DNA of 64,000 nucleotides. It comes from Gemmobacter caeruleus. GTDB taxonomy: Bacteria > Pseudomonadota > Alphaproteobacteria > Rhodobacterales > Rhodobacteraceae. The notes beneath the pieces are model-generated. The model made no database searches and was not told where the DNA came from. It saw only the letters and a list, made by a program, of their open reading frames with translations. This document shows, in pieces, positions 1 to 64,000 of the stretch (its first letter is position 1; each line of letters begins with the position of its first letter). The position numbers and the translations under genes were made by a program. Location of the stretch: positions 248,001 to 312,000 of the forward strand of contig NZ_VKKX01000022.1 in the NCBI RefSeq assembly GCF_008271655.1, in the 5' to 3' direction.

Positions 1-1
1 T

Positions 2-649
2 CCGAACGTGCTGTCGATCGGCTTTGCCGAACATGAAGGGTCGTATCTGGTGGGCATGCTGGCCGCGATGGCCTCCAAGACCGGCACCGTCGGCTTTATC
101 GGCGGCATGGACATTCCGCTTATCCGCAAATTCGGCTGCGGCTATGCGCAGGGCGTGATGGCGGCGAAACCCGATGCCAAGGTCGTGCTGAACATGACCG
201 GCACCACCCCCGCCGCCTGGAACGACCCGGTCAAGGGCGCCGAGCTGACCAAGGCGCAAAAGGGCCAGGGCGCCGACGTGATCTTTGCCGCCGCCGGGGG
301 CACCGGCATCGGTGTGCTGCAAGCCGCCGCCGATGAAGGCATCCTGTCGATCGGCGTGGACAGCAACCAGAACCACCTGCATCCGGGCAAGGTGCTGACC
401 TCGATGCTCAAGCGCGTCGATGTCGCGGTCTACAATTCGTTCAAGGCCGGCGAGGCGCTGGAGACTGCGCCGCAGGCGCTCGATCTGAAATCCGAAGGCG
501 TGGGCTACGCCATGGATGACAACAACGCAGCCCTGATCACGCCGGAAATGAAGGCCGCCGTGGATGCCGCCGCCGAAAAGATCAAGTCGGGCGAACTGGT
601 CGTGCATGACTACATGTCGGACAATACCTGCCCGGCGGCGACGTTCTGA
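2..649 (+). CDS. BMP-family ABC transporter substrate-binding protein, C-terminal part
   Basis: This is the C-terminal portion (about 215 residues) of a periplasmic basic-membrane-protein (BMP/PnrA-like) binding protein; the signal peptide and N-terminus lie before the window. The reading frame is open from base 2. Family-typical stretches are FAEHEGSYLVG near the visible start, a GFIGGMD segment at the lobe hinge, and GVDSNQN where the ligand pocket is usually formed. BMP proteins bind nucleosides or related ligands for import. The ATPase gene begins five bases after the stop, followed by two permeases and a purine nucleoside phosphorylase, which together favour a purine nucleoside ligand. 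That ligand is inferred from context only. Confidence 0.9.
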   Translation, partial: PNVLSIGFAEHEGSYLVGMLAAMASKTGTVGFIGGMDIPLIRKFGCGYAQGVMAAKPDAKVVLNMTGTTPAAWNDPVKGAELTKAQKGQGADVIFAAAGGTGIGVLQAAADEGILSIGVDSNQNHLHPGKVLTSMLKRVDVAVYNSFKAGEALETAPQALDLKSEGVGYAMDDNNAALITPEMKAAVDAAAEKIKSGELVVHDYMSDNTCPAATF

Positions 650-654
650 TCGCC

Positions 655-2226
655 ATGGCGGGGGCCAACGAGACGGGGCGGCAGGCATCTGCCGCCCCCT
701 TCGCCATCGAACTGAAAGGCATCTCCAAGGCCTTCGGTCCGGTTCAAGCCAACAAGGACATCTCGATCCAGGTCGCCAAGGGGTCGATCCACGGCATCAT
801 CGGCGAGAACGGCGCCGGCAAATCCACGCTGATGTCCATTCTTTACGGGTTCTACAAGGCCGATAGCGGCGAGATCCTCATCAACGGCCGCGTCACCCCC
901 ATCCCCGACAGCCAGAGCGCCATCCGCGCCGGCATCGGCATGGTCTTCCAGCATTTCAAGCTGGTGCAGAATTTCTCGGTGCTGGAGAATATCATTCTCG
1001 GCGCCGAAGACGGCGCGATGCTGGCGCCGTCACTTTCCAAGGCCCGCAAGGTGCTGGACGATCTGTCGCGCGAATACGAACTGGATGTCGATCCCGATGC
1101 GCTGATCGAGGATCTGAGCGTGGGCCACCAGCAGCGGGTCGAAATCCTCAAGGCCTTGTATCGTCAGGCGGAAATCCTGATTCTGGATGAACCGACCGGC
1201 GTGTTGACCCCGGCCGAGGCCGACCACCTGTTCCGCATCCTGCGCGGGCTCAAGGATCAGGGCAAGACCATCATCCTGATCACCCACAAGCTGCGCGAGA
1301 TCATGGAGATCACCGATACGGTCAGCGTGATGCGGCGCGGCCAGATGACCGCGACGGTCAAGACCGCCGAGACCAGCCCCGAACAACTGGCCGAGCTGAT
1401 GGTGGGCCGCAAGGTGCTGTTGCAGGTCGAAAAGGCCCCCGCCCAGCCCGGCCGCACCATTCTGGAGGTCGAGAACCTGCGCGTGAAGGACGATCAGGGG
1501 GTCGAGCGGCTCAAGGGCATCAGCCTGACCATCCGCGCGGGCGAGATATTGGGCATCGCGGGTGTCGCCGGCAATGGCCAGTCGGAACTGCTGGAGGTGC
1601 TGGGCGGCATCGCGCGCGCCACCGGCAGCGTGCGCATGAACGGCCAGCCGCTTGACCTGACCGGCCGCCATTCCGACGGGCAAAGCCGCCGCGCCGATGG
1701 CATCGCCCATGTGCCCGAGGACCGGCAGGTGCTGGGTCTGATCATGGATTTCACCGCCTGGGAAAACGTGGCCTTCGGCTATCACCACGCGCCGGAATTC
1801 CAGAAGAACGCGCTGATCATGGATAATGCCGCGATCCGCGCCGATTGCGAGGCCAAGATGGCCACCTTTGACGTGCGCCCGCCGATCCCGACGCTGGCCG
1901 CCAAGAATTTCTCGGGCGGCAACCAGCAAAAGATCGTCGTCGCGCGCGAGATCGAGCGCAATCCCGACCTGCTTCTGGTGGGTCAGCCCACGCGCGGGGT
2001 CGATATCGGCGCGATCGAATTCATCCACAAGCAGATCGTGGCGCTGCGCGACGCGGGCAAGGCGGTGTTGCTGGTCTCGGTCGAACTGGACGAGATCATG
2101 AGCCTGTCGGACCGCATCGCCGTGATGTTTGACGGTCGCATCATGGGCGAACGCGACCCCGAAACCACCAATGAACGCGAGTTGGGCCTGTTGATGGCCG
2201 GCATCACCGGGGGAGACGCGGCATGA
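655..2226 (+). CDS. ABC transporter ATPase with two nucleotide-binding domains (BMP/nucleoside type)
   Basis: This 523-residue protein is a tandem ABC ATPase of the kind that pairs with BMP binding proteins and sugar/nucleoside permeases. The N-terminal domain has an intact Walker A (GENGAGKST, about residues 50-58), a signature-like LSVGHQQR and Walker B ILILDEPT. The C-terminal domain has a degenerate Walker A (GVAGNGQSE) but a strong signature FSGGNQQK. Its Walker B region reads LLLVGQPTRG, with Gln where the catalytic acid pair would sit, which is usual for the second half of this family. It should power uptake through the two permeases encoded next. Its stop overlaps the next start by four bases, indicating translational coupling. 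Confidence 0.93.
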   Translation: MAGANETGRQASAAPFAIELKGISKAFGPVQANKDISIQVAKGSIHGIIGENGAGKSTLMSILYGFYKADSGEILINGRVTPIPDSQSAIRAGIGMVFQHFKLVQNFSVLENIILGAEDGAMLAPSLSKARKVLDDLSREYELDVDPDALIEDLSVGHQQRVEILKALYRQAEILILDEPTGVLTPAEADHLFRILRGLKDQGKTIILITHKLREIMEITDTVSVMRRGQMTATVKTAETSPEQLAELMVGRKVLLQVEKAPAQPGRTILEVENLRVKDDQGVERLKGISLTIRAGEILGIAGVAGNGQSELLEVLGGIARATGSVRMNGQPLDLTGRHSDGQSRRADGIAHVPEDRQVLGLIMDFTAWENVAFGYHHAPEFQKNALIMDNAAIRADCEAKMATFDVRPPIPTLAAKNFSGGNQQKIVVAREIERNPDLLLVGQPTRGVDIGAIEFIHKQIVALRDAGKAVLLVSVELDEIMSLSDRIAVMFDGRIMGERDPETTNERELGLLMAGITGGDAA

Positions 2227-3359
2227 CCAAATTGCCAACCTGGGCGGATGTCGTTCTGGTGCCACTGATCTCGTTGCTGCTGGCGGCGCTGGTCTCGGCG
2301 CTGGTGCTGCTCGCCATCGGGCAAAGCCCGGTCGAGGCGCTGAGCGTGATGGTCAAGGGCGCGATCATGTCGCCCTATGGCTGGGGCTATACGCTGTATT
2401 ATGCCACATCCTTCATCTTCACCGGCCTGTCGGTGACGGTGGCCTATCATGCGGGGCTGTTCAACATCGGCTCTGAAGGACAAGCGCAACTGGGCGGGCT
2501 GGGGGTGGCGCTGTGCTGCCTGTTCCTGCCCTGGCCGCATTGGTCGCTGGCATTACTGGGCGCCATGGCGGCGGCGGCGCTGTTCGGGGCGGCCTGGGCG
2601 GCGGTGCCGGCCTATTTGCAGGCCCGGCGCGGCAGCCATATCGTGATCACCACGATCATGTTCAACTACATCGCCGCCGCGCTGATGATCTATCTGCTGG
2701 TCGATTTCCTGCGCCCGCAAGGCAGCATGGACCCGGCCTCGGCGCGGTTCCCGGCGGTGGTGTCGCTGCCGAAATTCCATGAACTGCCGCTGATCGGCGA
2801 TTTCTTCCTGCGCTATACGCCCGACGGTCAGGTGCGGCTCAATCCGCAGGGCCTGCCGATGTATCAGAAGGTGCCGGCCAATATCAGCTTCTTCCTGGCG
2901 ATCCTGGCCTGTATCGGCACCTGGATCCTGCTGTGGCATACCCGGCTGGGCTACATGATCCGCGCCTTTGGCAAATCGGAAAAGGCGGCGCGCTATGCCG
3001 GGATCTCGGCGGTGAAGATCACCATGATCACCATGCTGATCTCGGGCGCGCTGGCCGGCATGATGGCGATCAACAATGTGATGGGCCAGGCGGAACGGCT
3101 GTTGCAGAACTCCGCCGAGGGGGCGGGCTTCATCGGCATCGCCGTGGCGCTGATGGGGCGCAATCATCCGATCGGGGTGTTTCTGGCGGCGATCCTGTTC
3201 GGCTTTCTCTATCAGGGGGGCGCCGCACTCGGGCTGGAGACCACGATCCCGATCGAATTGCGCATCGTCGTGCAGGGTCTGGTGATCCTGTTCACCGGCG
3301 CGCTGGACCAGATGGTGCGCATGATGCTGGGCGTGTTCTTCCGCCCGCGTCAGGCGTGA
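2223..3359 (+). CDS. ABC transporter permease (BPD_transp_2 family), first subunit
   Basis: This is a 378-residue multi-spanning inner-membrane permease of the branched-chain amino acid/ribose/BMP permease superfamily. The family motif GLFNIGSEGQ lies near residue 80, and a conserved loop with GKSEKAARYAGI sits around residue 250. Several long hydrophobic helices are visible. Compared with its partner it has an extra hydrophilic stretch around residues 165-215, as the larger permease of nucleoside systems often does. It starts inside the ATPase stop codon (ATGA overlap) and forms the membrane channel with the next gene product. Confidence 0.92.
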   Translation: MTKLPTWADVVLVPLISLLLAALVSALVLLAIGQSPVEALSVMVKGAIMSPYGWGYTLYYATSFIFTGLSVTVAYHAGLFNIGSEGQAQLGGLGVALCCLFLPWPHWSLALLGAMAAAALFGAAWAAVPAYLQARRGSHIVITTIMFNYIAAALMIYLLVDFLRPQGSMDPASARFPAVVSLPKFHELPLIGDFFLRYTPDGQVRLNPQGLPMYQKVPANISFFLAILACIGTWILLWHTRLGYMIRAFGKSEKAARYAGISAVKITMITMLISGALAGMMAINNVMGQAERLLQNSAEGAGFIGIAVALMGRNHPIGVFLAAILFGFLYQGGAALGLETTIPIELRIVVQGLVILFTGALDQMVRMMLGVFFRPRQA

Positions 3360-3373
3360 GAGGGGGCTGAGCC

Positions 3374-4339
3374 ATGGATTACGCAACGCTTCTTCAGATG
3401 CTGGACACCACGCTGCGACTGGCAACGCCCTTGCTGTTTGCCTGTCTCGCCGGGCTTTATTCGGAACGCGCGGGCGTCTTCGATATCGGGCTGGAAGGCA
3501 AGATGCTGATGGCCGCGATGTGCGCGGGATCGGTCGCCTATCTGACCGGCTCGGTCTGGCTGGGCATGCTGGCGGCGATTGGCGGGTCGCTGATCTTTGC
3601 GCTGGCGCATGGGCTGGCCTCGATCACCTTCCGGGGCAATCAGTTGATTTCGGGGGTGGCGCTGAACTTTGTCGCCTCGGGCATCACGGTGCTGGTGGCG
3701 CTGGCGCTGTTCGATCAGGGCGGGCGCACGCCCCCGCTGGAGGGGGGCGCGCGGATGGCCGAGATCACCCTGCCGCTGGCCGAAACGCTGCGCGGCGTGC
3801 CGGTGCTGGGGCCGTTCTATGCCGATGTCGTCTCGGGGCATCCGATCCTGGTCTATGTCGGACTGCTGATGGTGCCGGCGACGTGGTGGCTGCTGTTTCG
3901 CACGCGGTTCGGCCTGCGGCTCCGCGCCGTGGGGGAAAACCCGGCCTCGGTCGATACGGCGGGCGTGTCGGTCAAGCGGCTGCGCTTTGCCGCCGTACTG
4001 ATCGCGGGCGTGCTGTGCGGGCTGGCGGGGGCCTATATGGCAACCGGGCTGCAAGCCGGTTTCGGGCGCGAGATGACGGCGGGGCGCGGCTATATCGCGC
4101 TGGCGGCGCTGATCTTTGCGAAATGGCGGCCCTGGCATGCGCTTTGGGCCTGTCTTCTGTTCGGGTTTTTCCAGTCGCTCGCGCTGCGGCCGGATGTGCT
4201 GGCCAATATCGGGCTGAAAATCCCGGTACCGGCGCTGGACGCGCTGCCCTATGTGCTGACGGTGATCGTGCTGGCCGGGCTGGTGGGCAAGGCCATTCCG
4301 CCCCGCGCCGGGGGCGAACCCTATGTGAAGGAGCGCTGA
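3374..4339 (+). CDS. ABC transporter permease (BPD_transp_2 family), second subunit
   Basis: This is a 321-residue hydrophobic permease homologous to the preceding one, with the matching motif GVFDIGLEGKM near residue 36 and a conserved cytoplasmic segment GENPASVDTAGVSVKR near residue 190. It is expected to form a heterodimeric channel with the upstream permease. The gap to the previous gene is only 14 bases, and the following phosphorylase starts two bases after its stop, so all five genes read as one operon for uptake and phosphorolysis of a nucleoside. Confidence 0.92.
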   Translation: MDYATLLQMLDTTLRLATPLLFACLAGLYSERAGVFDIGLEGKMLMAAMCAGSVAYLTGSVWLGMLAAIGGSLIFALAHGLASITFRGNQLISGVALNFVASGITVLVALALFDQGGRTPPLEGGARMAEITLPLAETLRGVPVLGPFYADVVSGHPILVYVGLLMVPATWWLLFRTRFGLRLRAVGENPASVDTAGVSVKRLRFAAVLIAGVLCGLAGAYMATGLQAGFGREMTAGRGYIALAALIFAKWRPWHALWACLLFGFFQSLALRPDVLANIGLKIPVPALDALPYVLTVIVLAGLVGKAIPPRAGGEPYVKER

Positions 4340-4340
4340 G

Positions 4341-5138
4341 ATGTCGGTCACCGATCTTGTGTCGCTGGTGCAGGCGCGGGCCGGTGCCGCGCCGGTGCGG
4401 CTGGGGCTGATCCTCGGATCGGGCCTTGGCCACCTGGCGGGCGCGGTGGAGGGGGTCTCGATCCCCTATGCCGACCTGCCGGGATTTCCGCATGCGGGCG
4501 TGTCGGGGCATAATCCGAACCTGGTGATCGGCACGCTGGAAGGGGTGCGGGTCGCGGTGTTCGGCGCGCGGGAGCATTACTACGAAAACGGCAATCCGGC
4601 GGCGATGCGGCCGGCACTGGAACTCCTGAAGGCGCTTGGCGCCGAGGCGCTGATCGCGACGAATGCCGCCGGGTCGCTGCGCCGTGACATCCCGCCGGGC
4701 GATCTGATGTTGCTGTCTGATCACCTGAATTTCTCGGGGCTGAACCCGCTGATCGGCGAACGCACGGATGCGCGCTTCGTGCCGATGGGGGGCGCCTATG
4801 ACGCGGATCTGCGCGCCCGGTTGCGCGCGGCGGCCGAGGCGGAGCATGTGACCCTGCCCGAAGGGGTCTATACCTGGTATTCCGGCCCCTCGTTCGAAAC
4901 GCCGGCCGAGATCCGGGCGATCAAGATCCTGGGCGGCGACGCGGTCGGCATGTCCACGGTGCCCGAGGTGATCCTGGCGCGGTTTCTGGGGCTGCGGGTG
5001 GCGGCCATCTCCACCATCACCAATATGGCGCAGGGCATGTCTGACGAACAGATCAGCCATGAACATACCAAGGCCATGGCACCGCTGGGCGCGGCCAAGC
5101 TGGAACGGATCCTGCGCGCCTTCCTGCGGGGGCTCTAG
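4341..5138 (+). CDS. Purine nucleoside phosphorylase (trimeric PNP/XapA type)
   Basis: This 265-residue cytoplasmic enzyme should cleave purine ribonucleosides with phosphate to give base plus ribose-1-phosphate. Visible family features are the phosphate-binding GSGLG near residue 31, GAREHYYENGNP, the TNAAGSLRRDIPPGDLML block, the SGPSFETPAEIRA segment, and STITNMAQGMS, whose Asn contributes to purine recognition. Its length fits trimeric PNPs (about 270-290). It follows a complete BMP/ABC nucleoside transporter with almost no spacing, so transport and catabolism look co-expressed. Which purines it prefers (inosine/guanosine or xanthosine) cannot be told from the sequence. Confidence 0.92.
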   Translation: MSVTDLVSLVQARAGAAPVRLGLILGSGLGHLAGAVEGVSIPYADLPGFPHAGVSGHNPNLVIGTLEGVRVAVFGAREHYYENGNPAAMRPALELLKALGAEALIATNAAGSLRRDIPPGDLMLLSDHLNFSGLNPLIGERTDARFVPMGGAYDADLRARLRAAAEAEHVTLPEGVYTWYSGPSFETPAEIRAIKILGGDAVGMSTVPEVILARFLGLRVAAISTITNMAQGMSDEQISHEHTKAMAPLGAAKLERILRAFLRGL

Positions 5139-5151
5139 GCGTCGCGCGGCG

Positions 5152-5217
5152 CAGGGGGCCTTCTGCCCCCTCTGCCCTGCGGGCATTCACCCCCGAGGAT
5201 ATTTGGGAACAGATGAA
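5152..5217 (+). repeat. Dispersed intergenic palindromic element, copy A
   Basis: The element has a hairpin AGGGGGC/GCCCCCT with a five-base loop (5153-5171), a small second stem (CCC-TGC-GGG), and a 31-base arm at 5187-5217. That arm is identical to the reverse complement of 23070-23100. It lies 13 bases after the phosphorylase stop and could act as a terminator, but it lacks a U-tract. Related, more diverged copies lie at 12551-12596 and 27161-27207. Confidence 0.8.
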
Positions 5218-5337
5218 GCGGCATTCGCCGGCGCCACGATCACAAATGACGGAAATCTGCGGGCAAGCGACGGATGCGGGTTTGACAAGGCGCCGCGCTG
5301 CGGCAATGGATGGGAAAAACCCCATGCGAGCAAGGCC

Positions 5338-6261
5338 ATGCAGCTCTACCTCCCGATTGCCGAGGTTGCAGTCAACGCCTATGCGTTGATCGGTATCGGC
5401 GGGCTGGTGGGGTTCCTGTCGGGCCTGTTCGGCGTGGGGGGCGGGTTCCTGATCACGCCGCTTCTGTTCATGATCGGCGTGCCGCCGGGGGTGGCGGTGG
5501 CCACGGGCGCCAATCAGGTCGTGGCCTCGTCGATTTCAGGCGTGCTGGCGCAGCTCAAGCGCAAGGCGGTGGATTTCCGCATGGGCGCCGTGCTGCTGGC
5601 CGGCGGCCTGATCGGATCGGCGATCGGTATCTGGGTCTTTGCGCGGCTGACCGCCATCGGGCAGGTCGATCTGTTCGTGCAACTGGCCTATGTGCTGTTT
5701 CTGGGCGTGGTCGGCGCGATGATGATGCAGGAGAGCCTGCGCGCCCTGTGGCGGGCGCGGCGGGCGGGGGCCGCGCAGATCCGGCGGGCGCATGTGCATA
5801 CCTGGGTGCATGGCATGCCGCTGAAGATGAAGTTCCGCGCCTCGGGTCTTTATATCAGCGTGATCCCGCCTTTGACGATTGGTGCCTTTGTGGGCTTTCT
5901 GTCGGCGGTGATGGGGGTGGGCGGCGGCTTCATCATGGTGCCGGCGATGATCTATCTGCTGGGGATGCCGACCAAGGTGGTGATCGGCACCTCGCTGTTC
6001 CAGATCATCTTCACCACGGCCTTCACCACGGTCATGCATGCGGTTTCCAGCCAGTCCGTCGATATCATGCTGGCGCTGCTGCTGATCCTGGGCGGCGTGG
6101 TCGGCGCGCAGTTCGGGGCGCGTTTCGGGGTGCGGCTCAAGGCCGAGCAGTTGCGCATCCTGCTGGCGGGGATGGTCTTGCTGGTCTGTTTCAAGGTGGC
6201 GCTTGATCTGGTGCTGACCCCGGCGGAGCTTTACTCCATCGCGCCGATGGCCCTGCCATGA
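5338..6261 (+). CDS. TSUP family permease (TauE/SafE-like, putative sulfite/organosulfonate exporter)
   Basis: This 307-residue integral membrane protein has the duplicated TSUP signature: GFLSGLFGVGGGFLITP near residue 25 and GFLSAVMGVGGGFIMVP near residue 190. A cytoplasmic, His/Arg-rich linker joins the two halves. TSUP proteins move sulfite, sulfoacetate or other small anions; the substrate here is unknown. The frame is open further upstream, but the ATG at 5338 gives the normal N-terminus leading directly into the first helix, and the upstream part would run through a repeat element. A perfect TTGACA hexamer lies at 5282-5287, without a convincing -10. The stop overlaps the next start by four bases. 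Confidence 0.88.
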   Translation: MQLYLPIAEVAVNAYALIGIGGLVGFLSGLFGVGGGFLITPLLFMIGVPPGVAVATGANQVVASSISGVLAQLKRKAVDFRMGAVLLAGGLIGSAIGIWVFARLTAIGQVDLFVQLAYVLFLGVVGAMMMQESLRALWRARRAGAAQIRRAHVHTWVHGMPLKMKFRASGLYISVIPPLTIGAFVGFLSAVMGVGGGFIMVPAMIYLLGMPTKVVIGTSLFQIIFTTAFTTVMHAVSSQSVDIMLALLLILGGVVGAQFGARFGVRLKAEQLRILLAGMVLLVCFKVALDLVLTPAELYSIAPMALP

Positions 6262-7001
6262 AGCGTCTGATCCTCGCCCTTTTGCTGCTTCTGCCCCTGC
6301 CCGGCGCCGCCGAGGAGATCGTGGCAGGCCTGTCGCAATCCTCGGTCTCGATCACCGCCGATTATGCGGGATCGGAGATCCTGATTTATGGGGCCGTCAA
6401 GCGCGAGGCGCCGATCGCGCCGGGGCGCGGCTTGCGGGTGATCATCACCGTCGAAGGCCCGCGCCTGCCCATCGTGGTGCGCCGCAAGGAGCGCAGCTGG
6501 GGCATCTGGATGAATGACGACCGGCTGCGCCCCGGCCCGGTGCCCAGCTTTTACGCGGTGGCGAGTTCGGCGCCGCTGGATGTCGCGCTCTTGCCCGAGG
6601 AAGATCTGCGCCGGGCCATCACCCTGCCCCGCATCCTGCGCGGCGAGGACAATACCGCCCAGCCCTTTCTGGATGCGGTCGAACGGATCGGCCGCGCCGA
6701 GGGGCGGTATTTCGTGCAGGAAAACAGCATCGCCCTGACCGAGGAGACCTTGTTCCGCACCGATGTCGGGCTGCCCTCGGATCTGACCGAGGGGAATTAC
6801 ACCGTGCGTCTGTTCCTGACCCGCGAGGGCCGCGTGATCGACGAGGTGAAGCGCACGATCTGGGTGCGCAAGGCGGGGCTGGAGCGGTTCCTCTATGAAG
6901 CCGCGCATCAATGGCCGCTGCTTTACGGCCTTGCCTCGCTGATGCTGGCGGGGTTGGCGGGCTGGGGGGCGGCGGCGCTGTTTGCGCGGCTGCGCTGGTG
7001 A
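6258..7001 (+). CDS. Alph_Pro_TM (TIGR02186-like) conserved membrane protein
   Basis: This 247-residue protein has an N-terminal signal peptide (MKRLILALLLLLPLPGAAEE), a soluble beta-rich periplasmic domain and a single C-terminal transmembrane helix (about residues 220-243) followed by a short basic tail. This matches the alphaproteobacterial Alph_Pro_TM family of unknown function, which I recall occurring next to TSUP permeases. The four-base overlap with the TSUP gene implies co-translation and probably a shared complex. No catalytic motif is apparent. Confidence 0.85.
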   Translation: MKRLILALLLLLPLPGAAEEIVAGLSQSSVSITADYAGSEILIYGAVKREAPIAPGRGLRVIITVEGPRLPIVVRRKERSWGIWMNDDRLRPGPVPSFYAVASSAPLDVALLPEEDLRRAITLPRILRGEDNTAQPFLDAVERIGRAEGRYFVQENSIALTEETLFRTDVGLPSDLTEGNYTVRLFLTREGRVIDEVKRTIWVRKAGLERFLYEAAHQWPLLYGLASLMLAGLAGWGAAALFARLRW

Positions 7002-7005
7002 CGGC

Positions 7006-8328
7006 TCAGCCCGGGGCGAGCCTTGCGGCAACGCCGGGCCAGGCGCGGCCCAGCGTCACGCCGCGCAGTGTATTGAGCAGCATCAGCCCAGCCCAGAGCC
7101 CGTGATTGCCAAATCCCGGCAGCAGCACCGCCAGCGACAGCGCATACAGGCCGACGCAGAGGATCATGGCATTGCGCATCTCGCGCGTGGCGGTGGCGCC
7201 GATGAAGATGCCATCCCAGATCCAGCTGGCAATGCCGATCAGGGGCGCCGCGACCAGCCACCACAGGAAATGGCGCGCCATGGCGCGCACCTCGGGCGCG
7301 GTGGTCATCAGGTCGATGATCGGGCCGCCCGCCAGCGCAAAGACCGCCGACAAGAGCGCGGCACCACCGACGCCCCATTGAAAGGCGATGCGCACCGATT
7401 GGCGCAGCCCGTCGCGCGACCGCGCGCCGACTGCCTGCCCCACCAGGGTTTCGGCGGCAAAGGCGAAACCGTCCAGCGCATAGGCGGTGATTTCCAGGAA
7501 TTGCAGCAGCACCTGATTGGCGGCCAGCGTCACATCGCCCAGGCCCGCGCCAAAGAACAGAAAGGCGGTAAAGCTGCCCTGAAGCAGCACCGAGCGGATC
7601 ATGATATCGCCATTCACCCCGGCCATGCGGCGCAGGGCGGGCAGGTTCAGCAGCCGGGCGCCGACGGGGCGCAACCCCTCGCGGCACAGCCAGAGGCCAA
7701 GCGCCAGCCCCGACCATTCGGCCATCAGCGTGGCCAGCGCGACACCCGGCACGCCCCAGCCCAGGCCCAGCACGAACCACAGATCCAGGCCGATATTCAG
7801 CCCGTTCATCCATAATTGCAGCACCAGCACGCCGCGCGTGCGTTCCAGCGCGATCAGCCAGCCCGTCACGGCATAGAGCGCGATGGTCGCGGGCGCCCCC
7901 CAGATGCGCAGCGCAAGGTATTGGCGGGCCAGGCCTTCCACCTCGGCCGAGGCGGGGGCGATGCGAAAGGCGGCCCAGAACAGCGCGCCTTGCGTGACGA
8001 TGAAGACCAGCCCCGCCGCCAGCCCGATCAGCAGCGCCCGCAGCAGCACCGCGCTGCGTTCGGCGGTATCGCCCGCGCCATGGGCCTGCGCGGCAAGGCC
8101 CGTGGTGCCCATGCGCAAAAAGCCGAAAATCCAGTAAAAGGTCGCCAGCACCACCGCGCCCAGCCCGACCGCGCCAATGGGGGCCGCCGCACCGATCTGG
8201 CCGACCACGCCGGTATCCACCGCGCCCAGCAGCGGCACGGTGGCATTGGACAGCACGATGGGCGCGGCGATGCGGAACACCCGGCCATGCGTCACCGGCC
8301 CCGCGCCGGACGCGGCCTCAGCCGTCAC
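7006..8328 (-). CDS. MATE family efflux transporter
   Basis: This 440-residue protein has about twelve hydrophobic helices and the MATE pattern of two homologous halves. The N-terminus carries the typical RIAAPIVLSN and GAVDTGVVGQIG segments near residues 19-45. The second half includes the ALDGFAFAAETLVGQAVG block characteristic of the DinF branch. MATE pumps use sodium or proton gradients to expel cationic compounds. Translation appears to start at a GTG inside the 3' end of the upstream thioesterase gene (11-base overlap), so the two are probably co-transcribed. It converges on the Alph_Pro_TM gene with a four-base gap. Confidence 0.9.
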   Translation of the reverse strand: MTAEAASGAGPVTHGRVFRIAAPIVLSNATVPLLGAVDTGVVGQIGAAAPIGAVGLGAVVLATFYWIFGFLRMGTTGLAAQAHGAGDTAERSAVLLRALLIGLAAGLVFIVTQGALFWAAFRIAPASAEVEGLARQYLALRIWGAPATIALYAVTGWLIALERTRGVLVLQLWMNGLNIGLDLWFVLGLGWGVPGVALATLMAEWSGLALGLWLCREGLRPVGARLLNLPALRRMAGVNGDIMIRSVLLQGSFTAFLFFGAGLGDVTLAANQVLLQFLEITAYALDGFAFAAETLVGQAVGARSRDGLRQSVRIAFQWGVGGAALLSAVFALAGGPIIDLMTTAPEVRAMARHFLWWLVAAPLIGIASWIWDGIFIGATATREMRNAMILCVGLYALSLAVLLPGFGNHGLWAGLMLLNTLRGVTLGRAWPGVAARLAPG

Positions 8329-8827
8329 GATCGGGCATCAGGAAATGGCCGGTCGCCTGCGCGAAAAGCCGGCTGCGATTGTCCTGCCAGGCCTCGACAT
8401 GGACGCTGGCATAGCGCCGGCCGGAACGGTTGACCCGCGCCCGCGCATAGGAATCGCGCGGCAGGCCCGAGCGCAGGTAATCGACGGTAAAGTCGATGGT
8501 CTTGGGCAGGCGCGGAAAGGGCTGGTCGCCGGCAGTCGGGTCGATGCGCCCGGCCTCCATCTCCTCCCACAGCATCGACCAGCTCAGTTCGATGATCGCC
8601 GTCACCTCGAGAAAGGCGGCGATGGCGCCGCCATGCAGCGCGGGCAGCAGCGGATTGCCGATCAGCCCCTCTGCAAAGGGCATGACGGCGGTCAGCTCGT
8701 CGCCGCGCCGGTCGAACTCGATCCCGAGAAAGCCGATATAGGGCACACCATCGACCAGCCGGCGCAACATCGCGTCGCGACGGCCCTTGACCACCTGAAC
8801 CGGCTCGGGCTTCGGGCGCAGGGTCAT
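8318..8827 (-). CDS. PaaI-like hotdog-fold thioesterase
   Basis: This 169-residue protein is a hotdog-fold acyl-CoA thioesterase of the PaaI/4HBT group. The family HGG motif appears as [15 protein letters not shown] near residue 63, and the second strand block ends in [12 protein letters not shown]. Residue 62-77 spacing and overall length fit the family, although there is an inserted acidic stretch (about residues 87-105). It overlaps the next hotdog gene by four bases upstream and the MATE gene downstream. The acyl-CoA substrate cannot be predicted. Confidence 0.85.
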
Positions 8828-9255
8828 GCCTTGGCCCCCGTGCGGTCAAAGGTGAAGGCGCCGGTCGCGGCGGCGACGGGGCGGCTTTCATCCTCGTCGG
8901 TGGCGGTGACGCGCACGAAGGCCACGCTGCGGGTGACGTGATAGCATTCCGCCCGCGCCCGGATCGCCTGTCCCGGCGTCGCGGGGCGCATGTAGTCGAT
9001 ACGCAGGTCGATGGTGGCGGTCGTGCCCGGCGCGGCCGGGTGGCTCATCACCGCGGCGCCCGAGGCGGTGTCCATCAGCGCCGAGACGGCACCGCCATGG
9101 ATCACCCCGCTGACCGGATCGCCGATGAACCGCGGGTCATAGGCCATGGCCAGCGTCGCCCGCCCCTCGCCAAAGGCCTCCAGCTCCATGCCCAGGGCGC
9201 GGGCATGGGGCAACGCCTGGATGAATTGCCGCGCGCGGCCCAGCATCTCGGTCAT
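8824..9255 (-). CDS. PaaI-like hotdog-fold thioesterase (second, upstream paralogue)
   Basis: This 143-residue PaaI-type thioesterase has the conserved [16 protein letters not shown] stretch near residue 48 and the following [11 protein letters not shown] block. The frame is open to 9462, but the ATG at 9255, preceded by a GGGG-containing ribosome-binding site, gives the usual start just before the first helix ([11 protein letters not shown]). It heads a three-gene minus-strand unit (two thioesterases and a MATE pump) and is divergent from a MerR regulator. It may hydrolyse acyl-CoA intermediates, in keeping with the beta-oxidation genes nearby. Confidence 0.87.
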
Positions 9256-9270
9256 CTTGATCCCCTGTCT

Positions 9271-9301
9271 TCGCGCATACCTGTCCTCGCGCATATCTGA
9301 C
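9271..9301. repeat. Two-copy tandem 16-bp repeat in a divergent promoter region
   Basis: The segment tcgcgcatacctgtc (9271-9285) is followed after one base by tcgcgcatatctgac (9287-9301), with 13 of 15 positions identical. It lies 16-46 bases upstream of the minus-strand thioesterase start and in the region shared with the divergent MerR gene. It could be a regulator binding site. Confidence 0.45.
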
Positions 9302-9409
9302 ACCGCCGGCCGCAGGCCCGCAAGCCGGAACAGACCGGGGCCGGCAAGACAGGATATTGCGCTGCGCCCGCTCCGCCCGCTAGTCTGCGACCAGAGGAGG
9401 ACCCCCGGC

Positions 9410-9781
9410 ATGAGCGAAACCCGTCTGAGCTTCAAGGAGATGTGCGCGAAGTTCGAGGTCACGCCCCGGACCCTGCGCTATTACGAATATATCGAGCTGC
9501 TCGCCCCGGAAAAGGAAGGCCGCGCGCGGTTCTATGGCCCGCGCGAGGTGGCGCGGATGACGCTGATCCTGCGCGGCCGCCGCTTCGGCTTTTCGCTGGA
9601 GGAGCTGCGGCAATGGTTGCTGATCTATGAACAGCAGGGCACCCGCCCGCAGCTGGAGGCCTGGATCGGCCTGGCCGACCGCCAACTGGCAGAGCTGACG
9701 CGCCAGCGCGACGAGCTGGAGGTCACCATCGACGACCTCCGCGCCCTGCGCGAAACCGCGGTGAAAGAACTGAAGGGCTGA
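9410..9781 (+). CDS. MerR-family transcriptional regulator (first of a tandem pair)
   Basis: This 123-residue regulator has the MerR winged-helix start ([20 protein letters not shown], about residues 7-26). It continues with the [18 protein letters not shown] helix and a C-terminal coiled coil (residues 80-118) for dimerisation. No cysteine cluster is present, so metal sensing is unlikely. The ATG at 9410 has a good AGAGGAGG ribosome-binding site ten bases upstream, although the frame is open much further back. It is clearly paralogous to the MerR protein encoded at 9989-10405, with the same LILRG(R/K)RFGFSLE core. Both sit at the head of a fatty-acid degradation cluster, which suggests they respond to acyl-CoA. 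Confidence 0.87.
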
Positions 9782-9825
9782 GTCGCGGGTGGGCATCCGG
9801 GGCCCTCCGTCCCCCCGTCCGGCCG

Positions 9826-9923
9826 CTGACGTAGGGTCAAGAAATTGCGCCACAGGCCCGAAATCTTGCCTGACATTACGTCAGCGAAAAACTGACGTGA
9901 CGTTCCGTTTACGTCAACGTAAC
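9826..9923 (+). promoter_or_regulatory. ACGT-rich operator-like repeats upstream of the second MerR gene
   Basis: Several TGACGT/ACGTCA-type half sites are packed here. They include ctgacgtagggtcaa (9826-9840), ctgacattacgtcag (9870-9884, perfect CTGAC/GTCAG arms), actgacgtgacgtt (from 9891) and tttacgtcaacgtaac (9908-9923, near-palindromic GTT-ACGT/ACGT-AAC). From memory, MerR-type regulators of acyl-CoA catabolism in proteobacteria (LiuR-like) bind TTTACGT..ACGTAAA-like palindromes. The position 66-163 bases before the MerR start suggests autoregulation. Confidence 0.6.
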
Positions 9924-9988
9924 TCTCTCTGGTATCCGATGGGACGACCTCACATGTTTGACGCAGAGTAATCTGCGAGAGTTGACCC

Positions 9989-10405
9989 ATGCCCCACCCC
10001 GTCCTGTCCGACCTGTCGGACCACCTGACGATCCGCGAGATGTGCGACGCCTTCGAGGTCACGCCGCGCACCCTGCGTTTCTATGAACAGAAGGAACTTC
10101 TGTTCCCGATCCGTCAGGGCACCAAACGCCTGTTCACCCGCCGCGACCGCGCGCGGCTGAAGCTGATCCTGCGCGGCAAGCGCTTTGGCTTCAGTCTCGA
10201 GGATATCCGGCAATTGCTCGACATGTATGACCGCGACCCGGGCCAGCAAGAGGCGCAGCTCAAGCGCACCTATGAACTGGCGCAGGACCGGCTGCGCGCC
10301 ATGGAGGCGCAGCGCGACGAGCTGGACGAGGCGATCACCGACCTCAAGGCCCAGATGGCCTGGGGTCAGGACATGATGGCCACCCTGCGCAAGGGCCGGG
10401 CCTGA
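9989..10405 (+). CDS. MerR-family transcriptional regulator (probable beta-oxidation regulator)
   Basis: This 138-residue MerR protein has a DNA-binding domain beginning at [20 protein letters not shown] (about residues 13-32), then [20 protein letters not shown] and a long C-terminal helix (residues 90-130) for dimerisation. There is no metal-binding cysteine. It resembles the regulators that stand before acyl-CoA dehydrogenase genes in alphaproteobacteria. The acyl-CoA dehydrogenase gene starts 44 bases downstream on the same strand. The dense ACGT palindromes upstream, with similar repeats before the thiolase gene, suggest that it controls itself and this cluster. Acyl-CoA as effector is inference. 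Confidence 0.87.
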
Positions 10406-10449
10406 ACCCATTCGCGGGCCGACCGGCCCGTTCAAGACCCAGGGAGAGA

Positions 10450-12228
10450 ATGATGACCCGCTATACCGCCCCCGTGAAGGACATGCAGTTCCTGTTGCAG
10501 GACGTGCTGAAGGTGACCGAAACCGGCATTCCCGGCTACGAGGATCTGGATGCCGGCTTCACCTCGGCGGTGCTGGAGGAGGCGGGCAAGGTCGCGTCCG
10601 AAGTGCTGGCGCCGCTGAATGCCGTGGGCGACGCGCAAGGCTGCGTGCTGGAAAACGGCGTGGTGCGGACGCCCGAAGGGTTCAAGGCGGCCTTCGAAGC
10701 GATGAAGGAAGGCGGCTGGACCGCGCTCGATTGCGACCCCGATTATGGCGGCCAGGGCCTGCCCTATCTGATGGGCACCGCCGTGGGCGAAATCTTCGTC
10801 TCGGCCAACATGGCCTTCAACATGTATCAGGGCCTGACCCATGGCGCCTATTCGGCGATCCATGCCCATGGCACCGATGACCAGAAGGCCACCTATCTGC
10901 CCAAAATGGTGTCCTGCGACTGGACCGGCACGATGAACCTGACCGAGCCGCATTGCGGCACCGATCTGGGCCTGCTGCGCACCAAGGCGGAACCGCAGGC
11001 CGATGGCAGCTATCGCATCACCGGGCAAAAGATCTTCATCTCTGCCGGCGATCACGACATGGCCGAGAACATCATCCATCTGGTGCTGGCCAAGGCGCCG
11101 GGCGGCGGCGAGGGCACCAAGGGCATCTCGCTGTTCATCGTGCCGAAATTCATGGTGAAGGCGGATGGCAGCCTGGGCGAGCGCAACGCGGTCTCGGTCG
11201 GCAAGATCGAGGAAAAGATGGGCATCCACGGCAATGCGACCTGCGTGCTGAACTATGACGGCGCGACCGGCTTCCTGCTGGGCGAGTTGCACAAGGGCAT
11301 GCGCGCCATGTTCACCATGATGAACGAGGCGCGGCTGGGCGTGGGCCTGCAAGGCTATGCCGTGGCCGAGGCCGCCTATCAGAACGCGCTGGATTACGCG
11401 AAGGACCGCCTGCAAGGGCGCGACGTGACCGGGGTCAAGAACCCGACCGGCGCCGCCGACCCGCTGATCGTGCATCCCGATATCCGCCGCAACCTGATGG
11501 ACCAGAAATCCTTTGTGGAAGGCGCCCGCGCCCTGACCTTCTGGGGCGCCTCGCTGATCGACCGCCACCACCGGCAGGGCGATGCGGCGGCGGACGGGCT
11601 GATTGGCCTGCTGACCCCGGTCATCAAGGGCTTCCAGACCGACAAGGGCTTTGAAATGGCGGTGCAGGCCCAGCAAATCTATGGCGGGCATGGCTATATC
11701 GAGGAACAGGGCATGTCGCAATTCGTGCGCGATGCCCGGATCGCGATGATCTATGAAGGAGCGAACGGGGTGCAGGCGCTGGATCTGGTGGGGCGCAAGC
11801 TGGCCGCCGATGGCGGTAAGCATGTGATGGCGTTTTTCGAGATGGTGAAGGCCGAATGCAAGGCGCATGACGGCGATGCCCGCATGGCGCCCTTTACCGA
11901 CGCGCTGAAGGCGGCCTCGAAACAGATGCAGGCGGCGGGCATGTTCTTCATGCAGAACGGGATGAAGAACCCCAATGCGGCGCTGGCCGGGTCTTATGAC
12001 TTCATGCATCTGATGGGCCATGTCTGCCTCGGCCTGATGTGGACCCGCATGGCAAAGGCGTCTTTCGCCGCCCTCGACGCGGGCAGCGACGATCCCGCCT
12101 TCCATGAAACCAAGATCGCGACGGGCCGCTATTACATGGCCCGCCAGCTTCCGGCCTGCGCCACCCATCTGGCGCGGATCGAAAGCGGCGCCGATCCGGT
12201 GATGGCCCTGGCGGCCGAAGCGTTCTAA
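10450..12228 (+). CDS. Acyl-CoA dehydrogenase with C-terminal extension (DmdC/FadE-like)
   Basis: This 592-residue flavoenzyme should introduce the alpha-beta double bond into acyl-CoA. It is longer than classical 380-residue ACADs and has the extra C-terminal domain of the FadE5/DmdC-type branch. Visible features are the [20 protein letters not shown] flavin/substrate block near residue 160, the [14 protein letters not shown] segment, and [16 protein letters not shown] with the adjacent catalytic-loop sequence [14 protein letters not shown] near residue 435. The ATG at 10450 is almost touching the AGGGAGAG ribosome-binding site, so the in-frame ATG at 10453 may be the actual start. It is the first structural gene of the beta-oxidation cluster. 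Confidence 0.92.
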
Positions 12229-12237
12229 TCTGGACGG

Positions 12238-12264
12238 GGGCGATCTTTCGTCGAAAGATCGCCC
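12238..12264. terminator. Perfect 13-bp inverted repeat after the acyl-CoA dehydrogenase gene
   Basis: GGGCGATCTTTCG and CGAAAGATCGCCC flank a single T, a perfect palindrome of 27 bases starting ten bases after the stop. There is no U-tract. It could be an RNA-stabilising hairpin, a weak terminator or a protein-binding site. Confidence 0.6.
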
Positions 12265-12284
12265 AAGCCCAACCGGAGACGCCC

Positions 12285-12497
12285 ATGCCCCGCCGCTTTC
12301 GCCTGACCCGCCGCTTTCCCGTCGCCATGACCGAGGATGGCTATCGCCGCCTGCGGGCCTTTGCGCAGGAGGCCGGGCTTGACGAGGGCGAGGCACTGTC
12401 CTTCCTGTTCGAGAACTGGACCAGCGTGATCGACCATGACACGCTGACCCACCGGCTGCGCCTGTTCAACGCCGAGCTTGAATCGCGCAAGCGCTGA
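12285..12497 (+). CDS. Small conserved hypothetical protein in the beta-oxidation cluster
   Basis: This 70-residue ORF starts at an ATG preceded by a CCGGAGAC ribosome-binding site. The product is basic at both ends, with an amphipathic central region (VAMTEDGYRRLRAFAQEAGL) that resembles the ribbon-helix-helix-like small proteins which often carry a 'T.DGYRRL..FA' pattern. It lacks a signal peptide or membrane segment. The gene is placed between the acyl-CoA dehydrogenase and GST-like genes on the same strand. No function is assigned; a small DNA-binding or regulatory role is possible. Confidence 0.7.
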   Translation: MPRRFRLTRRFPVAMTEDGYRRLRAFAQEAGLDEGEALSFLFENWTSVIDHDTLTHRLRLFNAELESRKR

Positions 12498-12550
12498 TCC
12501 ATCACCCGCCCTGACGCGCCGCATCACGAAACGTCATTTCCGCTTTTGCC

Positions 12551-12596
12551 CCTTGTGCAAATACTCTGCGGGGGTGCGGGGGCGCAAAGCCCCCGC
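12551..12596 (-). repeat. Dispersed intergenic palindromic element, copy C
   Basis: The arm GCAAATACTCTGCGGGGGT is followed by a hairpin GCGGGGGC/GCCCCCGC (12576-12583 with 12589-12596, loop GCAAA). It is a diverged copy of the element at 5152-5217, in the reverse orientation, and ends 22 bases before the GST-like gene start. Confidence 0.7.
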
Positions 12597-12618
12597 TTCC
12601 GATGGCAGGGGGCTTGGA

Positions 12619-13263
12619 ATGACCGCGACACTCTATTGCTTTGGCGAATCCGGCCACAGCTACAAGGCCGCGCTGGCATTGACGCTGACCGGCTGCGACT
12701 GGGCGCCGCGCTTTGTCGATTTCTTCAACGGCGAGACGCGCAGCCCCGCCTTTCGAGCGCTGAACCCGATGGGGGAATGCCCGGTTCTGGTGGATGGCGA
12801 CGAAGTGCTGACCCAGTCGGGCAATATCCTCTATCACATCGCCGCCCGCACCGGCCTTCTGGTGGGCGAGACCCCGGCCGAGCAGAAAGAGGTCTGGCGT
12901 TGGGTTCTGTGGGACAATCACAAACTGTCGTCACAGGCCGGAACCTGCCGGTTCCTGATGAATTTCCTGCCCCCCGAAAAGCGCCCGCAAGAGGTGATCG
13001 CCTTCACCCAGGGGCGGCTGCGCGCGGCCTATGGCGTGCTGAACGACCAGCTTGCGACACGCGACTGGGTGGCGGGCACCCGGCGGATCAGCGCGGCCGA
13101 CCTGTCCTGCTGCGGCTATCTCTATTACCCCGAGCCCTTTGGCTTTGACCGCCGCGACTGGCCGCATATCGACCGCTGGCTGGGCCGGATCTCTGCCCTG
13201 CCCGGCTGGAAGGCACCCTATGACCTGATGCCCGGCAATCCCGCCGCCCGCGTTGCGGATTGA
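12619..13263 (+). CDS. Glutathione S-transferase family protein
   Basis: This 214-residue protein has a thioredoxin-fold N-terminal domain (TATLYCFGESGHSYKAALAL) with NPMGECPVLVDGDEVLTQSG, the cis-Pro and the Gln-Ser-Gly glutathione gamma-glutamyl site near residue 65. An all-helical C-terminal domain follows. The start at 12619 was chosen because earlier in-frame codons run through a repeat element. It lies inside a beta-oxidation cluster and may detoxify reactive acyl intermediates or have a structural role. The substrate is unknown. Confidence 0.87.
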   Translation: MTATLYCFGESGHSYKAALALTLTGCDWAPRFVDFFNGETRSPAFRALNPMGECPVLVDGDEVLTQSGNILYHIAARTGLLVGETPAEQKEVWRWVLWDNHKLSSQAGTCRFLMNFLPPEKRPQEVIAFTQGRLRAAYGVLNDQLATRDWVAGTRRISAADLSCCGYLYYPEPFGFDRRDWPHIDRWLGRISALPGWKAPYDLMPGNPAARVAD

Positions 13264-13303
13264 CGCGACGTGACGACCACGTCAACCTTGTCGCGACGTG
13301 ACG
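13264..13303 (+). promoter_or_regulatory. Direct-repeat operator candidate upstream of the thiolase gene
   Basis: The 12-mer cgcgacgtgacg occurs at 13264-13275 and again at 13292-13303, 28 bases apart. The sequence between contains the complementary half site ccacgtcaacc. These ACGT-core elements resemble those before the second MerR gene, suggesting one regulator acts at both places. They lie 75-114 bases before the thiolase start. Confidence 0.55.
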
Positions 13304-13377
13304 GCATTTACACATCGCTGTCTCGGGCCTGCTAGGCTGCTGCCAATTCGACTGGCGAAATCGACGGGGAGGACGCG

Positions 13378-14589
13378 ATGACCGACGCCTTTATCTATGA
13401 TGCAATCCGCAGCCCGCGCGGCAAGGGCCGCCCGGACGGCGCGCTGCATGAGGTGACATCGGTCGCGCTTTCGGCCCAGATGCTGAACGCGATCCGGGGC
13501 CGCAACGGGCTTGAGGGCCACGCGGTCGAGGATGTGATCTGGGGCAACGTGACCCAGGTCGGCGAACAGGGGGGCTGCCTCGCGCGCTCGGCCGTGCTGG
13601 CCTCGGAACTCGACCAGTCGATCCCCGGCCTGGCCATCAACCGCTTTTGCGCCTCGGGCATGGAGGCGGTGAACCTTGCCGCCAATCAGGTGAAGGGCGG
13701 CGCGGGCGCGGCCTATATCGCCGGCGGGGTGGAGATGATGGGCCGTGTCGCCATGGGCAGCGACGGTGCCGCCATCGCGGTCGATCCGGCGCTTGCGATG
13801 AAGACCTATTTCGTGCCGCAGGGCATTTCGGCCGATATCATCGCCACCGAATATGGCTTTAGCCGCGATCAGGCCGATGCGCTGGCGGTGGAAAGCCAGC
13901 GCCGCGCCGCCGCCGCCTGGGCCGATAACCGTTTCGCGCGCTCCATCGTGCCGGTGACCGATCGCAATGGGCTGACCATTCTCGACCGCGACGAATACAT
14001 GCGCCCCGGCACCGACATGCAGTCGCTCGGCGCGCTGAAGGCCAGCTTCAAGGACATGGGCGAGGTCATGCCGGGCTTCGACAAGATCGCCCTGATGAAA
14101 TACCCGCATCTGGAGCGGATCGAGCATATCCACCATGCCGGCAATTCCTCGGGCATCGTCGATGGTTCCGCCGCCGTGCTGATCGGGAACGCGGATTTCG
14201 GCAAGGCCCACGGTTTGAAGCCGCGCGCCCGCATCCGCGCCACGGCCAAGATCGGCACCGATCCGACGATCATGCTGACCGGCCCGGTGCCGGTGACCGA
14301 AAAGATCCTGAAGGACAGCGGCATGTCCATTTCGGACATCGACCTGTTCGAGGTGAACGAGGCTTTTGCCAGCGTCGTGCTGCGCTTCATGCAGGCTTTC
14401 GATGTGGATCCGGCCAAGGTGAACCCCAATGGCGGCTCCATCGCCATGGGGCACCCGCTGGGCGCGACCGGCGCGATCATCATCGGCACCCTGCTGGACG
14501 AGCTGGAACGCAGCGGCAAATCCACCGGGCTTGCCACGCTCTGCATCGCCAGCGGCATGGGCGCGGCCACGATCATCGAGCGGGTCTGA
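13378..14589 (+). CDS. Acetyl-CoA C-acyltransferase (thiolase)
   Basis: This 403-residue thiolase cleaves 3-ketoacyl-CoA with CoA in the last step of beta-oxidation. The nucleophilic Cys is in INRFCASGMEAVNL (about residue 91). The catalytic His is in SIAMGHPLGATGA near residue 359, and the second Cys in LCIASGMGAA near residue 389. NEAFASVVL supplies the Asn-Glu motif. It has the length of FadA-type enzymes. A GGGGAGG ribosome-binding site precedes the ATG. It is followed by two cupin genes and the multifunctional FadJ-type gene. Because FadJ is encoded separately two genes downstream, the pair probably makes up the trifunctional beta-oxidation complex. Confidence 0.94.
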   Translation: MTDAFIYDAIRSPRGKGRPDGALHEVTSVALSAQMLNAIRGRNGLEGHAVEDVIWGNVTQVGEQGGCLARSAVLASELDQSIPGLAINRFCASGMEAVNLAANQVKGGAGAAYIAGGVEMMGRVAMGSDGAAIAVDPALAMKTYFVPQGISADIIATEYGFSRDQADALAVESQRRAAAAWADNRFARSIVPVTDRNGLTILDRDEYMRPGTDMQSLGALKASFKDMGEVMPGFDKIALMKYPHLERIEHIHHAGNSSGIVDGSAAVLIGNADFGKAHGLKPRARIRATAKIGTDPTIMLTGPVPVTEKILKDSGMSISDIDLFEVNEAFASVVLRFMQAFDVDPAKVNPNGGSIAMGHPLGATGAIIIGTLLDELERSGKSTGLATLCIASGMGAATIIERV

Positions 14590-14632
14590 CGCCGCCGCCA
14601 TCCCCCGCCACGCAGCACGAAGGAGACCAAGG

Positions 14633-15103
14633 ATGCCCAAGCTCGACCTTTCCCAACTGCCGCTCAAAACCGGCTCCATCTACCCCGAGCCCTATGCCGC
14701 GATGATGCAGGGGCGTTCCAGCCTGCGGCTGGGTCAGGCCGGCGGGTTGACGCAGTTTGGCGTCAATCTGGTGGTGCTGGAACCCGGCGCGCTGTCCTCG
14801 TTGCGGCATTGGCACCTGCATGAGGATGAGTTCGTCATGGTGACCGAGGGCGAATGCGTGCTGGTCGAGGATGGGGGCGAAACCGTGATGCGCCCGGGCG
14901 ATTGCGCGGCCTTTCCGGCCAATACGCCCAACGGGCATCATTTCATCAACCGCAGCGACGCGGTGACGCGGTTTCTGGTCGTGGGCACCAAGGCTCCACG
15001 CGAAGTCGCGACCTATTCCGATGTCGATCTGCGGGTGGAAATGGCGGACGGACAGGCTCGCTTCACCTACAAGGACGGCAGCGACTGGAACGGGCCGCGC
15101 TGA
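14633..15103 (+). CDS. Cupin domain protein (first of a tandem pair)
   Basis: This 156-residue single-domain cupin has metal-binding motif 1 as RHWHLHEDEFVMVTEG (about residues 61-76) and motif 2 in the NTPNGHHFINRSD segment. The two His and the Glu of motif 1 are present, so it could bind a divalent metal. Frames extend upstream into the thiolase gene, but the ATG at 14633 has an AGGAGACC ribosome-binding site. The next gene encodes a paralogue of identical length, overlapping by one base (TGATG). Its role in a fatty-acid degradation cluster is not known. Confidence 0.85.
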   Translation: MPKLDLSQLPLKTGSIYPEPYAAMMQGRSSLRLGQAGGLTQFGVNLVVLEPGALSSLRHWHLHEDEFVMVTEGECVLVEDGGETVMRPGDCAAFPANTPNGHHFINRSDAVTRFLVVGTKAPREVATYSDVDLRVEMADGQARFTYKDGSDWNGPR

Positions 15104-15573
15104 TGCCGAAGGTCGATCTGCCCCCCTTCGTGACGGAGGACGACTCGATCCATCCGGTTCTGGGCGGCGGGATCGGCCCCTATCGCTATCAACTGATCTC
15201 TGATCCGGGCGGGCTTTCGCAGTTCGGCGCCTTCATCGAGGAACTGCCGCCCGGATCGACCTCTGGCCGCCGCCATTGGCACGAAAGCGAGGATGAGATG
15301 ATCCTGATGCTGTCGGGCGAGGCGGTGCTGGTCGAGGAGGACGAAACCCCGCTGCTTCCGGGCGATGCCGCCTGCTGGCCCGCCGGCATGCCGGTCGGCC
15401 ACCGGATCGACAACCGGAGCGACCGGCCTGTGCGCTATCTGGTGATCGGCACCCGCCACGCGCAGGACATCATCCATTACACCGATCACGACCTGATCAC
15501 GATCAAGGACGGCCCGCACCGGCGCTATTTGCGCCGCGATGGCACGGACCATCCGCAAGGGAGGACTGAATGA
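15103..15573 (+). CDS. Cupin domain protein (second of a tandem pair)
   Basis: This is another 156-residue cupin that starts in the stop codon of the first one. Both begin MPK.DL and share the order LTQFG/LSQFG, R.HWH...EDE, LLPGD/MRPGD, GH.I/F.NRSD. Motif 1 is RRHWHESEDEMILMLSGE near residue 60; motif 2 is PVGHRIDNRSD. Conservation is moderate, so the duplication is old. The two probably form a heterodimer or act on related ligands. It overlaps the FadJ-type gene by four bases, so its expression is tied to beta-oxidation. Confidence 0.85.
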   Translation: MPKVDLPPFVTEDDSIHPVLGGGIGPYRYQLISDPGGLSQFGAFIEELPPGSTSGRRHWHESEDEMILMLSGEAVLVEEDETPLLPGDAACWPAGMPVGHRIDNRSDRPVRYLVIGTRHAQDIIHYTDHDLITIKDGPHRRYLRRDGTDHPQGRTE

Positions 15574-17753
15574 CCGATTTCACCTATGCTGTTGACGCCG
15601 ATGGCGTGGCGACGATCACCTGGGATGTGCCGTCGAAAAGCATGAATGTCATGTCGATGGAGGGCTTTGCCGAGCTGAACGCCCATATCGACACCGCGCT
15701 GGCCGATCCGGCGGTCAAGGGGGTGATCGTCACCTCGGGCAAGAAGGATTTCGCGGGCGGCATGGATCTGAACGTGATCGCCAGGATGCGCGCAGGCGGC
15801 GCGCAGGCGATCTTTGACGGCGTGATGCAGATGCATACGGTGCTGCGCAAGATCGAACGCGCCGGGATGGATCCGAAGACGCTGAAGGGGGGCAAGCCGA
15901 TCGTCGCCGCCCTGCCCGGCACCGCGCTTGGCATCGGGCTGGAACTGCCGCTGTCGTGCCACCGCATCATCGCGGCCGACAATCCCAAGGCCAAGATCGG
16001 CCTGCCGGAAATCATGGTCGGCATCTTCCCCGGCGCGGGTGGCACCACGCGGCTGGTGCGCAAGATGGGCGCCATGATGGCCGCCCCCTTCCTGCTGGAG
16101 GGCAAGCTGAGCGACCCGCAAAAGGCCAGGGCCGCCGGCATCGTGGATGAGGTCGTGGCGCCCGAGGCGCTGCTGGCCCGGGCGAAGGAATGGGTTCTGT
16201 CGGCCAAGGAGGCCGATCTGGTCAAACCCTGGGATGCCAAGGGCTACAAGATGCCCGGCGGCACGCCCTATAGCGCCGGCGGCTTCATGACCTTTGTCGG
16301 CGCCTCGGCCATGGTGCTGGGCAAGACGCAAGGTGTCTATCCCGCCGCCAAGGCACTGCTGAGCGCGGTTTATGAAGGCGCGCTGGTGCCCTTTGATACC
16401 GCGTTGAAGATCGAGGCGCGGCAGTTCACCTCGGTCCTGATGAACCCCTCGGCCAGCGCGATGATCCGCAGCCTGTTCATCAACAAGGAGGCGCTGGAAA
16501 AAGGCGCGAACCGCCCGGCGCTGCCCGATCAGACGGTGCGCAAGCTGGGCGTGATCGGCGCCGGGATGATGGGCGCCGGCATCGCCTATGTCAGCGCCAA
16601 TGCCGGGATCGAGGTCGTGCTGATCGACGCGACGCAGGAATCGGCCGATCGCGGCCGCGCGCATTCGGAAACTCTGCTCGACAAGGGCATGAAGCGCGGC
16701 AAGGTCACGGCCGAGAAAAAGGCCGAGGTGCTGGCCCGCATCACCGCCACCACCGATTACGCCACCCTGTCCGGTTGTGATCTGATCGTGGAGGCGGTGT
16801 TCGAAGACCCGAAGGTCAAGGCCGAGGTGACGGCAAGGGTCGAGGCCGCCGTCGGCCCCGACTGCATCTTTGCCACCAATACCTCGACCCTGCCGATCAG
16901 CGGACTGGCCAAGGCCAGCGCACGGCCGGAACAGTTCATCGGCATCCACTTCTTCTCGCCGGTGGACAAGATGATGCTGGTCGAAATCATCAAGGGCAAG
17001 GCGACGGGCGACCGCGCCGTTGCCAAGGCACTGGATTTCGTGCGCCAGATCCGCAAGACGCCGATCGTGGTGAATGACGCGCGGTTCTTCTACGCCAATC
17101 GCTGCATCATCCCCTATATCAACGAAGGCATCCGCATGGTGGCCGAAGGGGTGGAACCCGCGCTGATCGAGAATGCCGCAAAGCTGGTCGGCATGCCGCT
17201 GGGGCCGCTGCAACTGGTGGATGAGACCTCGATTGATCTGGGCGTCAAGATCGCCAAGGCGACCAGGGCCGCCATGGGCGACGCCTATCCTGATGGCGCG
17301 GTGGATGAGGTGATCTTCCGCATGGCCGATCTGGGGCGGATGGGGCGCAAGGCCAATGCGGGTTTCTACGCCTATGACGACAAGGGCAACCGGCTGGGCC
17401 TGTGGGACGGGCTGGCGGCGGAATGGCCGGTGGCCGAGGCGCAGCCCGATCTGGTCACGGTGCAGCACCGCCTGCTGATGGCGCAGGTGCTGGAGGCCGT
17501 GCGCGCGCTGCAAGAAGGCGTGCTGACCGATATCCGCGAAGGCGATGTCGGCGCCATTCTGGGCTGGGGCTTCGCGCCCTGGTCGGGCGGGCCGTTCGGC
17601 TGGCTCGACATTCTGGGGCAGGCCCGCGCGGTGGAAATCTGCGACGACCTGACCGCCCGTTTCGGGCCGCGCTTCACCCCGCCGCAGATGCTGCGCGACA
17701 TGGCGGCCAAGGGCGCGGTCTTCTACCCCGTGGCCCAGTCGAAGGCCGCCTGA
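15570..17753 (+). CDS. Multifunctional enoyl-CoA hydratase/3-hydroxyacyl-CoA dehydrogenase (FadJ/FadB type)
   Basis: This 727-residue enzyme catalyses hydration of 2-enoyl-CoA and NAD-dependent oxidation of 3-hydroxyacyl-CoA. Residues 1-290 are a crotonase domain with the oxyanion segment KKDFAGGMDLN and the acid-containing GIFPGAGGTTRL. Near residue 330 the NAD-binding GAGMMGAGIAYVSANAG begins. The dehydrogenase catalytic His is in FIGIHFFSPVDKMMLVE, and a duplicated C-terminal 3HCDH domain ends the protein. The overlap with the cupin gene (ATGA) and a strong terminator 20 bases after the stop make it the last gene of the beta-oxidation transcript. Confidence 0.94.
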   Translation: MTDFTYAVDADGVATITWDVPSKSMNVMSMEGFAELNAHIDTALADPAVKGVIVTSGKKDFAGGMDLNVIARMRAGGAQAIFDGVMQMHTVLRKIERAGMDPKTLKGGKPIVAALPGTALGIGLELPLSCHRIIAADNPKAKIGLPEIMVGIFPGAGGTTRLVRKMGAMMAAPFLLEGKLSDPQKARAAGIVDEVVAPEALLARAKEWVLSAKEADLVKPWDAKGYKMPGGTPYSAGGFMTFVGASAMVLGKTQGVYPAAKALLSAVYEGALVPFDTALKIEARQFTSVLMNPSASAMIRSLFINKEALEKGANRPALPDQTVRKLGVIGAGMMGAGIAYVSANAGIEVVLIDATQESADRGRAHSETLLDKGMKRGKVTAEKKAEVLARITATTDYATLSGCDLIVEAVFEDPKVKAEVTARVEAAVGPDCIFATNTSTLPISGLAKASARPEQFIGIHFFSPVDKMMLVEIIKGKATGDRAVAKALDFVRQIRKTPIVVNDARFFYANRCIIPYINEGIRMVAEGVEPALIENAAKLVGMPLGPLQLVDETSIDLGVKIAKATRAAMGDAYPDGAVDEVIFRMADLGRMGRKANAGFYAYDDKGNRLGLWDGLAAEWPVAEAQPDLVTVQHRLLMAQVLEAVRALQEGVLTDIREGDVGAILGWGFAPWSGGPFGWLDILGQARAVEICDDLTARFGPRFTPPQMLRDMAAKGAVFYPVAQSKAA

Positions 17754-17772
17754 GCCAAAGAACACCCGCTGA

Positions 17773-17799
17773 AAGCCCCGCCGCGTGCGGGGCTTTTTT
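17773..17799 (+). terminator. Rho-independent terminator after the FadJ-type gene
   Basis: AAGCCCCGC and GCGGGGCTT form a nine-base-pair stem around a five-base loop, followed directly by TTTT. It ends the beta-oxidation transcript. Confidence 0.9.
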
Positions 17800-17859
17800 C
17801 TGGCCCCTTTCCAATCGCCGGGAACTCTGCTGCACTGCCCGCACAACCCTTGCGAGCAG

Positions 17860-19239
17860 ATGATGACCGACACATCCTGGACCGATGACCGCCTTGGCTT
17901 TGCCGAAACCGGCGCGACCTTCACCAACCTGATCCAGTCGATCACCGACAGCCGGGTCATCTCGGTCGAGGCGGGGTTCGGCCATGGCAAGACCTTTTTT
18001 CGCCGCGCATGGGCCGCCGATCTGCGCGCCGCGGGCGAGGTGGTGATTGAAATCGACGCCCAGCAATCCGACCATTCCGGCGAGCCGGTGGTGACCTTTC
18101 TGGGCGCGCTGCTGGCCGAAAAGGCGCCGGGCGGGAAATCCGTCCTGACGACGCTCGGGGAAAAGGGCTTGAAGCTGGCGGGCGTCGCTGGCCGCAGCGT
18201 CGCCCGCGCGGTCTTGCGCAATGGCGCCGAGGAAATCATCGCGGCGGCGGGCGATTTTCTGGCGCCCCATGTCGAGGGTCAAAAGGCCCTGAAGGAAAGC
18301 CTGGAGGAGATCGAGGCCGGCCTTTCGACCTATGCGGGGCAGTTGATCGCCACGCAACTGGCGGCGGAACGCGCGCGCCAGACTGAGCTGCCGGCCCAGA
18401 TCCGGGGCATTCGGGATGCGCTGACCGAGGGCAAGGCGCAAAAGCGCGTCGTCGTGCTGATCGACGAGCTGGACCGCTGCCGCCCCGATTATGCCATCGC
18501 CCTGCTGGAGGCGATGAAGCTGGTGTTCAATCAGGACGGCTTTGTTTTCGTGCTGATGGTGAACAAGGAATATCTGGAAAGCATCGCCGATCATCGCTTT
18601 GGCACCGCCAGCACCGGCGAAAGCTATCTGGAGAAATTCGTGGACCTGCGGCTGAAACTGGGCGCTGCGCCCGAGGCGGTGGCAGAGGCGACGCGGGAAT
18701 TGGTGGCGCGCATCGACCTTGCCATACCCTTTGGCGAGGCCCCGGAATTTTCCGTCACCGCCGCCGCCGATCTGGCCGCACGGATCGCGCCGCAAAGCGG
18801 CTTGTCCTTCCGCCAGATCAAGCGCGTGATCGCCCGCGTGGACCTCGCCGCGCGCTGCTACCGGCAGCAACCGATCGACCTGCCGCTATTGGTGTATCTG
18901 GCGTTTGCAGAGGTAGCCAATAGAACCGAAGAAGACCGCAAGGATTTCAGAGATCTGGTGCCAAGCGCTCCCCTCACAAGGGATGAGCTTGCGCGCCGAC
19001 TGCGCTTTGACCCCGCGCAAAACTTCTCGACGCAGGGCGAAATACTCGCATTGCACCAAAAGCGCCTCGCCCCGCTGACGAATTCGTTCTTTGAACTTGC
19101 CCGATACGACCTGCCCGACAGCGATCCGGGGTCGGAGGCAGAGGAGCAGGATAATGGCATTGCCAGAGAAGCGCTCCGAGGCGTGGTTCCCGACCATCAG
19201 GCCATGCTCGACGCCGTGCATCGCATCCAGGCCGACTAG
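17860..19239 (+). CDS. KAP-family P-loop NTPase
   Basis: This roughly 459-residue protein has a Walker A variant GFGHGKTFF near residue 40 and an extended Walker B region VVVLIDELDRCRPDYA near residue 200. VLMVNKEYLE follows, a combination typical of KAP-family NTPases. The usual membrane insertion between Walker A and B is not obvious; there is only an Ala/Gly-rich helix-prone stretch at about residues 105-145. Start codons at 17860 and 17863 are both possible; the frame further upstream crosses a terminator. The last 350 bases are noticeably lower in GC than neighbouring genes. KAP proteins are found in phage-exclusion systems and elsewhere, but no defence partner lies nearby, so function is open. 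Confidence 0.85.
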   Translation: MMTDTSWTDDRLGFAETGATFTNLIQSITDSRVISVEAGFGHGKTFFRRAWAADLRAAGEVVIEIDAQQSDHSGEPVVTFLGALLAEKAPGGKSVLTTLGEKGLKLAGVAGRSVARAVLRNGAEEIIAAAGDFLAPHVEGQKALKESLEEIEAGLSTYAGQLIATQLAAERARQTELPAQIRGIRDALTEGKAQKRVVVLIDELDRCRPDYAIALLEAMKLVFNQDGFVFVLMVNKEYLESIADHRFGTASTGESYLEKFVDLRLKLGAAPEAVAEATRELVARIDLAIPFGEAPEFSVTAAADLAARIAPQSGLSFRQIKRVIARVDLAARCYRQQPIDLPLLVYLAFAEVANRTEEDRKDFRDLVPSAPLTRDELARRLRFDPAQNFSTQGEILALHQKRLAPLTNSFFELARYDLPDSDPGSEAEEQDNGIAREALRGVVPDHQAMLDAVHRIQAD

Positions 19240-19393
19240 CCCTTTCCCTTGCCCTTTGCCCGCGTTGCCGCTATAGCCGCCGCATCCCGGACCGACTCTG
19301 CCTGCTTTTGCGGGCCTGTCGTCTTTTGGGGCCACCAAAGACCGGCGGAGCCAACCGCATGGCCAGAAAACCATGACAAAGGACCAACTGCAT

Positions 19394-21079
19394 ATGTGCG
19401 CTAAAGCATCCATGGACGAATTCGAAGCCCTTCTGAAGGAAAGCTTCGAGATTGACACCCCCGAAGAGGGCACGGTTGTCAAAGGCAAGGTCATCGCCAT
19501 CGAGGCGGGCCAGGCCATCATCGACGTCGGCTACAAGATGGAAGGCCGCGTTGACCTGAAAGAATTCGCGAACCCCGGCGAAGCCCCCTCGATCAATGTG
19601 GGCGACGAAGTCGAGGTCTATCTGGACCGCGTCGAGAACGCCCGTGGCGAAGCCGTCATCAGCCGTGACAAGGCCCGCCGCGAAGAAGCGTGGGACCGTC
19701 TGGAAAAAGCATACGCCAACGAGACCCGCGTCGAAGGCGCGATCTTCGGCCGCGTCAAGGGTGGCTTCACCGTCGATCTGGGCGGCGCCGTGGCCTTCCT
19801 GCCCGGTAGCCAAGTCGATGTGCGCCCCGTGCGCGACGCCGGCCCGCTCATGGGTATCAAGCAGCCCTTCCAGATCCTGAAAATGGACCGTCGCCGCGGC
19901 AATATCGTCGTGTCGCGCCGCGCCATCCTGGAAGAAAGCCGCGCCGAACAGCGCGCCGAAGTCATCTCCAACCTGTCCGAAGGGCAGACCGTGGATGGCG
20001 TGGTCAAGAACATCACCGAATACGGTGCCTTCGTTGACCTGGGCGGCGTGGACGGCCTGCTGCACGTCACCGACATGGCCTGGCGCCGCGTCAACCACCC
20101 GTCGGAGATCCTGTCGATCGGCGAGACCGTCAAGGTCCAGGTCATCAAGATCAACAAGGACACCCACCGCATCAGCCTGGGCATGAAGCAGCTCCAGTCC
20201 GATCCGTGGGATGCGGTGGAACGCGCCTATCCGCTGGGTTCGGTCCACAAGGGCCGCGTGACCAACATCACCGATTACGGCGCCTTCGTGGAGCTGGAAG
20301 CCGGCGTCGAAGGTCTGGTCCACGTTTCGGAAATGTCCTGGACCAAGAAGAACGTGCATCCCGGCAAGATCGTCTCGACCTCGCAAGAGGTGGATGTCAT
20401 GGTGCTGGAAATCGACAGCGCCAAGCGCCGCGTGTCGCTGGGCCTCAAGCAGACCCAACGCAACCCGTGGGAAGTCTTTGCCGAAACCCACCCGGTCGGC
20501 ACCGCGATCGAGGGCGAAGTCAAGAACATCACCGAATTCGGTCTGTTCGTCGGCCTGGAAAACGACATCGACGGCATGGTTCACCTGTCGGACCTGTCCT
20601 GGGATCAGCGCGGCGAAGACGCCATCCAGAACTACCGCAAGGGCGACGTGGTCAAGGCCGCCGTCACCGAAGTGGACACCGAGAAGGAGCGCATCTCGCT
20701 CTCCATCAAGGCTCTGGGCGACGACACCTTCACCGAAGCGGTTGACGGCGTGAAACGTGGCGGGGTCATCACCTGCACCGTGACCGCCATCGAAGACGGC
20801 GGCATCGAAGTCGAATACAACGGCATGAAGGCCTTCATCCGTCGTTCGGATCTGGCCCGCGACCGTCAGGACCAGCGCCCCGAGCGCTTCCAGATCGGCG
20901 ACAAGATCGACGCCCGCGTGACCAACGTGGATTCGAAAACCCGCCGCCTGGGCCTGTCGATCAAGGCCAAGGAAATCGCGGAAGAGAAGGAAGCCGTGGA
21001 ACAATACGGCTCGTCCGATTCGGGCGCTTCGCTGGGCGACATCCTCGGCGCGGCCCTCAAAGGCTCGGATCGCGGCTGA
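19394..21079 (+). CDS. rpsA: 30S ribosomal protein S1
   Basis: This is ribosomal protein S1, which helps recruit mRNA to the 30S subunit. From the ATG at 19394 it has 561 residues, close to the 557 of E. coli. Repeated S1 (OB-fold) domains are evident from recurring blocks such as VVKNITEYGAFVDLGGVDGL, RVTNITDYGAFVELEAGVEG and VKNITEFGLFVGLENDIDG. An in-frame ATG at 19373 would add seven residues, but AAGGA sits ten bases before 19394 and none before 19373. It is followed by ihfB, as in many proteobacteria, but cmk, which usually precedes rpsA, lies on the other strand at 26545-27153. Confidence 0.96.
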   Translation: MCAKASMDEFEALLKESFEIDTPEEGTVVKGKVIAIEAGQAIIDVGYKMEGRVDLKEFANPGEAPSINVGDEVEVYLDRVENARGEAVISRDKARREEAWDRLEKAYANETRVEGAIFGRVKGGFTVDLGGAVAFLPGSQVDVRPVRDAGPLMGIKQPFQILKMDRRRGNIVVSRRAILEESRAEQRAEVISNLSEGQTVDGVVKNITEYGAFVDLGGVDGLLHVTDMAWRRVNHPSEILSIGETVKVQVIKINKDTHRISLGMKQLQSDPWDAVERAYPLGSVHKGRVTNITDYGAFVELEAGVEGLVHVSEMSWTKKNVHPGKIVSTSQEVDVMVLEIDSAKRRVSLGLKQTQRNPWEVFAETHPVGTAIEGEVKNITEFGLFVGLENDIDGMVHLSDLSWDQRGEDAIQNYRKGDVVKAAVTEVDTEKERISLSIKALGDDTFTEAVDGVKRGGVITCTVTAIEDGGIEVEYNGMKAFIRRSDLARDRQDQRPERFQIGDKIDARVTNVDSKTRRLGLSIKAKEIAEEKEAVEQYGSSDSGASLGDILGAALKGSDRG

Positions 21080-21101
21080 TTTCAGCCCCTCGATTGTTGA
21101 C

Positions 21102-21137
21102 GCAGGCCCCGTCTTTTTGCGGGGCCTGTGCCTTTTG
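21102..21137 (+). terminator. Rho-independent terminator after rpsA
   Basis: GCAGGCCCCG pairs with CGGGGCCTGTGC across a TCTTTTTG loop (stem arms about 21102-21111 and 21120-21129), followed by a T-rich CCTTTT tract. Confidence 0.85.
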
Positions 21138-21193
21138 GGGCGGATTTTTGCCACGCAGCCCCGCCAAGTGACGGCGATTGCAGGGTTTTTCTT

Positions 21194-21236
21194 TTGTGCA
21201 ACGGAAATTCTTGTCTATAGTTATCGGTAACAAGAA
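21194..21236 (+). promoter_or_regulatory. Probable promoter of ihfB with a flanking inverted repeat
   Basis: A -35-like TTGTGC (21194-21199) and a -10-like TATAGT (21216-21221) are separated by 16 bases. The -10 box is enclosed by a seven-base inverted repeat TTCTTGT (21208-21214) and ACAAGAA (21230-21236). The region is locally AT-rich between the rpsA terminator and ihfB. The repeat could be an operator, for example for autoregulation. Confidence 0.5.
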
Positions 21237-21275
21237 CGTGGGCGGCTGCCACTTGCCCCGGGGGGGATAGACCGG

Positions 21276-21560
21276 ATGATCCGTTCGGAACTCATTCAAA
21301 AGATCGCGGATGCCAATCCGCATCTCACGCAACGCCATGTCGAGCGGATCGTGAACACCGTCTTCGAGGAAATCATCGAGGCGCTCTCGCGCGGGGATCG
21401 GGTGGAACTGCGCGGCTTCGGCGCCTTTTCCGTCAAACAGCGCGATGCCCGCACCGGGCGGAACCCGCGCACCGGCGAAGCGGTTGACGTGGAAGACAAG
21501 AAGGTGCCTTTCTTCAAGACCGGCAAGCTGCTGCGCGACCGGCTGAACGGCAAGGCCTGA
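21276..21560 (+). CDS. ihfB: Integration host factor subunit beta
   Basis: This 94-residue HU/IHF-family DNA-bending protein has the IHF-beta-type start [17 protein letters not shown] and the family signature [20 protein letters not shown] at about residues 46-65, whose tip inserts in the minor groove. The ending [14 protein letters not shown] is typical of the beta subunit. It lies downstream of rpsA with its own likely promoter, and is followed by a LapA-like gene. Confidence 0.96.
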
Positions 21561-21599
21561 TCCGCCACGCCAGCACGACAGAGGAGGGCCGCTTCGCCC

Positions 21600-21953
21600 A
21601 TGTTTCGATATTTGCGCTACCTGGTCCTGCTGCTGATTGCCCTCTGCCTGCTGACCCTCGCCTTTGCCAACCGCGCGCCCGTCACCGTCAAGGCCCTGCC
21701 CGACGACATCGCCGCGCTGGCCGCGCTGCAATGGCAGATCGAGGTGCCGCTCTTTGTGGTGATCTTTGGCGGCGTAGCCTTCGGCCTGCTGATCGGCTTT
21801 GTCTGGGAATGGCTGCGCGAACATCGCTACCGCTCTACCGCCTCGGCCAAATCGCGCGAGGCGGCGCGGCTGCAACGCGAACTGGCCGCGATGCGCGATG
21901 CCAAGGGCGCGCCGCAGGATGACGTTCTGGCGCTGCTGGAAAAGAAGGCCTGA
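21600..21953 (+). CDS. LapA (DUF1049) family membrane protein
   Basis: This 117-residue protein has two transmembrane helices (about residues 5-24 and 48-70) and a C-terminal cytoplasmic helix rich in Arg, Glu and Ala, the pattern of LapA/DUF1049 proteins. The LAFANRAPVTVKALP segment after the first helix is typical. E. coli LapA works with LapB in regulating LPS synthesis, but no lapB is present here. The gene sits between ihfB and trpF, an arrangement I recall from several alphaproteobacteria. Confidence 0.85.
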   Translation: MFRYLRYLVLLLIALCLLTLAFANRAPVTVKALPDDIAALAALQWQIEVPLFVVIFGGVAFGLLIGFVWEWLREHRYRSTASAKSREAARLQRELAAMRDAKGAPQDDVLALLEKKA

Positions 21954-21956
21954 ACC

Positions 21957-22628
21957 ATGGCCGATATCCGGGTCAAGATCTGCGGGCTGCGCAGCCCCGC
22001 CGATATCGCTGCGGTGGCGGCGGCCGGCGCGGCCTATGCGGGTTTTGTGTTCTTTCCCAAAAGCCCGCGCCATGTGACGCTGGATCAGGCCCGCGCCATG
22101 GCCCATGCCGCGCCGGTGGGGCTGGCCAAGGTGGCGCTGACGGTCGATGCCGATGACGCGCTGCTCGACAGCATCACCGAGGCGGTCCCGCTCGACATGC
22201 TGCAACTCCATGGCCATGAAAGCCCCGACCGCGTGGCCGAAATCCGCAGCCGCTATGGCCTGCCGGTGATGAAGGCGATCGGCGTCGCGGATGAGGGCGA
22301 TCTGGCCGCGATCTTCGATTACGCCACCGTCGCCGACCAGCTGCTGATCGACGCCAAACCGCCGCGCAACGCCCCGCTGCCCGGCGGCAACGGGCTCAGC
22401 TTCGACTGGCGACTGGTGGCACAGCGGCGCTGGCTGCGGCCCTGGATGCTGGCCGGCGGCCTGACGCCCGAAAACGTGGCCGAGGCGATCCGGCTGACCA
22501 ATGCGCGCCAGGTCGATGTCTCCTCGGGCGTCGAAAGCGCGCCGGGCATCAAGGATCCCGCCCGCATCTCCGCCTTCACCGCCGCCGCGCATCTGGGCAA
22601 TCCAACGGACGGCCCGCCCCGATGGTGA
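21957..22628 (+). CDS. trpF: Phosphoribosylanthranilate isomerase
   Basis: This 223-residue (beta-alpha)8 enzyme isomerises N-(5'-phosphoribosyl)anthranilate in tryptophan synthesis. The N-terminal [11 protein letters not shown] contains the catalytic Cys, and [13 protein letters not shown] follows. The phosphate-binding end is [18 protein letters not shown] (about residues 182-199). It begins three bases after the LapA-like gene and overlaps a GNAT gene by seven bases. trpB follows a little further on; trpA is not in the window. Confidence 0.95.
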
Positions 22629-23065
22629 CCTTCCGCGATGCCACCCGCGCCGATGTGCCCGCCATCGTGGCGCTGCTGGCCGATGATCCGCTGGGACAGA
22701 ACCGCGAAGGGGGCGACCTCGCCCCCTATCTCGCCGCCTTCGACACCATCGCGGCGCTGCCCCTGCACCAGATCATCGTGGGCGAAATCGCGGGCCGCAT
22801 CGTCGCCACCTGCCAGCTCACCATCCTGCACGGCCTGTCGCGCCAGGGCATGACCCGCGCCCTGCTGGAGGCCGTGCGCACCGCGCCCGACCTGCGCAGC
22901 CAGGGCATCGGCGCCGCCCTCATGGCCGAGGTCGAGACCCGCGCCCGCGCCGCCGGCGCCCAGATCCTGCAACTCACCACCGACAAGACCCGGCTGCGGG
23001 CGCATGCCTTCTATGACCGGCTGGGATACGCGCCCACGCATCTGGGCTACAAGAAGACGCTCTGA
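22622..23065 (+). CDS. GNAT family N-acetyltransferase
   Basis: This 147-residue protein is a Gcn5-related acetyltransferase. The acetyl-CoA pyrophosphate loop is visible as [18 protein letters not shown] (about residues 96-113). The motif B portion reads [20 protein letters not shown]. It overlaps the 3' end of trpF by seven bases and ends just before a repeat element, so it probably belongs to the same transcript as trpF. The substrate is unknown. Confidence 0.87.
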
Positions 23066-23069
23066 TCCC

Positions 23070-23133
23070 TTCATCTGTTCCCAAATATCCTCGGGGGTGA
23101 GGGCCGCAGGCCCGAGGGGGCAGACAGCCCCCT
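23070..23133 (-). repeat. Dispersed intergenic palindromic element, copy B
   Basis: Bases 23070-23100 are the exact reverse complement of 5187-5217 (31 bases). They are followed by a small stem GGGCC-GCA-GGCCC and the hairpin AGGGGGC/GCCCCCT (23115-23121 with 23127-23133, loop AGACA). It is the same element as copy A in reverse orientation, between the GNAT gene and trpB. Confidence 0.8.
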
Positions 23134-23186
23134 TCCCCCCGCCCTGCATCCGCGCTACATCGGGCCTGTTAAATCAGGGGGAAACC

Positions 23187-24419
23187 ATGGCCGAGGACGG
23201 GATCAACAGCTTCATGACGGGGCCGGACGAACAGGGCCGCTTTGGCATCTTCGGCGGGCGCTTCGTGTCCGAAACCCTGATGCCGCTGATCCTGGAGCTT
23301 GAGGCGCAATACAACCACGCCAAGACCGACCCGACCTTCTGGGCCGAGATGGACGACCTGTGGAAGCATTATGTCGGCCGCCCCTCGCCCCTCTATTTCG
23401 CGCCGCGCCTGACCGAACAGCTGGGCGGCGCCAAGATCTACATGAAGCGCGACGAGCTGAACCATACGGGCGCGCACAAGATCAACAATGTGCTGGGCCA
23501 GATCATCCTGGCCCGTCGCATGGGCAAGACCCGGATCATCGCCGAAACCGGCGCCGGGCAGCATGGCGTGGCCACCGCCACCGTCTGCGCCAAGTTCGGG
23601 CTGAAATGCGTGGTCTATATGGGCGCGCATGATGTCGAACGCCAGGCGCCCAACGTCTTCCGCATGCGCCTGCTGGGCGCCGAGGTGATCCCCGTCACCT
23701 CGGGTCGCGGCACGCTGAAGGATGCGATGAACGACGCGCTGCGCGATTGGGTGACCAATGTGCGCGACACCTTCTACTGCATCGGCACCGTCGCCGGCCC
23801 GCATCCCTACCCCGCCATGGTGCGCGATTTCCAGTCGATCATCGGCAAGGAAGTGCGCTGGCAACTGGCCGAGCAAGAGGGCGAAGGCCGCCTGCCCGAT
23901 GTGGTGGTCGCGGCCATCGGCGGCGGGTCCAATGCCATGGGCCTGTTCTTCCCCTTCCTCGATGACGCCTCGGTGCGAATCATCGGGGTCGAGGCCGGCG
24001 GCAAGGGCGTGGACGACCGGATGCAGCATTGCGCCAGCCTGACCGGCGGCCGCCCCGGCGTGCTGCATGGCAACCGCACCTATCTGCTGCAAGATCCCGA
24101 TGGCCAGATCCTCGAGGGTTTCTCGATCAGCGCCGGCCTCGATTACCCTGGCATCGGCCCGGAACATGCCTGGCTGCACGATACCGGCCGCGCCGAATAT
24201 GTCTCGATCACCGATGCCGAGGCGCTGTCCGCCTTCCAGCTTTGCTGCAAGCTGGAGGGGATCATCCCCGCGCTGGAACCCAGCCACGCGCTTGGCCATG
24301 TCATCAAGCTGGCGCCGACGCTGCCCAAGGACCAGATCATCGTGATGAACATGTGCGGCCGGGGCGACAAGGACATCTTCACGGTAGCCAAACACCTTGG
24401 CTTTGACATGAAGGTCTGA
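23187..24419 (+). CDS. trpB: Tryptophan synthase beta chain
   Basis: This 410-residue PLP enzyme makes L-tryptophan from indole and serine. The PLP Lys is in [12 protein letters not shown] (Lys about 98). [11 protein letters not shown] forms the substrate carboxylate site, and GGGSNAMG binds the PLP phosphate. The acidic catalytic residue lies in the TAETGAGQ block. The start at 23187 (MAEDGINSF) follows a GGGGGAAACC ribosome-binding site; earlier in-frame codons run through the repeat element. It is followed by a strong terminator, and trpA is absent, so the trp genes are dispersed. Confidence 0.96.
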
Positions 24420-24456
24420 TCGACCCGCCTTCTGCCACAGATAAACTTCGGTTTAA

Positions 24457-24486
24457 CCCCCGCGAATCTCCTTCGCGGGGGTCTTT
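24457..24486 (+). terminator. Rho-independent terminator after trpB
   Basis: CCCCCGCGAA and TTCGCGGGGG form a ten-base-pair stem (24457-24481) with a five-base loop, followed by TCTTTC. The remaining 150 bases to the next gene show nothing recognisable. Confidence 0.9.
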
Positions 24487-24638
24487 CATAAACCGGCGCG
24501 CAATTGCCGCCGCCCCTGCCGCATGGCTTGCTCATCCGGCCAGCGGGGATGCGCCTTCCCGTCCAGCGGCGGCGCGGCCTGTCCCCTCCGGCATGTGTGA
24601 AACAGATCGAGCAGATCATTCGTTACAGGAGTATGTTC

Positions 24639-24989
24639 ATGACCCCCGATATCCTGCGCCACCTGCTGACCGGCCTCGCGCTTTGCACGGCCCTGGCCAG
24701 CCCGGTTCTGGCTGACGGCGACGACCCCGCCCCCAACGAGGTTGTCGATCCGATGCCCGGCGGCGATGACGGCACGATGTGGGCCGGCGGTGACCCCGAT
24801 TTCTGCGAGGCCTGCGGCGGCGAGGTGGTCGATACCGTCGATGAGGGCGGCGAGGAAGGCGGCACGATCACCGCCGAACCGACCGCGCTGAACGACGGTG
24901 TCGCCAATGTGCGGGGCGCCACCACCAAGGCGCATGACAGCGATGGCTGCGCCGCCAATCGTCAGGCCGTCCTCTGCAAGGACAACTGA
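24639..24989 (+). CDS. Small secreted acidic protein of unknown function
   Basis: This roughly 116-residue product has a clear signal peptide ending in ALASPVLADG. The acidic, Gly/Pro-rich mature part carries two cysteine pairs: FCEACGG near the middle and DGCAANRQAVLC at the C-terminus. An ACAGGAG ribosome-binding site lies seven bases before the ATG at 24639; an upstream ATG at 24633 is too close to it. The spacing of the Cys suggests disulfides or metal binding in the periplasm. I do not recognise the family. A PepSY-like secreted protein and a membrane-bound regulator follow on the same strand. Confidence 0.72.
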   Translation: MTPDILRHLLTGLALCTALASPVLADGDDPAPNEVVDPMPGGDDGTMWAGGDPDFCEACGGEVVDTVDEGGEEGGTITAEPTALNDGVANVRGATTKAHDSDGCAANRQAVLCKDN

Positions 24990-25105
24990 CGCCCTTCTGG
25001 CCGGGATCCGCATCCCCAGGCGTGGCATCCCGGCCCCGGCCCCGTCCGCGATTGCGCGGTCGGGGCAAACGCGTTTATCCTGACCTTCCGGATCGGAGCC
25101 CTGCC

Positions 25106-25501
25106 ATGCGCCCGCTTGCCCTTGCTATCTGCCTCGGCCTACTGGCCGCCTCGCCGGCATTGTCCGAGACAGTGGCCGATGTGCTGACGCGACAATTGCG
25201 CGATCAGGGCTATCTGCGGGTCGAGGCGACCTATACCTGGCTGGGCCGCCTGCGCGTCATCGCGCGGCGCGGCGACCTGCGGCGCGAGATCGTCATCAAC
25301 CCCAATACCGGCGAGATCCTGCGCGATTACCAGGAACATATCCCCAGCATCGCACGCAATGACGGCGCCGAAACCGGCGGCCAGGGCAGTGTCGGCGTTG
25401 CGGCAGACGTCACCACCCGCGATGTGGTGGAAAAAGGCGGCGTCAGCGTGCCCGACATCGTCGATACCGCCGACATCCCGGACGAAAAGGCCAAGCAATG
25501 A
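25106..25501 (+). CDS. Secreted PepSY-like small protein
   Basis: This 131-residue product has a signal peptide (MRPLALAICLGLLAASPALS). A short domain follows with LTRQLRDQGYLRVEATYTWLGRL... and REIVINPNTGEILRD, a pattern like PepSY domains, where a strand pair ends in a conserved N-x-x-T-G-E-I. The C-terminal third is acidic and probably disordered. It overlaps the LuxR-type gene by four bases (ATGA), so the two are translated together. It may be a periplasmic partner of that membrane-anchored regulator. Confidence 0.75.
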   Translation: MRPLALAICLGLLAASPALSETVADVLTRQLRDQGYLRVEATYTWLGRLRVIARRGDLRREIVINPNTGEILRDYQEHIPSIARNDGAETGGQGSVGVAADVTTRDVVEKGGVSVPDIVDTADIPDEKAKQ

Positions 25502-26079
25502 CAGCGGGCGCCAAGCGCAGCCTGCGCCGTTTCCTCACCCGTGGCACCATCGGCATCGGCCTCCTGCTGCTTGGCCAGCTGATCTGCGCGGCGGTCTTCC
25601 TGTTCGACATCCTGGCATCGCTGTTCGGCCTGCGCTCCAGCCCGATCGCCTGGCAACTGCGCGAGATGATCGAACTTGGCGCCGCTTTCGGCCTGCTGGC
25701 GGGGCTCGGCCTTGGCGCCTATGCCTTTCGCCATGCCATCGGCGAACGCGACCTGGCCGAGGAACGGCTGCGCCGGGCGGCGGGCGAATTCCAGACCATG
25801 CTGGAGGAACGCTTTGCCGAATGGGGCCTGACCCCCGCCGAACGCGATGTGGCGCTGTTCGCGATCAAGGGCATGTCCACCGCCGAAATCGCCGCCCTGC
25901 GGGAAACCTCCGAAGGCACGGTCAAGGCGCAGACCAATGCGATCTACCGCAAGGCCGGGGTCACCGGGCGGCCGCAGCTTCTCAGCCTGTTCATCGAGGA
26001 TCTGATGCGCAGCCAGCCCGCGCCCGAAGCCAGCCCGCGCGCCCGCCCCGGCGTGACCGCCGCCAGCCGCGCGGCCTGA
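25498..26079 (+). CDS. Membrane-anchored LuxR-type (GerE) HTH regulator
   Basis: This 193-residue protein has two predicted N-terminal transmembrane helices (about residues 16-40 and 60-80). A short coiled linker and a C-terminal LuxR/GerE helix-turn-helix follow (LTPAERDVALFAIKGMSTAEIA, then SEGTVKAQTNAIYRKAG). There is no receiver or autoinducer domain, so a signal would have to reach it through the membrane part or a partner. It is coupled to the PepSY-like secreted protein gene by a four-base overlap and preceded by another secreted protein. These suggest a periplasmic sensor unit; the target genes are unknown. Confidence 0.8.
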   Translation: MTAGAKRSLRRFLTRGTIGIGLLLLGQLICAAVFLFDILASLFGLRSSPIAWQLREMIELGAAFGLLAGLGLGAYAFRHAIGERDLAEERLRRAAGEFQTMLEERFAEWGLTPAERDVALFAIKGMSTAEIAALRETSEGTVKAQTNAIYRKAGVTGRPQLLSLFIEDLMRSQPAPEASPRARPGVTAASRAA

Positions 26080-26088
26080 CCGCCCGCC

Positions 26089-26475
26089 TCAGCCCGCCGG
26101 ATCCGCCGCATGGCGTTGCAGAATGACCAGCGGCACCGTCTCCAGCGTGCGGCGATGCGTGGCCGCCAGCCGCACCTGCGGCGCCGCGCCCTCGTAATGC
26201 GCCTGAAGAAACCGCGCGGCGCACAGACACCAGCTCTGCCCCGCCTTCAACCCCGGAAACCCGTATTCCGGTCGCGGCGTGGACAGGTCATTGCCCAGAT
26301 ATTTCGACATGGCCAGAAATTCGTCGGTCAGGATCACGCAGACCGTATGCCGCCCGGCATCTTCGGGCCCGGTATTGCAACAGCCATCGCGCCAGAACCC
26401 GGTCAGGGGCTGCATCGAACAGGGCTCCAACGCCGCGCCCAGCACATTGATCGCCGGCTCTTTTCCGTGGCTCAT
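26089..26475 (-). CDS. DUF2237 family protein
   Basis: This 128-residue protein matches DUF2237, a small cytoplasmic family found in many bacteria. Typical segments are NVLGAALEPCS near the start, GFWRDGCCNTGPEDAGRHTVC, and PGLKAGQSWCLCAARFLQA. It has conserved Cys residues but no known activity. It lies on the minus strand downstream of cmk with a 69-base gap and converges with the LuxR-type regulator gene. Confidence 0.87.
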   Translation of the reverse strand: MSHGKEPAINVLGAALEPCSMQPLTGFWRDGCCNTGPEDAGRHTVCVILTDEFLAMSKYLGNDLSTPRPEYGFPGLKAGQSWCLCAARFLQAHYEGAAPQVRLAATHRRTLETVPLVILQRHAADPAG

Positions 26476-26544
26476 GGCGTGCCCTCCCTGGCGTTCAGTC
26501 TGCGCGCAGGCCCGGCCCGGCGCAAGCCCTGCGCGCAGCGCCGG

Positions 26545-27153
26545 TCAGCCGCGCGCCGCCAGTGCTGCCGCCACCAATGCCACCGCCTGCGCCACCGCCG
26601 CCGCGCTGTCCAGATCCGAGGTATCCAGCACCACCGCGTCCTCGGCAGGGCGCAGCGGCGCATCGGCGCGGTTGCGGTCGCGGGCGTCGCGCTCCTCCAC
26701 CTCGGCCAGCACCGCCGCATAGGGCTGCGCCGCCGCCTCGCCACCCAGTTCCAGCCAGCGCCGGCGCGCGCGCACCGCGGCACTGGCCGTCACAAACAGC
26801 TTCACCTCGGCCTCAGGGCAGATCACCGTGCCGATATCGCGACCGTCCAGCACCGCGCCGCCCTCGCGCCGGGCAAAGCGCTTCTGAAATTCCAGCAGCG
26901 CCGCCCGCACCTCGGGGATCGCCGCCACCCGGCTTGCCGCCTGCCCCGCCTCCAGCGTGCGCAGATCGTCACGCGCCAGATCCGTCGGCTCCAGCCCGCG
27001 CGCCGCCGTCACCGGATCGCCGCCCTTGACCCCGACCGCCCGATACAGCGCGCCGGTATCCAGATGGGCAAAGCCGAACTCCGCCGCCACCGCGCGGCTG
27101 ATCGTGCCCTTGCCCGCCGCGGCGGGACCGTCAATGGCCACGGTAAAGATCAT
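26545..27153 (-). CDS. cmk: Cytidylate kinase
   Basis: This 202-residue enzyme phosphorylates CMP and dCMP. The P-loop is [13 protein letters not shown] (about residues 7-19), followed by the nucleoside-binding [32 protein letters not shown] segment and the Arg-rich lid ([17 protein letters not shown]) complete the family pattern. In many bacteria the order is aroA-cmk-rpsA-ihfB; here aroA and cmk are together on the minus strand while rpsA-ihfB are on the plus strand about 5.5 kb away. Confidence 0.95.
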
Positions 27154-27160
27154 GCTCTTG

Positions 27161-27207
27161 CTCTTTGTCCAAATACTCTCGGGGGTCCGGGGGCAGACAG
27201 CCCCCGG
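27161..27207 (-). repeat. Dispersed intergenic palindromic element, copy D
   Basis: CCAAATACTCTCGGGGGT is followed by the hairpin CCGGGGGC/GCCCCCGG (27187-27194 with 27200-27207, loop AGACA). It fills the gap between the aroA stop and the cmk start. Confidence 0.72.
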
Positions 27208-27212
27208 GCGGT

Positions 27213-28565
27213 TCAGACAGCGCCCTGTTCCAGCACCGCGCCAAGGCCGGTCATCAGCCCTTCAAAGATCGGGAACGAGGTCACGATAGGCGAGGCGTCA
27301 TCCACCGAGACCGGCTTTTGCGCGGCCATCCCGCAGACAAGAAAGCTCATCGCGATGCGGTGATCCAGATGGGTCGCCGCCGTGGCGCCCCCCGGCACCC
27401 CGCCCGGCCCCATGCCCTGCACGATCAGCGTATCCTCATCTTCCTCGATGGTCACGCCGCAGGCCTCAAGCCCGCGCGCCATGGCGTCGATGCGGTCGCT
27501 TTCCTTCACCCGCAATTCCTTGACCCCGCGCATCACGGTCTTGCCCGTGGCAAAGGCCGCGACCACCGACAGGATCGGATATTCGTCGATCATGCTGGGC
27601 GCGCGTTCGGGGGGCACCTCAATGCCCTTCATATTGCCCGAAAACCGCACCCGCAGATCGGCCACCGGCTCGCCGCCCTCCTCGCGCGGGTTCTGGAACT
27701 CGATCTCCGCCCCCATCTCGACCAGGGTCAGATACAGCCCGTTGCGCGTCAGGTTCTGGCTGACCCCGGGCACGAGGATGTCAGACCCTTCGACGATCAG
27801 CGCGGCGCAGACCGGAAAGGCCGCCGAGGACGGATCGCGCGGCACCGCCACGGTCTGCGGGCGCAGCTCCGGCTGGCCGCGCAGCGTGATGACATGCCCC
27901 TCGGCGCCCTTTTCCACATGCAGTTCGGCACCAAAGCCCAGCAGCATGCGTTCGGAATGGTCGCGCGTCGGCTCCCGCTCGATCACCACTGTTTCGCCGG
28001 GCGCGTTCAGCCCGGCCAGCAACACCGCCGATTTGACCTGCGCGCTGGCCACCGGCAGGGCATAGCGCACCGGCACCGGGTTCGCCGCGCCCACGATGGT
28101 CATCGGCAGCCGCCCGCCCTGCCGGCCATAGGCCCGCGCGCCAAACAGCGCCAGCGGGTCGGTCACCCGCCCCATCGGGCGCTTGCGCAAGGACGCATCG
28201 CCGGTGAAGGTCGCGGTCATGTCGGTCGTCGCCATGCAGCCCATGATCAGCCGCACGCCGGTGCCGGAATTGCCGCAATCAATCACATCCGCCGGTTCGC
28301 GAAAGCCACCGACGCCCACGCCCTGCACCGACCAGGCGCCCGGCCCGTGCTGCGTGACCTCGGCCCCGAAGGCGCGCATCGCCTTGGCGGTATCCAGCAC
28401 GTCCTGCCCTTCCAGCAGGCCGGTGATCCGGGTTTCGCCCACAGCCATCGCCCCGAAGATCAGCGCACGGTGGCTGATCGACTTGTCCCCCGGCACCGCC
28501 GCCGTGCCCGAAAGCGGGCCGGATTTGCGGGCGGTCATCGGTTGCGCTGCGCCGTGGCCGGACAT
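27213..28565 (-). CDS. aroA: 3-phosphoshikimate 1-carboxyvinyltransferase (EPSP synthase)
   Basis: This 450-residue enzyme joins shikimate-3-phosphate and PEP in aromatic amino acid synthesis. Visible motifs are [16 protein letters not shown] (about residues 24-39), [14 protein letters not shown], and near the C-terminus [16 protein letters not shown] and [12 protein letters not shown]. It precedes cmk, separated only by repeat copy D, and follows the exonuclease-sensor gene with a terminator-like hairpin between. Confidence 0.95.
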
Positions 28566-28597
28566 GGGTTCTCTCCCCCGAAATCGTCTGTTGGTCT

Positions 28598-28626
28598 GCC
28601 CCCTCGCGTTAGCGCAAGCGGGGGGC
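28598..28626 (-). terminator. GC-rich hairpin between the sensor-exonuclease gene and aroA
   Basis: GCCCCC (28598-28603) pairs with GGGGGC (28621-28626), with an inner CGC/GCG. No U-tract is present. Its place just after the sensor-exonuclease stop suggests that it ends that transcript. Confidence 0.5.
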
Positions 28627-28646
28627 GGGGTCCAGCCCCGGCGGGA

Positions 28647-30704
28647 TCAGTTCATGTCCCGCAGCAGCCGGCCATGGCGGCGCACCTCGGCCACCACCTC
28701 GCCAAAGCTGGTCAGCCCGCGCCCGCGCAGCATCGGCATCAGCTTGAGAAAGGCATCCGCCGTGGCGACGGTGTCGCCGATGGCGGTATGGCGCGCCTCT
28801 TCGGGGATGGTGATGTCAAGCCGGTGGGTCAGCGCATCCAGGCTATGCACCTCGTGCTGGCCGAAGATCACCGCCGACAGCAGCACCGTATCCAGCACCG
28901 GATTGTCAAAACGCACGCCGGTCACGCCCTCTTTCCGGCGCAGGAAGTCCAGATCGAAGGGCGCGTTATGCGCGACCAGCACCGCACCATCGGCAAAGGC
29001 ATGAAAGGCGCGGCCCACCTCGGCGATGCCGGGGGCGCCGGCGACCATGGCATCGGTGATCCCATGCACCGTGGTCGAGGCGGGCGGGATCGGCCGGCCC
29101 GGATTGACCAGCGTGTCAAACACCTCGGCCGCGACGCGCTTGCCGTTCACGATGCGCACGGCGGCGATCTGCACGATCTCGTCGCCCTGCGCGGGCAAAA
29201 GGCCGGTGGTTTCGGTGTCGAAGACGACATAGGTCAGATCTTCCAGCCTTGTATCCGACACGGCGGCGTTGCGGGCCTTGGACAGAAGATCGAAGTCATA
29301 GACCACCGCCCGCGCCACAGGGGCCGGGCGCGGGCCCGCGCGCCGCGCGGCGCGCAGCGGCAGCACCACGGCCTGTTGACCGGGCCGCCCCTCGGGCCAG
29401 ATCTCGGTGGCGTGCGCCGCCAGCACCGACCGTCCAGTCGTATCGGGCAGGCCATCCTCCAGCGGCTGATCCAGCCAATGTTCCAACTGACCCACGGGCA
29501 GCGCCTCGCCTTGCCAGCCCAGCGTGATGCGGGCATCGGCGCCGCGTTCGGTCAGGTCCAGCGTGAAGGCCCGCAGCCCCCGCGCCTCGGCCAGTGCGGC
29601 GCCCAGACGGCCCGCCAGGCCGACGATTTCAAACCCGTTGCAGCGCAGCAGCAGCGGCGCGACCTCGCCCACATGCACTGACAGGCCCTGTGCCTCCATC
29701 CGCGCCGCGATGCCATCGACAAGGTCCGAGGCCCGGATCGGCGCCAGCGGCACCGCCTCGGCCCGGCCCTCGTCATGGCGGCGGGTCAGTTCGGTCACTG
29801 CGGCGCCCAGCCGCTCCACCTCGTCGCGCAGGGCGCGCTCCATTTGCGGCGGCAGCGCCTCGCCCTCGGGCAGCACGGCGAACAGCGTGCCCAGATTGGC
29901 CGCCGGGCGGCGGATGCGGTCAAAGGTCTCGGCCAGCAGCGCCTCGCGGCGCGACAGTTGCGCCAGATCGGCGGTCACGTCGCGCAGGGTCAGCACATAG
30001 CCGCCCGCCTCCAGCAACCGCATGCGCCCCGCCAGCACCCGCGCCCCCGACCGCGTGGTGCAAAGAATGTCTGATGCGGCATCGGGGTCGCCCGCCTCTT
30101 GCAGGCGCTGATGGGCGTGGCGCAGCGGGCCGTCATGCAGATAGTCGAACAGCCGCCGGTCCAGCCCCGGCGCACCGGCACCGCCCAGCATGTCGGCCGC
30201 GGTGCCGTTATAAAAGGCCAGCTGGTGATCGGCGCTGCACAGCAGCACCCCCACCGGCACGTCGGACAGAAGCGCCTCCAGCCGCGCCTTTTCGGCTGAC
30301 AGGCGGGTGGTCTCGCGCGCGACCGCCTCGGCCAGGGCATTGCGGGTTTCCGACAGGCTGGCGGCGGCGGCGGTCGCCGCAGGGGCCAGATCGCCCAGAT
30401 AACGCGCCAGCGCCGCGTCCATCTCGCCCGAGACATCGGAATGCGCCCGCGCCCGCAAGGCGCCCGACAGGATGTCGATGGGCTTCGCGACATTCAGGTC
30501 GAACAGATACCAGACCCAGGTGACCAGCCCCAGCACCACCAGCCCGGCCAGCATGCCGACCTGCACAAAGGCGTTCAGCGTCTCGGGCGTGCCCAGCTGG
30601 CGGTAGCCGAAGACCAGCCCCCCCGCCAGCCCGGCCAGCGCACCAAGCGCCAGCCCCGCAAAGATCAGGAAGATGCGCAGCCGCAGGCTCAGCTTGTGCA
30701 ACAT
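28647..30704 (-). CDS. Two-TM PAS sensor with degenerate kinase core fused to a DnaQ-like 3'-5' exonuclease
   Basis: This 685-residue fusion protein begins with two transmembrane helices (about residues 11-34 and 48-67). A HAMP-like linker, a coiled coil and a PAS domain (about 143-245) follow. The histidine-kinase dimerisation region reads FDRIRRP (residues 261-267), where the phospho-accepting His of the H-E-x-R-x-P box is Asp. The ATPase region (about 310-465) lacks recognisable N, G1 and G2 boxes. From residue 492 there is a complete DEDDh exonuclease: VVFDTETTG (ExoI), HNAPFDLDFL (ExoII) and HTAIGDTVATADA (ExoIII). It is the last gene of a tight minus-strand run with a stand-alone receiver three bases upstream. 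Ligand, nucleic acid substrate and role are unknown. Confidence 0.88.
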   Translation of the reverse strand: MLHKLSLRLRIFLIFAGLALGALAGLAGGLVFGYRQLGTPETLNAFVQVGMLAGLVVLGLVTWVWYLFDLNVAKPIDILSGALRARAHSDVSGEMDAALARYLGDLAPAATAAAASLSETRNALAEAVARETTRLSAEKARLEALLSDVPVGVLLCSADHQLAFYNGTAADMLGGAGAPGLDRRLFDYLHDGPLRHAHQRLQEAGDPDAASDILCTTRSGARVLAGRMRLLEAGGYVLTLRDVTADLAQLSRREALLAETFDRIRRPAANLGTLFAVLPEGEALPPQMERALRDEVERLGAAVTELTRRHDEGRAEAVPLAPIRASDLVDGIAARMEAQGLSVHVGEVAPLLLRCNGFEIVGLAGRLGAALAEARGLRAFTLDLTERGADARITLGWQGEALPVGQLEHWLDQPLEDGLPDTTGRSVLAAHATEIWPEGRPGQQAVVLPLRAARRAGPRPAPVARAVVYDFDLLSKARNAAVSDTRLEDLTYVVFDTETTGLLPAQGDEIVQIAAVRIVNGKRVAAEVFDTLVNPGRPIPPASTTVHGITDAMVAGAPGIAEVGRAFHAFADGAVLVAHNAPFDLDFLRRKEGVTGVRFDNPVLDTVLLSAVIFGQHEVHSLDALTHRLDITIPEEARHTAIGDTVATADAFLKLMPMLRGRGLTSFGEVVAEVRRHGRLLRDMN

Positions 30705-30707
30705 GGC

Positions 30708-31097
30708 TCAGCCCTCGCCGGTCAGCAGGCGCCGGACCTCGGTGCGCAATTCCTTCAATTCAAACGGTTTCGAGATGAAACCATCGGCGCCAAGCGCCAG
30801 CCCCTTCTGCCGCTCGATCGTGGATCCGCGCGCGGTCATCATCAGGATCTTCACATCTGCCAGCGCCGGGTCCAGCCGGACCGACTGGCAGATCTCGTAG
30901 CCCGAGACTTCGGGCAGCATCACATCGAGCAGCACCAGATCGGGATGCGTCTCGCGGATGCGCGGCAGGGCCTCGGCGCCATTGGCAACGCGGTCATGCT
31001 GATAGCCCTCGCGCATCATCAGGTAATTGAGCGCGAGCGCGATATTGTCCTCGTCCTCCACCACAAGAATGCGGTGTTGCCTCCCCCCTTCGGCCAT
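30708..31097 (-). CDS. Stand-alone receiver-domain response regulator
   Basis: This 129-residue single-domain CheY-like protein has all catalytic residues: the acidic cluster in VVEDED near residue 14, the phospho-acceptor Asp in LVLLDVMLP near residue 58, MMTARG and the Lys in FISKPFELKE. It has no output domain. Its stop is three bases before the start of the sensor-exonuclease gene, and it starts just after the small membrane protein gene. Because the adjacent sensor has lost its phospho-accepting His, the kinase acting on this receiver may be elsewhere. Confidence 0.92.
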   Translation of the reverse strand: MAEGGRQHRILVVEDEDNIALALNYLMMREGYQHDRVANGAEALPRIRETHPDLVLLDVMLPEVSGYEICQSVRLDPALADVKILMMTARGSTIERQKGLALGADGFISKPFELKELRTEVRRLLTGEG

Positions 31098-31616
31098 TCA
31101 TCCCTCCCGGCAGGCTGCCTTCATGACCGGATCGTCAGCGGCCGCGGCTTGCCATTCGGCGCCCTGCAACACACCCTCGGGGGTGATCTCCACCCCCTCC
31201 ACGATCGCTACGCGCCGCTGACCGGCGCAATCCACCGCCAGAAACCCGTCCTCCACGGGCCGCCAGCGGGCAAAATTGTAGACATGCGCCAGACGCAGAT
31301 CCGGCTGGGCCGGATGCGGCGTCACCTTGCGGGTATCCAGCGCGAGGAACCGCGTGGTCAGCGGCGCGACAAAGCTCCAGGGGCGCAGGCCCTGCGGGGT
31401 CTCGTCGCGCCATACCACCTCGATCCCCTCGGGCAGTTCGGCCGAGACGCGGTCGAACCAGTCATATTCCAGCCAGACCGTCGTGCCGATCAGCCCGACC
31501 GCCGCCCCGAAGGGCATCGCCCATTTCGGCAAGCCCGGCACCAGCTTGCGCGCCAGCAGCACAAGCCCGGCACAGCCGATGGCGGCGATGATGGCGGCAA
31601 GGAATTCGTAGATCAT
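31098..31616 (-). CDS. Small membrane protein of unknown function in the symporter-regulation cluster
   Basis: This 172-residue protein has two N-terminal hydrophobic helices (about residues 4-24 and 30-49) and a soluble C-terminal domain of about 120 residues with a Trp-rich segment (VYNFARWRPVEDGFLAVDC). I do not recognise the family. It is tightly packed: its start is ten bases after the nucleotidyltransferase-like gene and its stop abuts the receiver gene start. This indicates a component of the same membrane signalling unit. Confidence 0.78.
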   Translation of the reverse strand: MIYEFLAAIIAAIGCAGLVLLARKLVPGLPKWAMPFGAAVGLIGTTVWLEYDWFDRVSAELPEGIEVVWRDETPQGLRPWSFVAPLTTRFLALDTRKVTPHPAQPDLRLAHVYNFARWRPVEDGFLAVDCAGQRRVAIVEGVEITPEGVLQGAEWQAAAADDPVMKAACREG

Positions 31617-31625
31617 TCACATCCC

Positions 31626-33455
31626 TCAGGAGCGGGCGCCACGGGCCGAGCCGATGGCGGATTGCATGGTGCGCACCACGACAAAGGCGTCGCGCAGGTG
31701 GCTGCGTTCAAAATCGGAAAGATCGTAGGGCGCAAGGAAATTATCGGGGGCACGGCCCGACCGGATCAGCCGCGCCTGATTTTCCAGCCGGGTCTGGGCG
31801 ATCAGGTCATAGGCCTCGATCAGGTCGCGCGCGCCCGAGGTCGATATGACGCCGGCCTGTTCCGCGCCCTCCAGCCGGGCGCGGGTATTGGCGGCATCCA
31901 GTTGCCCGATCAGCGCATAGACCCGGCCCAGATCGGTCACCGGCACCACGCCATTATGCTTCATGTCGATATGGTTCTTGTGCTCGCCCGAGCGGATGGT
32001 GGCAAAGCCGCGCAGCAGGCCCAGCGGCGGGGTGTGCTTGAGGCTGTTCTGGATCATATGGGCGACAAAGATCGAATTCTGCGCGGCCTTTTCCAGTGTT
32101 TCGCCCTGCAAGTCGCGGAACAGCGAGGCCTGGCCGCCGATCGGGCGCAGGTCGAACATCACGCTGGCCAGCATCTGCGCCATCGGGTCGGGCTTTGCGA
32201 TCCAGCCCTCGAAATAGCTGCGCCAGGTGGATTGGCGCGCGCGCCAGCGCGGGTTGGTCGCCATCATGTCGCCCGGGCAATAGACATAGCCGCAGGCGTT
32301 CAGCCCGTCACAGACAAAGGTCGCCAGACGCTCGAACCAGGCCATGTCGGCCTCGGTCGCGGCATCGTCGATGATCAGGCAATTGTCCTGATCCGACACG
32401 CCGGTCTGTTCCTGCCGGCCCTGACTGCCGCAGGCGGCCCAGACATAGGGCACCGGCGCGGGGCCAAGCTCGGCCTCGGCCAGCGCGATCAGGCGGCGGG
32501 TCACGGTATCGGCAATGTCGGTGATCAGCCGCGTCACCACCTCATGCGCGTTGTTGCCGCCCACCAATTGCACCAGCAGTCGGGGAATGCGGGCGGTGAC
32601 GGCGGCCATGTCCTCCACCGTGTCGGCAATGGCCGCGTCGCGCACCAGTTGCGCCGAACTGACGGCCTGGAACCGGGTGATGTCGGTCTGCGTCACCATG
32701 CCGACCAGCCGGCCATCCTCGACCACCGGCAGATGACCGATGCGGCGTTCCAGCATGACATGCAGGATGTCCGACCCCAGACTGTCGGGCGTCAGGCTGA
32801 CCGGATCGGCGGTCATCACCTGCGCCACCGGCCCGGCCGGGTCCATCCCGCCGGCCAGCACCTTGTTCGTCATGTCGCGGGTGGTGACGATGCCCAGAAA
32901 GCGCCCCTCCTCCACCACGCCCAGCGAGGAGACATGCGCATCGCGCATCTTCTGCGCGGCGGCGCGGATCGTCTCGGACGGAGCGACGGTGATCGGGCGG
33001 CGCGCCATCAGATCGCCCACCTTCTGCACCGTCAGATCGTTGCGCCGCCCCTCGGCGCTGTTGCGCCCGCGATTGAAGAACCGCTCAAAGGCCGGGAAAT
33101 CGGCGATCAGCCGGCGGAAGATGTCGGTGGGCAGCAGCAGCAGCGTGGCGTCCTCGGTCACGCGCGCCGTGGTCACGGCCTGGCCATCGCGCATCAGCCC
33201 GCGTTCGCCAAAGCTGTTGCGCGGCCCGAGCAGCGAGACGAGGCCGCCCGAAGGCTCCAGCACCTCGACCGAGCCGCGCTTGATCAGGTAAAGGCCCTTC
33301 AGCGGCTCGCCCGCGTGATAGACCTCTTCGCCGGAGGTGAAATCCCTGCGGCTGAAGGAAAGGGCGACACGCGCCATCTCGTCCTGCGGCAGGCTGTCAT
33401 AGGGATGCACGCTTTCCAGAAAGGCCAGAACGGCAGGATCGGGGGTATGGGGCAT
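31626..33455 (-). CDS. Cyclic-nucleotide-binding/CBS/DUF294 nucleotidyltransferase-like protein
   Basis: This roughly 609-residue protein has, in order, a cNMP-binding beta-roll (about residues 15-125, with LYLIKRGSVEVLE and FGERGLM) and a CBS pair (about 145-265). A GlnD-like nucleotidyltransferase domain follows, with GSQGRQEQTGVSDQDN at about 343-358, and then the helical DUF294 C-terminal domain. The metal-binding D-x-D of the transferase site is present. An ATG at 33464 directly follows its AAAGG ribosome-binding site, so the ATG at 33455 with nine-base spacing is the likelier start. Proteins with this architecture commonly accompany ActP/SSS-type acetate symporters. The substrate, and whether it transfers nucleotides, is unknown. 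Confidence 0.9.
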   Translation of the reverse strand: MPHTPDPAVLAFLESVHPYDSLPQDEMARVALSFSRRDFTSGEEVYHAGEPLKGLYLIKRGSVEVLEPSGGLVSLLGPRNSFGERGLMRDGQAVTTARVTEDATLLLLPTDIFRRLIADFPAFERFFNRGRNSAEGRRNDLTVQKVGDLMARRPITVAPSETIRAAAQKMRDAHVSSLGVVEEGRFLGIVTTRDMTNKVLAGGMDPAGPVAQVMTADPVSLTPDSLGSDILHVMLERRIGHLPVVEDGRLVGMVTQTDITRFQAVSSAQLVRDAAIADTVEDMAAVTARIPRLLVQLVGGNNAHEVVTRLITDIADTVTRRLIALAEAELGPAPVPYVWAACGSQGRQEQTGVSDQDNCLIIDDAATEADMAWFERLATFVCDGLNACGYVYCPGDMMATNPRWRARQSTWRSYFEGWIAKPDPMAQMLASVMFDLRPIGGQASLFRDLQGETLEKAAQNSIFVAHMIQNSLKHTPPLGLLRGFATIRSGEHKNHIDMKHNGVVPVTDLGRVYALIGQLDAANTRARLEGAEQAGVISTSGARDLIEAYDLIAQTRLENQARLIRSGRAPDNFLAPYDLSDFERSHLRDAFVVVRTMQSAIGSARGARS

Positions 33456-33480
33456 CACCGTCATCCTTTGGGGCGGACAC

Positions 33481-33496
33481 GCCCCCCTTGGGGGGC
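33481..33496 (-). terminator. Hairpin between the symporter and nucleotidyltransferase-like genes
   Basis: GCCCCCC and GGGGGGC form a perfect seven-base-pair stem with only TT between them. It lies in the 110-base gap after the symporter stop and may attenuate transcription into the regulatory genes. Confidence 0.55.
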
Positions 33497-33574
33497 GCGC
33501 CGGGTTTCTGGCAGGGATCGGAGCCGGATTTTCCGTGGCGCGCCATGCGCCAGATCAAACCCGGCCCGAAACCA

Positions 33575-35524
33575 TCAATGCGCCTGGGCCGAACCGGCGC
33601 CTTTCGGCACGCGGATCGATTCCACCAGCTCCACCACATGCTGCGGCGGGGCCTTGGTCGCACCCGACACCACGAAGGCGGTCAGGAAGTTCATCACGGC
33701 GCCAATGGTGCCGATGGACAGCGGCGAAATACCGAAGAAGTAGTTCGCGGCGGTATCCGGCAGGTTGTTGGTGCCCGGGATGAAGAACCAGCCCTTGTAG
33801 ATGAAGATGTAGACCGAGGTGAAGATCAGACCCACCAGCATGCCGGCGATCGCGCCTTCCTTGTTGATGCGCTTGGAGAAGATGCCCATCATCAGAACCG
33901 GGAAGATCGTCGCGGCGGCCAGACCGAAGGCCAGGGCCACCACCTGCGCGGCAAAGCCGGGCGGGTTCAGACCCAGATAGGTCGCCACCACGATGGCACC
34001 GCCCATCGAGACGCGCGCCGCCAGCAGTTCGCCTTTTTCACTGATATTGGGGTTGATCGACCCCTTGATCAGGTCATGCGAGATCGCCGAGGAAATGGCG
34101 AGCAGCAGGCCCGCAGCGGTCGAAAGCGCGGCAGCCAGGGCGCCGGCGGCCACGATGGCGACCACCCAGCCCGGAAGGGCCGCGATTTCGGGGTTGGCCA
34201 GCACCATGATGTCGTTGTCAACCTTGGTGACTTCGTTGCCGGTCAGGCCCATTTCGGCAAAGGTCTTGCCCGAGGTGCCCACTTGCGCGGCGGCCAGCAG
34301 GCCTTCGCGGGCGGTGGTCAGTTCGGCGATCTTGGCCTCGATGCCGGCCTTGTCGGCCTCGGCAGCCTTGGCCAGCGCGGCCTTGGCCTCGCCCATGGCC
34401 TTGGTATTGGCGGCCAGGTCGGCGGGTTCGTTGACATACTGGATCATGCCGTCGCCGTTCAGGTCGGACATGGCCAGCAGGCCGGTTTTTTCCCAGGTGC
34501 GGATCCAGGACAGTTCAGGCTTGCTCTCGATATCGGCGCGGCTGATCGCCGGGCCCGAGAAGGCGCTGCCGGTCACCGCGGCGGGCCACATCGTCGTCGA
34601 AAGGTTCAGGCGCGCCATCGACCCCACGGCCGGAGCCACGGTGTAAAGCAGCGCGATGAACACCAGCGACCAGCCGGCCGAGGAACGGGCATCCGCCACT
34701 TTCGGCACGGTGAAGAAGCGGATGATGACGTGCGGCAGACCCGCGGTGCCGATCATCAGCGACATGGTGAACAGGAACATGTTGAAGTAGTTGGCGCTGT
34801 CGCCGGTATAGGCCTTGAAGCCCAGTTCGGTCACGACCGAGTCAAGCTTGGCCAGGAAGGTCATGTCGCCACCCGACGGCGCGTAAGAGCCGATCAGGCC
34901 GAGCTGCGGCAGGAAGCTGCCGGTCAGTTGCAGCGAGATGAACAGCGCCGGGATGGTATAGGCGATGATCAGCACGACATATTGCGCCACCTGGGTATAG
35001 GTGATGCCCTTCATGCCGCCCAGAACCGCATAGGCGAACACGATCGCCGCGCCAATATAGAGGCCGGTATCGGTCGAAACCTCCAGGAAGCGCGAGAAGG
35101 TCACGCCCACGCCGCGCATCTGGCCGATCACATAGGTCACCGAGATGACGATCAGGCAGATCACGGCCAGCAGACGCGCGCCGCCGGAATAGAAGCGGTC
35201 GCCGATGAATTCCGGCACGGTGAACTTGCCGAACTTGCGCAGATAGGGGGCAAGCAGCAGCGCCAGCAGCACATAGCCGCCGGTCCAGCCCATCAGGTAG
35301 GCCGAGGTTTCATAGCCGCCAAAGGCGATGATGCCGGCCATCGAGATGAAGGAGGCGGCCGACATCCAGTCAGCGCCGGTGGCCATGCCGTTCATGATCG
35401 GGTGAACACCCTGACCGGCGGCATAGAATTCCGCGGTGGAGCCGGCACGGGCCCAGACCGCGATCCCGATGTAGAGGGCAAAGGTGAGGCCCACCACAAT
35501 CAGGTTGAGGGTAAACTGATCCAT
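33575..35524 (-). CDS. Sodium:solute symporter, large subunit (VC_2705-like)
   Basis: This 649-residue SSS-family transporter is paired with a DUF4212 small subunit (gap 15 bases). Typical features are the ADWMSAASFISMAG segment near residue 51, the VPEFIGDRFYS block near 103, and IGTAGLPHVIIRFFTV near 258. Residues about 304-448 form a hydrophilic insertion with an EF-hand-like DLNGDGMIQYVNE (354-366) and an Ala/Lys/Glu-rich helix. The pairing matches the large/small 'Na_symport' type, whose relatives take up acetate or other short carboxylates. The neighbouring acs gene makes acetate or propionate a reasonable guess. Confidence 0.9.
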   Translation of the reverse strand: MDQFTLNLIVVGLTFALYIGIAVWARAGSTAEFYAAGQGVHPIMNGMATGADWMSAASFISMAGIIAFGGYETSAYLMGWTGGYVLLALLLAPYLRKFGKFTVPEFIGDRFYSGGARLLAVICLIVISVTYVIGQMRGVGVTFSRFLEVSTDTGLYIGAAIVFAYAVLGGMKGITYTQVAQYVVLIIAYTIPALFISLQLTGSFLPQLGLIGSYAPSGGDMTFLAKLDSVVTELGFKAYTGDSANYFNMFLFTMSLMIGTAGLPHVIIRFFTVPKVADARSSAGWSLVFIALLYTVAPAVGSMARLNLSTTMWPAAVTGSAFSGPAISRADIESKPELSWIRTWEKTGLLAMSDLNGDGMIQYVNEPADLAANTKAMGEAKAALAKAAEADKAGIEAKIAELTTAREGLLAAAQVGTSGKTFAEMGLTGNEVTKVDNDIMVLANPEIAALPGWVVAIVAAGALAAALSTAAGLLLAISSAISHDLIKGSINPNISEKGELLAARVSMGGAIVVATYLGLNPPGFAAQVVALAFGLAAATIFPVLMMGIFSKRINKEGAIAGMLVGLIFTSVYIFIYKGWFFIPGTNNLPDTAANYFFGISPLSIGTIGAVMNFLTAFVVSGATKAPPQHVVELVESIRVPKGAGSAQAH

Positions 35525-35539
35525 CTGTCCCCTGCTCCC

Positions 35540-35797
35540 TTATTCGTCCACGCCGTGTTCTTTGTCGAGCTTGTTCATCTTGGCCGCGTAGGCAAAGATC
35601 AGCACGAGGAACACGTAGATCGACCCGTTCTGGGCCATCCAGAACCCGAGATCGGCGCCGCCGACCATGATGCCTTTGAGTGCCGGCCGCAGAATGATGC
35701 CGAGCCCGAAGGAACACACGAACCAGATCACCAGCGAGATGGTGATGACCCGGATATTCGCGGCCCAATAGGCGTTCGACGATGTCTTGTCCGCCAT
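35540..35797 (-). CDS. DUF4212 symporter small subunit
   Basis: This 85-residue protein has two transmembrane helices, about residues 18-38 and 52-72, with the family sequence YWAANIRVITISLVIWF near the start. It matches the DUF4212 family of small subunits that accompany VC_2705-like symporters. It precedes the large subunit by 15 bases and has a GGGAGTAG ribosome-binding site. The small subunit is probably needed for assembly or stability of the transporter. Confidence 0.92.
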   Translation of the reverse strand: MADKTSSNAYWAANIRVITISLVIWFVCSFGLGIILRPALKGIMVGGADLGFWMAQNGSIYVFLVLIFAYAAKMNKLDKEHGVDE

Positions 35798-35828
35798 GAG
35801 TGCTACTCCCTGAGTGGTTTCTTGCTGT

Positions 35829-35857
35829 CCCGCACCCCCTTCCCCAAGGGATGCGGG
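35829..35857 (-). terminator. Hairpin between adk and the symporter genes
   Basis: CCCGCA (35829-35834) pairs with TGCGGG (35852-35857), with an inner CCCTT/AAGGG stem. There is no U-tract on the minus strand, so it may partially separate acs-adk from the symporter genes. Confidence 0.5.
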
Positions 35858-35866
35858 CCCTCCCCT

Positions 35867-36553
35867 TTAGGCTGAAACGCGCGTCACGATGGCTGACAGG
35901 CCGGCGCGGATATCGGCGATGGCACCCATCGCGTCGATCCGTTCCAGCACGCCCTTGCCATCGTAATAGGCGATCAGCGGCGCCGTCTGGGCGTGATAGG
36001 CCACCAGCCTTTCACGCACAGTCTCGGCGTTGTCGTCGGCGCGGCGCTTGAACGCCGTGCCGCCGCATTTGTCGCAAGTGCCCGCCGTGGCGGGCTGCTT
36101 GAATTCGTCGTGATAGCCTTCGCCGCAGCCGGCGCAGGTGTAGCGGCCCGAGACGCGGCCCACCATGGCCTCGTCATCGACCTCCAGGCTGATGGCCGCG
36201 GTCACCTTCTGGCCGGCCTGCGCCAGCAGCCCGTCCAGCGCTGCCGCCTGCCCCGCGGTGCGGGGAAAGCCGTCCAGAATGACGCCGCGCGCCACATCGG
36301 GCGCCGCCATGCGGTCGCGCAGGATCGCCAGAACGATGTCGTCGGAGACGAGCTGCCCCGCCTCCATCACCGCCTTGGCCTGCCGGCCGGCCTCGGTGCC
36401 CTCGGCCACGGCCGCGCGCAGCAGGTCGCCGGTCGAAAGCTGGACCAGACCGAAATCTTCCTCCAGCATCCGCGCCTGCGTGCCCTTCCCGGCGCCCGGA
36501 GGGCCGAGAAGGATCAGGACGGCGGGCGTGGTCATGGTTGCCGCATCGGTCAT
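35867..36553 (-). CDS. adk: Adenylate kinase, zinc-lid type
   Basis: This roughly 228-residue enzyme interconverts AMP + ATP and 2 ADP. The P-loop is LGPPGAGKGTQA, STGDLLRAAVAEGT binds AMP and LDGFPRTAGQA is the NMP-binding signature. The long lid has two Cys pairs (TCAGCGEGYH and TCDKCGG), a probable Zn site. The acs stop overlaps an upstream ATG (36559); the ATG at 36553 has better spacing (nine bases) from AAGGG, and one at 36535 is also possible. Alphaproteobacteria usually carry adk in the ribosomal protein operon, so this may be a second copy dedicated to recycling AMP made by Acs. Confidence 0.9.
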   Translation of the reverse strand: MTDAATMTTPAVLILLGPPGAGKGTQARMLEEDFGLVQLSTGDLLRAAVAEGTEAGRQAKAVMEAGQLVSDDIVLAILRDRMAAPDVARGVILDGFPRTAGQAAALDGLLAQAGQKVTAAISLEVDDEAMVGRVSGRYTCAGCGEGYHDEFKQPATAGTCDKCGGTAFKRRADDNAETVRERLVAYHAQTAPLIAYYDGKGVLERIDAMGAIADIRAGLSAIVTRVSA

Positions 36554-36558
36554 GCGCA

Positions 36559-38523
36559 TCAGCCCTTGTTGCCGCGATTGGCGATCAGGTCATCGACCAC
36601 CGACGGATCGGCCAGGGTCGAGGTATCGCCCAGCGAACCGAAGTCGTTTTCGGCGATCTTGCGCAGGATGCGGCGCATGATCTTGCCCGAGCGGGTCTTG
36701 GGCAGGCCCGGCGACCACTGGATGATGTCGGGCGAGGCGATCGGGCCGATCTCGGTGCGGACCCATTTCACCAGATCCTTGCGCAGATCCTCGGTGGGTT
36801 CGATGCCGTTCATCAGGGTGACATAGGCGTAGATGCCCTGCCCCTTGATGTCATGCGGATAGCCGACCACGGCGGCCTCGGCCACGGCGGCATGGGCGAC
36901 CAGCGCGCTTTCCACCTCGGCGGTGCCCATCCGGTGACCGGAGACGTTGATCACGTCATCCACCCGGCCGGTGATCCAGATATACCCATCCTTGTCGCGG
37001 CGGCAGCCGTCGCCGGTGAAGTAATAGCCGCGATACTGGGCGAAATACGCCTCCTGGAAGCGGTCGTGATCGCCCCAGAGCGTGCGCATCTGCCCCGGCC
37101 AGCTGTCCGAGATGCACAGCACGCCCTCGGCCTCCACCTCGTCCTGGCGCTTGGCGGTGCTGGCATCCAGCACGACGGGCTTGACGCCAAAGAAGGGCAG
37201 CGTGGCCGAGCCGGGCTTGGTCGGCGTGGCATAGGGCAGCGGCGTGATCATGTGGCCGCCGGTCTCGGTCTGCCAGAAGGTATCGACGATCGGGCATTTG
37301 CCCTTGCCGACATGGGTGTCATACCAGGTCCAGGCCTCGGGGTTGATCGGCTCGCCCACCGAACCCAGCACGCGCAGTTTGGACAGGTCGTATTTCTCCA
37401 CCCATTCCGGGCCCTGGCCCATCAGCGAGCGGATGGCGGTCGGCGCGGTGTAGAACTGGGTCACGGCGTGCTTTTCGCAGACCTCCCAGAACCGGCCGGC
37501 ATCGGGGAAGGTCGGCACGCCCTCGAACATGATCGTGGTGGCGCCATTGGCCAGCGGACCGTAGACGATATAGCTGTGGCCCGTGACCCAACCCACATCG
37601 GCGGTGCACCAGAACACGTCCCCTTCCTGATAGTCGAAGGTGTATTGGTGGGTCATCGCGGCATAGACCAGATAACCGCCGGTGGTATGCACCACGCCCT
37701 TCGGCTTGCCGGTCGAACCCGAGGTATAGAGGATGAACAGCGGATCTTCGGCGCCCATCGGGCGCGGCGGGCATTCCGGGCTGACCATGTCCATCATCAG
37801 CTTGACGTCCACGTCGCGGCCCTGGATCCAGCTCGTCTGGTCGCCGGTATGCTTGACCACGAGGCAGCGCACCTTGTCGGAGCAATGCAGCAGCGCCGCG
37901 TCGGTATTGGCCTTGAGCGGCGTGCGCCGGCCACCGCGCGGGGCGCTGTCGGCGGTGATGACGATCTTGGCGCCGGAATCGTTGATCCGGTTGGCCAGCG
38001 CATCGGGCGAAAAGCCGGCAAAGACGATGGAATGGATGGCACCGATCCGGGCGCAGGCCAGCATCGCATAGGCGGCCTCGGGGATCATCGGCAGATAGAT
38101 CACCACGCGGTCGCCCCGCATCACGCCCTGCGACAGCAGGACGTTGGCCATGCGGTTCACCTTTTCGGACAGTTCCTTGTAGGTGATGTGCAGGGCCGGG
38201 GTCTTGGGATCATCGGGTTCCCAGATGATCGCGGTTTGCAGCGCGCGATCCTTCAGGTGGCGGTCGATGCAGTTCACGCTGGCATTCAGCACGCCATCCT
38301 CGAACCACTTGATGCTGACCTTGCCAAAGGTGAAGTCGGTATTCTTCACCTTGGTATAGGGCTTGATCCAGTCAAGCCGCTGGCCCTCGCGGCCCCAGAA
38401 GGTATCGGGGTCGTCGATCGACTCGTTATACATCGCACGGTATTTCGCGGTATCGGCATGGGCCTTGTCGAAACCGGTGGGCACGTCGCGCACGGTCGGC
38501 GCGGCTGCGGGCTGCTGGGTCAT
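36559..38523 (-). CDS. acs: Acetyl-CoA synthetase (AMP-forming)
   Basis: This 654-residue enzyme converts acetate, ATP and CoA to acetyl-CoA, AMP and PPi. The adenylation motif is [15 protein letters not shown] near residue 257, [11 protein letters not shown] supports acetyl-AMP binding, and [15 protein letters not shown] is the hinge/A8 region. The C-terminal [11 protein letters not shown] has the Lys that is acetylated in regulated Acs enzymes. The start at 38523 follows a GGGGGAG ribosome-binding site and gives the usual N-terminus. adk overlaps its end, and the symporter genes follow on the same strand, forming an acetate uptake and activation group. The AT-rich upstream region suggests strong regulation. 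Confidence 0.95.
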
Positions 38524-38858
38524 CAGGCTCTCCCCCCTCGTCGTAAACCGAAAGCCCGCCCCGAAATCGCGGCCAGGCATCCATCCCTGCGCATACTGTA
38601 AACTATTTTCGCCAAATGGCGTAACCCTTTTTATTGATTGATTTTTTCTGTAAATTCATTGACTGAAATATCTGGAAATCTGTAAAGACAGAAAATTTCG
38701 CCTTCAACTTGGCGTGATATTTCAAAGCCCTAGCGGTTTCTTGCCAAAGGCCGCCCGCGGGGGCTGTTGCCGGGTGATGGCCCGGGGGCCGCCCGGCGGG
38801 GTGCCGGGCCGGTTTATGCAAGGGCTACTCGGTATCGCACAGAAGGGTGGCGGACGAA
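38524..38858 (-). promoter_or_regulatory. AT-rich regulatory region upstream of acs; no gene
   Basis: The 335 bases between acs and the SulP gene contain no credible gene. About 38581-38730 is strongly AT-rich against the local background. It holds three CTGTAAA repeats (38596-38602, 38648-38654, 38680-38686; TTTACAG on the acs strand), a palindrome CGCCA-AA-TGGCG (38610-38621) and a related CGCC..GGCG pair (38699-38714). A GC-rich hairpin GGCCCGG/CCGGGCC (38779-38785 with 38804-38810) near the SulP end probably terminates that gene. Activator binding for acs is the likely purpose. Confidence 0.6.
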
Positions 38859-40511
38859 TCAATCGGGCAGCGCGGCCTCGGCCGCGGCAAGATCGGGGAA
38901 ATGCGGGATATGCGGCTCGGCCAGGCCCGCGCGGCGCAATTCGACCGCCACGCGCGGCCGCATGCCCACGAACCACAGCGCGCCCCCCCGCTTGCGCAGC
39001 TTGGTAGCCAGCAGTTCGAGGCTGCGGGCGCCCGAGGTGTCGATCAGCGGCACCGCCGAGAAATCGACGATCACCACGCGCGGGTGATCGGCGATGCGGT
39101 CCAGCACCGCGCCCAGCTGCGCGGCGGCGCCAAAGAAGAACGGGCCGGACAGACGATAGATCACCCGATCCTCGCGCCCCGGATCGGCGACGGCATCGGC
39201 ATGGGGCGCGACCTCGGCCGCGTCGGACATGCGCTTGACGAAGACCAGTCCCGACAGGGCGAAACCGACGACGATCCCCGCGCTCAGGTCGCGGAAGATC
39301 ACCAGCAGGAAGGTCACCACCATCACCGCCGCATCCACCCGGCTGGCGCGGATCATGCCCGCGATCTCGTGCCGTTCGATCATGTTCCAGGCGACGGTGG
39401 CCAGCACCCCCGCCAGCGCGGCAAGCGGGATATAGGCCGCAAGCGGCGCGGCCACCAGCAGGGCCAGCGCCAGGAACACCGCATGCAGCATCCCCGAGAC
39501 CGGACCGCGCGAGCCGGACCGCACATTGGTCGCGGTGCGCGCGATGGTGCCGGTGACGCAAAAGCCGCCAAACAGGCCCGAGCCGATATTGGCGATGCCC
39601 TGCGCGATCAGTTCGGCATTGGGGCGGTGCTGGCGCCCGCTCATCCCGTCGGCGACCACGGCGGAAAGAAGCGATTCAATCGCGCCCAGCAGGGTAAAGC
39701 TGACCGCCCAGGGCAGCGCCGCCAGCACGGCCTCGGCCCCCATCGGCGGCAGGGCGGGCGCCGGCAGCAGGCGCGGCAGGGCGCCAAAGCGCGACCCGAC
39801 GGTTTCGACCGGCAGGCCAAGCGCGGCCAGCACGCTCATGGCGGCCACAGCGATCAGCATGGCGGGCCAGCGCGGCGCCAGGCGGCGCAGCCCCAGGATC
39901 AGCGCGACAGTGACCAGGCTGACCAGCAGGGCCGGGCCGGAAACCGTCTCGCGCGCGGCCCATAGCGCTGACAGCTTGTGCAGCAATTCTGACGGTTCGG
40001 CCCCCGGCAGGTGCAACCCGAACAGGTCGCGCAGCTGGCTGGCAAAGATGATGACCGCGATACCGGCGGTAAAGCCCAGCGTGACCGGATAGGGGATGAA
40101 GCGGATATAGGTGCCCAGCCGCGCCATCCCGAGCGCGAGCAGCATGGCGCCCGACAGCAATGTCGCCAAAAGCAGCCCCGGCAAGCCGATCTGGGTCACA
40201 CAGGCAGCGACCAGCACGATGAAGGCCCCCGCCGGCCCGCCGATCTGATAGCGCGACCCGCCAAAGGTCGAAACGAGGAACCCGCCCACGATGGCGGTAT
40301 AGAGCCCGCGCTCTGGCCCCACGCCGCTGGCGATGGCGATCGCCATGGAAAGCGGCAGCGCCACGATGGCGACGGTCAGCCCGGCAATGGCATCGGCCCG
40401 CAGGTCGGCGGGGCTGTAGCCCTCGCGCAGGACGGTGACGAGCTTGGGCAGAAACGGGCTGGGGACCGCCGCGTCGGGCCCCGTGACAACGGAACGACTT
40501 GTGCCGGACAT
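38859..40511 (-). CDS. SulP family anion transporter with STAS domain
   Basis: This 550-residue protein has about ten to twelve transmembrane helices and the SulP signature around ALPLSMAIAIASGVGPERGLY (about residues 50-70). A C-terminal cytoplasmic STAS domain (about residues 430-545) includes VVIVDFSAVPLIDTSGARSL. SulP members transport sulfate, bicarbonate, dicarboxylates or other anions; the substrate cannot be inferred. The frame is open to 40679, but the ATG at 40511 gives the expected short cytoplasmic N-terminus. It is divergent from the PNPOx-like gene. Confidence 0.9.
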   Translation of the reverse strand: MSGTSRSVVTGPDAAVPSPFLPKLVTVLREGYSPADLRADAIAGLTVAIVALPLSMAIAIASGVGPERGLYTAIVGGFLVSTFGGSRYQIGGPAGAFIVLVAACVTQIGLPGLLLATLLSGAMLLALGMARLGTYIRFIPYPVTLGFTAGIAVIIFASQLRDLFGLHLPGAEPSELLHKLSALWAARETVSGPALLVSLVTVALILGLRRLAPRWPAMLIAVAAMSVLAALGLPVETVGSRFGALPRLLPAPALPPMGAEAVLAALPWAVSFTLLGAIESLLSAVVADGMSGRQHRPNAELIAQGIANIGSGLFGGFCVTGTIARTATNVRSGSRGPVSGMLHAVFLALALLVAAPLAAYIPLAALAGVLATVAWNMIERHEIAGMIRASRVDAAVMVVTFLLVIFRDLSAGIVVGFALSGLVFVKRMSDAAEVAPHADAVADPGREDRVIYRLSGPFFFGAAAQLGAVLDRIADHPRVVIVDFSAVPLIDTSGARSLELLATKLRKRGGALWFVGMRPRVAVELRRAGLAEPHIPHFPDLAAAEAALPD

Positions 40512-40580
40512 CCTGCGCCTGTAGCGATTGTTTTCGCAAGGAAACGCCTGCGCACCCCCATCTGTCAAGGGGCCTTCCCG

Positions 40581-41087
40581 ATGTCCGACCCGCAACCCGC
40601 CGCCCGACCCGACCCCGTCCAGCCCGCCGATGCCGAGGCGCGCGCGCTGGCCCGCGCGCTGATGCAGGGCGCGCGCCATGCCGCGCTGGCCTGGACCGAC
40701 CCCGAGACCGGCACACCGGGGATCAGCCGCATCGCCTTTGGCCTGGACGATGCCGGCGGGCCACTGACGCTGGTGTCATCGCTGGCGCCGCATCGCGCGG
40801 CCCTGGCGGCGCAGCCCCATGCCGCGCTGATGCTGGGCGAGCCGGGTGACAAGGGCGATCCGCTGACCCATCCGCGGCTGATGCTGCGGGTGCGGGCCGC
40901 GCCCGTCGCGCGCGACAGCGCCGATCACGCGGCACTTCGGGCGCTGTGGCTGGAAAGCCATCCGAAGGCCAGGCTCTATGTCGATTTCACCGATTTCGCC
41001 TTTGTCCGGCTGGAGATGCAATCGGCGCTGCTCAATGGCGGCTTTGCCCGGGCCTTTCGGCTGACACCGGCCGATCTGGCGCCCTGA
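40581..41087 (+). CDS. PNPOx-like FMN/heme-binding split-barrel protein (HugZ-like)
   Basis: This 168-residue protein resembles the pyridoxamine 5'-phosphate oxidase-like family, with ARALMQGARHAALAWTDPETG, then RIAFGLDDAGGPLTLVSSLAPH, LMLGEPGDKGDPLTHPRL and KARLYVDFTDFAFVRLEMQSA. This order fits HugZ/PNPOx-related split-barrel proteins that bind FMN or heme. The ATG at 40581 was chosen because the frame upstream overlaps the divergent SulP gene. It is followed by a bidirectional terminator. Confidence 0.82.
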   Translation: MSDPQPAARPDPVQPADAEARALARALMQGARHAALAWTDPETGTPGISRIAFGLDDAGGPLTLVSSLAPHRAALAAQPHAALMLGEPGDKGDPLTHPRLMLRVRAAPVARDSADHAALRALWLESHPKARLYVDFTDFAFVRLEMQSALLNGGFARAFRLTPADLAP

Positions 41088-41093
41088 CATGGA

Positions 41094-41117
41094 AAAGGCG
41101 CCCCGAAGGGCGCCTTT
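41094..41117. terminator. Bidirectional terminator between convergent genes
   Basis: AAAGGCGCCC and GGGCGCCTTT form a ten-base-pair stem with a CGAA loop. A-rich and T-rich flanks allow it to serve both the PNPOx-like gene and the converging beta-helix gene. Confidence 0.88.
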
Positions 41118-41121
41118 CGCG

Positions 41122-43407
41122 TCATTGCGGCGTGTCGCAGCGCAGGGTCACCAGCGCCGCCCCCCGCAGCGCCGAGGGCCAGCGCAATTCGGCCATCTTG
41201 TCGCCGCTGCCGGTGGCGGGCACCGCATAGGGCGCGGCATGGGTCACCACATTGGCGCTGTTGCGCAAGGCCCCCTTGGGCAGGACCGACACCACCGTCA
41301 GCGGCTTGGCCCCGAAGGGCAGGTTGTCGGCGGCATCCACCGTCCAGGTCGCCGCCTCGGTGTTCTGGGTATGGGTGACGGTCAGCGGGCTCTGGCAGAT
41401 CGTTGCGACGCCGTGGAAGATGTTGCTGTCAAAGACCACATTGCGCGCGCGGTCATGATCCAGCCCGGCCTGGGTCGTATCGACCTTCTCCACCCGGTCC
41501 ACCGCCCCGGCCACGGCGCGGAACACATTTCCGGTGACCGACAGCCCGTTCAGGAAATGCCCCGGCCCGCGCGGCCGCATCACCAGCCAGCGGAATGACG
41601 GCGCGACATTCGTGCACATGAAGTGATTGGAGGTGATGGACAGCCCGCCAAAGGAATAGCCGGTGGTAAAGCCCGGCTCGGGTTCATGTTCGTTCGACAG
41701 CTCGATCCAGCAGTTATCGACGTAATTGTCCGACACGATCGACCGCGCATTGGTGTTGGTGAACACGATCCCCGCCTGGCGCAGCCCGTCGGATTCGTCA
41801 TCGCCCTGAAAGAAGTGGTTGCCGATCACCATATTGCCGCCGCCCGCCAGCACCGCGAAATGGGCAAAGCGCACCACCCGGTTGTCGCGCAGCTTCAGGT
41901 CATTGGCATTGGCATTCAGCGCGATGGTCGTGCGGTTCTGCGCCGCCACGGGCTGTTCGTTCGACAGGAACTGGCACTGATCCACGATCATGCCGGCGCA
42001 GCCCGTGCCGGTGGAGGTGATGCCGCGATCCTTCGGCCCGGTAAAGACGCAATCCGCAATGCGGAATGTCAGCCCGTTGGCCGGCAGCATGATGCCGCTG
42101 GCGCGTCCGGCGCAGTTGAAATCAATATCGGTGATCTCGAACCGCGCCAGATTGTCGAAGCCCGAGAAATCCAGCAGATACTGATAACGGTAGAAACTGT
42201 AGGTCCGCGTCCCCGACCCGCCCCAGAGCGGCAGGTTGAGCGTGACCGTCCCCGCCCCCACGTTCTTGGCCTTAACATAGACCTCGCGCCCGACCCCGGT
42301 GCCCGCCACCCGCGCGCCCAGCGGGATATTGGCGACATTGGCCACATTGGTCAGCGTCGTCGGCTGATTGGCGTTATAGGTCGCGACCGAGGTCACGCCC
42401 ACCGTATTCCACGCCGTCGCACTGGCCGCGCCGATCTGGCCATTGGTCAGCACCCGCCGGCTGGTGAGCGAGGTCAGCCCGGCCAGCGCCGCCACATCCA
42501 GCGGCTCGGTCAGGTCAACCTTGCGGCCCGACATGTCGAAAACCACATGGTCGGTGAAATAGAACAGCGTCTGAAGGCCGCGCTTGAAGCCCTCCAGCTC
42601 GTTGCCAAAGGCGGCGGCGTAGGTGTTCAGGTCATAGTTGCGCGTGCAGGTCAGCCGGACATTCGACGGCATCGACAAGGTGCCTTCGAACCGGACGGCG
42701 TTGTTGAAGGTAAAGTTGGAATTGATCCGGTAGGTGCCGGCAGAAACCAGCACCGTCTTGCCATTGGCCGCCGCATCGGCGGCGACAAAGGCCGCGTAAT
42801 CGTTGGTCGTGCCATTGCCGATGGCGCCGTAATCGCGCACATCCACCGCGTCGATCATCTTGCGCTGGAAAACATCGGTCACATCCTCGATGACCAGATC
42901 GTCGATCCGTACCACGCCGCCATTGGCGCCGGTCAGATCCAGCCCGAAATGGCCATAGACCGGCTCGGTGCCCCAGACCAGATCCACCCCCTGCCGGTTG
43001 CCCGACCCGATGATCGCCTGCACCGTGACCACCGCACCGTAAGAGGTCAGCGCAACCGTCGTGGCGGCCGAGGGCACCGACACCTGCGTGCCATTGGACC
43101 GCGCCGCATAGGCCGCGATGCGCACCGAGGGCATGTTGCCCGCCACCACCTTCACCCGCGCTGTGACGCGCAGGTAAAGCCCCGGCTCGATCGGGGTCTG
43201 GCCCATATAGCGCAGGCGCTGCGTGGTTTCGGTCTTCTGAAGCTCCAGGCAGCCGCCGAAATCCTGGTCCGACGGCACCAGCGCCGCATTCGCGGCCCCC
43301 GCATAGGTCGCCGATCCCGGCGTGCCATCCTCGCGCGACCATTGCCCCAGCCCGGCCGCAAACGGCGGCGGCATCAGCACCAGACCATCGGTAATCGCCT
43401 TGTTCAT
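41122..43407 (-). CDS. Right-handed beta-helix (Pectate_lyase_3/GH28-like) protein
   Basis: This is a roughly 761-residue protein from the ATG at 43407. Residues 1-180 form an N-terminal beta-rich region. Then VRDYGAIGNGTTNDYAAFVA and the following AGTYRIN mark the start of a Pectate_lyase_3-type right-handed beta-helix (about residues 190-650), with many repeated Asn-rich coils such as SDNYVDN, ITSNHFM and VTGNVF. No signal peptide is visible. Similar proteins are tailspike-like depolymerases or polysaccharide-modifying enzymes. No phage or capsule genes flank it, so its role is unknown. Confidence 0.82.
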   Translation of the reverse strand: MNKAITDGLVLMPPPFAAGLGQWSREDGTPGSATYAGAANAALVPSDQDFGGCLELQKTETTQRLRYMGQTPIEPGLYLRVTARVKVVAGNMPSVRIAAYAARSNGTQVSVPSAATTVALTSYGAVVTVQAIIGSGNRQGVDLVWGTEPVYGHFGLDLTGANGGVVRIDDLVIEDVTDVFQRKMIDAVDVRDYGAIGNGTTNDYAAFVAADAAANGKTVLVSAGTYRINSNFTFNNAVRFEGTLSMPSNVRLTCTRNYDLNTYAAAFGNELEGFKRGLQTLFYFTDHVVFDMSGRKVDLTEPLDVAALAGLTSLTSRRVLTNGQIGAASATAWNTVGVTSVATYNANQPTTLTNVANVANIPLGARVAGTGVGREVYVKAKNVGAGTVTLNLPLWGGSGTRTYSFYRYQYLLDFSGFDNLARFEITDIDFNCAGRASGIMLPANGLTFRIADCVFTGPKDRGITSTGTGCAGMIVDQCQFLSNEQPVAAQNRTTIALNANANDLKLRDNRVVRFAHFAVLAGGGNMVIGNHFFQGDDESDGLRQAGIVFTNTNARSIVSDNYVDNCWIELSNEHEPEPGFTTGYSFGGLSITSNHFMCTNVAPSFRWLVMRPRGPGHFLNGLSVTGNVFRAVAGAVDRVEKVDTTQAGLDHDRARNVVFDSNIFHGVATICQSPLTVTHTQNTEAATWTVDAADNLPFGAKPLTVVSVLPKGALRNSANVVTHAAPYAVPATGSGDKMAELRWPSALRGAALVTLRCDTPQ

Positions 43408-43626
43408 CTTGCAAGCCCTCTCGCCACGTCTGCCAAAACTGCGCAGGGGGACAGGCCCACCCGCATGCGGGGTCAGGCTTAGCAAGCCGGGGTTAAGCGC
43501 CTGCCGCCGCAGCGCGCGCAGGGGGGCTGTGCGGCGCAACATCGGGCGTCACCTTTTCGTCACAAAACCTTCACCCCGGCGTTACACGAAGCGTGCTAAG
43601 CCGCTCGCAACCAGAGCGAGGCCCCC

Positions 43627-44526
43627 ATGCCCTACCGTTTCGACCTGCGCGATCCGACCCTGACCCAGGCCCTGCGCCGCATCGCCGGTGCCGAGATCGC
43701 CGCCATCCGCACCCTGCTGGACGGGGCGCCCGACGATGCCGCGGTGCATGGCATCCGCAAGCGCATCAAGAAGCTGCGCGCGCTGCTGCGGCTGTTGCGC
43801 GGGGGGCTGCGCAAGGTGCAGCCGGCCGAAACCGTGGTGCTGCGCGACGCCGCGCGCCTGCTGGCGCCGCAGCGCGATGCGGCGGTGCGGGTGGCGACGC
43901 TGGACCGGCTGCTGACCGCCGATGACGGCCCGGCGCTGCGGGCATTGCGCGCCCATCTCGAAGCCGAGGCCCATGCGGCCCTGCCCGGTGCGGACAACCC
44001 CGCCGCCCCGCCCGATCTGGAGACGTTGCGCGCCGCGATCGACAGCCTCGCCCTGCGCGCCGAGGGCTGGTCGCTGCATGGCGCCGACCGGCGCGTGCTG
44101 ACCGAGGGGCTGGCCCAGACCCGCGAACGCGCCCGCGCGGCGATGCGGCTCGCCCGTGACCGGCACAGCGCCGAAAGCCTGCATGCCTGGCGCAAGCGGG
44201 TGAAGGATCACTGGTATCAGGCGCGGCTCCTCTCGCCGGTCTGGCCCGAGATGATGAAATCCATCGTGACTGAGAGCGACCGCCTGGCCGAAAGCCTGGG
44301 CCTGCATCATGACCTGCATGTGCTGACCCTGCATCTGGAGGCCCTGCCTGAAGACATCCTGCGCCCCGAGGCCCGCGACGCCCTGCTGCCCCGCATCGCC
44401 GAGGCCCAGACCGGGATCGAGGCCGCGGCCTTTCCGCTGGGCGCACGGCTGTTCGCGGGCGACCCGGACGAAATGGCCGCGCTCTGGGTCAAATGGTGGA
44501 AGCTCTGGCGCGCTCAGATGGCCTGA
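43627..44526 (+). CDS. CHAD domain protein
   Basis: This 299-residue protein is composed of a CHAD domain, an all-helical, Arg/His-rich fold that binds polyphosphate. Typical segments are DDAAVHGIRKRIKKLRALLRL near residue 38 and SAESLHAWRKRVKDHWYQARLL near residue 182, the two repeats of the conserved H-x-x-R-x-x-x-K motif. The CYTH domain often fused to CHAD is absent. It is divergent from the beta-helix gene and converges on the M20 amidohydrolase gene with a six-base gap. Polyphosphate binding is inferred from family. Confidence 0.9.
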   Translation: MPYRFDLRDPTLTQALRRIAGAEIAAIRTLLDGAPDDAAVHGIRKRIKKLRALLRLLRGGLRKVQPAETVVLRDAARLLAPQRDAAVRVATLDRLLTADDGPALRALRAHLEAEAHAALPGADNPAAPPDLETLRAAIDSLALRAEGWSLHGADRRVLTEGLAQTRERARAAMRLARDRHSAESLHAWRKRVKDHWYQARLLSPVWPEMMKSIVTESDRLAESLGLHHDLHVLTLHLEALPEDILRPEARDALLPRIAEAQTGIEAAAFPLGARLFAGDPDEMAALWVKWWKLWRAQMA

Positions 44527-44532
44527 GCGCGA

Positions 44533-45669
44533 TCAGCCCAACAGATCGTGGATAACGCGCGCAAAGGCGCGGATGCCGGGTTCGATCAGCGCATCGGGAA
44601 AATCGTAATCGGGGGCGTGCAGCGGCGGGTGATCCTCGCCCGCGCCGAACCAGAACATCGCCGACCGCGCCACCGCGCCGAAACGCCCGAAATCCTCCGA
44701 GGCGCGCATGGGCTCGCCCGGGATGCGGGCAATGCCCTCGGCCGCCAGCGCCGCGCGCAGATGCGCCGTCGCCTCGGGGTCGTTGCGGCTGGCGGCGAAA
44801 TCGTCGTGCCAGGTGATCTCCAGCCCCAGCCCCGCGGCTTCGGCGGCAGTGCGGGCGGTGGTGACCGCCGCCTGTTTCAGCGCGGCCATGCGATCATCGG
44901 TCAGGCAGCGCAGCGTCGCCCACAATTCGCCTTCGCCCGGGGTGATGCCAAAGGCCGGCACCCCCATCCGCATATGGGTCAGCGTCACCAGCCGGAAATC
45001 CGCGTCCAGCGCCCCGCCCGGGCCAAGCGCCTCCAGCGCGGGGATCAGCGCGGCCAGCGCGCGCGCCGGGCTGAGCGCCTTGTCCGGCTCGGCCGCATGC
45101 GAGGTGCGCCCCAGAAAGCGCATCCGCATCCCGACCGAGGCGCAATTCGCCGCCCCCTCCTCCAGCACCGCCACGCCCAGTGGCAGGCCCGGCAGATTGT
45201 GCAGCGAAAAGGCGTGATCGGGGCTGATCGCGGCAAAACGCGGATCGGCCATCACCGCCGCCGCGCCCGACCCGTCTTCCTCGGCGGGCTGGAACAGCAG
45301 CACGACCCGGCCGCGCGCCGGCGGCTGGCGCATCAGCCGCGCCGCAAGGCCCGCAACGATGGTCATGTGCCCGTCATGGCCGCAAAGATGACCCTTGCCC
45401 GCCACCTCTGACCGCCAGGGCATCTGCCCGGTTTCCGCGATCGGCAGCGCGTCCAGTTCGGCCCGGATCATCACAGTGGGCCCCGGCGCGGCGCCAGTGA
45501 CGATGCCGGCAACGCCATGGCCGCCCAGCCCGGTCAGCACCTGCGGCACGCCGGCCCCGGTCAGAACCCCGGCGATCAGCGCCGCCGTCGCCGCCTCTTG
45601 CCCCGAGATTTCCGGCTGTCGGTGCAGACGCTGCCGCAGCGCGACCAGATCGGTCGGAGCCGCCGTCAT
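44533..45669 (-). CDS. M20 family amidohydrolase (hippurate/IAA-amino acid hydrolase type)
   Basis: This 378-residue metallopeptidase-like enzyme should hydrolyse N-acyl amino acids or similar amides. Metal-binding features are MIRAELDALPI (about residues 69-79), LCGHDGHMTI (about 94-103), FQPAEEDGSGA (about 127) and the HAAEPDKALSPARAL dimerisation part. It overlaps the upstream small membrane protein gene by four bases (ATGA), so they are co-expressed. The substrate is unknown. Confidence 0.9.
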   Translation of the reverse strand: MTAAPTDLVALRQRLHRQPEISGQEAATAALIAGVLTGAGVPQVLTGLGGHGVAGIVTGAAPGPTVMIRAELDALPIAETGQMPWRSEVAGKGHLCGHDGHMTIVAGLAARLMRQPPARGRVVLLFQPAEEDGSGAAAVMADPRFAAISPDHAFSLHNLPGLPLGVAVLEEGAANCASVGMRMRFLGRTSHAAEPDKALSPARALAALIPALEALGPGGALDADFRLVTLTHMRMGVPAFGITPGEGELWATLRCLTDDRMAALKQAAVTTARTAAEAAGLGLEITWHDDFAASRNDPEATAHLRAALAAEGIARIPGEPMRASEDFGRFGAVARSAMFWFGAGEDHPPLHAPDYDFPDALIEPGIRAFARVIHDLLG

Positions 45670-46022
45670 GCGCCGATGCCCGCCGATTGCGTCCCGGCCA
45701 TGCGCCGCAGCGATACGACCGGCTCCACCCGCCCGGTGCCGCGGGTGCGCGGCGCCACCGGTTCTTCGGGGATGTCGTGGCGGGCGGGCGCCGGGCGCCC
45801 GGCCAGCAGCGCCTCGGCCCGCTGGTTGGTTTCGGCCAGCACCGCCAGCGCCCCGAAGACCGCGACCGTCAGCACCAGCCCCGCCACCCCCAGCACCAGC
45901 GCCAACGCGCCATTGCCCGACTGCCAGTAGAACAGCCCTGCCGCCAGCAGGACGGCCATCGCCTGCGCGGCGAACAGCGCCGGGAACAGCGCGCGGAACA
46001 GGCGGGCGAGGAAAGCGATCAT
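45666..46022 (-). CDS. Small two-TM membrane protein of unknown function
   Basis: This 118-residue protein has two adjacent hydrophobic helices (about residues 15-34 and 38-62) and a C-terminal cytoplasmic tail rich in Arg and Pro. No family was recognised. Its stop overlaps the start of the M20 amidohydrolase gene, and it heads this two-gene unit. Confidence 0.72.
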   Translation of the reverse strand: MIAFLARLFRALFPALFAAQAMAVLLAAGLFYWQSGNGALALVLGVAGLVLTVAVFGALAVLAETNQRAEALLAGRPAPARHDIPEEPVAPRTRGTGRVEPVVSLRRMAGTQSAGIGA

Positions 46023-46366
46023 GGGGTCACCGGATGTTGCTTGCCGGCAGATAGGGGCGCGCGATCCCGCTTGTCAACGTGGCCGCGCGCGGGGCGCGAG
46101 AAAGTGACCGCCCCCGATTCGCGGCCCCGCGCCGCCAGAGAGGTTCCTAATCTTCGGTAAACGCCTCTGTCGCGCCCCGGGGAACAATGCGGCGAGGGCA
46201 TGGCGACTGTTGCAAGGGTGGTCGGATTTTCCCTCGAACCCTCCTATATCCGCCACATTTCTGCCCGAAGTCCAAAGGCATATGGACAACGGATATTTGT
46301 CTGCCCGGTCCGGCTCCGGGTAGCGCGACAGAATACGAGTGGTCTGGTCCGGGAAAGGGCTGAAAG
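46023..46366. promoter_or_regulatory. Divergent intergenic region before the TadG-like gene; no gene seen
   Basis: The 344 bases separate the minus-strand membrane protein gene from the plus-strand TadG-like gene. I see no credible gene. The right half is AT-richer and contains a loose inverted repeat ATATCCG/CGGATAT (around 46246 and 46293) and a CATATGGAC segment. The left part has an AGAGG/CCTCT pair (around 46137-46166). Promoters for both genes are expected here, but no clear -35/-10 pair stands out. Confidence 0.5.
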
Positions 46367-47950
46367 ATGAAGATGACAGTTTGGAATGTGTCTCCCGCAC
46401 GGAATGGGATGCGGCGCCGCCTCTCCGGTTTTGCCCGGAACGAGGACGGTTCGATCCTGCCATTCTCGATGATGGTTCTCTTTCTGATGATCCTCATCGG
46501 CGGTCTGGCGATCGACGTGATGCGACACGAGGAAAAACGCGTGGCGATCCAGCAGACGCTGGATAACAGCGTGCTGGCCGCGGCCGCCCTCAAGCAGGAA
46601 CTCGACCCGCAATTCGTGGTCGAGGATTATTTCGACAAGGTCGGCATGTCGGAATACCTGACCGGGGTGAATGTGAGCAACGCCCTGAACGCGCGCACCG
46701 TGCTGGCCGAAGCGGCGGCGGATACGCAGCCCTTCTTCATGCGCATGCTCGGGGTCAACGAATTCAACGTGATCGCCAACAGCGGCGCCGAGGAAAGCAT
46801 CTCCAACGTGGAGATCTCGCTCGTGCTCGATATCTCCGGCTCGATGAACGGATCGCGGATCAACAACCTGCGCCCGGCCGCCAAGAGCTTTGTGGACACG
46901 ATCCTGAACAATTCCGAACCGGGCCGCGTCTCGATGTCGGTCGTGCCCTATTCGGCGCAGGTGAACCTGGGCCCGGATCTGATGGCGCAATTCAACGTGA
47001 CGCGCATCCAGGACAAGACCTCTTGCGTGGAACTGCCGGACAGCGTGTTCAACTCCATCTCGCTGTCGCGCAGCCAGAGCTTTGCACATAACGGCCATTT
47101 CGACCCGTTCTATGGCACCGACGCCATGACGACCGAGACGAACTGTTCCTATTACAGCGCCTGGGACAGCAACGCGACGGCCAAGACCTCCAACTATGTG
47201 CTGCCGATCAGCGGCGACCGCACCGCGCTGAAGGCCAAGATCGACGCGCTGAGGGTGGGCGGCAACACCTCGATCGACCTCGGGGTGAAATGGGGCTCGC
47301 TGCTGCTTGATCCCAATGCGCGCCCGGTCACCACGGGGCTGATTGCGCGCGGGGTTGTCAACGGCCAGTTCTCCAACCGCCCGGCGGATTTCAACGCCAG
47401 TGACACGCTGAAGATCCTGGTGGTGATGACCGACGGCGAGAATACGACCGAATACAAGCTGAAGGAACCCTATCGCACCGGCCTGTCGCATGTCTGGCGC
47501 AACAGCTCGGGCACCACGGCCGCCTATTTCGATCGCTCCAGCACGAACAAGGATTACTACTGGCCCTCGACCGGCAGCTGGAGCTCGGCGCCGCCCACGG
47601 GGTCGGTCCAGCAGACCTGGCCGCAGGTGTTCGAGAAATACTCGGCCAAGTATGTCGCCTACCAGTTCTATCAGCGTCCGACCGGCGTGAGCTACGGCAC
47701 GAAGTATTACGAGATGGTCGAAGCGGTGTCCTCTACCAAGAATACCCGTCTGCAACAGGTGTGCAACGCGGCGAAATCGGCGGGGATCGTGGTCTACGGC
47801 ATCGCCTTCGAGGCCCCGACCAACGGCCAGAACCAGATCCGCGCCTGTGCTACCTCTGACGCGCATTACTTCGACGCACAGGGCCTGGAAATCGCGACCG
47901 TGTTCCAGTCGATCGCCAGCCAGATCAGCTATCTGAGGCTGACGCAATGA
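46367..47950 (+). CDS. TadG-like pseudopilin protein with von Willebrand factor A domain
   Basis: This 527-residue protein has an N-terminal TadE/G-type hydrophobic segment (EDGSILPFSMMVLFLMIL, about residues 25-42) followed by a long extracytoplasmic portion. A VWA domain starts near residue 140 with the metal-ion-dependent adhesion motif DISGSMNGS. Residues 350-353 region VVMTDGENT provides another MIDAS-loop part. The ribosome-binding site is GGGAAAGGGCTGAAAG. Such proteins assist assembly or anchoring of Flp pili and may mediate adhesion. Two TadE-like genes follow in an overlapping or closely spaced arrangement, but no other tad gene is in the window. Confidence 0.88.
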   Translation: MKMTVWNVSPARNGMRRRLSGFARNEDGSILPFSMMVLFLMILIGGLAIDVMRHEEKRVAIQQTLDNSVLAAAALKQELDPQFVVEDYFDKVGMSEYLTGVNVSNALNARTVLAEAAADTQPFFMRMLGVNEFNVIANSGAEESISNVEISLVLDISGSMNGSRINNLRPAAKSFVDTILNNSEPGRVSMSVVPYSAQVNLGPDLMAQFNVTRIQDKTSCVELPDSVFNSISLSRSQSFAHNGHFDPFYGTDAMTTETNCSYYSAWDSNATAKTSNYVLPISGDRTALKAKIDALRVGGNTSIDLGVKWGSLLLDPNARPVTTGLIARGVVNGQFSNRPADFNASDTLKILVVMTDGENTTEYKLKEPYRTGLSHVWRNSSGTTAAYFDRSSTNKDYYWPSTGSWSSAPPTGSVQQTWPQVFEKYSAKYVAYQFYQRPTGVSYGTKYYEMVEAVSSTKNTRLQQVCNAAKSAGIVVYGIAFEAPTNGQNQIRACATSDAHYFDAQGLEIATVFQSIASQISYLRLTQ

Positions 47951-48495
47951 CACCCGTTCGGTCCAGGCTGCGCGCCGGCCTGGCGAACTGGGCGCGCGAG
48001 GAAGACGGGCATGCGGCGGTTGCCTTCGCGCTGATCTTCCCGCTGTTCTTCGTCCTGTTCGTCTCGGCTTTCGAGATCGGGCTGTTCACGGTGCGGCAAA
48101 CCATTCTGGAACGCGCGGTCGATGTGGCCGTCCGCGCGATCCGGCTGGGGCAGATGCCGAACCCGGATCATGACACGATCAAGGCGATGATCTGCGACAA
48201 CGCGCCGTCGCTTTCGACCTGCAACGACACGCTGAAGATCAGCCTGGAGCGGGTCTCGACGACGACCTGGGCCATGCCGGCCACGCAGCTGCAATGCACC
48301 AACCGGTCAGAGCCGCTGAACCCGGTGGGTCAGGTGGATCCCGATCCGCAGGCGCCGCAGGTTCTGATGATCATGCGGGTCTGCCTGACGGCGGATGCGA
48401 TGTTTCCCGGCACCGGCTTTGGTGCCTCTCTCCAGAAGGACGGCCAGGGCGGCTACTACATGAACGCCATGACCGCCTTTCTGAACGAACCCTGA
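47947..48495 (+). CDS. TadE-like pseudopilin
   Basis: This 182-residue protein has the TadE-type pattern: a short basic cytoplasmic start, then EDGHAAVAFALIFPLFFVLF (about residues 18-37) as a single TM helix, and a C-terminal extracytoplasmic domain with several Cys. It starts in the stop codon of the TadG-like gene (ATGA overlap). The Glu before the hydrophobic segment resembles prepilin peptidase sites. It is probably a minor pseudopilin acting with its neighbours in surface-pilus assembly. Confidence 0.85.
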   Translation: MTPVRSRLRAGLANWAREEDGHAAVAFALIFPLFFVLFVSAFEIGLFTVRQTILERAVDVAVRAIRLGQMPNPDHDTIKAMICDNAPSLSTCNDTLKISLERVSTTTWAMPATQLQCTNRSEPLNPVGQVDPDPQAPQVLMIMRVCLTADAMFPGTGFGASLQKDGQGGYYMNAMTAFLNEP

Positions 48496-48504
48496 GGTCC
48501 GGTC

Positions 48505-49089
48505 ATGCAAGTGCCAGTTCTGACCCGGATCGGAGACCGCCTGCGGCAGTTCTGCCGCGATGAATCCGGCAATGCGGTCATCGAGTCCGTCTTCATGTTG
48601 CCCCTGCTGATCTGGGCGGCGTTTTCCATGGTCGTCTTCTGGGACGGCTACATGACCAAGAACAAGCTGCAAAAGGCGGTCTATACCACCGGCGACGTGC
48701 TGTCGCGCTGGCAGGGCCGGGCCTTGACGGCGAATGATGCCGCCGGTCTGCAAGACATGATGCGCTACCTGATCAACGAAAACGATCAGGTGCCGCGCCT
48801 GCGGCTGTCCAGCATCATCTGGGTCGCCAGCCGCAACAGGTTCGAGGTGCAGTGGTCATGTTCGCTCGATCCCGGTGCGCTGCCGGCCTATACGACGACG
48901 ACGCTGCAACTGGTGAAGGACAACCTGCCCGCCGCCGCCGATGGCGACACCGAGCTGATCGTCGAGGGCGAGATCGACTATGCGCTGTTCAATCGCGGCG
49001 AGGTGATCCCCGTCACCTTCGAGATGTCGAGCATCATCCGCCCGCGCTTTGCCGCCGTGACCTTTTCCAACCCGGGCGCCTGCAACTGA
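48505..49089 (+). CDS. TadE-like pseudopilin, second
   Basis: This 194-residue protein also has a TadE-type N-terminus (DESGNAVIESVFMLPLLIW, about residues 18-36) followed by an extracytoplasmic domain containing a few Cys. It lies nine bases after the preceding TadE-like gene. Length and arrangement suggest a three-protein set (TadG and two TadE). Downstream is a GC-rich inverted repeat that may end the transcript. Confidence 0.83.
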   Translation: MQVPVLTRIGDRLRQFCRDESGNAVIESVFMLPLLIWAAFSMVVFWDGYMTKNKLQKAVYTTGDVLSRWQGRALTANDAAGLQDMMRYLINENDQVPRLRLSSIIWVASRNRFEVQWSCSLDPGALPAYTTTTLQLVKDNLPAAADGDTELIVEGEIDYALFNRGEVIPVTFEMSSIIRPRFAAVTFSNPGACN

Positions 49090-49113
49090 TCTTGCGCACA
49101 TCGGGTCTGCATG

Positions 49114-49143
49114 GGCGCGCATTGCCGCAGGGCGATGCGCGCC
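49114..49143 (+). terminator. Hairpin after the TadE-like genes
   Basis: GGCGCGCAT (49114-49122) pairs perfectly with ATGCGCGCC (49135-49143) around a 12-base loop and is followed by TTACCTTT. This is a plausible terminator of the three-gene Tad unit. Confidence 0.55.
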
Positions 49144-49183
49144 TTACCTTTGCGCCAGACCCACCCGAACAGGAGGCGCTTTC

Positions 49184-50104
49184 ATGTCGATCACTGCATC
49201 CCGCCCCGTCCTTTCCGAAACGCTCGCCCGCCCGGCCATCGAGGGCGCGGGCGTGCATCTGCACCGCGCCTTCGGCTTTTCCGAGCCCGAGGCCTTTGAC
49301 CCCTTTCTGATGTTCGACGATTTCCGCAACGATGACCCGCGCGATTACCGCGCCGGCTTTCCCTGGCATCCGCATCGCGGGATCGAGACGATCACTTATG
49401 TTCTGGCCGGCAGCGTCGAACATGGCGACAGTCTGGGCAATCGCGGTGCGCTGAGCGGGGGCGATGTGCAATGGATGACCGCAGGGTCGGGCATCCTGCA
49501 TCAGGAAATGCCGCGCGGCGATGCGCGCGGGCAGATGCACGGGTTTCAGCTCTGGGCCAACCTGCCCTCCAGCCTCAAGATGACCGCGCCGCGCTATCAG
49601 GATGTCAAATCGGCCGATATTCCGGTTGTGACCGATGATGACGGCACCCGCGTCAAGGTCATCACCGGGGCGTTCTGGGGCCAGCGCGGCCCGGTCGATG
49701 GCATCGCCGCCGATCCGCAATACCTCGATATCTCGGTGCCGCCGAATGTCCGGCGCAGCTTCCGCGTCGATACCTATCGCCGGGCCTTTGCCTATATCTT
49801 TGCCGGCGCCGGCACCTTTCGCGATGCAAGCCGCCCGCAAGGCGTGCTGGTCGAAAAAGAGGTGCAGGGCCAGGAGGTGAACATCCGCGATCTGTCAGGC
49901 AACCGGACGCTGGTGCGCTTTGGCAGTGGTGACGAGGTGACGGTGCAGGCCGGGCCCGAGGGCGTGCGCTTCCTGCTGATCTCCGGCGCCCCGATCCAGG
50001 AGCCGGTGGCCTGGCACGGCCCCATCGTGATGAACACCCAGGCCGAGATCCGGCAGGCCATGGCCGATCTGCGCAACGGCACCTTCATCAGGCCCGCGCA
50101 TTGA
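49184..50104 (+). CDS. Pirin family protein
   Basis: This 306-residue bicupin belongs to the pirin family. The N-terminal cupin carries the metal ligands in FPWHPHRGIETITYVLAG (two His) and further on GSGILHQEMP (His and Glu). The later TPF-like domain ends in VRFLLISGAPIQEPVAWHGPIVMNT. Some pirins have quercetinase activity, others regulate metabolism. An AGGAGG ribosome-binding site precedes the ATG. It has no clear operon partner. Confidence 0.93.
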   Translation: MSITASRPVLSETLARPAIEGAGVHLHRAFGFSEPEAFDPFLMFDDFRNDDPRDYRAGFPWHPHRGIETITYVLAGSVEHGDSLGNRGALSGGDVQWMTAGSGILHQEMPRGDARGQMHGFQLWANLPSSLKMTAPRYQDVKSADIPVVTDDDGTRVKVITGAFWGQRGPVDGIAADPQYLDISVPPNVRRSFRVDTYRRAFAYIFAGAGTFRDASRPQGVLVEKEVQGQEVNIRDLSGNRTLVRFGSGDEVTVQAGPEGVRFLLISGAPIQEPVAWHGPIVMNTQAEIRQAMADLRNGTFIRPAH

Positions 50105-50136
50105 CTGCCGCTCATTGACTGCCGGGCGCGGCGGCG

Positions 50137-50730
50137 TCACCCCGCCGCGCCCACGGCCTTCAACGCCATGTCGGCATAGATCGCCTCGACCTCGGCCCGG
50201 CCCAGACGTCCGCCTTCGCGATACCAGTTGGTCACCCCGGTCAGCATGGCAATCAACGCCAGCGTCGCCAGCTTGGTATCGGGAATGGCAAAGACCCCCG
50301 CCGCGCGCCCGTCGCGCAGGATGGTTTCCAGCGCATCCTCATAGCGGCGGCGCAGCGCCTCGATCGCCTCGAATTGCGCGGGTTCCAGATTGCGCAGTTC
50401 CATATAGGCGATGAACACCGCATCGGGACGCGCGATGTGATAACCGACGTGAAAGCGCGCGAACTGTTCCAGCCGCGCGCGCGGATCGCCGGGCGGCGGC
50501 AGCGCGGCCAGCGCGGTCAGCAAGCCCTCCAGATGGTCGCGCATCATGTCGGCCAGCAGGCTTTGCTTGTCGGCGGTATAGAGATAGAGCGCGCCGGCCT
50601 GCACCCCCACTTCGGCCGCGATCTGCCGCATGGAGACGGCGGCATAGCCGTGCCGGGCGAACAGCCGCTCGGCCACCGCGCGGATGCGCGGCCCGGTGAT
50701 TTCCGAATGGGATCCGGTCTTGCGTGCCAT
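50137..50730 (-). CDS. TetR/AcrR-family transcriptional regulator
   Basis: This 197-residue protein begins with a TetR helix-turn-helix (RIRAVAERLFARHGYAAVSM then VGVQAGALYLYTADKQSLL, about residues 16-60). The C-terminal ligand domain is of the type with DAVFIAYMELRNLEPAQF. The position of a 14-base palindrome just upstream of its start (50745-50758) suggests autorepression. It is divergent from a small lipoprotein candidate gene. The ligand is unknown. Confidence 0.9.
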   Translation of the reverse strand: MARKTGSHSEITGPRIRAVAERLFARHGYAAVSMRQIAAEVGVQAGALYLYTADKQSLLADMMRDHLEGLLTALAALPPPGDPRARLEQFARFHVGYHIARPDAVFIAYMELRNLEPAQFEAIEALRRRYEDALETILRDGRAAGVFAIPDTKLATLALIAMLTGVTNWYREGGRLGRAEVEAIYADMALKAVGAAG

Positions 50731-50744
50731 GCGGCCAAGTTAAC

Positions 50745-50758
50745 TGAACGCCGGTTCA
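50745..50758. promoter_or_regulatory. Palindromic operator candidate for the TetR gene
   Basis: TGAAC-GCCG-GTTCA is a palindrome with five-base arms, embedded in TTAACTGAACGCCGGTTCAATT. It lies 15 bases upstream of the TetR start, a typical place for an autoregulatory TetR operator. Confidence 0.6.
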
Positions 50759-50829
50759 ATTCAAGGCCGAACCGGCCCGCCCGCGCCCGCTTGCCCCCGC
50801 AGCGGCGCTTCGATAAGGTCGGCGCCCGA

Positions 50830-51132
50830 ATGCCACAGTCATGGGCCAGCATGTTGATCGCGCCGCCTTGCCAGAAAATCGGGTTGTTTCTGCTGGCCGG
50901 TCTGCTTTGCGCCGCCTGCACCGAAATGCCCGAGATCGCCGCGCCGCCGGTGGCGCCCGGCCCCGCGCCGCAGATCGCGCCGCTGGATGCGGTTCTGGCG
51001 CAGATGCCACCGCCGGGCAGCGTGGTCACGGCCGATCCGACCGGGCTTGCCGCCCGCGCAGCCGCCCTGCGTGCCCGCGCCGATGCGTTGCGTGGCCCGC
51101 TGGAAACCACGCCCGCCCCCGGCACGCCCTGA
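50830..51132 (+). CDS. Small Pro/Ala-rich lipoprotein candidate
   Basis: This roughly 100-residue product (or 93 from the ATG at 50851) has a hydrophobic N-terminus (KIGLFLLAGLLCAAC) ending in a Cys that may be lipidated, although the lipobox is not ideal. The rest is rich in Pro and Ala (APPVAPGPAPQIAPLD), typical of a surface-exposed or envelope-tethered linker. No family was recognised. Its gene is divergent from the TetR regulator and followed by hom. Confidence 0.6.
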   Translation: MPQSWASMLIAPPCQKIGLFLLAGLLCAACTEMPEIAAPPVAPGPAPQIAPLDAVLAQMPPPGSVVTADPTGLAARAAALRARADALRGPLETTPAPGTP

Positions 51133-51205
51133 ACCGCACGGCTCCGCGTTGCGCCGCCGCGCCGAACCGGCTAACAGTCGGCTGGAGTCAATATCGGAGC
51201 ATATC

Positions 51206-52501
51206 ATGGTTCAGCCCCTGCGCCTCGGGCTTGCCGGTCTCGGGACTGTCGGCATCGGTGTGGTCAAGATCGTGCAGCGCCATGCCGCGCTGATCGAGGC
51301 GCGCACCGGGCGCCCGGTGGTCATCACTGCCGTATCCGCGCGCGACCCGAAAAAGAACCGTGACGCCGATCTGTCGGCCTATGCCTGGGAAAGCGACCCC
51401 GTCGCGCTGGCCCGCCGTCCGGATGTGGATGTGTTCGTCGAGGTGATGGGCGGCCATGAAGGCGCGGCCCGCGCCGCGACCGAGGCCGCCATTGCCGCCG
51501 GCAAGGATGTCGTGACCGCGAACAAGGCGCTGCTCGCCCATCACGGCCAGGCGCTTGCCCTTGCGGCCGAGGCCGCGGGCCGTGTGATCCGGTTCGAGGC
51601 CGCGGTGGCCGGCGGCATCCCGGTGATCAAGGCGCTGACCGAGGGGTTGTCCGGGAATGCCATCACCCGCGTCATGGGCGTGATGAACGGCACCTGCAAC
51701 TATATCCTTACCCGCATGGCCAATGCCGGCCTGCCCTACGAAGTGGTGTTCGAGGAAGCCCGGCAACTGGGCTATCTGGAGGCCGATCCGAACCTGGATG
51801 TCGGGGGGATCGACGCCGGGCACAAGCTGTCGCTGCTGGCCTCCATCGCCTTTGGCACCCAGGTCGCCTTCGATCATGTGGAGCTGGAGGGCATCGGCAA
51901 TGTCTCGATCGAGGATATCAACCTCGCCGATGACATGGGCTATCACATCAAGCTGCTGGGCGTGGCGCAGATGTCGGGGCGCGGGCTGGAACAGCGCATG
52001 ACCCCCTGCCTCGTCCCCGCCGACAGCCCGTTTGGCCAATTGCAGGGCGGCACCAACATGGTGATGCTGGAGGGCGACAGCGTGGGCCAGATCGTGCTGC
52101 GCGGCCCCGGCGCGGGCGAAGGCCCGACCGCCAGCGCGGTGATGTCGGATGTGCTTGACATCGCGCGCGGCCTGCGACTGCCGACCTTCGGCCAGCCCGC
52201 CGCCGCGTTGAAACCCGCCGTGCCCGCGAAATCGGCGACGCCCGCGCCCTATTACCTGCGGATGACGCTGCTCGACAAACCCGGGGCGCTGGCCAAGATC
52301 GCCACCTGTCTGGGCGATGCCGGCGTGTCGATCGACCAGATGCGCCAGATCAACCAGCCGGGCGAGGAGGATGACGACGCCATCGTGATCTTCGTCACCC
52401 ACAAGGCGGCGCCGGGCGACATCGCCCATGCGCTGACCCGGTTCCAGCAGACCGGCGTTCTGGTCGGCACCCCGGTCGCGATCCGTATCGAGGAACTGTG
52501 A
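51206..52501 (+). CDS. hom: Homoserine dehydrogenase with ACT domain
   Basis: This 431-residue enzyme reduces aspartate semialdehyde to homoserine. The NAD(P)-binding loop is GLAGLGTVGIGVV (residues about 7-19), VTANKALLAHHG follows, and the catalytic block contains GVMNGTCNYILTRM near residue 155. The C-terminus is an ACT domain (about residues 350-431), usually for threonine feedback. The start at 51206 has a CGGAGC ribosome-binding site; the frame is open further upstream. glpX follows after one intervening gene, recalling the hom-glpX arrangement in alphaproteobacteria. Confidence 0.95.
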   Translation: MVQPLRLGLAGLGTVGIGVVKIVQRHAALIEARTGRPVVITAVSARDPKKNRDADLSAYAWESDPVALARRPDVDVFVEVMGGHEGAARAATEAAIAAGKDVVTANKALLAHHGQALALAAEAAGRVIRFEAAVAGGIPVIKALTEGLSGNAITRVMGVMNGTCNYILTRMANAGLPYEVVFEEARQLGYLEADPNLDVGGIDAGHKLSLLASIAFGTQVAFDHVELEGIGNVSIEDINLADDMGYHIKLLGVAQMSGRGLEQRMTPCLVPADSPFGQLQGGTNMVMLEGDSVGQIVLRGPGAGEGPTASAVMSDVLDIARGLRLPTFGQPAAALKPAVPAKSATPAPYYLRMTLLDKPGALAKIATCLGDAGVSIDQMRQINQPGEEDDDAIVIFVTHKAAPGDIAHALTRFQQTGVLVGTPVAIRIEEL

Positions 52502-52563
52502 GGCAGGCTTGACCGCCGGCCGGGCGGGGCGGATCATCGCCCCGTCCGCCCGGGAGGTTTGCC

Positions 52564-53643
52564 ATGTTCCTGCGCCTTGCGTTTGCCTTTTGCGTGCTGG
52601 CCGCTCCGCTGGCCGCGCAACCCCTGCCGGGGGCAGACGATCCCTCCTTTGCCCGGCCCTTTGCGCGGGCGCTGGCCGGCGATGACCCGACCGCCCTGAC
52701 CGAATTGCACGCCGCCGCCACCGCCGGCAATCAGGCGGCCCTGTTGGCCCTGCCGGCGGTGCTGCTCTGGCTGCCGCCCGAAGGTCCGCTGCCGGTGCGC
52801 AACCGCTTTCGCAAGATCGGCGACGCGCGGCTGGACGATGCCGTGGCCGCCGCCTCGGCCGTGATGGCCGATTGGCAGGGCGGTCTGGTCGATATGCCCG
52901 CCGACCTGCCCGCCCGTGCGCTGCGGCTTTATGCGGCGGATGAGCGCGGCAAGGCCGATACGTTGATCGGGCAATGGCTCAATCAATCCGGCGGGCTGGG
53001 GGATTGGCCCGCGGGGCTGGAGCGGGCGCCGCTGCCCGCGCTTTTCCTGGGGCTGGCACTGCGAGGGCGATTGGAATTCGCGCCGACCCCGGAAGACGAG
53101 GCCCGGCTGATCGCGCTCTTGCGGGAGGACCGGCCCGGGGCCTGGCTCGCGTTGGCCGGTCTGACCACGCCGCCGGGCGGCACCGCCCTGCCCGACCCGA
53201 CCCAAGCCGGCCTTTGGGTGCAGCGCGCGGGCCTTGCCCCCGACCACGCCGCCGCAAGGCTGAAGGCAGCGCATCTGGTCCGCCTGACGCAGCGCCCGGG
53301 CGCCCTGCCCCTGTCGCCCGAACAGGCCGAGGCGCTGCGGCTCTGGCTCACCGGCCAGCCGGATTTCGCCCCGGTCGAAAACCTCTGTGCCCTGCACTGC
53401 CCCGACAGCGCGGCGGCCTGCGCGCGGGCGCATGTCGCGGCGCTTGGGCCACTGGCCCGTGTCACCGAAGCCTCCGTGCCGCCGGTCGCCGTCATCCGCG
53501 CGCAGGATTTTCTGGCCACCCCGCGCGGGCTGCGGGTCTGGCTGTCAACGCTGGCCTCCTCCCCCGGTTGGGCCGACCGCCGCAGCGCCGCCACCGCAAT
53601 CGACGCCTGTTTCGGCGATCTTGTGGCCAGGTCCGCCCCCTGA
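52564..53643 (+). CDS. Secreted helical protein of unknown function
   Basis: This 359-residue product begins with a signal peptide (MFLRLAFAFCVLAAPLAAQP). The remainder is alpha-helical and rich in Leu and Ala, with short repeated blocks of the SEL1/TPR style (for example DDPTALTELHAAATAGNQAAL and EARLIALLREDRPGAWLALAG). Near the C-terminus ENLCALHCPDSAAACARA contributes several Cys. A GGGAGG ribosome-binding site precedes it. It lies between hom and glpX. I do not recognise a family; a periplasmic scaffold role is possible. Confidence 0.75.
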   Translation: MFLRLAFAFCVLAAPLAAQPLPGADDPSFARPFARALAGDDPTALTELHAAATAGNQAALLALPAVLLWLPPEGPLPVRNRFRKIGDARLDDAVAAASAVMADWQGGLVDMPADLPARALRLYAADERGKADTLIGQWLNQSGGLGDWPAGLERAPLPALFLGLALRGRLEFAPTPEDEARLIALLREDRPGAWLALAGLTTPPGGTALPDPTQAGLWVQRAGLAPDHAAARLKAAHLVRLTQRPGALPLSPEQAEALRLWLTGQPDFAPVENLCALHCPDSAAACARAHVAALGPLARVTEASVPPVAVIRAQDFLATPRGLRVWLSTLASSPGWADRRSAATAIDACFGDLVARSAP

Positions 53644-53725
53644 GCCATTCCGTTAGCGAAAGCAGTGTTGCAGGCGTGGTCGCCCGCCGCTAGGACAGGG
53701 CAAACATCATCCAACGGGGATTACC

Positions 53726-54691
53726 ATGGCCGATGCCGCACAATTCCAGGACCGTCTGCTTTCGCTGGGCCTTGCCCGGGTGTCCGAGGCGGCGGCGCTT
53801 GCCTCTGCCTCGCTGATCGGGCGCGGCGATGAAAAGGCCGCCGATCAGGCCGCCGTCAACGCGATGCGCGACCAGCTCAACCTGCTCGACATCGCCGGCG
53901 TGGTGGTGATCGGCGAGGGCGAGCGCGACGAGGCCCCGATGCTTTTCATCGGCGAGGAAGTGGGCACCGGCAATGGCCCCGCGGTGGATATCGCGCTCGA
54001 CCCGCTGGAGGGCACGACGCTGACCGCCAAGGACATGCCGAACGCGCTGACCGTGATCGCCATGGCGCCGCGCGGCACGCTGCTGCACGCCCCCGATGTC
54101 TATATGGAAAAGCTGGCCATCGGCCCGGGCTACAAGCCCGGCACCGTCACCATGACCATGACCCCGTCCGAGCGCGTTTCGGCCCTGGCCGCCGCCAAGG
54201 GGGTTTCGACCGAGAACATCACCGTCTGCGTGCTGGAACGCCCGCGCCATGAGGATCTGATCCAGGAGCTGCGCTCTACCGGGGCGTCGATCCGGCTGAT
54301 CACCGATGGCGATGTGGCAGGCGTGATGCATTGCGCCGAGCCCGAGGTGACGGGGATCGACATGTATATGGGTTCGGGTGGGGCACCCGAGGGGGTGCTG
54401 GCCGCCGCCGCGCTGAAATGCATGGGCGGGCAGTTCTTCGGCAAGCTGCTGTTTCGCAACGATGACGAACGCGCCCGCGCCCGCAAGGCCGGCATCACCA
54501 ATTTCGACCGCGTCTATACCCGCGACGATCTGGTGCGCGGCGACGTGATCTTTGCCGCGACCGGGGTGACCAATGGCTCGCTACTGGCGGGGATCAAGCG
54601 GGAGCCCGGCTGGGTGACGACCGAAACGCTGCTGATGCGGTCCAAGACCGGGTCGGTGCGGCGCATGACCTATCGCTCGCCGATGCGCTGA
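53726..54691 (+). CDS. glpX: Fructose-1,6-bisphosphatase class II
   Basis: This 321-residue GlpX-type phosphatase converts fructose-1,6-bisphosphate to fructose-6-phosphate for gluconeogenesis. Family motifs include VVVIGEGERDEAPMLFIGE near residue 55 and the metal-binding IALDPLEGTTL near residue 89. The substrate site segment MYMGSGGAPEGVLAAAALKC lies near residue 213. A strong terminator follows, so recJ, often the next gene in alphaproteobacteria, is not in this transcript. Confidence 0.95.
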   Translation: MADAAQFQDRLLSLGLARVSEAAALASASLIGRGDEKAADQAAVNAMRDQLNLLDIAGVVVIGEGERDEAPMLFIGEEVGTGNGPAVDIALDPLEGTTLTAKDMPNALTVIAMAPRGTLLHAPDVYMEKLAIGPGYKPGTVTMTMTPSERVSALAAAKGVSTENITVCVLERPRHEDLIQELRSTGASIRLITDGDVAGVMHCAEPEVTGIDMYMGSGGAPEGVLAAAALKCMGGQFFGKLLFRNDDERARARKAGITNFDRVYTRDDLVRGDVIFAATGVTNGSLLAGIKREPGWVTTETLLMRSKTGSVRRMTYRSPMR

Positions 54692-54709
54692 GCCGGCACC
54701 AAGGCCCGA

Positions 54710-54746
54710 AACGCCCGCCCCTCCCCCGTGAGGCGGCGGGCGTTTT
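54710..54746 (+). terminator. Rho-independent terminator after glpX
   Basis: AACGCCCGCC (54710-54719) pairs with GGCGGGCGTT (54735-54744) across a 15-base loop, followed by TT. Confidence 0.85.
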
Positions 54747-54838
54747 CACATCTGCACGCTTTCTGCACGGGCCATGCGGGGCGGTTGCGCAAGGCATGGG
54801 TCAGACCGGGGCAACCGTTCTGATGACAGGAGCCCGCC

Positions 54839-56299
54839 TTGCCCCGCATGATCCCGCCCCCCGTCCTGCCCGCCTGCCTGGCCCGCGATGCCTGGTGGCT
54901 GGACAGCCCGCCCCCCGGCACCGCAACGCCCGCGCCCGATCTGCCCCGGCGCGGACCGGGCCGGGTTGTCGGCCTGCTGGTGCTGATCGTGCTGGGCGAT
55001 GCGCTGTTCTATGGCCAGCGCCCCGGCCTGTCGCTGGTGCTTTATGCGGCGGCGGTGTTCGCGGTGACGCTGACCGTGGCGCCGCGCGGGGCAGAATGGC
55101 GGCGGCCGGCGCTGCTGCTGGCGGTCGCGGCGCTGCCGGTGATCGACCATGCGCAGCCGCTGGCGGTGCTGTTCCTGCTGGCCGGGCTGCTGGTGGCGAT
55201 CGTCTGGGCGCGGCGCCCGAGCGATCTGGCCGCCGGGGTTCTGGGCCTGTTGCGGCACCTGCCACTGGCCGGGCCACGCGCGCTGATGGCCGGGATACGT
55301 CAGCGCGGCCTGCGGCGCGGATGGCCGCGCCCCGCCGCGCTGTGGCGGGGATGGGCCTTGCCACTGGGCGGAACGCTGATCCTGATCGCGCTCTTGTCCG
55401 AGGCGAACCCGATCCTGTCGGGCTGGCTGAATGCGCTGCGCCTGCCCGATGTCGATCTGGGCGCGCTGCTGCGGCGCGTGATGTTCTGGGCCGGGCTGGC
55501 ACTGGTGGTCTGGCCGCTGCTGTTGCCCGCGCCGCCGCGGGCACTGCCGGCCCTGCCCCGCCTGCGCGGCACCGGCTTTACCGCCGAGGCCGTGCGCCGC
55601 GCGCTGATCCTGTTCAATGCGGCGCTGCTGCTGCAAACCGGGCTGGATGCGGTTTACCTCTGGGGCGGGGCCGCGCTGCCGCCGGGCATGTCGGCGGCGG
55701 AATATGCGCATCGCGGCGCCTATCCGCTTTTGGCGACCGCATTGCTGGCGGGGGCTTTTGCGCTGGCGGCGCGGCCCTTTCTGGCCGAACAGCGCTTCCT
55801 GCGTCCGCTGATGGCGCTGTGGCTGGGCCAGAACATCGCGCTGACCCTGTCGGCGCTGTTGCGGCTGGATCACTATGTCGCGCTGTATGGCCTGACCTAT
55901 CTGCGGGCCTATGCGGCGATCTGGATGGGGCTGGTGGCCCTGGGCCTCGGGCTGACCTTCTGGCAAATCTGGCGCGGACGGTCGAACCGCTGGCTGCTGA
56001 TGCGCTGCACAGGGCTGGGGCTGACCACGCTTTACGCCTGCTGCTTTGTGAATTTCGCGGCGGTGGTGGCACGGGTCAACCTGTCGCGCAGCATGGTCGA
56101 TCTGGAATATACCTGCGGCCTTGGCCCGATGGCCGCCGCCGAAATGGCCCGCGCACCGCTCGGGCGGCTTTGCGTGACCGAAGGGCCGCAGATCGCCGAT
56201 TGGCGCGAATGGGGGTTTCGCGGCTGGCGTGTCTCCCGCTACATCGGGGTAGCACCGGGTTACATGGGATGGGCCGATGAAAATCCTCGTGGTCGATGA
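54839..56299 (+). CDS. DUF4173 family integral membrane protein
   Basis: This 486-residue protein has about 10-12 hydrophobic helices and the DUF4173 hallmark region around LILFNAALLLQTGLDAVYLW and AAEYAHRGAYPLLATALL (about residues 250-310). It appears to start at TTG (54839), since CAGGAG lies six bases upstream, while the first in-frame ATG (54848) would be 15 bases away. Its last 23 bases overlap the next gene, an OmpR-type regulator, so the membrane protein and two-component system are translationally linked. It may be part of the sensory input; no activity is known. Confidence 0.85.
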   Translation: MPRMIPPPVLPACLARDAWWLDSPPPGTATPAPDLPRRGPGRVVGLLVLIVLGDALFYGQRPGLSLVLYAAAVFAVTLTVAPRGAEWRRPALLLAVAALPVIDHAQPLAVLFLLAGLLVAIVWARRPSDLAAGVLGLLRHLPLAGPRALMAGIRQRGLRRGWPRPAALWRGWALPLGGTLILIALLSEANPILSGWLNALRLPDVDLGALLRRVMFWAGLALVVWPLLLPAPPRALPALPRLRGTGFTAEAVRRALILFNAALLLQTGLDAVYLWGGAALPPGMSAAEYAHRGAYPLLATALLAGAFALAARPFLAEQRFLRPLMALWLGQNIALTLSALLRLDHYVALYGLTYLRAYAAIWMGLVALGLGLTFWQIWRGRSNRWLLMRCTGLGLTTLYACCFVNFAAVVARVNLSRSMVDLEYTCGLGPMAAAEMARAPLGRLCVTEGPQIADWREWGFRGWRVSRYIGVAPGYMGWADENPRGR

Positions 56300-56951
56300 C
56301 GATCCGCGCCTGCGCGAGGTGGTTACGATCGCCCTGCATCGCGCGGGCTTCACCACGATCACCGCCGCCGATGGCCAGGCCGCGCTGACCCATGCCGCGC
56401 GCGAGGCGCCCGATCTGGTGGTGCTGGATATCGGCCTGCCCGAGATGGACGGGCTGGAGGTCTGCCGCCGGCTGCGCCAGAAATCCGACCTGCCGATCCT
56501 GTTCCTGACCGCCCGCGATGACGAGATCGACCGCATTCTGGGCCTGGAACTGGGGGCCGACGATTACGTCACCAAGCCGTTTTCGCCCCGCGAACTGGTC
56601 GCGCGGATTCGCGCCATTCTCAAGCGCAGCACTGGTGCCGCCGGTGCCGACCGACCGCTCTGCCATGGTGCGATCACGCTGGACCGGGGGCGCCATGCCT
56701 GCCTTGTGCAGGGCGCGCCCGTCGATCTGACCGCGACCGAGATGGCGATCCTCGCCACGCTGATGCGCGCGCCCGAACGGGTGTTCCCCCGCCCGGCCCT
56801 GACCGATGCGATCTGGGGCGCCGGCAGCCCGGTTTCCGACCGCACGCTGGACAGCCACCTGCGCAACCTGCGCCGCAAACTGGCCGAGGCCGGCGCGCCC
56901 GAGGCGATCCGCAGCCTGCATGGCGTGGGTCTGGGCATGGGCACGGCATGA
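56277..56951 (+). CDS. OmpR-family response regulator
   Basis: This 224-residue protein has an N-terminal receiver with VVDDDPRLREV, the phospho-acceptor Asp in LVVLDIGLPEMDG (about residue 51), LTARDDE and VTKPFSPRE. A C-terminal winged helix of the OmpR/PhoB type follows (about residues 130-224). All receiver residues are intact. Its gene starts inside the DUF4173 gene and overlaps the histidine kinase gene by four bases. It should be phosphorylated by that kinase. Confidence 0.94.
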   Translation: MKILVVDDDPRLREVVTIALHRAGFTTITAADGQAALTHAAREAPDLVVLDIGLPEMDGLEVCRRLRQKSDLPILFLTARDDEIDRILGLELGADDYVTKPFSPRELVARIRAILKRSTGAAGADRPLCHGAITLDRGRHACLVQGAPVDLTATEMAILATLMRAPERVFPRPALTDAIWGAGSPVSDRTLDSHLRNLRRKLAEAGAPEAIRSLHGVGLGMGTA

Positions 56952-57970
56952 GGCGGCACTGGCGCCCGCCCCTGTGGTTCGTGCTGGGCGGCGCGCTTGG
57001 CGGCACGCTGGCGCTGTCGCTCGCGGGGTTGATCGCGCTGCGCTATCTGGGGCCGGAGATCGGCTTTCGCAACGGCGCGGCGCTGCTGGCCGGGCTGATC
57101 GGGGTGCTGACGCTGGGCCTGTTGTGGCTGCTGGTGCGGCTGCTTTTGCGCCCGGTTCAGGCGCTGGCCGCCTTTGCCGCCGAGACGCGGCGCAGCGGCA
57201 ATCCGCCGCCCCCCGCGCATTACGGCACGCGCGAATTGCGCGCCATGGGCCAGTCGGTGCTGGACATGGCCCAGACCTTGCAGAACCGCGAGGCGACGAT
57301 CCGCGCCTTTACCGATCATGTCACGCATGAGCTGAAGACCCCCGTCACCGCGCTTCTCGCCGCCAGCGAATTGCTGGAGGACGCCGATCTGGGCGCCGAG
57401 GATCGTGCGCTGGTGGCGCAGATCGGGTCGGCGGCGCGGCAGATGCAGGCGCAGCTGGCCAGCCTGCGCGCCATGGCCGCCGCGCGCGAGCCTGGCCATC
57501 ACGGCGCCTGCCGCCTTTCGGCGCTGCTGCCCGGGCTGGCCGCGCGTCACACCGAATTGCGGCTGGAGGTTCAGGGCGACGACCCGCTGCTCACGCTGGC
57601 GGAAAGCGGCCTTGCGCCCTGCCTCGATCACCTGCTGGGCAATGCGGCGGCGCAAGGCGCCCGGCGGCTGCGGCTGGAGGCGCGGGCGACCGCGCGGGGT
57701 GCAGCGCTGATCGTGGCCGATGACGGGCCCGGCATTTCCGAAGGCAACCGCCCGCATGTGTTCGAGCCGTTCTTCACCACGCGGCGCGAAAGCGGCGGCA
57801 CCGGCATGGGCCTCGCCATCGTCGCGGCGCTCTTGCGCGCACATGGCGGCGACATCACGCTGACCGAGCCGCCCCCGGGCTGGACCGGCGCCGCCTTCCG
57901 GCTGCGCCTGCCCGATCAGACGCGCCAGCGCAGCCGCGGCCCGGTCTCGGAAAACCCCTCACGCCGGTAA
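56948..57970 (+). CDS. Sensor histidine kinase
   Basis: This 340-residue membrane kinase has two N-terminal TM helices with a short periplasmic loop (about residues 10-30 and 38-60), then a HAMP-like linker. The H-box FTDHVTHELKTPVTALL has an intact His. The ATPase domain shows the N-box LLGNAAAQGA, G1 ADDGPGIS and G2 GGTGMGLAIV. With such a small periplasmic part it may sense membrane state or the neighbouring DUF4173 protein. Its 3' end overlaps the convergent GNAT gene by 55 bases. Confidence 0.92.
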   Translation: MRRHWRPPLWFVLGGALGGTLALSLAGLIALRYLGPEIGFRNGAALLAGLIGVLTLGLLWLLVRLLLRPVQALAAFAAETRRSGNPPPPAHYGTRELRAMGQSVLDMAQTLQNREATIRAFTDHVTHELKTPVTALLAASELLEDADLGAEDRALVAQIGSAARQMQAQLASLRAMAAAREPGHHGACRLSALLPGLAARHTELRLEVQGDDPLLTLAESGLAPCLDHLLGNAAAQGARRLRLEARATARGAALIVADDGPGISEGNRPHVFEPFFTTRRESGGTGMGLAIVAALLRAHGGDITLTEPPPGWTGAAFRLRLPDQTRQRSRGPVSENPSRR

Positions 57971-58374
57971 AAGGCCAGCGTCCGCGCCCAGTCGGGCTGG
58001 GTGGGGGCGCCAACCTCCAGCCGGGTCCAGCCGCGCCGGGTGGCCTCTTGCCGCGCGGCCTTCAGCAACTGCCGGGCCACCCCTTGCGAGCGGCGCTCGG
58101 GGCAGACGTAGAGTTCGGTGATCTCGCCAAAGGCGCCGCCCGCATAGACAGCGGCGCAGGCGTTCAGCATCAGCACGCCGACAGGCGCGCCTTCGTCGCG
58201 GGCCAGAAATCCGGTCACAGTCGGATTTCCGTTCGGTCGGTCGATCAGCCGGGTGGCAAGCGGCAGCAGATCCGCCCCGGTCGGGCCGTCTTCGCCACCC
58301 AGTTCGCGCAACAGCGCCGCGATCAGGTCACAGGCCGCCGGAATATCCGCGGCGTCGATCCGGTCAATCTGCAT
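57916..58374 (-). CDS. GNAT family N-acetyltransferase (minus strand)
   Basis: This is a roughly 152-residue acetyltransferase. The acetyl-CoA loop is VCPERRSQGVARQLLKAARQ near residue 90, after ITELYV; the C-terminal part is WARTLAFYRREGFSET. The ATG at 58374 gives the conserved start (MQIDRIDAADIPAACD); upstream in-frame codons are less plausible. The 3' end overlaps the histidine kinase gene by 55 bases in convergent orientation. Its substrate is unknown. Confidence 0.85.
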   Translation of the reverse strand: MQIDRIDAADIPAACDLIAALLRELGGEDGPTGADLLPLATRLIDRPNGNPTVTGFLARDEGAPVGVLMLNACAAVYAGGAFGEITELYVCPERRSQGVARQLLKAARQEATRRGWTRLEVGAPTQPDWARTLAFYRREGFSETGPRLRWRV

Positions 58375-58443
58375 CACGTCCCCCGTTCCTGGCATCCCCG
58401 CTGGGATAGCAGGCCGGGTCGGGCGGTGCAAGATTTGATCAAA

Positions 58444-58893
58444 TTATTCGGTGTCCGGGGCCAGCACCATCTGGGTCTGCGTCACCAGCGCGGCCAGCTT
58501 GCCATCGGGGCGCAGGATACGGGTCTGCCAGACCTGGGTCTTGCGGCCGCGATGCAGGGGTTCGGTCACAGCGCGGGCGATCTCGCCGGGGTTCAGCGGA
58601 CGAAAGAAGTTGGTCTTGCTTTCGACCGTCACCGTGCCCTCGCCGGGGCGCAGGTTCAGAAAGGTCGCCGTGCCGCCCATGTTATCGGCCAGCGCCATGA
58701 CCGCGCCACCGTGCAATTGACCGTTGCGGTTGGTCAGCGCCTCGGTCACCGGCAGTTCCGCCTCCACCCCGTCGCGCGTCGCGCGCAGCACGCGCAGGCC
58801 CATCAGCCGGGCAAAGGGCGGCTGCGCGGCGGCGATTTCGGCCAGCCGCGCGGCATCGTCGGTTTCGGTCGGGGCGGTCTGGGGGGCGGACAT
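58444..58893 (-). CDS. PaaI-like hotdog-fold thioesterase
   Basis: This 149-residue protein is a PaaI-type thioesterase with NRNGQLHGGAVMALADNMGG near residue 55 and the following KTNFFRPLNPGE block. The catalytic Asn/Asp positions of the family appear to be kept. It is the third hotdog thioesterase in the window. Acyl-CoA substrate unknown. Confidence 0.88.
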   Translation of the reverse strand: MSAPQTAPTETDDAARLAEIAAAQPPFARLMGLRVLRATRDGVEAELPVTEALTNRNGQLHGGAVMALADNMGGTATFLNLRPGEGTVTVESKTNFFRPLNPGEIARAVTEPLHRGRKTQVWQTRILRPDGKLAALVTQTQMVLAPDTE

Positions 58894-58967
58894 GCGGGGT
58901 CTTTCTGAACGCAGAGGCCCGCCGGGCTGCGGCGGGCCGGGTCAACACAAAGTGCCTGCGCGGCGGT

Positions 58968-59597
58968 TCAGCGCCGGCGGTCGCGGCGCGCGCTCATCGG
59001 CTGGAAGGCCACGCCGACATGGGCCTCGCAATAGGGTTTGCCCGGTTGCGAGGGCAGGCCACAGAACCAGAAATCCTCGGTCGCGGGGTCGCCCACCGGC
59101 CATTTGCAGGTGCGCTCGGTCAGTTCCATCAACGTCAGCCGGCGCGAGCGTTTTTCCACCTCACGCGCCGAGGCGAGCGTCTCGGGGCTGATCTCGTTGA
59201 TCGAGGGCTGCGGCGGCAGCGGTTGCCCCGCCGGCACGATGGGCTTGCGCAGCGGAATCGGCGTCACGTTATTGCCGGTCGCCGCAGGGGCGGCGGCGGG
59301 GGCAGCCGGGCGTTCCGGCGCGGGGCGCGGCTCGGCCGGGCGCGGCGCGGGCTGCGCGGCCACGGGTTCGGGCTTGGCGGCGGGCTCGGGCTTGGGCGCC
59401 ACCGGGGCCTCGGCCACGGCTTCGTCCTCCTCCTTGCCGCCGGGGCCGCCGACGCGGTTCGACAGGCCCAGACGATGCACCTTGCCGATGACGGCATTGC
59501 GCGTCACCCCGCCCAGTTCCTTGGCGATCTGGCTGGCGCTCTGGCCTTCAGCCCACATTTTCTTGAGCGTCTCGACGCGCTCGTCGGTCCAGGACAT
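58968..59597 (-). CDS. gcrA: GcrA cell cycle regulator
   Basis: This 209-residue protein matches GcrA, the alphaproteobacterial transcription regulator that binds sigma-70 and responds to CcrM-type DNA methylation. The N-terminal DNA-binding domain has the hallmark MSWTDERVETLKKMWAEGQS, then IAKELGGVTRNAVIGKVHRL. A long Pro/Ala/Glu-rich linker (about residues 55-120) separates it from the C-terminal domain with RRLTLMELTERTCKWPVGDP and the Cys-containing FWFCGLPSQPGKPYCEAH. The gene is monocistronic on the minus strand. Confidence 0.95.
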   Translation of the reverse strand: MSWTDERVETLKKMWAEGQSASQIAKELGGVTRNAVIGKVHRLGLSNRVGGPGGKEEDEAVAEAPVAPKPEPAAKPEPVAAQPAPRPAEPRPAPERPAAPAAAPAATGNNVTPIPLRKPIVPAGQPLPPQPSINEISPETLASAREVEKRSRRLTLMELTERTCKWPVGDPATEDFWFCGLPSQPGKPYCEAHVGVAFQPMSARRDRRR

Positions 59598-59714
59598 GCT
59601 TCACTCCGGTTCGGAAGACCCAGGCCCGGGGCTTGCCCGGCGGGAGACGCCATATTCTAGCCGCCCGCGCCGCAGATACAAGCGCCAGTAATCACCCGCG
59701 CGGCGGCAAGGCGC

Positions 59715-59978
59715 TCAATCCAGCCGAAACAGCTTGTCCCGCGCCGTCGCGCCGCGCAAAAGCGTGAGCCGCCCCTTGGCCACGCCCAGGGCCTCGGCCA
59801 GCAATTCCTGCACGGCGCGATTGGCGCGGCCATCCTCGGGCACCGCCGTCACCTGCGCCCGCAACTGGCCATCCTGTTCGCTCAGCGCGTTGCGGCTGGC
59901 ACGCGGGGTGACGCGCAGGGCAAATTCGGCGCCCGGCACCGCCAGCGCCCGCAGATCGGGTCCGGAGGGGCGCGCCAC
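59715..59978 (-). CDS. DUF167 (YggU) family protein
   Basis: This protein of about 87 residues starts at a GTG (59978) placed four bases after the stop of the transglycosylase gene; an in-frame ATG further upstream would run through that gene. The DUF167 motif region is FALRVTPRASRNALSEQDGQLRAQV..., with EDGRANRAVQELLAEALGV near the C-terminus. Family function is unknown. Translational coupling to the transglycosylase is likely. Confidence 0.82.
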   Translation of the reverse strand: MARPSGPDLRALAVPGAEFALRVTPRASRNALSEQDGQLRAQVTAVPEDGRANRAVQELLAEALGVAKGRLTLLRGATARDKLFRLD

Positions 59979-59982
59979 GCGC

Positions 59983-60447
59983 TCAGCCCCGCAGGCCGGT
60001 CTTTTCCAGCAGGCCCATGCGCTTGGCCTCATAGTAATAGCCGCGCGAATACCAGCCGACCGCGCGATCCTGATTGCCGCGCGCCACCAGCCAGGCACCC
60101 CGCAGATACTTGACCCCGTATTTCAGGTTGGTCTCGGCATCCAGCAGTTCCGCCGGCGCGCCACGATGGCCCATGGTGCGCGCAGTCTGCGGCAGGATCT
60201 GCATCAGCCCGAAATAGGGCCCGTTGCGCGCGGCCGGGTTATAGTTGCTCTCACGTTTCACCACCCGATGCACCAGCGATTCCGGCACGTCATATTCACG
60301 CGCATAATGCCGGATCAGCCGGTTCACCTCATCCGGGCCGCCCTGCATGGCGGGGGCCTCGGGGGCGGCGCGGCGGCGGCTGCCGCAGGCGGTCAGGCCA
60401 AGGCCCAGCATGGCCAGGATCAGGCTGCGGCGTGCGATCGGGGGCAT
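59983..60447 (-). CDS. Lipoprotein lytic transglycosylase (SLT domain)
   Basis: This protein of about 154 residues begins with a lipoprotein signal (LILAMLGLGLTACGS) and contains an SLT lysozyme-like domain. VPESLVHRVVKRESNYNPAA carries the catalytic Glu near residue 66, GPYFGLMQILPQTA follows, and NLKYGVKYLRGAWL comes later. It should cleave peptidoglycan non-hydrolytically in the periplasm. An upstream GTG (60456) is possible, but the ATG at 60447 has a better-spaced GAGAG site. It is followed by the DUF167 gene. Confidence 0.9.
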   Translation of the reverse strand: MPPIARRSLILAMLGLGLTACGSRRRAAPEAPAMQGGPDEVNRLIRHYAREYDVPESLVHRVVKRESNYNPAARNGPYFGLMQILPQTARTMGHRGAPAELLDAETNLKYGVKYLRGAWLVARGNQDRAVGWYSRGYYYEAKRMGLLEKTGLRG

Positions 60448-60608
60448 TCGGGTCACTCTCTGTCGGAAACCGGGGGCGGAAATCTCGGGCAGAGTGATAG
60501 CGGCTTAGCGCCCAGGCGAAAAGCCCCGCCCCATGGCTTTTTCGGCCCGGTGGCTTCCCCCCGCCGAAGCGCACGCCTATCTTGGCGGCAAATCTACAGG
60601 AACCTGAC

Positions 60609-61190
60609 ATGCCCGACCCCAATCCCGCCGCGCTCGACTTTCTGCAACGGCGCCGCTCTGTTCCCGCCAAGGTGCTGACCCTGCCCGTGCCGACCGCCGA
60701 TCAGTTGCAGCCGCTCCTGTCTGCCGCGCTGCGCGTGCCGGACCATGGCAAGATCGAGCCCTGGCGTCTGCTGGTGGTGACTGGCGGCGCGCTGGCCCGG
60801 CTTGCCGATCTGGCAGAGGCCCGCGCGACCGAACTGGGCGGCGACGCGGAAAAGATCGCCAAGGGGCGCGGGCAGTTCGATCAGGGGCATCTCGCGGTGG
60901 TGGTCATCGCCTCGCCCAAGGATCACCCCAAGGTGCCGCTCAGCGAACAGACCGCCTCGGCGGCCTGCGTCTGCCTCAGCCTCGTGAATGCCGCGCTGGC
61001 GGCGGGCTGGGGCGCCTGCTGGCTGACCGGCTGGGTCAGCCATGACCGCGGTTTTGCCGAGCCGGCCTTTGGCCTCGCGCCGCAGGAAAGCGTGGCGGGC
61101 ATCGTCCATATCGGGACCGCGCCCGCAGCACCCGTGCCCGACCGGCCGCGCCCCGACCCCGCCGCGCTGACCCGGTGGATGACGGAGTAG
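60609..61190 (+). CDS. Nitroreductase family protein
   Basis: This 193-residue flavin enzyme is of the YdjA-like nitroreductase type. FMN-binding features are FLQRRRSVPAKVL (about residues 10-22) and ALRVPDHGKIEPWRLLVV. The later parts SAACVCLSLVNAALAAGWGACWLTG and ESVAGIVHIGT are typical. The ATG at 60609 has a CAGGAA ribosome-binding site. The EI24 gene starts four bases after its stop. Substrate unknown. Confidence 0.9.
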   Translation: MPDPNPAALDFLQRRRSVPAKVLTLPVPTADQLQPLLSAALRVPDHGKIEPWRLLVVTGGALARLADLAEARATELGGDAEKIAKGRGQFDQGHLAVVVIASPKDHPKVPLSEQTASAACVCLSLVNAALAAGWGACWLTGWVSHDRGFAEPAFGLAPQESVAGIVHIGTAPAAPVPDRPRPDPAALTRWMTE

Positions 61191-61194
61191 GCAC

Positions 61195-61899
61195 ATGATC
61201 TTCACCGATTTTTCCCGCGCCCTGGGTCAGCTGGGCGACCCGCGTTTCCTGCGCGTGGTGGGGCTTGGCCTCGCGCTGTCGCTGGCGCTGCTGGTCGGGG
61301 TCTATGCCGGGATGCTGGGGCTGATCGAATGGCTGGCCCCCGCCACGGTCGAAATTCCCGGCATCGGCCCGGTGGGCGGGCTCGATACGCTGCTCTCCGT
61401 CGGGTCGTTCTTTCTGATGATCGGCTTGTCGATCTTTCTGATGATCCCGGTGGCGGCGCTGTTTTCCGGCCTGTTCCTGGAGGATGTGGTGGATGCGGTC
61501 GAGGATCTGCATTACCCCGCCCTGCCCGCCGTCACGCCTTTGCGCCTGTCCGACAGCCTGATCGACGCGCTGAATTTCTTTGGGCTGCTGGTGATGGCCA
61601 ATGCGCTGGCGCTGCTGCTCTACGCCTTTGCCGGGCCGTTCATTCCGGTGGTGTTCTGGGCGGTGAACGGGTTTCTGCTGGGGCGCGAATATTTCACGCT
61701 GGTCGCGATGCGCCGCCTTGGGCGCGAAGGGGCCAAGGCGCTGCGCGCGCGCCATGCCGGCCAGATCTGGCTGGCCGGCACGCTGATGGCGGCGCCGCTT
61801 TCGGTGCCGCTGGTGAACCTGCTGATCCCGGTGCTGGGCGTTGCCACCTTCACCCATCTGTTCCACCGGCTGAACGCCGCCGGGGCTCCGGCGCGCTGA
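61195..61899 (+). CDS. EI24 domain (CysZ-like) membrane protein
   Basis: This 234-residue protein has several hydrophobic helices and the EI24/CysZ pattern: an N-terminal FSRALGQLGDPRFLRVVGLG, a hydrophobic pair with IPVAALFSGLFLEDVVDAVE, and GREYFTLVAMRRLGREGAKA in the conserved loop. CysZ relatives transport sulfate; this branch is less characterised. It starts four bases after the nitroreductase gene and converges with the DUF1467 gene. Confidence 0.88.
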   Translation: MIFTDFSRALGQLGDPRFLRVVGLGLALSLALLVGVYAGMLGLIEWLAPATVEIPGIGPVGGLDTLLSVGSFFLMIGLSIFLMIPVAALFSGLFLEDVVDAVEDLHYPALPAVTPLRLSDSLIDALNFFGLLVMANALALLLYAFAGPFIPVVFWAVNGFLLGREYFTLVAMRRLGREGAKALRARHAGQIWLAGTLMAAPLSVPLVNLLIPVLGVATFTHLFHRLNAAGAPAR

Positions 61900-61921
61900 G
61901 CCGTCAGGCGCAGCCGGCACG

Positions 61922-61940
61922 CGGGGGCTCGATGCCCCCG
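61922..61940. terminator. Hairpin between convergent EI24 and DUF1467 genes
   Basis: CGGGGGC and GCCCCCG form a seven-base-pair stem with a TCGAT loop. There is no U-tract. The stem resembles that of the dispersed repeat elements, but the adjoining CAAATA arm is absent. Confidence 0.55.
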
Positions 61941-61968
61941 AGGGCCGGGACGGTCGCTGCCGCAGGTG

Positions 61969-62253
61969 TCATTCGCCCTGGCCAGCCGGACCCAGCGTGC
62001 CGCGGAAATCCAGATCGCGCACCGTGACGATGCCGCTGGTGATGAACCAGACCAGCCCCGCCCAGACCACGACCGTCACCGCCGTCGTGATCAGCGCCTT
62101 CTTCTTCACGCCGCCGCTGGCCGGGGCCGATTTCGGCGTACCCGGCACCACCTCGCCCGCCTCGTCCTGGCTGACGAAACGGATGGGCAGGACCATGAAG
62201 AACACCATGAACCAGGTCACGGCAAAGACGATCAGCGCGGCGGTGATGGACAT
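61969..62253 (-). CDS. DUF1467 family membrane protein
   Basis: This 94-residue protein has two TM helices (about residues 3-22 and 52-74) and a family-typical start (MSITAALIVFAVTWFMVFF), followed by LPIRFVSQDEAGEVVPGTP. It matches DUF1467, a small alphaproteobacterial family that is found next to methylmalonyl-CoA epimerase genes. It starts three bases after the mce stop. Function unknown. Confidence 0.9.
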   Translation of the reverse strand: MSITAALIVFAVTWFMVFFMVLPIRFVSQDEAGEVVPGTPKSAPASGGVKKKALITTAVTVVVWAGLVWFITSGIVTVRDLDFRGTLGPAGQGE

Positions 62254-62256
62254 GGG

Positions 62257-62661
62257 TCAGACCTGTTCCAGTTCGACAAGACAGCCGTTGAAATCCTTGG
62301 GGTGCAGGAACAGCACCGGCTTGCCATGCGCGCCGATCTTCGGCTCGCCCGAGCCCAGCACCCGCGCGCCCGCGGCCTTCAGCCGGTCCCGCGCGGCCAG
62401 GATATCCTCGACCTCATAGCAGATGTGATGGATGCCGCCGGCCGGGTTCTTTTCCAGAAAGCCCGCGATGGGGGAATTTTCGCCCAGCGGATAAAGCAGT
62501 TCGATCTTGGTATTCGGCAGTTCGATGAAGACGACCGTCACCCCGTGATCCGGTTCATCCTGCGGCGCGCGCACGGTAGCGCCGAGCGTGTCACGATACT
62601 GCGCCGACGCCGCCTCCAGATCGGGCACCGCGATGGCGACATGGTTCAACCGTCCGATCAT
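62257..62661 (-). CDS. mce: Methylmalonyl-CoA epimerase
   Basis: This 134-residue enzyme of the vicinal-oxygen-chelate fold interconverts the R and S forms of methylmalonyl-CoA. Typical parts are IGRLNHVAIAVPDLE at the start, the metal ligands His in LNHVAIAV and GGIHHICYEVED, and Glu at the C-terminal CLVELEQV. The ATG at 62661 has a GAGGAGAGCAGG ribosome-binding site. It is co-encoded with the DUF1467 gene. It links propionyl-CoA degradation to the TCA cycle. Confidence 0.93.
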   Translation of the reverse strand: MIGRLNHVAIAVPDLEAASAQYRDTLGATVRAPQDEPDHGVTVVFIELPNTKIELLYPLGENSPIAGFLEKNPAGGIHHICYEVEDILAARDRLKAAGARVLGSGEPKIGAHGKPVLFLHPKDFNGCLVELEQV

Positions 62662-62836
62662 CCTGCTCTCCTCTTTGCCAATCGGGATCATCCGCGCCGC
62701 CGGACGGGCCATGGCCCGGCGCGCCTGTCGCTTATGCGGTGCGGGCGGGGGCGGCGCAAGCGGTGTTGGCCGGGCTTTACCATTCGTTAGGGGCTTTGTG
62801 CTTGGCTGGGGACAGCAGCCCGAACAGGAGGTTCCG

Positions 62837-63601
62837 ATGCCCGGCCCCGACAGCCCGCTCCACCTGCCGCAAGCCCCCGCCTCTGACAGTCAGGGCGCCC
62901 CCTTGCAGGGCATGACCCTCCTTGCGGTGGAAGATAGCCGCAGCGCCTCCGACATGCTGCGCCTGATGTGCCAACGCTCCGGCGCGCGGCTGCGGCGCGC
63001 CGAATCGCTGGAGGTAGCGCGCTCGCATCTGCGCTGCTACCGCCCCGATGCGGTTCTGGTCGATATCGGACTGCCCGATGGCGATGGCACGCTGTTGATC
63101 CGCGATCTGGCCGCCCGGCGCGACCGGCCCGCCGTTCTGGCCATGTCGGGCGACCCCGATCTGGCGCAGGCGGCACTCGCCAGCGGCGCGACGGCCTTTC
63201 TGGCCAAACCCATCGGCCCGCTGGCGGCGTTTCAACGCCAGATCCTGCTGGCTGTAACCGGCAGCACCGCGCTGCCCCTGCCTCTGCCGGCCGAGGATGG
63301 GGCACCCGCGCGTCCCGATCCGCTGGCGCTGCATGACGATCTGCTGCATGCCGCCGCCTTGCTGTCCTGCGCCCGCGACGACCGGCGCACCACCTTCATC
63401 GCCGGCTTTGTCGAAGGCGTCGCGCGCATGTCGCAGGATGGGGAAATGGCGCGCATCGCCCATGCCGCACGGCTGAGCGGGGTGACCGGGCAAGAGGCGC
63501 TGCGCCGCATTCTGGCCGATCGGCTCGCGGTGCCGCTGGGTGATCTGATCGCCCCGCCGCCGCCCGAGACGGGTCAGCCCGCCGCCGCGCAATCGGCATA
63601 G
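62837..63601 (+). CDS. Receiver-domain protein with helical C-terminal region
   Basis: This 254-residue protein has an N-terminal receiver (about residues 27-140). Residues are VEDSRSASD, the phospho-acceptor Asp in AVLVDIGLPDGDG, AMSGD (Ser in place of the usual Thr) and FLAKPIG. The C-terminal half is helical with no recognised DNA-binding or enzymatic motif. A CAGGAGG ribosome-binding site precedes the ATG at 62837. Its end overlaps the convergent MliC-like gene by 28 bases. It may act by protein-protein contacts. Confidence 0.85.
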   Translation: MPGPDSPLHLPQAPASDSQGAPLQGMTLLAVEDSRSASDMLRLMCQRSGARLRRAESLEVARSHLRCYRPDAVLVDIGLPDGDGTLLIRDLAARRDRPAVLAMSGDPDLAQAALASGATAFLAKPIGPLAAFQRQILLAVTGSTALPLPLPAEDGAPARPDPLALHDDLLHAAALLSCARDDRRTTFIAGFVEGVARMSQDGEMARIAHAARLSGVTGQEALRRILADRLAVPLGDLIAPPPPETGQPAAAQSA

Positions 63602-63909
63602 ATCGTAGCCTCTGCATCGCCTGCGCCATAAAGCAGCATCGCCGCATCGCCCTTTGTCCACCAGACAAAGGGCTGGGCGGGGTCAAGGCTGGCATAGCGC
63701 GCGCCCGAGGCGCTGCGCGCGATTTCAAGGGCAAGCTGCCGCCCCTCGAACCCCAGAACCGCCAGGCTGCGCCCGCCGATATTGACATAAGTCGCCTCGA
63801 CCTGCGCGCCGCGATCACAGCGATAGTGCTGCGTCATCACCGCGTCGCCCTGCGCCAGGGCGGGGGCCGCGCCGCAGAGCAGCGCCAGGGTCAACATGCT
63901 CGTCTTCAT
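63574..63909 (-). CDS. MliC-like C-type lysozyme inhibitor
   Basis: This protein of about 111 residues begins with a signal peptide (MKTSMLTLALLCGAAPALAQ). It has the MliC-family pattern HYRCDRGAQVEATYVN, later SGARYASLDPAQPFVWWTKGD and a C-terminal YADC, with two Cys forming a probable disulfide. Three consecutive possible starts occur (GTG 63915, ATG 63912, ATG 63909); the last has the best spacing from GAGGGGG. It would protect peptidoglycan from C-type lysozyme. The 3' end overlaps the receiver gene by 28 bases, and its start overlaps the end of a partial upstream gene. Confidence 0.82.
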   Translation of the reverse strand: MKTSMLTLALLCGAAPALAQGDAVMTQHYRCDRGAQVEATYVNIGGRSLAVLGFEGRQLALEIARSASGARYASLDPAQPFVWWTKGDAAMLLYGAGDAEATIYADCAAAG

Positions 63910-63911
63910 CA

Positions 63912-64000
63912 TCACCCCCTCGCCAATGTCGGGTCATCGGCGCCGCGCGCCAGGCCCGTCAGATCCGACAGGCTTTCGCGCTGCCGCGCGCCATCGCTGA
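63912..64000 (-). CDS. Possible C-terminal end of a gene cut by the window edge
   Basis: On the minus strand an open frame enters from the window end and stops at 63912-63914 (28 codons). The stop overlaps the ATG start of the MliC-like gene in the TGATG manner. Amino acids are SDGARQRESLSDLTGLARGA and further, a composition that looks like coding sequence; the other two frames are stopped or Arg-rich. Identity is unknown. Confidence 0.45.
   Translation of the reverse strand, partial: SDGARQRESLSDLTGLARGADDPTLARG

Follow-up and report, generated by a model that had tools for sequence, protein, structure and literature searches.

A DUF294 nucleotidyltransferase and a pseudokinase exonuclease in a symporter locus of Gemmobacter caeruleus: a possible coupling of carbon uptake to enzyme control

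Main

In a 64,000-nucleotide stretch of Gemmobacter caeruleus DNA, hereafter the window, genes for a putative DUF294-type nucleotidyltransferase and for a DEDDh exonuclease lie on one strand with an SSS symporter and a lone receiver. These parts often travel together in relatives, and the locus may therefore be a largely undescribed coupling of carbon uptake to enzyme control. Computation finds the pairing and the active sites conserved, the kinase residues of the exonuclease protein lost, the receiver intact and, in the loci of some relatives, an SSS domain fused to a histidine kinase (SSS-HK). New here is the TM-PAS-pseudo-histidine-kinase-exonuclease architecture, which is devoid of the phospho-His. 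The reading that we favour, tentatively, is a signalling module around acetate and pyruvate uptake in which a symporter-kinase would act through the receiver on the dead-kinase exonuclease, itself opposing a GlnE-like nucleotidyltransferase.

Layout of the locus

All genes of the locus are on the minus strand. The acetyl-CoA synthetase gene acs (36559..38580; PF00501, PF13193 and PF16177) overlaps by one base with adk (35867..36559; PF00406 with the lid PF05191), which encodes the second adenylate kinase of the genome, the other full match being at G000:C1:372521-373012. Both lie upstream of the genes for a DUF4212 small symporter subunit (35540..35797; PF13937, E = 1e-32; TIGR03647) and an SSS (SLC5) symporter of the VC_2705 family (33575..35524; TIGR03648, E = 6e-243). 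After 110 bases follows the gene for a cNMP-CBS-CBS-DUF294-DUF294_C protein (31626..33464; PF00027, two PF00571, PF03445 at E = 2e-47 and PF10335 at E = 2e-43) and, 9 bases on, that for a small family-less protein with two N-terminal hydrophobic or TM stretches, read by eye (31098..31616). A lone receiver (30708..31097; PF00072) is encoded immediately after it, with a gap of 0 bases, and 3 bases separate the receiver gene from that of a 685-residue TM-TM-(HAMP-like)-PAS-pseudo-histidine-kinase-DEDDh exonuclease (28647..30704; RNase_T at E = 3e-35, residues 493-652), in which the TM and HAMP-like labels were read by eye and the PAS domain scores below the Pfam cut-off.

The six genes from DUF4212 to the exonuclease had been reported in an earlier note as standing on one strand in this order, the last four within 0-10 bases of each other, and the coordinates bear out both statements. 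That note's description of the last product as a PAS sensor fused to a DEDDh exonuclease is right about the fusion and incomplete otherwise, as it omits a degenerate histidine kinase (DHp and CA) at about residues 244-450.

Among the named loci of relatives, acs is present at 48 of 80, and adk at 46 of those 48; these 80 are the best of 583 relatives, so this sample leans to close kin.

A recurrent pairing

We surveyed 199 Pseudomonadota genomes (the census); a DEDDh-type exonuclease is encoded on the same strand within 1.5 kb of 93 of their 105 DUF294 ORFs, and the pairing is found in 30 of the 31 families. The window supplied the seeds for the census profiles, and these were then trained on the regions that the census itself covers; the 105 include both ORFs of locus L121, where DUF294 is spread over two. 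As a background, 31 genomes of about 109 Mb together (rounded sizes summed) hold 89 RNase_T matches at E ≤ 1e-10, so that by chance fewer than one of the 105 ORFs would be expected to have one within 1.5 kb. The association named in the earlier note is thus a recurrent one and extends beyond close relatives, which rules out a merely local pairing.

Two natural single-chain fusions, RNase_T-CBS-CBS-DUF294-DUF294_C, occur in other Alphaproteobacteria (L127 and L130). The core pair is also present at least once each in Bacteroidota and Bacillota, in one record apiece, from Hymenobacter and Cytobacillus, in genomic contexts that differ from that of the window. Of 61 plasmid records, eight regions were inspected: seven have an annotated exonuclease in the locus, and in the eighth a gene annotated as hypothetical scores with the exonuclease and pseudokinase profiles. 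Seen in 30 of 31 families, as fusions, and also in regions where no SSS or acs gene was found, the pairing points to a joint job.

The DUF294_C domain itself has a strong match in 75 of the 199 Pseudomonadota genomes, the source genome included, a count that leaves out three PF10335 matches (E = 9e-24, 1.4e-20 and 2.5e-18) and all those with E above 1e-6. The number of genomes over the cut-off, 80 of 199, is higher because several of the left-out matches with E above 1e-6 pass it.

The DUF294 protein as a predicted nucleotidyltransferase

The window protein scores 161.4 bits with PF03445 and 148.5 bits with PF10335, against curated cut-offs of 21 and 22.5, and carries the motif G-S-x-x-R-x-E...D-Q-D-N. 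The G-S and D-x-D elements are kept in 104 of the 105 census ORFs; a family-wide loss of the active site, which the earlier note had named as an argument against a joint system, is thereby ruled out. Residue 438 (domain position 150), which would be the third ligand of the site, is acidic in 104 of 105 ORFs (Asp in 99, Glu in 5). Judged by these residues, the protein has the predicted active site of a polymerase-beta-type nucleotidyltransferase.

The AF2 model has a mean pLDDT of 87. Among the 50 Foldseek matches listed for the nucleotidyltransferase half, the nearest solved folds are those of protein AMP transferases: the GlnE N-half (1v4a, TMt 0.53) and C-half (3k7d, 0.44-0.45) and an AMP-transferring effector (6yx5, TMt 0.67). 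By sequence the link to GlnE is weak (hhalign 46%, E = 2e-4, and 7.5%), and the best 60 of 249 phmmer matches to solved structures include CBS and cNMP-binding neighbours. DUF294_C has been grouped with the C-terminal domains of GlnD and GlnE (PMC3710099).

The exonuclease and its pseudo-histidine-kinase part

The window exonuclease has all DEDDh residues (D-E ... D ... H-D), with Asp as the middle acid; this residue, D584, is invariant in 46 of 46 exonucleases of the window's type. The outer D, E, H and D are present in 98-99 of 100 census exonucleases, and the middle acid is Asp in 66, Glu in 32 and another residue in 2 of the 100, so that activity may differ across the family. Foldseek matches this part to DnaQ, PolC and RNase T, and phmmer against solved structures returned, at E ≤ 1e-8, exonucleases and polymerases only. 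Anti-phage defence was considered as the main reading and set aside: the protein is matched by PADLOC models of DEDDh type, namely CRISPR-associated DEDDh and PDC-S48, each covering its exonuclease domain, and PADLOC gave no match for the two further proteins scanned.

Between the PAS and exonuclease domains, the AF2 model places a DHp hairpin (244-276/286-317) and a CA-like domain (about 322-450), with most blocks of the core at high confidence. Its Foldseek matches include histidine kinases, DivL (structure 4q20) among them, and hhalign aligns it to the kinase core of SSS-HK over 208 columns (98.6%, E = 9e-16). The kinase residues are gone. At the phospho-His column the window has Asp, and of the 75 filled rows 64 have Asp or Glu; His occurs in two, both over-extended ORFs, and in none of the genuine rows. 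At the G1 Asp column, Trp fills 70 of 76 rows and Asp none. In nine genuine rows a His stands three positions ahead of the phospho-His; we read it as lying outside the H-box. We thus reject an active histidine kinase, and fold prediction and alignment together identify this part as a predicted pseudo-histidine kinase, a DHp and CA fold without phospho-His. The region is absent altogether, with the receiver, from 28 rows, many Rhodobacterales having dropped it whole.

The lone receiver and the symporter-kinase

The exonuclease gene has a lone receiver gene next to it at 64 of the 99 loci with a long exonuclease. Receivers beside such exonucleases keep the phospho-Asp58 (65/65), Lys110 (64/65) and Thr88 (61/65, with one Ser), and with the phospho-Asp, acidic pair, Thr/Ser and Lys in place the receiver is predicted to be phosphorylatable. 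The DHp stretch is kept at all 64 receiver-bearing loci. Its R-x-P-x-A motif is found at none of the 35 loci without a receiver and is missing also from 9 of the 64 with one. Receiver state changes only three times on the tree (sign test, p = 0.25-1), too few for a receiver-DHp coupling to attain significance. Six over-extended ORFs (L043, L054, L067, L085, L107 and L109) were kept out of these locus counts and of the tree test and are included in the alignment row counts.

The window has no CrbS-like SSS-HK-REC gene. In this genome the SSS-HK is at a separate locus (G000:C52:225295-227943) with a receiver of its own, to which the window receiver is similar (100 bits, 42%); for comparison, 38 of 63 other receivers matched the window receiver, with a median of 54 bits. 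CrbS-like SSS-HK-REC genes were found in 15 of 100 census regions (by query coverage; three were also scanned with Pfam). Among the 21 census loci with a pseudokinase exonuclease, an intact SSS-HK is present in 10, and SSS-HK is absent from 11. In Paracoccus versutus the order is DUF294, small protein, SSS-HK, receiver, exonuclease, and the SSS-HK is intact. The receiver's input into the system, as the earlier note had proposed it, is better supported for these findings: the exonuclease carries a dead kinase that a receiver could plausibly bind, and some relatives have the SSS-kinase fusion in the same locus.

The proximity of SSS symporters to the DUF294-exonuclease pair, also suggested there, is borne out in 64 of 100 census regions, against a background of 50 PF00474 matches in 31 genomes; 33 of the 100 have no SSS-type gene. 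In the source genome, PF00474 matches at E ≤ 1e-10 fall in one gene only, that of the window symporter, as two split matches. In 32 regions without SSS, no separate receptor-like cluster stood out from the few shared neighbours; four clusters could be named by Pfam.

Relation to known systems

Part of the locus has a described counterpart. In Pseudomonas (pp_0354/pp_0353 of P. putida, pflu5625 of P. fluorescens; the CrbS/R = MxtR/ErdR regulon), a cNMP/CBS/DUF294 gene and an RNase_T-type exonuclease gene form one operon, as here, tied to acetate and pyruvate use and in some pseudomonads adjoining actP/yjcH (PMC9927547, PMC5715377). In P. putida the acetate regulator ErdR directly targets pp_0354, and pp_0353 lies in the operon of pp_0354; the DUF294 mutant grows normally on succinate, acetate and pyruvate, and growth on pyruvate is slow in the exonuclease mutant as well as in the actP-I mutant (PMC9927547). 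The P. fluorescens DUF294 mutant (pflu5625) has no phenotype. The authors of these studies suggest mRNA decay by the exonuclease or nucleotidylation by pflu5625, without a mechanism. Unlike in the window, no receiver or pseudokinase is described for the Pseudomonas pair, and ActP/YjcH take the place of VC_2705/DUF4212. The locus had been put forward as possibly an undescribed system. For the pair this does not stand, as it is already an operon under an acetate regulator in Pseudomonas; it may for the receiver-pseudokinase-exonuclease arm. The open-access library searched contained nothing on that arm, on an exonuclease joined to a pseudokinase or on the module as a whole, and nothing on DUF4212 or on DUF294, exonuclease and acetate together; matches to 'DUF294' there include look-alike names, such as DUF2946 (PMC9426467).

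Other systems resemble single elements. DivK and DivL of Caulobacter are likewise a lone receiver and a PAS pseudo-histidine kinase without phospho-His (PMC4211667); DivL keeps its other kinase boxes, whereas the window pseudokinase has also lost the G1 Asp and has a covalently attached exonuclease as its output. GlnE resembles the DUF294 protein in the predicted fold of its nucleotidyltransferase and helical domains, but has two nucleotidyltransferase halves, writer and eraser (PMC12663964), where DUF294 has a single one, together with cNMP and CBS domains, and an exonuclease as its neighbour. RNase Z, a nuclease, is a deAMPylase of SelO substrates and so an eraser of protein AMPylation, though one with a metallo-beta-lactamase fold; the DEDDh enzyme RNase T, active on pre-tRNA, did not deAMPylate AMPylated protein (PMC12663964). 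In CrbS/R and RpuS/R, too, one protein joins an SSS domain and a histidine kinase, and acetate or pyruvate genes are controlled; their described output is transcription, in contrast to the lone receiver beside a pseudokinase exonuclease in the window.

Proposed mechanism and alternatives

In the signalling module that we favour, binding, phosphotransfer and chemistry are what we infer. The DUF294 protein would be a nucleotidyltransferase like GlnE, sensing nucleotide state through its cNMP and CBS domains, and its most likely act would be to attach a nucleotide, probably AMP, to some protein that belongs to the uptake/Acs pathway. The exonuclease, membrane-anchored here, would be its standing counterpart and most likely remove the mark or trim a nucleotide product; in the window's lineage it is carried on a PAS-pseudo-histidine-kinase that should be unable to phosphorylate. 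The lone receiver, phosphorylated by SSS-HK, would dock on the dead DHp helices and set how active the exonuclease is, in the manner of DivK~P on DivL. If true, DUF294 proteins gain a job and a partner enzyme, a nuclease output is added to receiver signalling by way of a pseudokinase, and DEDDh exonucleases become a new class of eraser, or an RNA trimmer, in carbon control. The step taken over from the earlier note, that the exonuclease undoes the work of the nucleotidyltransferase, is not supported by what is published: RNase T took no AMP off protein (PMC12663964), and in P. putida deletion of DUF294 left growth unimpaired, whereas loss of the exonuclease slowed growth on pyruvate (PMC9927547). 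That the complete new pathway exists, from SSS-HK phosphorylating the receiver, through its binding to the dead kinase, to a membrane exonuclease switched to erase the protein nucleotidylation of a cNMP/CBS-controlled GlnE-like enzyme, is unlikely.

The two enzymes could instead act on RNA, the nucleotidyltransferase extending tRNA or small-RNA 3' ends and the DEDDh enzyme trimming them, which would let carbon state set the stability or the translation of RNA. RNA 3' nucleotidyltransferases are found among polymerase-beta-type enzymes, and the predicted fold of the exonuclease resembles those of RNase T and DnaQ/PolC. Glu at the middle catalytic acid raises this reading and slightly lowers both the favoured module and the full pathway. 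RNase T, moreover, acts on pre-tRNA and not on AMPylated protein (PMC12663964). With Pfam reporting no RNA-binding domain, and with GlnE and 6yx5 as the nearest of the 50 fold matches listed and the DUF294_C grouping on the other side, we consider it rather unlikely. A nucleotidyltransferase that itself bears cNMP and CBS domains might also make a small nucleotide signal for them, destroyed by the exonuclease. DEDDh enzymes such as oligoribonuclease do degrade small nucleotides; the 50 fold matches listed include no cyclic-nucleotide synthase, however, and no receptor-like cluster stood out among the neighbours in regions without SSS, which makes a second messenger very improbable.

Nor need the parts share any chemistry: they might simply be co-regulated, the exonuclease degrading particular mRNAs when the carbon source shifts, a speculation of the P. 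putida authors, and DUF294 acting on something else. ErdR control of the operon and a phenotype in the exonuclease mutant only, of the two (PMC9927547), fit this account, which the pairing across families, the single-chain fusions and the pairs found without an SSS or acs gene render unlikely. As to the regulatory arm, the receiver may be an orphan of the usual kind, with no effect on the exonuclease, beside a pseudokinase that is a decaying relic. The kinase residues are gone, 28 rows have done without DHp, CA and receiver, and the co-loss rests on three tree changes; against this, the dead DHp is present at every receiver locus and missing or motif-less at all 35 without one, and most of the core is predicted at high confidence. 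We regard this reading as improbable.

Other features of the window

A scan of the window against Rfam at gathering thresholds returned no RNA family, and in the calcium-loop count the window is counted in both sets. The small protein (31098-31616) has no Pfam or NCBIfam match; its profile is matched by 12 census ORFs, that of the window included.

A conserved DUF294-exonuclease pair

In the window, acs (36559-38580) and adk (35867-36559) are followed on their own strand, the minus, by genes for DUF4212 (35540-35797), an SSS symporter (33575-35524), a cNMP-CBS-CBS-DUF294-DUF294_C protein (31626-33464), a small protein containing hydrophobic segments (31098-31616), a lone receiver (30708-31097) and the exonuclease protein (28647-30704), the last four separated by 9, 0 and 3 bases. 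The DUF294 protein is 88% identical to those of Gemmobacter caeni and G. lutimaris, its nearest named relatives among the best 80 of 583.

We searched 199 Pseudomonadota genomes for DUF294_C and retrieved 100 regions (6.5 to 20 kb) surrounding the strong matches; scoring this census with profiles seeded from the window gave 105 DUF294 ORFs with the window included (two are halves of one split gene). A DEDDh-type exonuclease lies on the same strand, no more than 1.5 kb away, for 93 of them; six have one elsewhere in the region and six have none, and the pairing is seen in 30 of 31 families, 46 of 48 genera and 70 of 75 genomes. Because RNase_T has 89 matches in 31 genomes (about 109 Mb, summed), less than one chance exonuclease neighbour is expected per 105 DUF294 ORFs. 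The recurrent association described in the earlier note is borne out. Two genomes of the same class encode a single-chain RNase_T-CBS-CBS-DUF294-DUF294_C fusion (regions L127 and L130). Both DUF294 cases seen beyond Pseudomonadota also have an exonuclease partner: on a Hymenobacter (Bacteroidota) plasmid, the exonuclease precedes DUF294 (4283-6893 of region L213) behind a LacI regulator and among glycoside hydrolases, and in Cytobacillus (Bacillota) DUF294 comes first. DUF294 and the exonuclease are a conserved pair.

In 104 of 105 ORFs the nucleotidyltransferase motif G-S-x-x-R-x-E ... D-Q-D-N is intact at G, S, R and the two Asp, so that a dead enzyme, raised earlier as grounds for rejecting a joint system, does not apply. 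In the exonucleases, the first D and E and the last H and D are present in 98-99 of 100 census sequences. At the middle acidic position 66 of them have Asp, 32 have Glu (for example, those of L042, L043, L050, L058 and L068) and 2 have another residue; the window exonuclease and 45 relatives of its type always have Asp there. Judging from this residue, the third of census exonucleases with an unusual middle acid may act differently.

Symporter and other neighbours

An SSS symporter occurs in 64 of the 100 census regions, acs in 28 and DUF4212 in 31, and 33 have no SSS-type gene; the PF00474 background is 50 matches in 31 genomes, some being split halves. Together with the pairing counts, this makes the exonuclease the near-constant partner of DUF294 and the symporter a frequent one. 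Seven regions with the pair and no SSS gene (L048, L051, L057, L059, L063, L065 and L066) share a neighbour cluster whose longest member, in L063, is a BCCT-type transporter; the pair may therefore serve other uptake systems too.

The window symporter carries a calcium-loop-like motif, DLNGDGMI, inside a hydrophilic insert. Of 100 SSS entries at DUF4212 loci, 92 contain the pattern D-x-[ND]-x-D-[GN]-x-[ILVF], versus 2 of 34 at loci without DUF4212, the window being included in both sets. Homologues of the small membrane protein lie between the symporter and a CrbS-like kinase gene, distant from the exonuclease, in five regions (L056, L061, L064, L085 and L112), a placement that suggests it may belong with one of those two.

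Among the named loci of the best 80 of 583 relatives, adk is present at 55 of 80 and at 46 of the 48 with acs; the window genome has two full adenylate kinase matches, one being the gene beside acs. Acs produces AMP, which a second Adk would recycle, and CBS domains often bind adenylates. This adenylate theme is compatible with the module and is no proof of it.

A pseudokinase and its likely receiver

Pfam recovers a sub-threshold PAS, a strong RNase_T and nothing more in the exonuclease protein; the region separating these two is a degenerate histidine kinase. We built a profile from 23 such regions and compared it by hhalign with the kinase core of 12 SSS-HK proteins, in which a symporter domain is fused to a histidine kinase; the alignment spans 208 columns (98.6%, E 9e-16). 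Of the 75 rows filled at the phospho-His column, 64 have an acid there (Asp in 36, Glu in 28), and the two with His are over-extended ORFs; nine genuine rows have His three residues earlier. At the G1 Asp column, 70 of 76 filled rows have Trp and none has Asp. The kinase residues are lost. In an AlphaFold2 model (46 sequences, mean pLDDT 86), two long N-terminal helices are followed by PAS, by a DHp hairpin made of residues 244-276 and 286-317, by a CA-like domain and by the exonuclease, although a pTM of 0.44 leaves the domain arrangement unsure. Among the 50 Foldseek matches listed are PAS-kinases (a WalK model, LOV-kinases and ThkA), NifL and DivL (described in PMC4211667), as well as DnaQ, PolC and RNase T.

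Many of the best 80 named loci lack a receiver and encode a TM-PAS-exonuclease that measures about 470-560 aa from stop to stop; others combine a receiver with a protein of about 680-810 aa, and a few Rhizobiaceae-like loci have the long form without a receiver. We compared 99 loci whose exonuclease ORF is long, excluding six over-extended ORFs and counting the DHp stretch as kept when more than 70% of 23 columns were filled. A receiver gene adjoins the exonuclease at 64; all 64 keep the stretch, 55 with an R-x-P-x-A motif. At the 35 loci without a receiver, the stretch is absent in 30 and present without the motif in five. With no more than three gains or losses of the receiver across the tree (sign test p 0.25-1), the coupling is suggestive, not significant; a receiver-pseudokinase link is likely. 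Exonuclease-linked receivers retain Asp58 (65/65) and Lys110 (64/65).

Candidate phosphoryl donor

On pTAV3 of Paracoccus versutus the order is DUF294, an 81-aa protein, SSS-HK, receiver and exonuclease, each gene overlapping the next by 4 bases. This 899-aa SSS-HK scores well over cut-off for HisKA and HATPase_c and just under for SSF; the same type occurs at 10 of the 21 pseudokinase-exonuclease loci in the census, and its H-box His and its N and G residues do not vary among the 12 examples compared. Fifteen other census regions carry a CrbS-like SSS-HK-REC. Of 61 genomes in the family, 56 have an SSS-HK match at E <= 1e-150; among the 56 is the window genome, whose one full-length copy lies at a separate locus (contig C52, 225295-227943), preceded by its own lone receiver and small protein. 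The window receiver is 42% identical (100 bits) to that receiver, and scores a median of 176 bits against 67 exonuclease-linked receivers versus 54 bits for the 38 matched among 63 others; three of those 38 reach 129-193 bits, at DUF294 loci that lack a scored long exonuclease ORF. Given this likeness and the SSS-HK at pseudokinase loci, it is plausible that SSS-HK phosphorylates the lone receiver.

Just downstream of the C52 set, a flagellar switch domain protein (FliMN_C, PF01052) is encoded on the plus strand (10052-11002 of the fetched region). Elsewhere in the window, a receiver-containing ORF (232 aa) overlaps a kinase-like ORF (482 aa) at 56253-57967 (plus strand); from profile matches only, these are perhaps a separate two-component pair.

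Putative nucleotide chemistry

The AlphaFold2 model of the DUF294 protein (mean pLDDT 87) matches, besides CBS and cNMP structures, the N-half (1v4a) and C-half (3k7d) of GlnE and 6yx5 among the 50 matches listed; all three are protein AMP transferases. Sequence comparison with the GlnE of the window genome is weak; PMC3710099 groups DUF294_C with GlnD and GlnE. GlnE comprises one writer and one eraser half, according to PMC12663964. Because DUF294 has one such half and its near-constant neighbour is an exonuclease, we prefer a reading in which the DUF294 protein would write a nucleotide mark and the exonuclease would erase it. Counting against that eraser, the same source (PMC12663964) reports deAMPylation as negative for RNase T and positive for RNase Z. 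The SSS-HK donor, AMP chemistry and eraser role are all inferences, and our confidence in them falls in that order.

According to PMC9927547, the DUF294 and exonuclease genes of Pseudomonas putida share one operon made up of pp_0354, an ErdR target, and pp_0353; loss of the exonuclease slows growth on pyruvate, as does loss of actP-I, and the DUF294 mutant has no defect. PMC5715377 gives no phenotype for pflu5625, the P. fluorescens DUF294 gene.

Outside the module, ARAGORN places a minus-strand tRNA-Phe of 102 bases, above the usual length, at 22677-22778 of the window.
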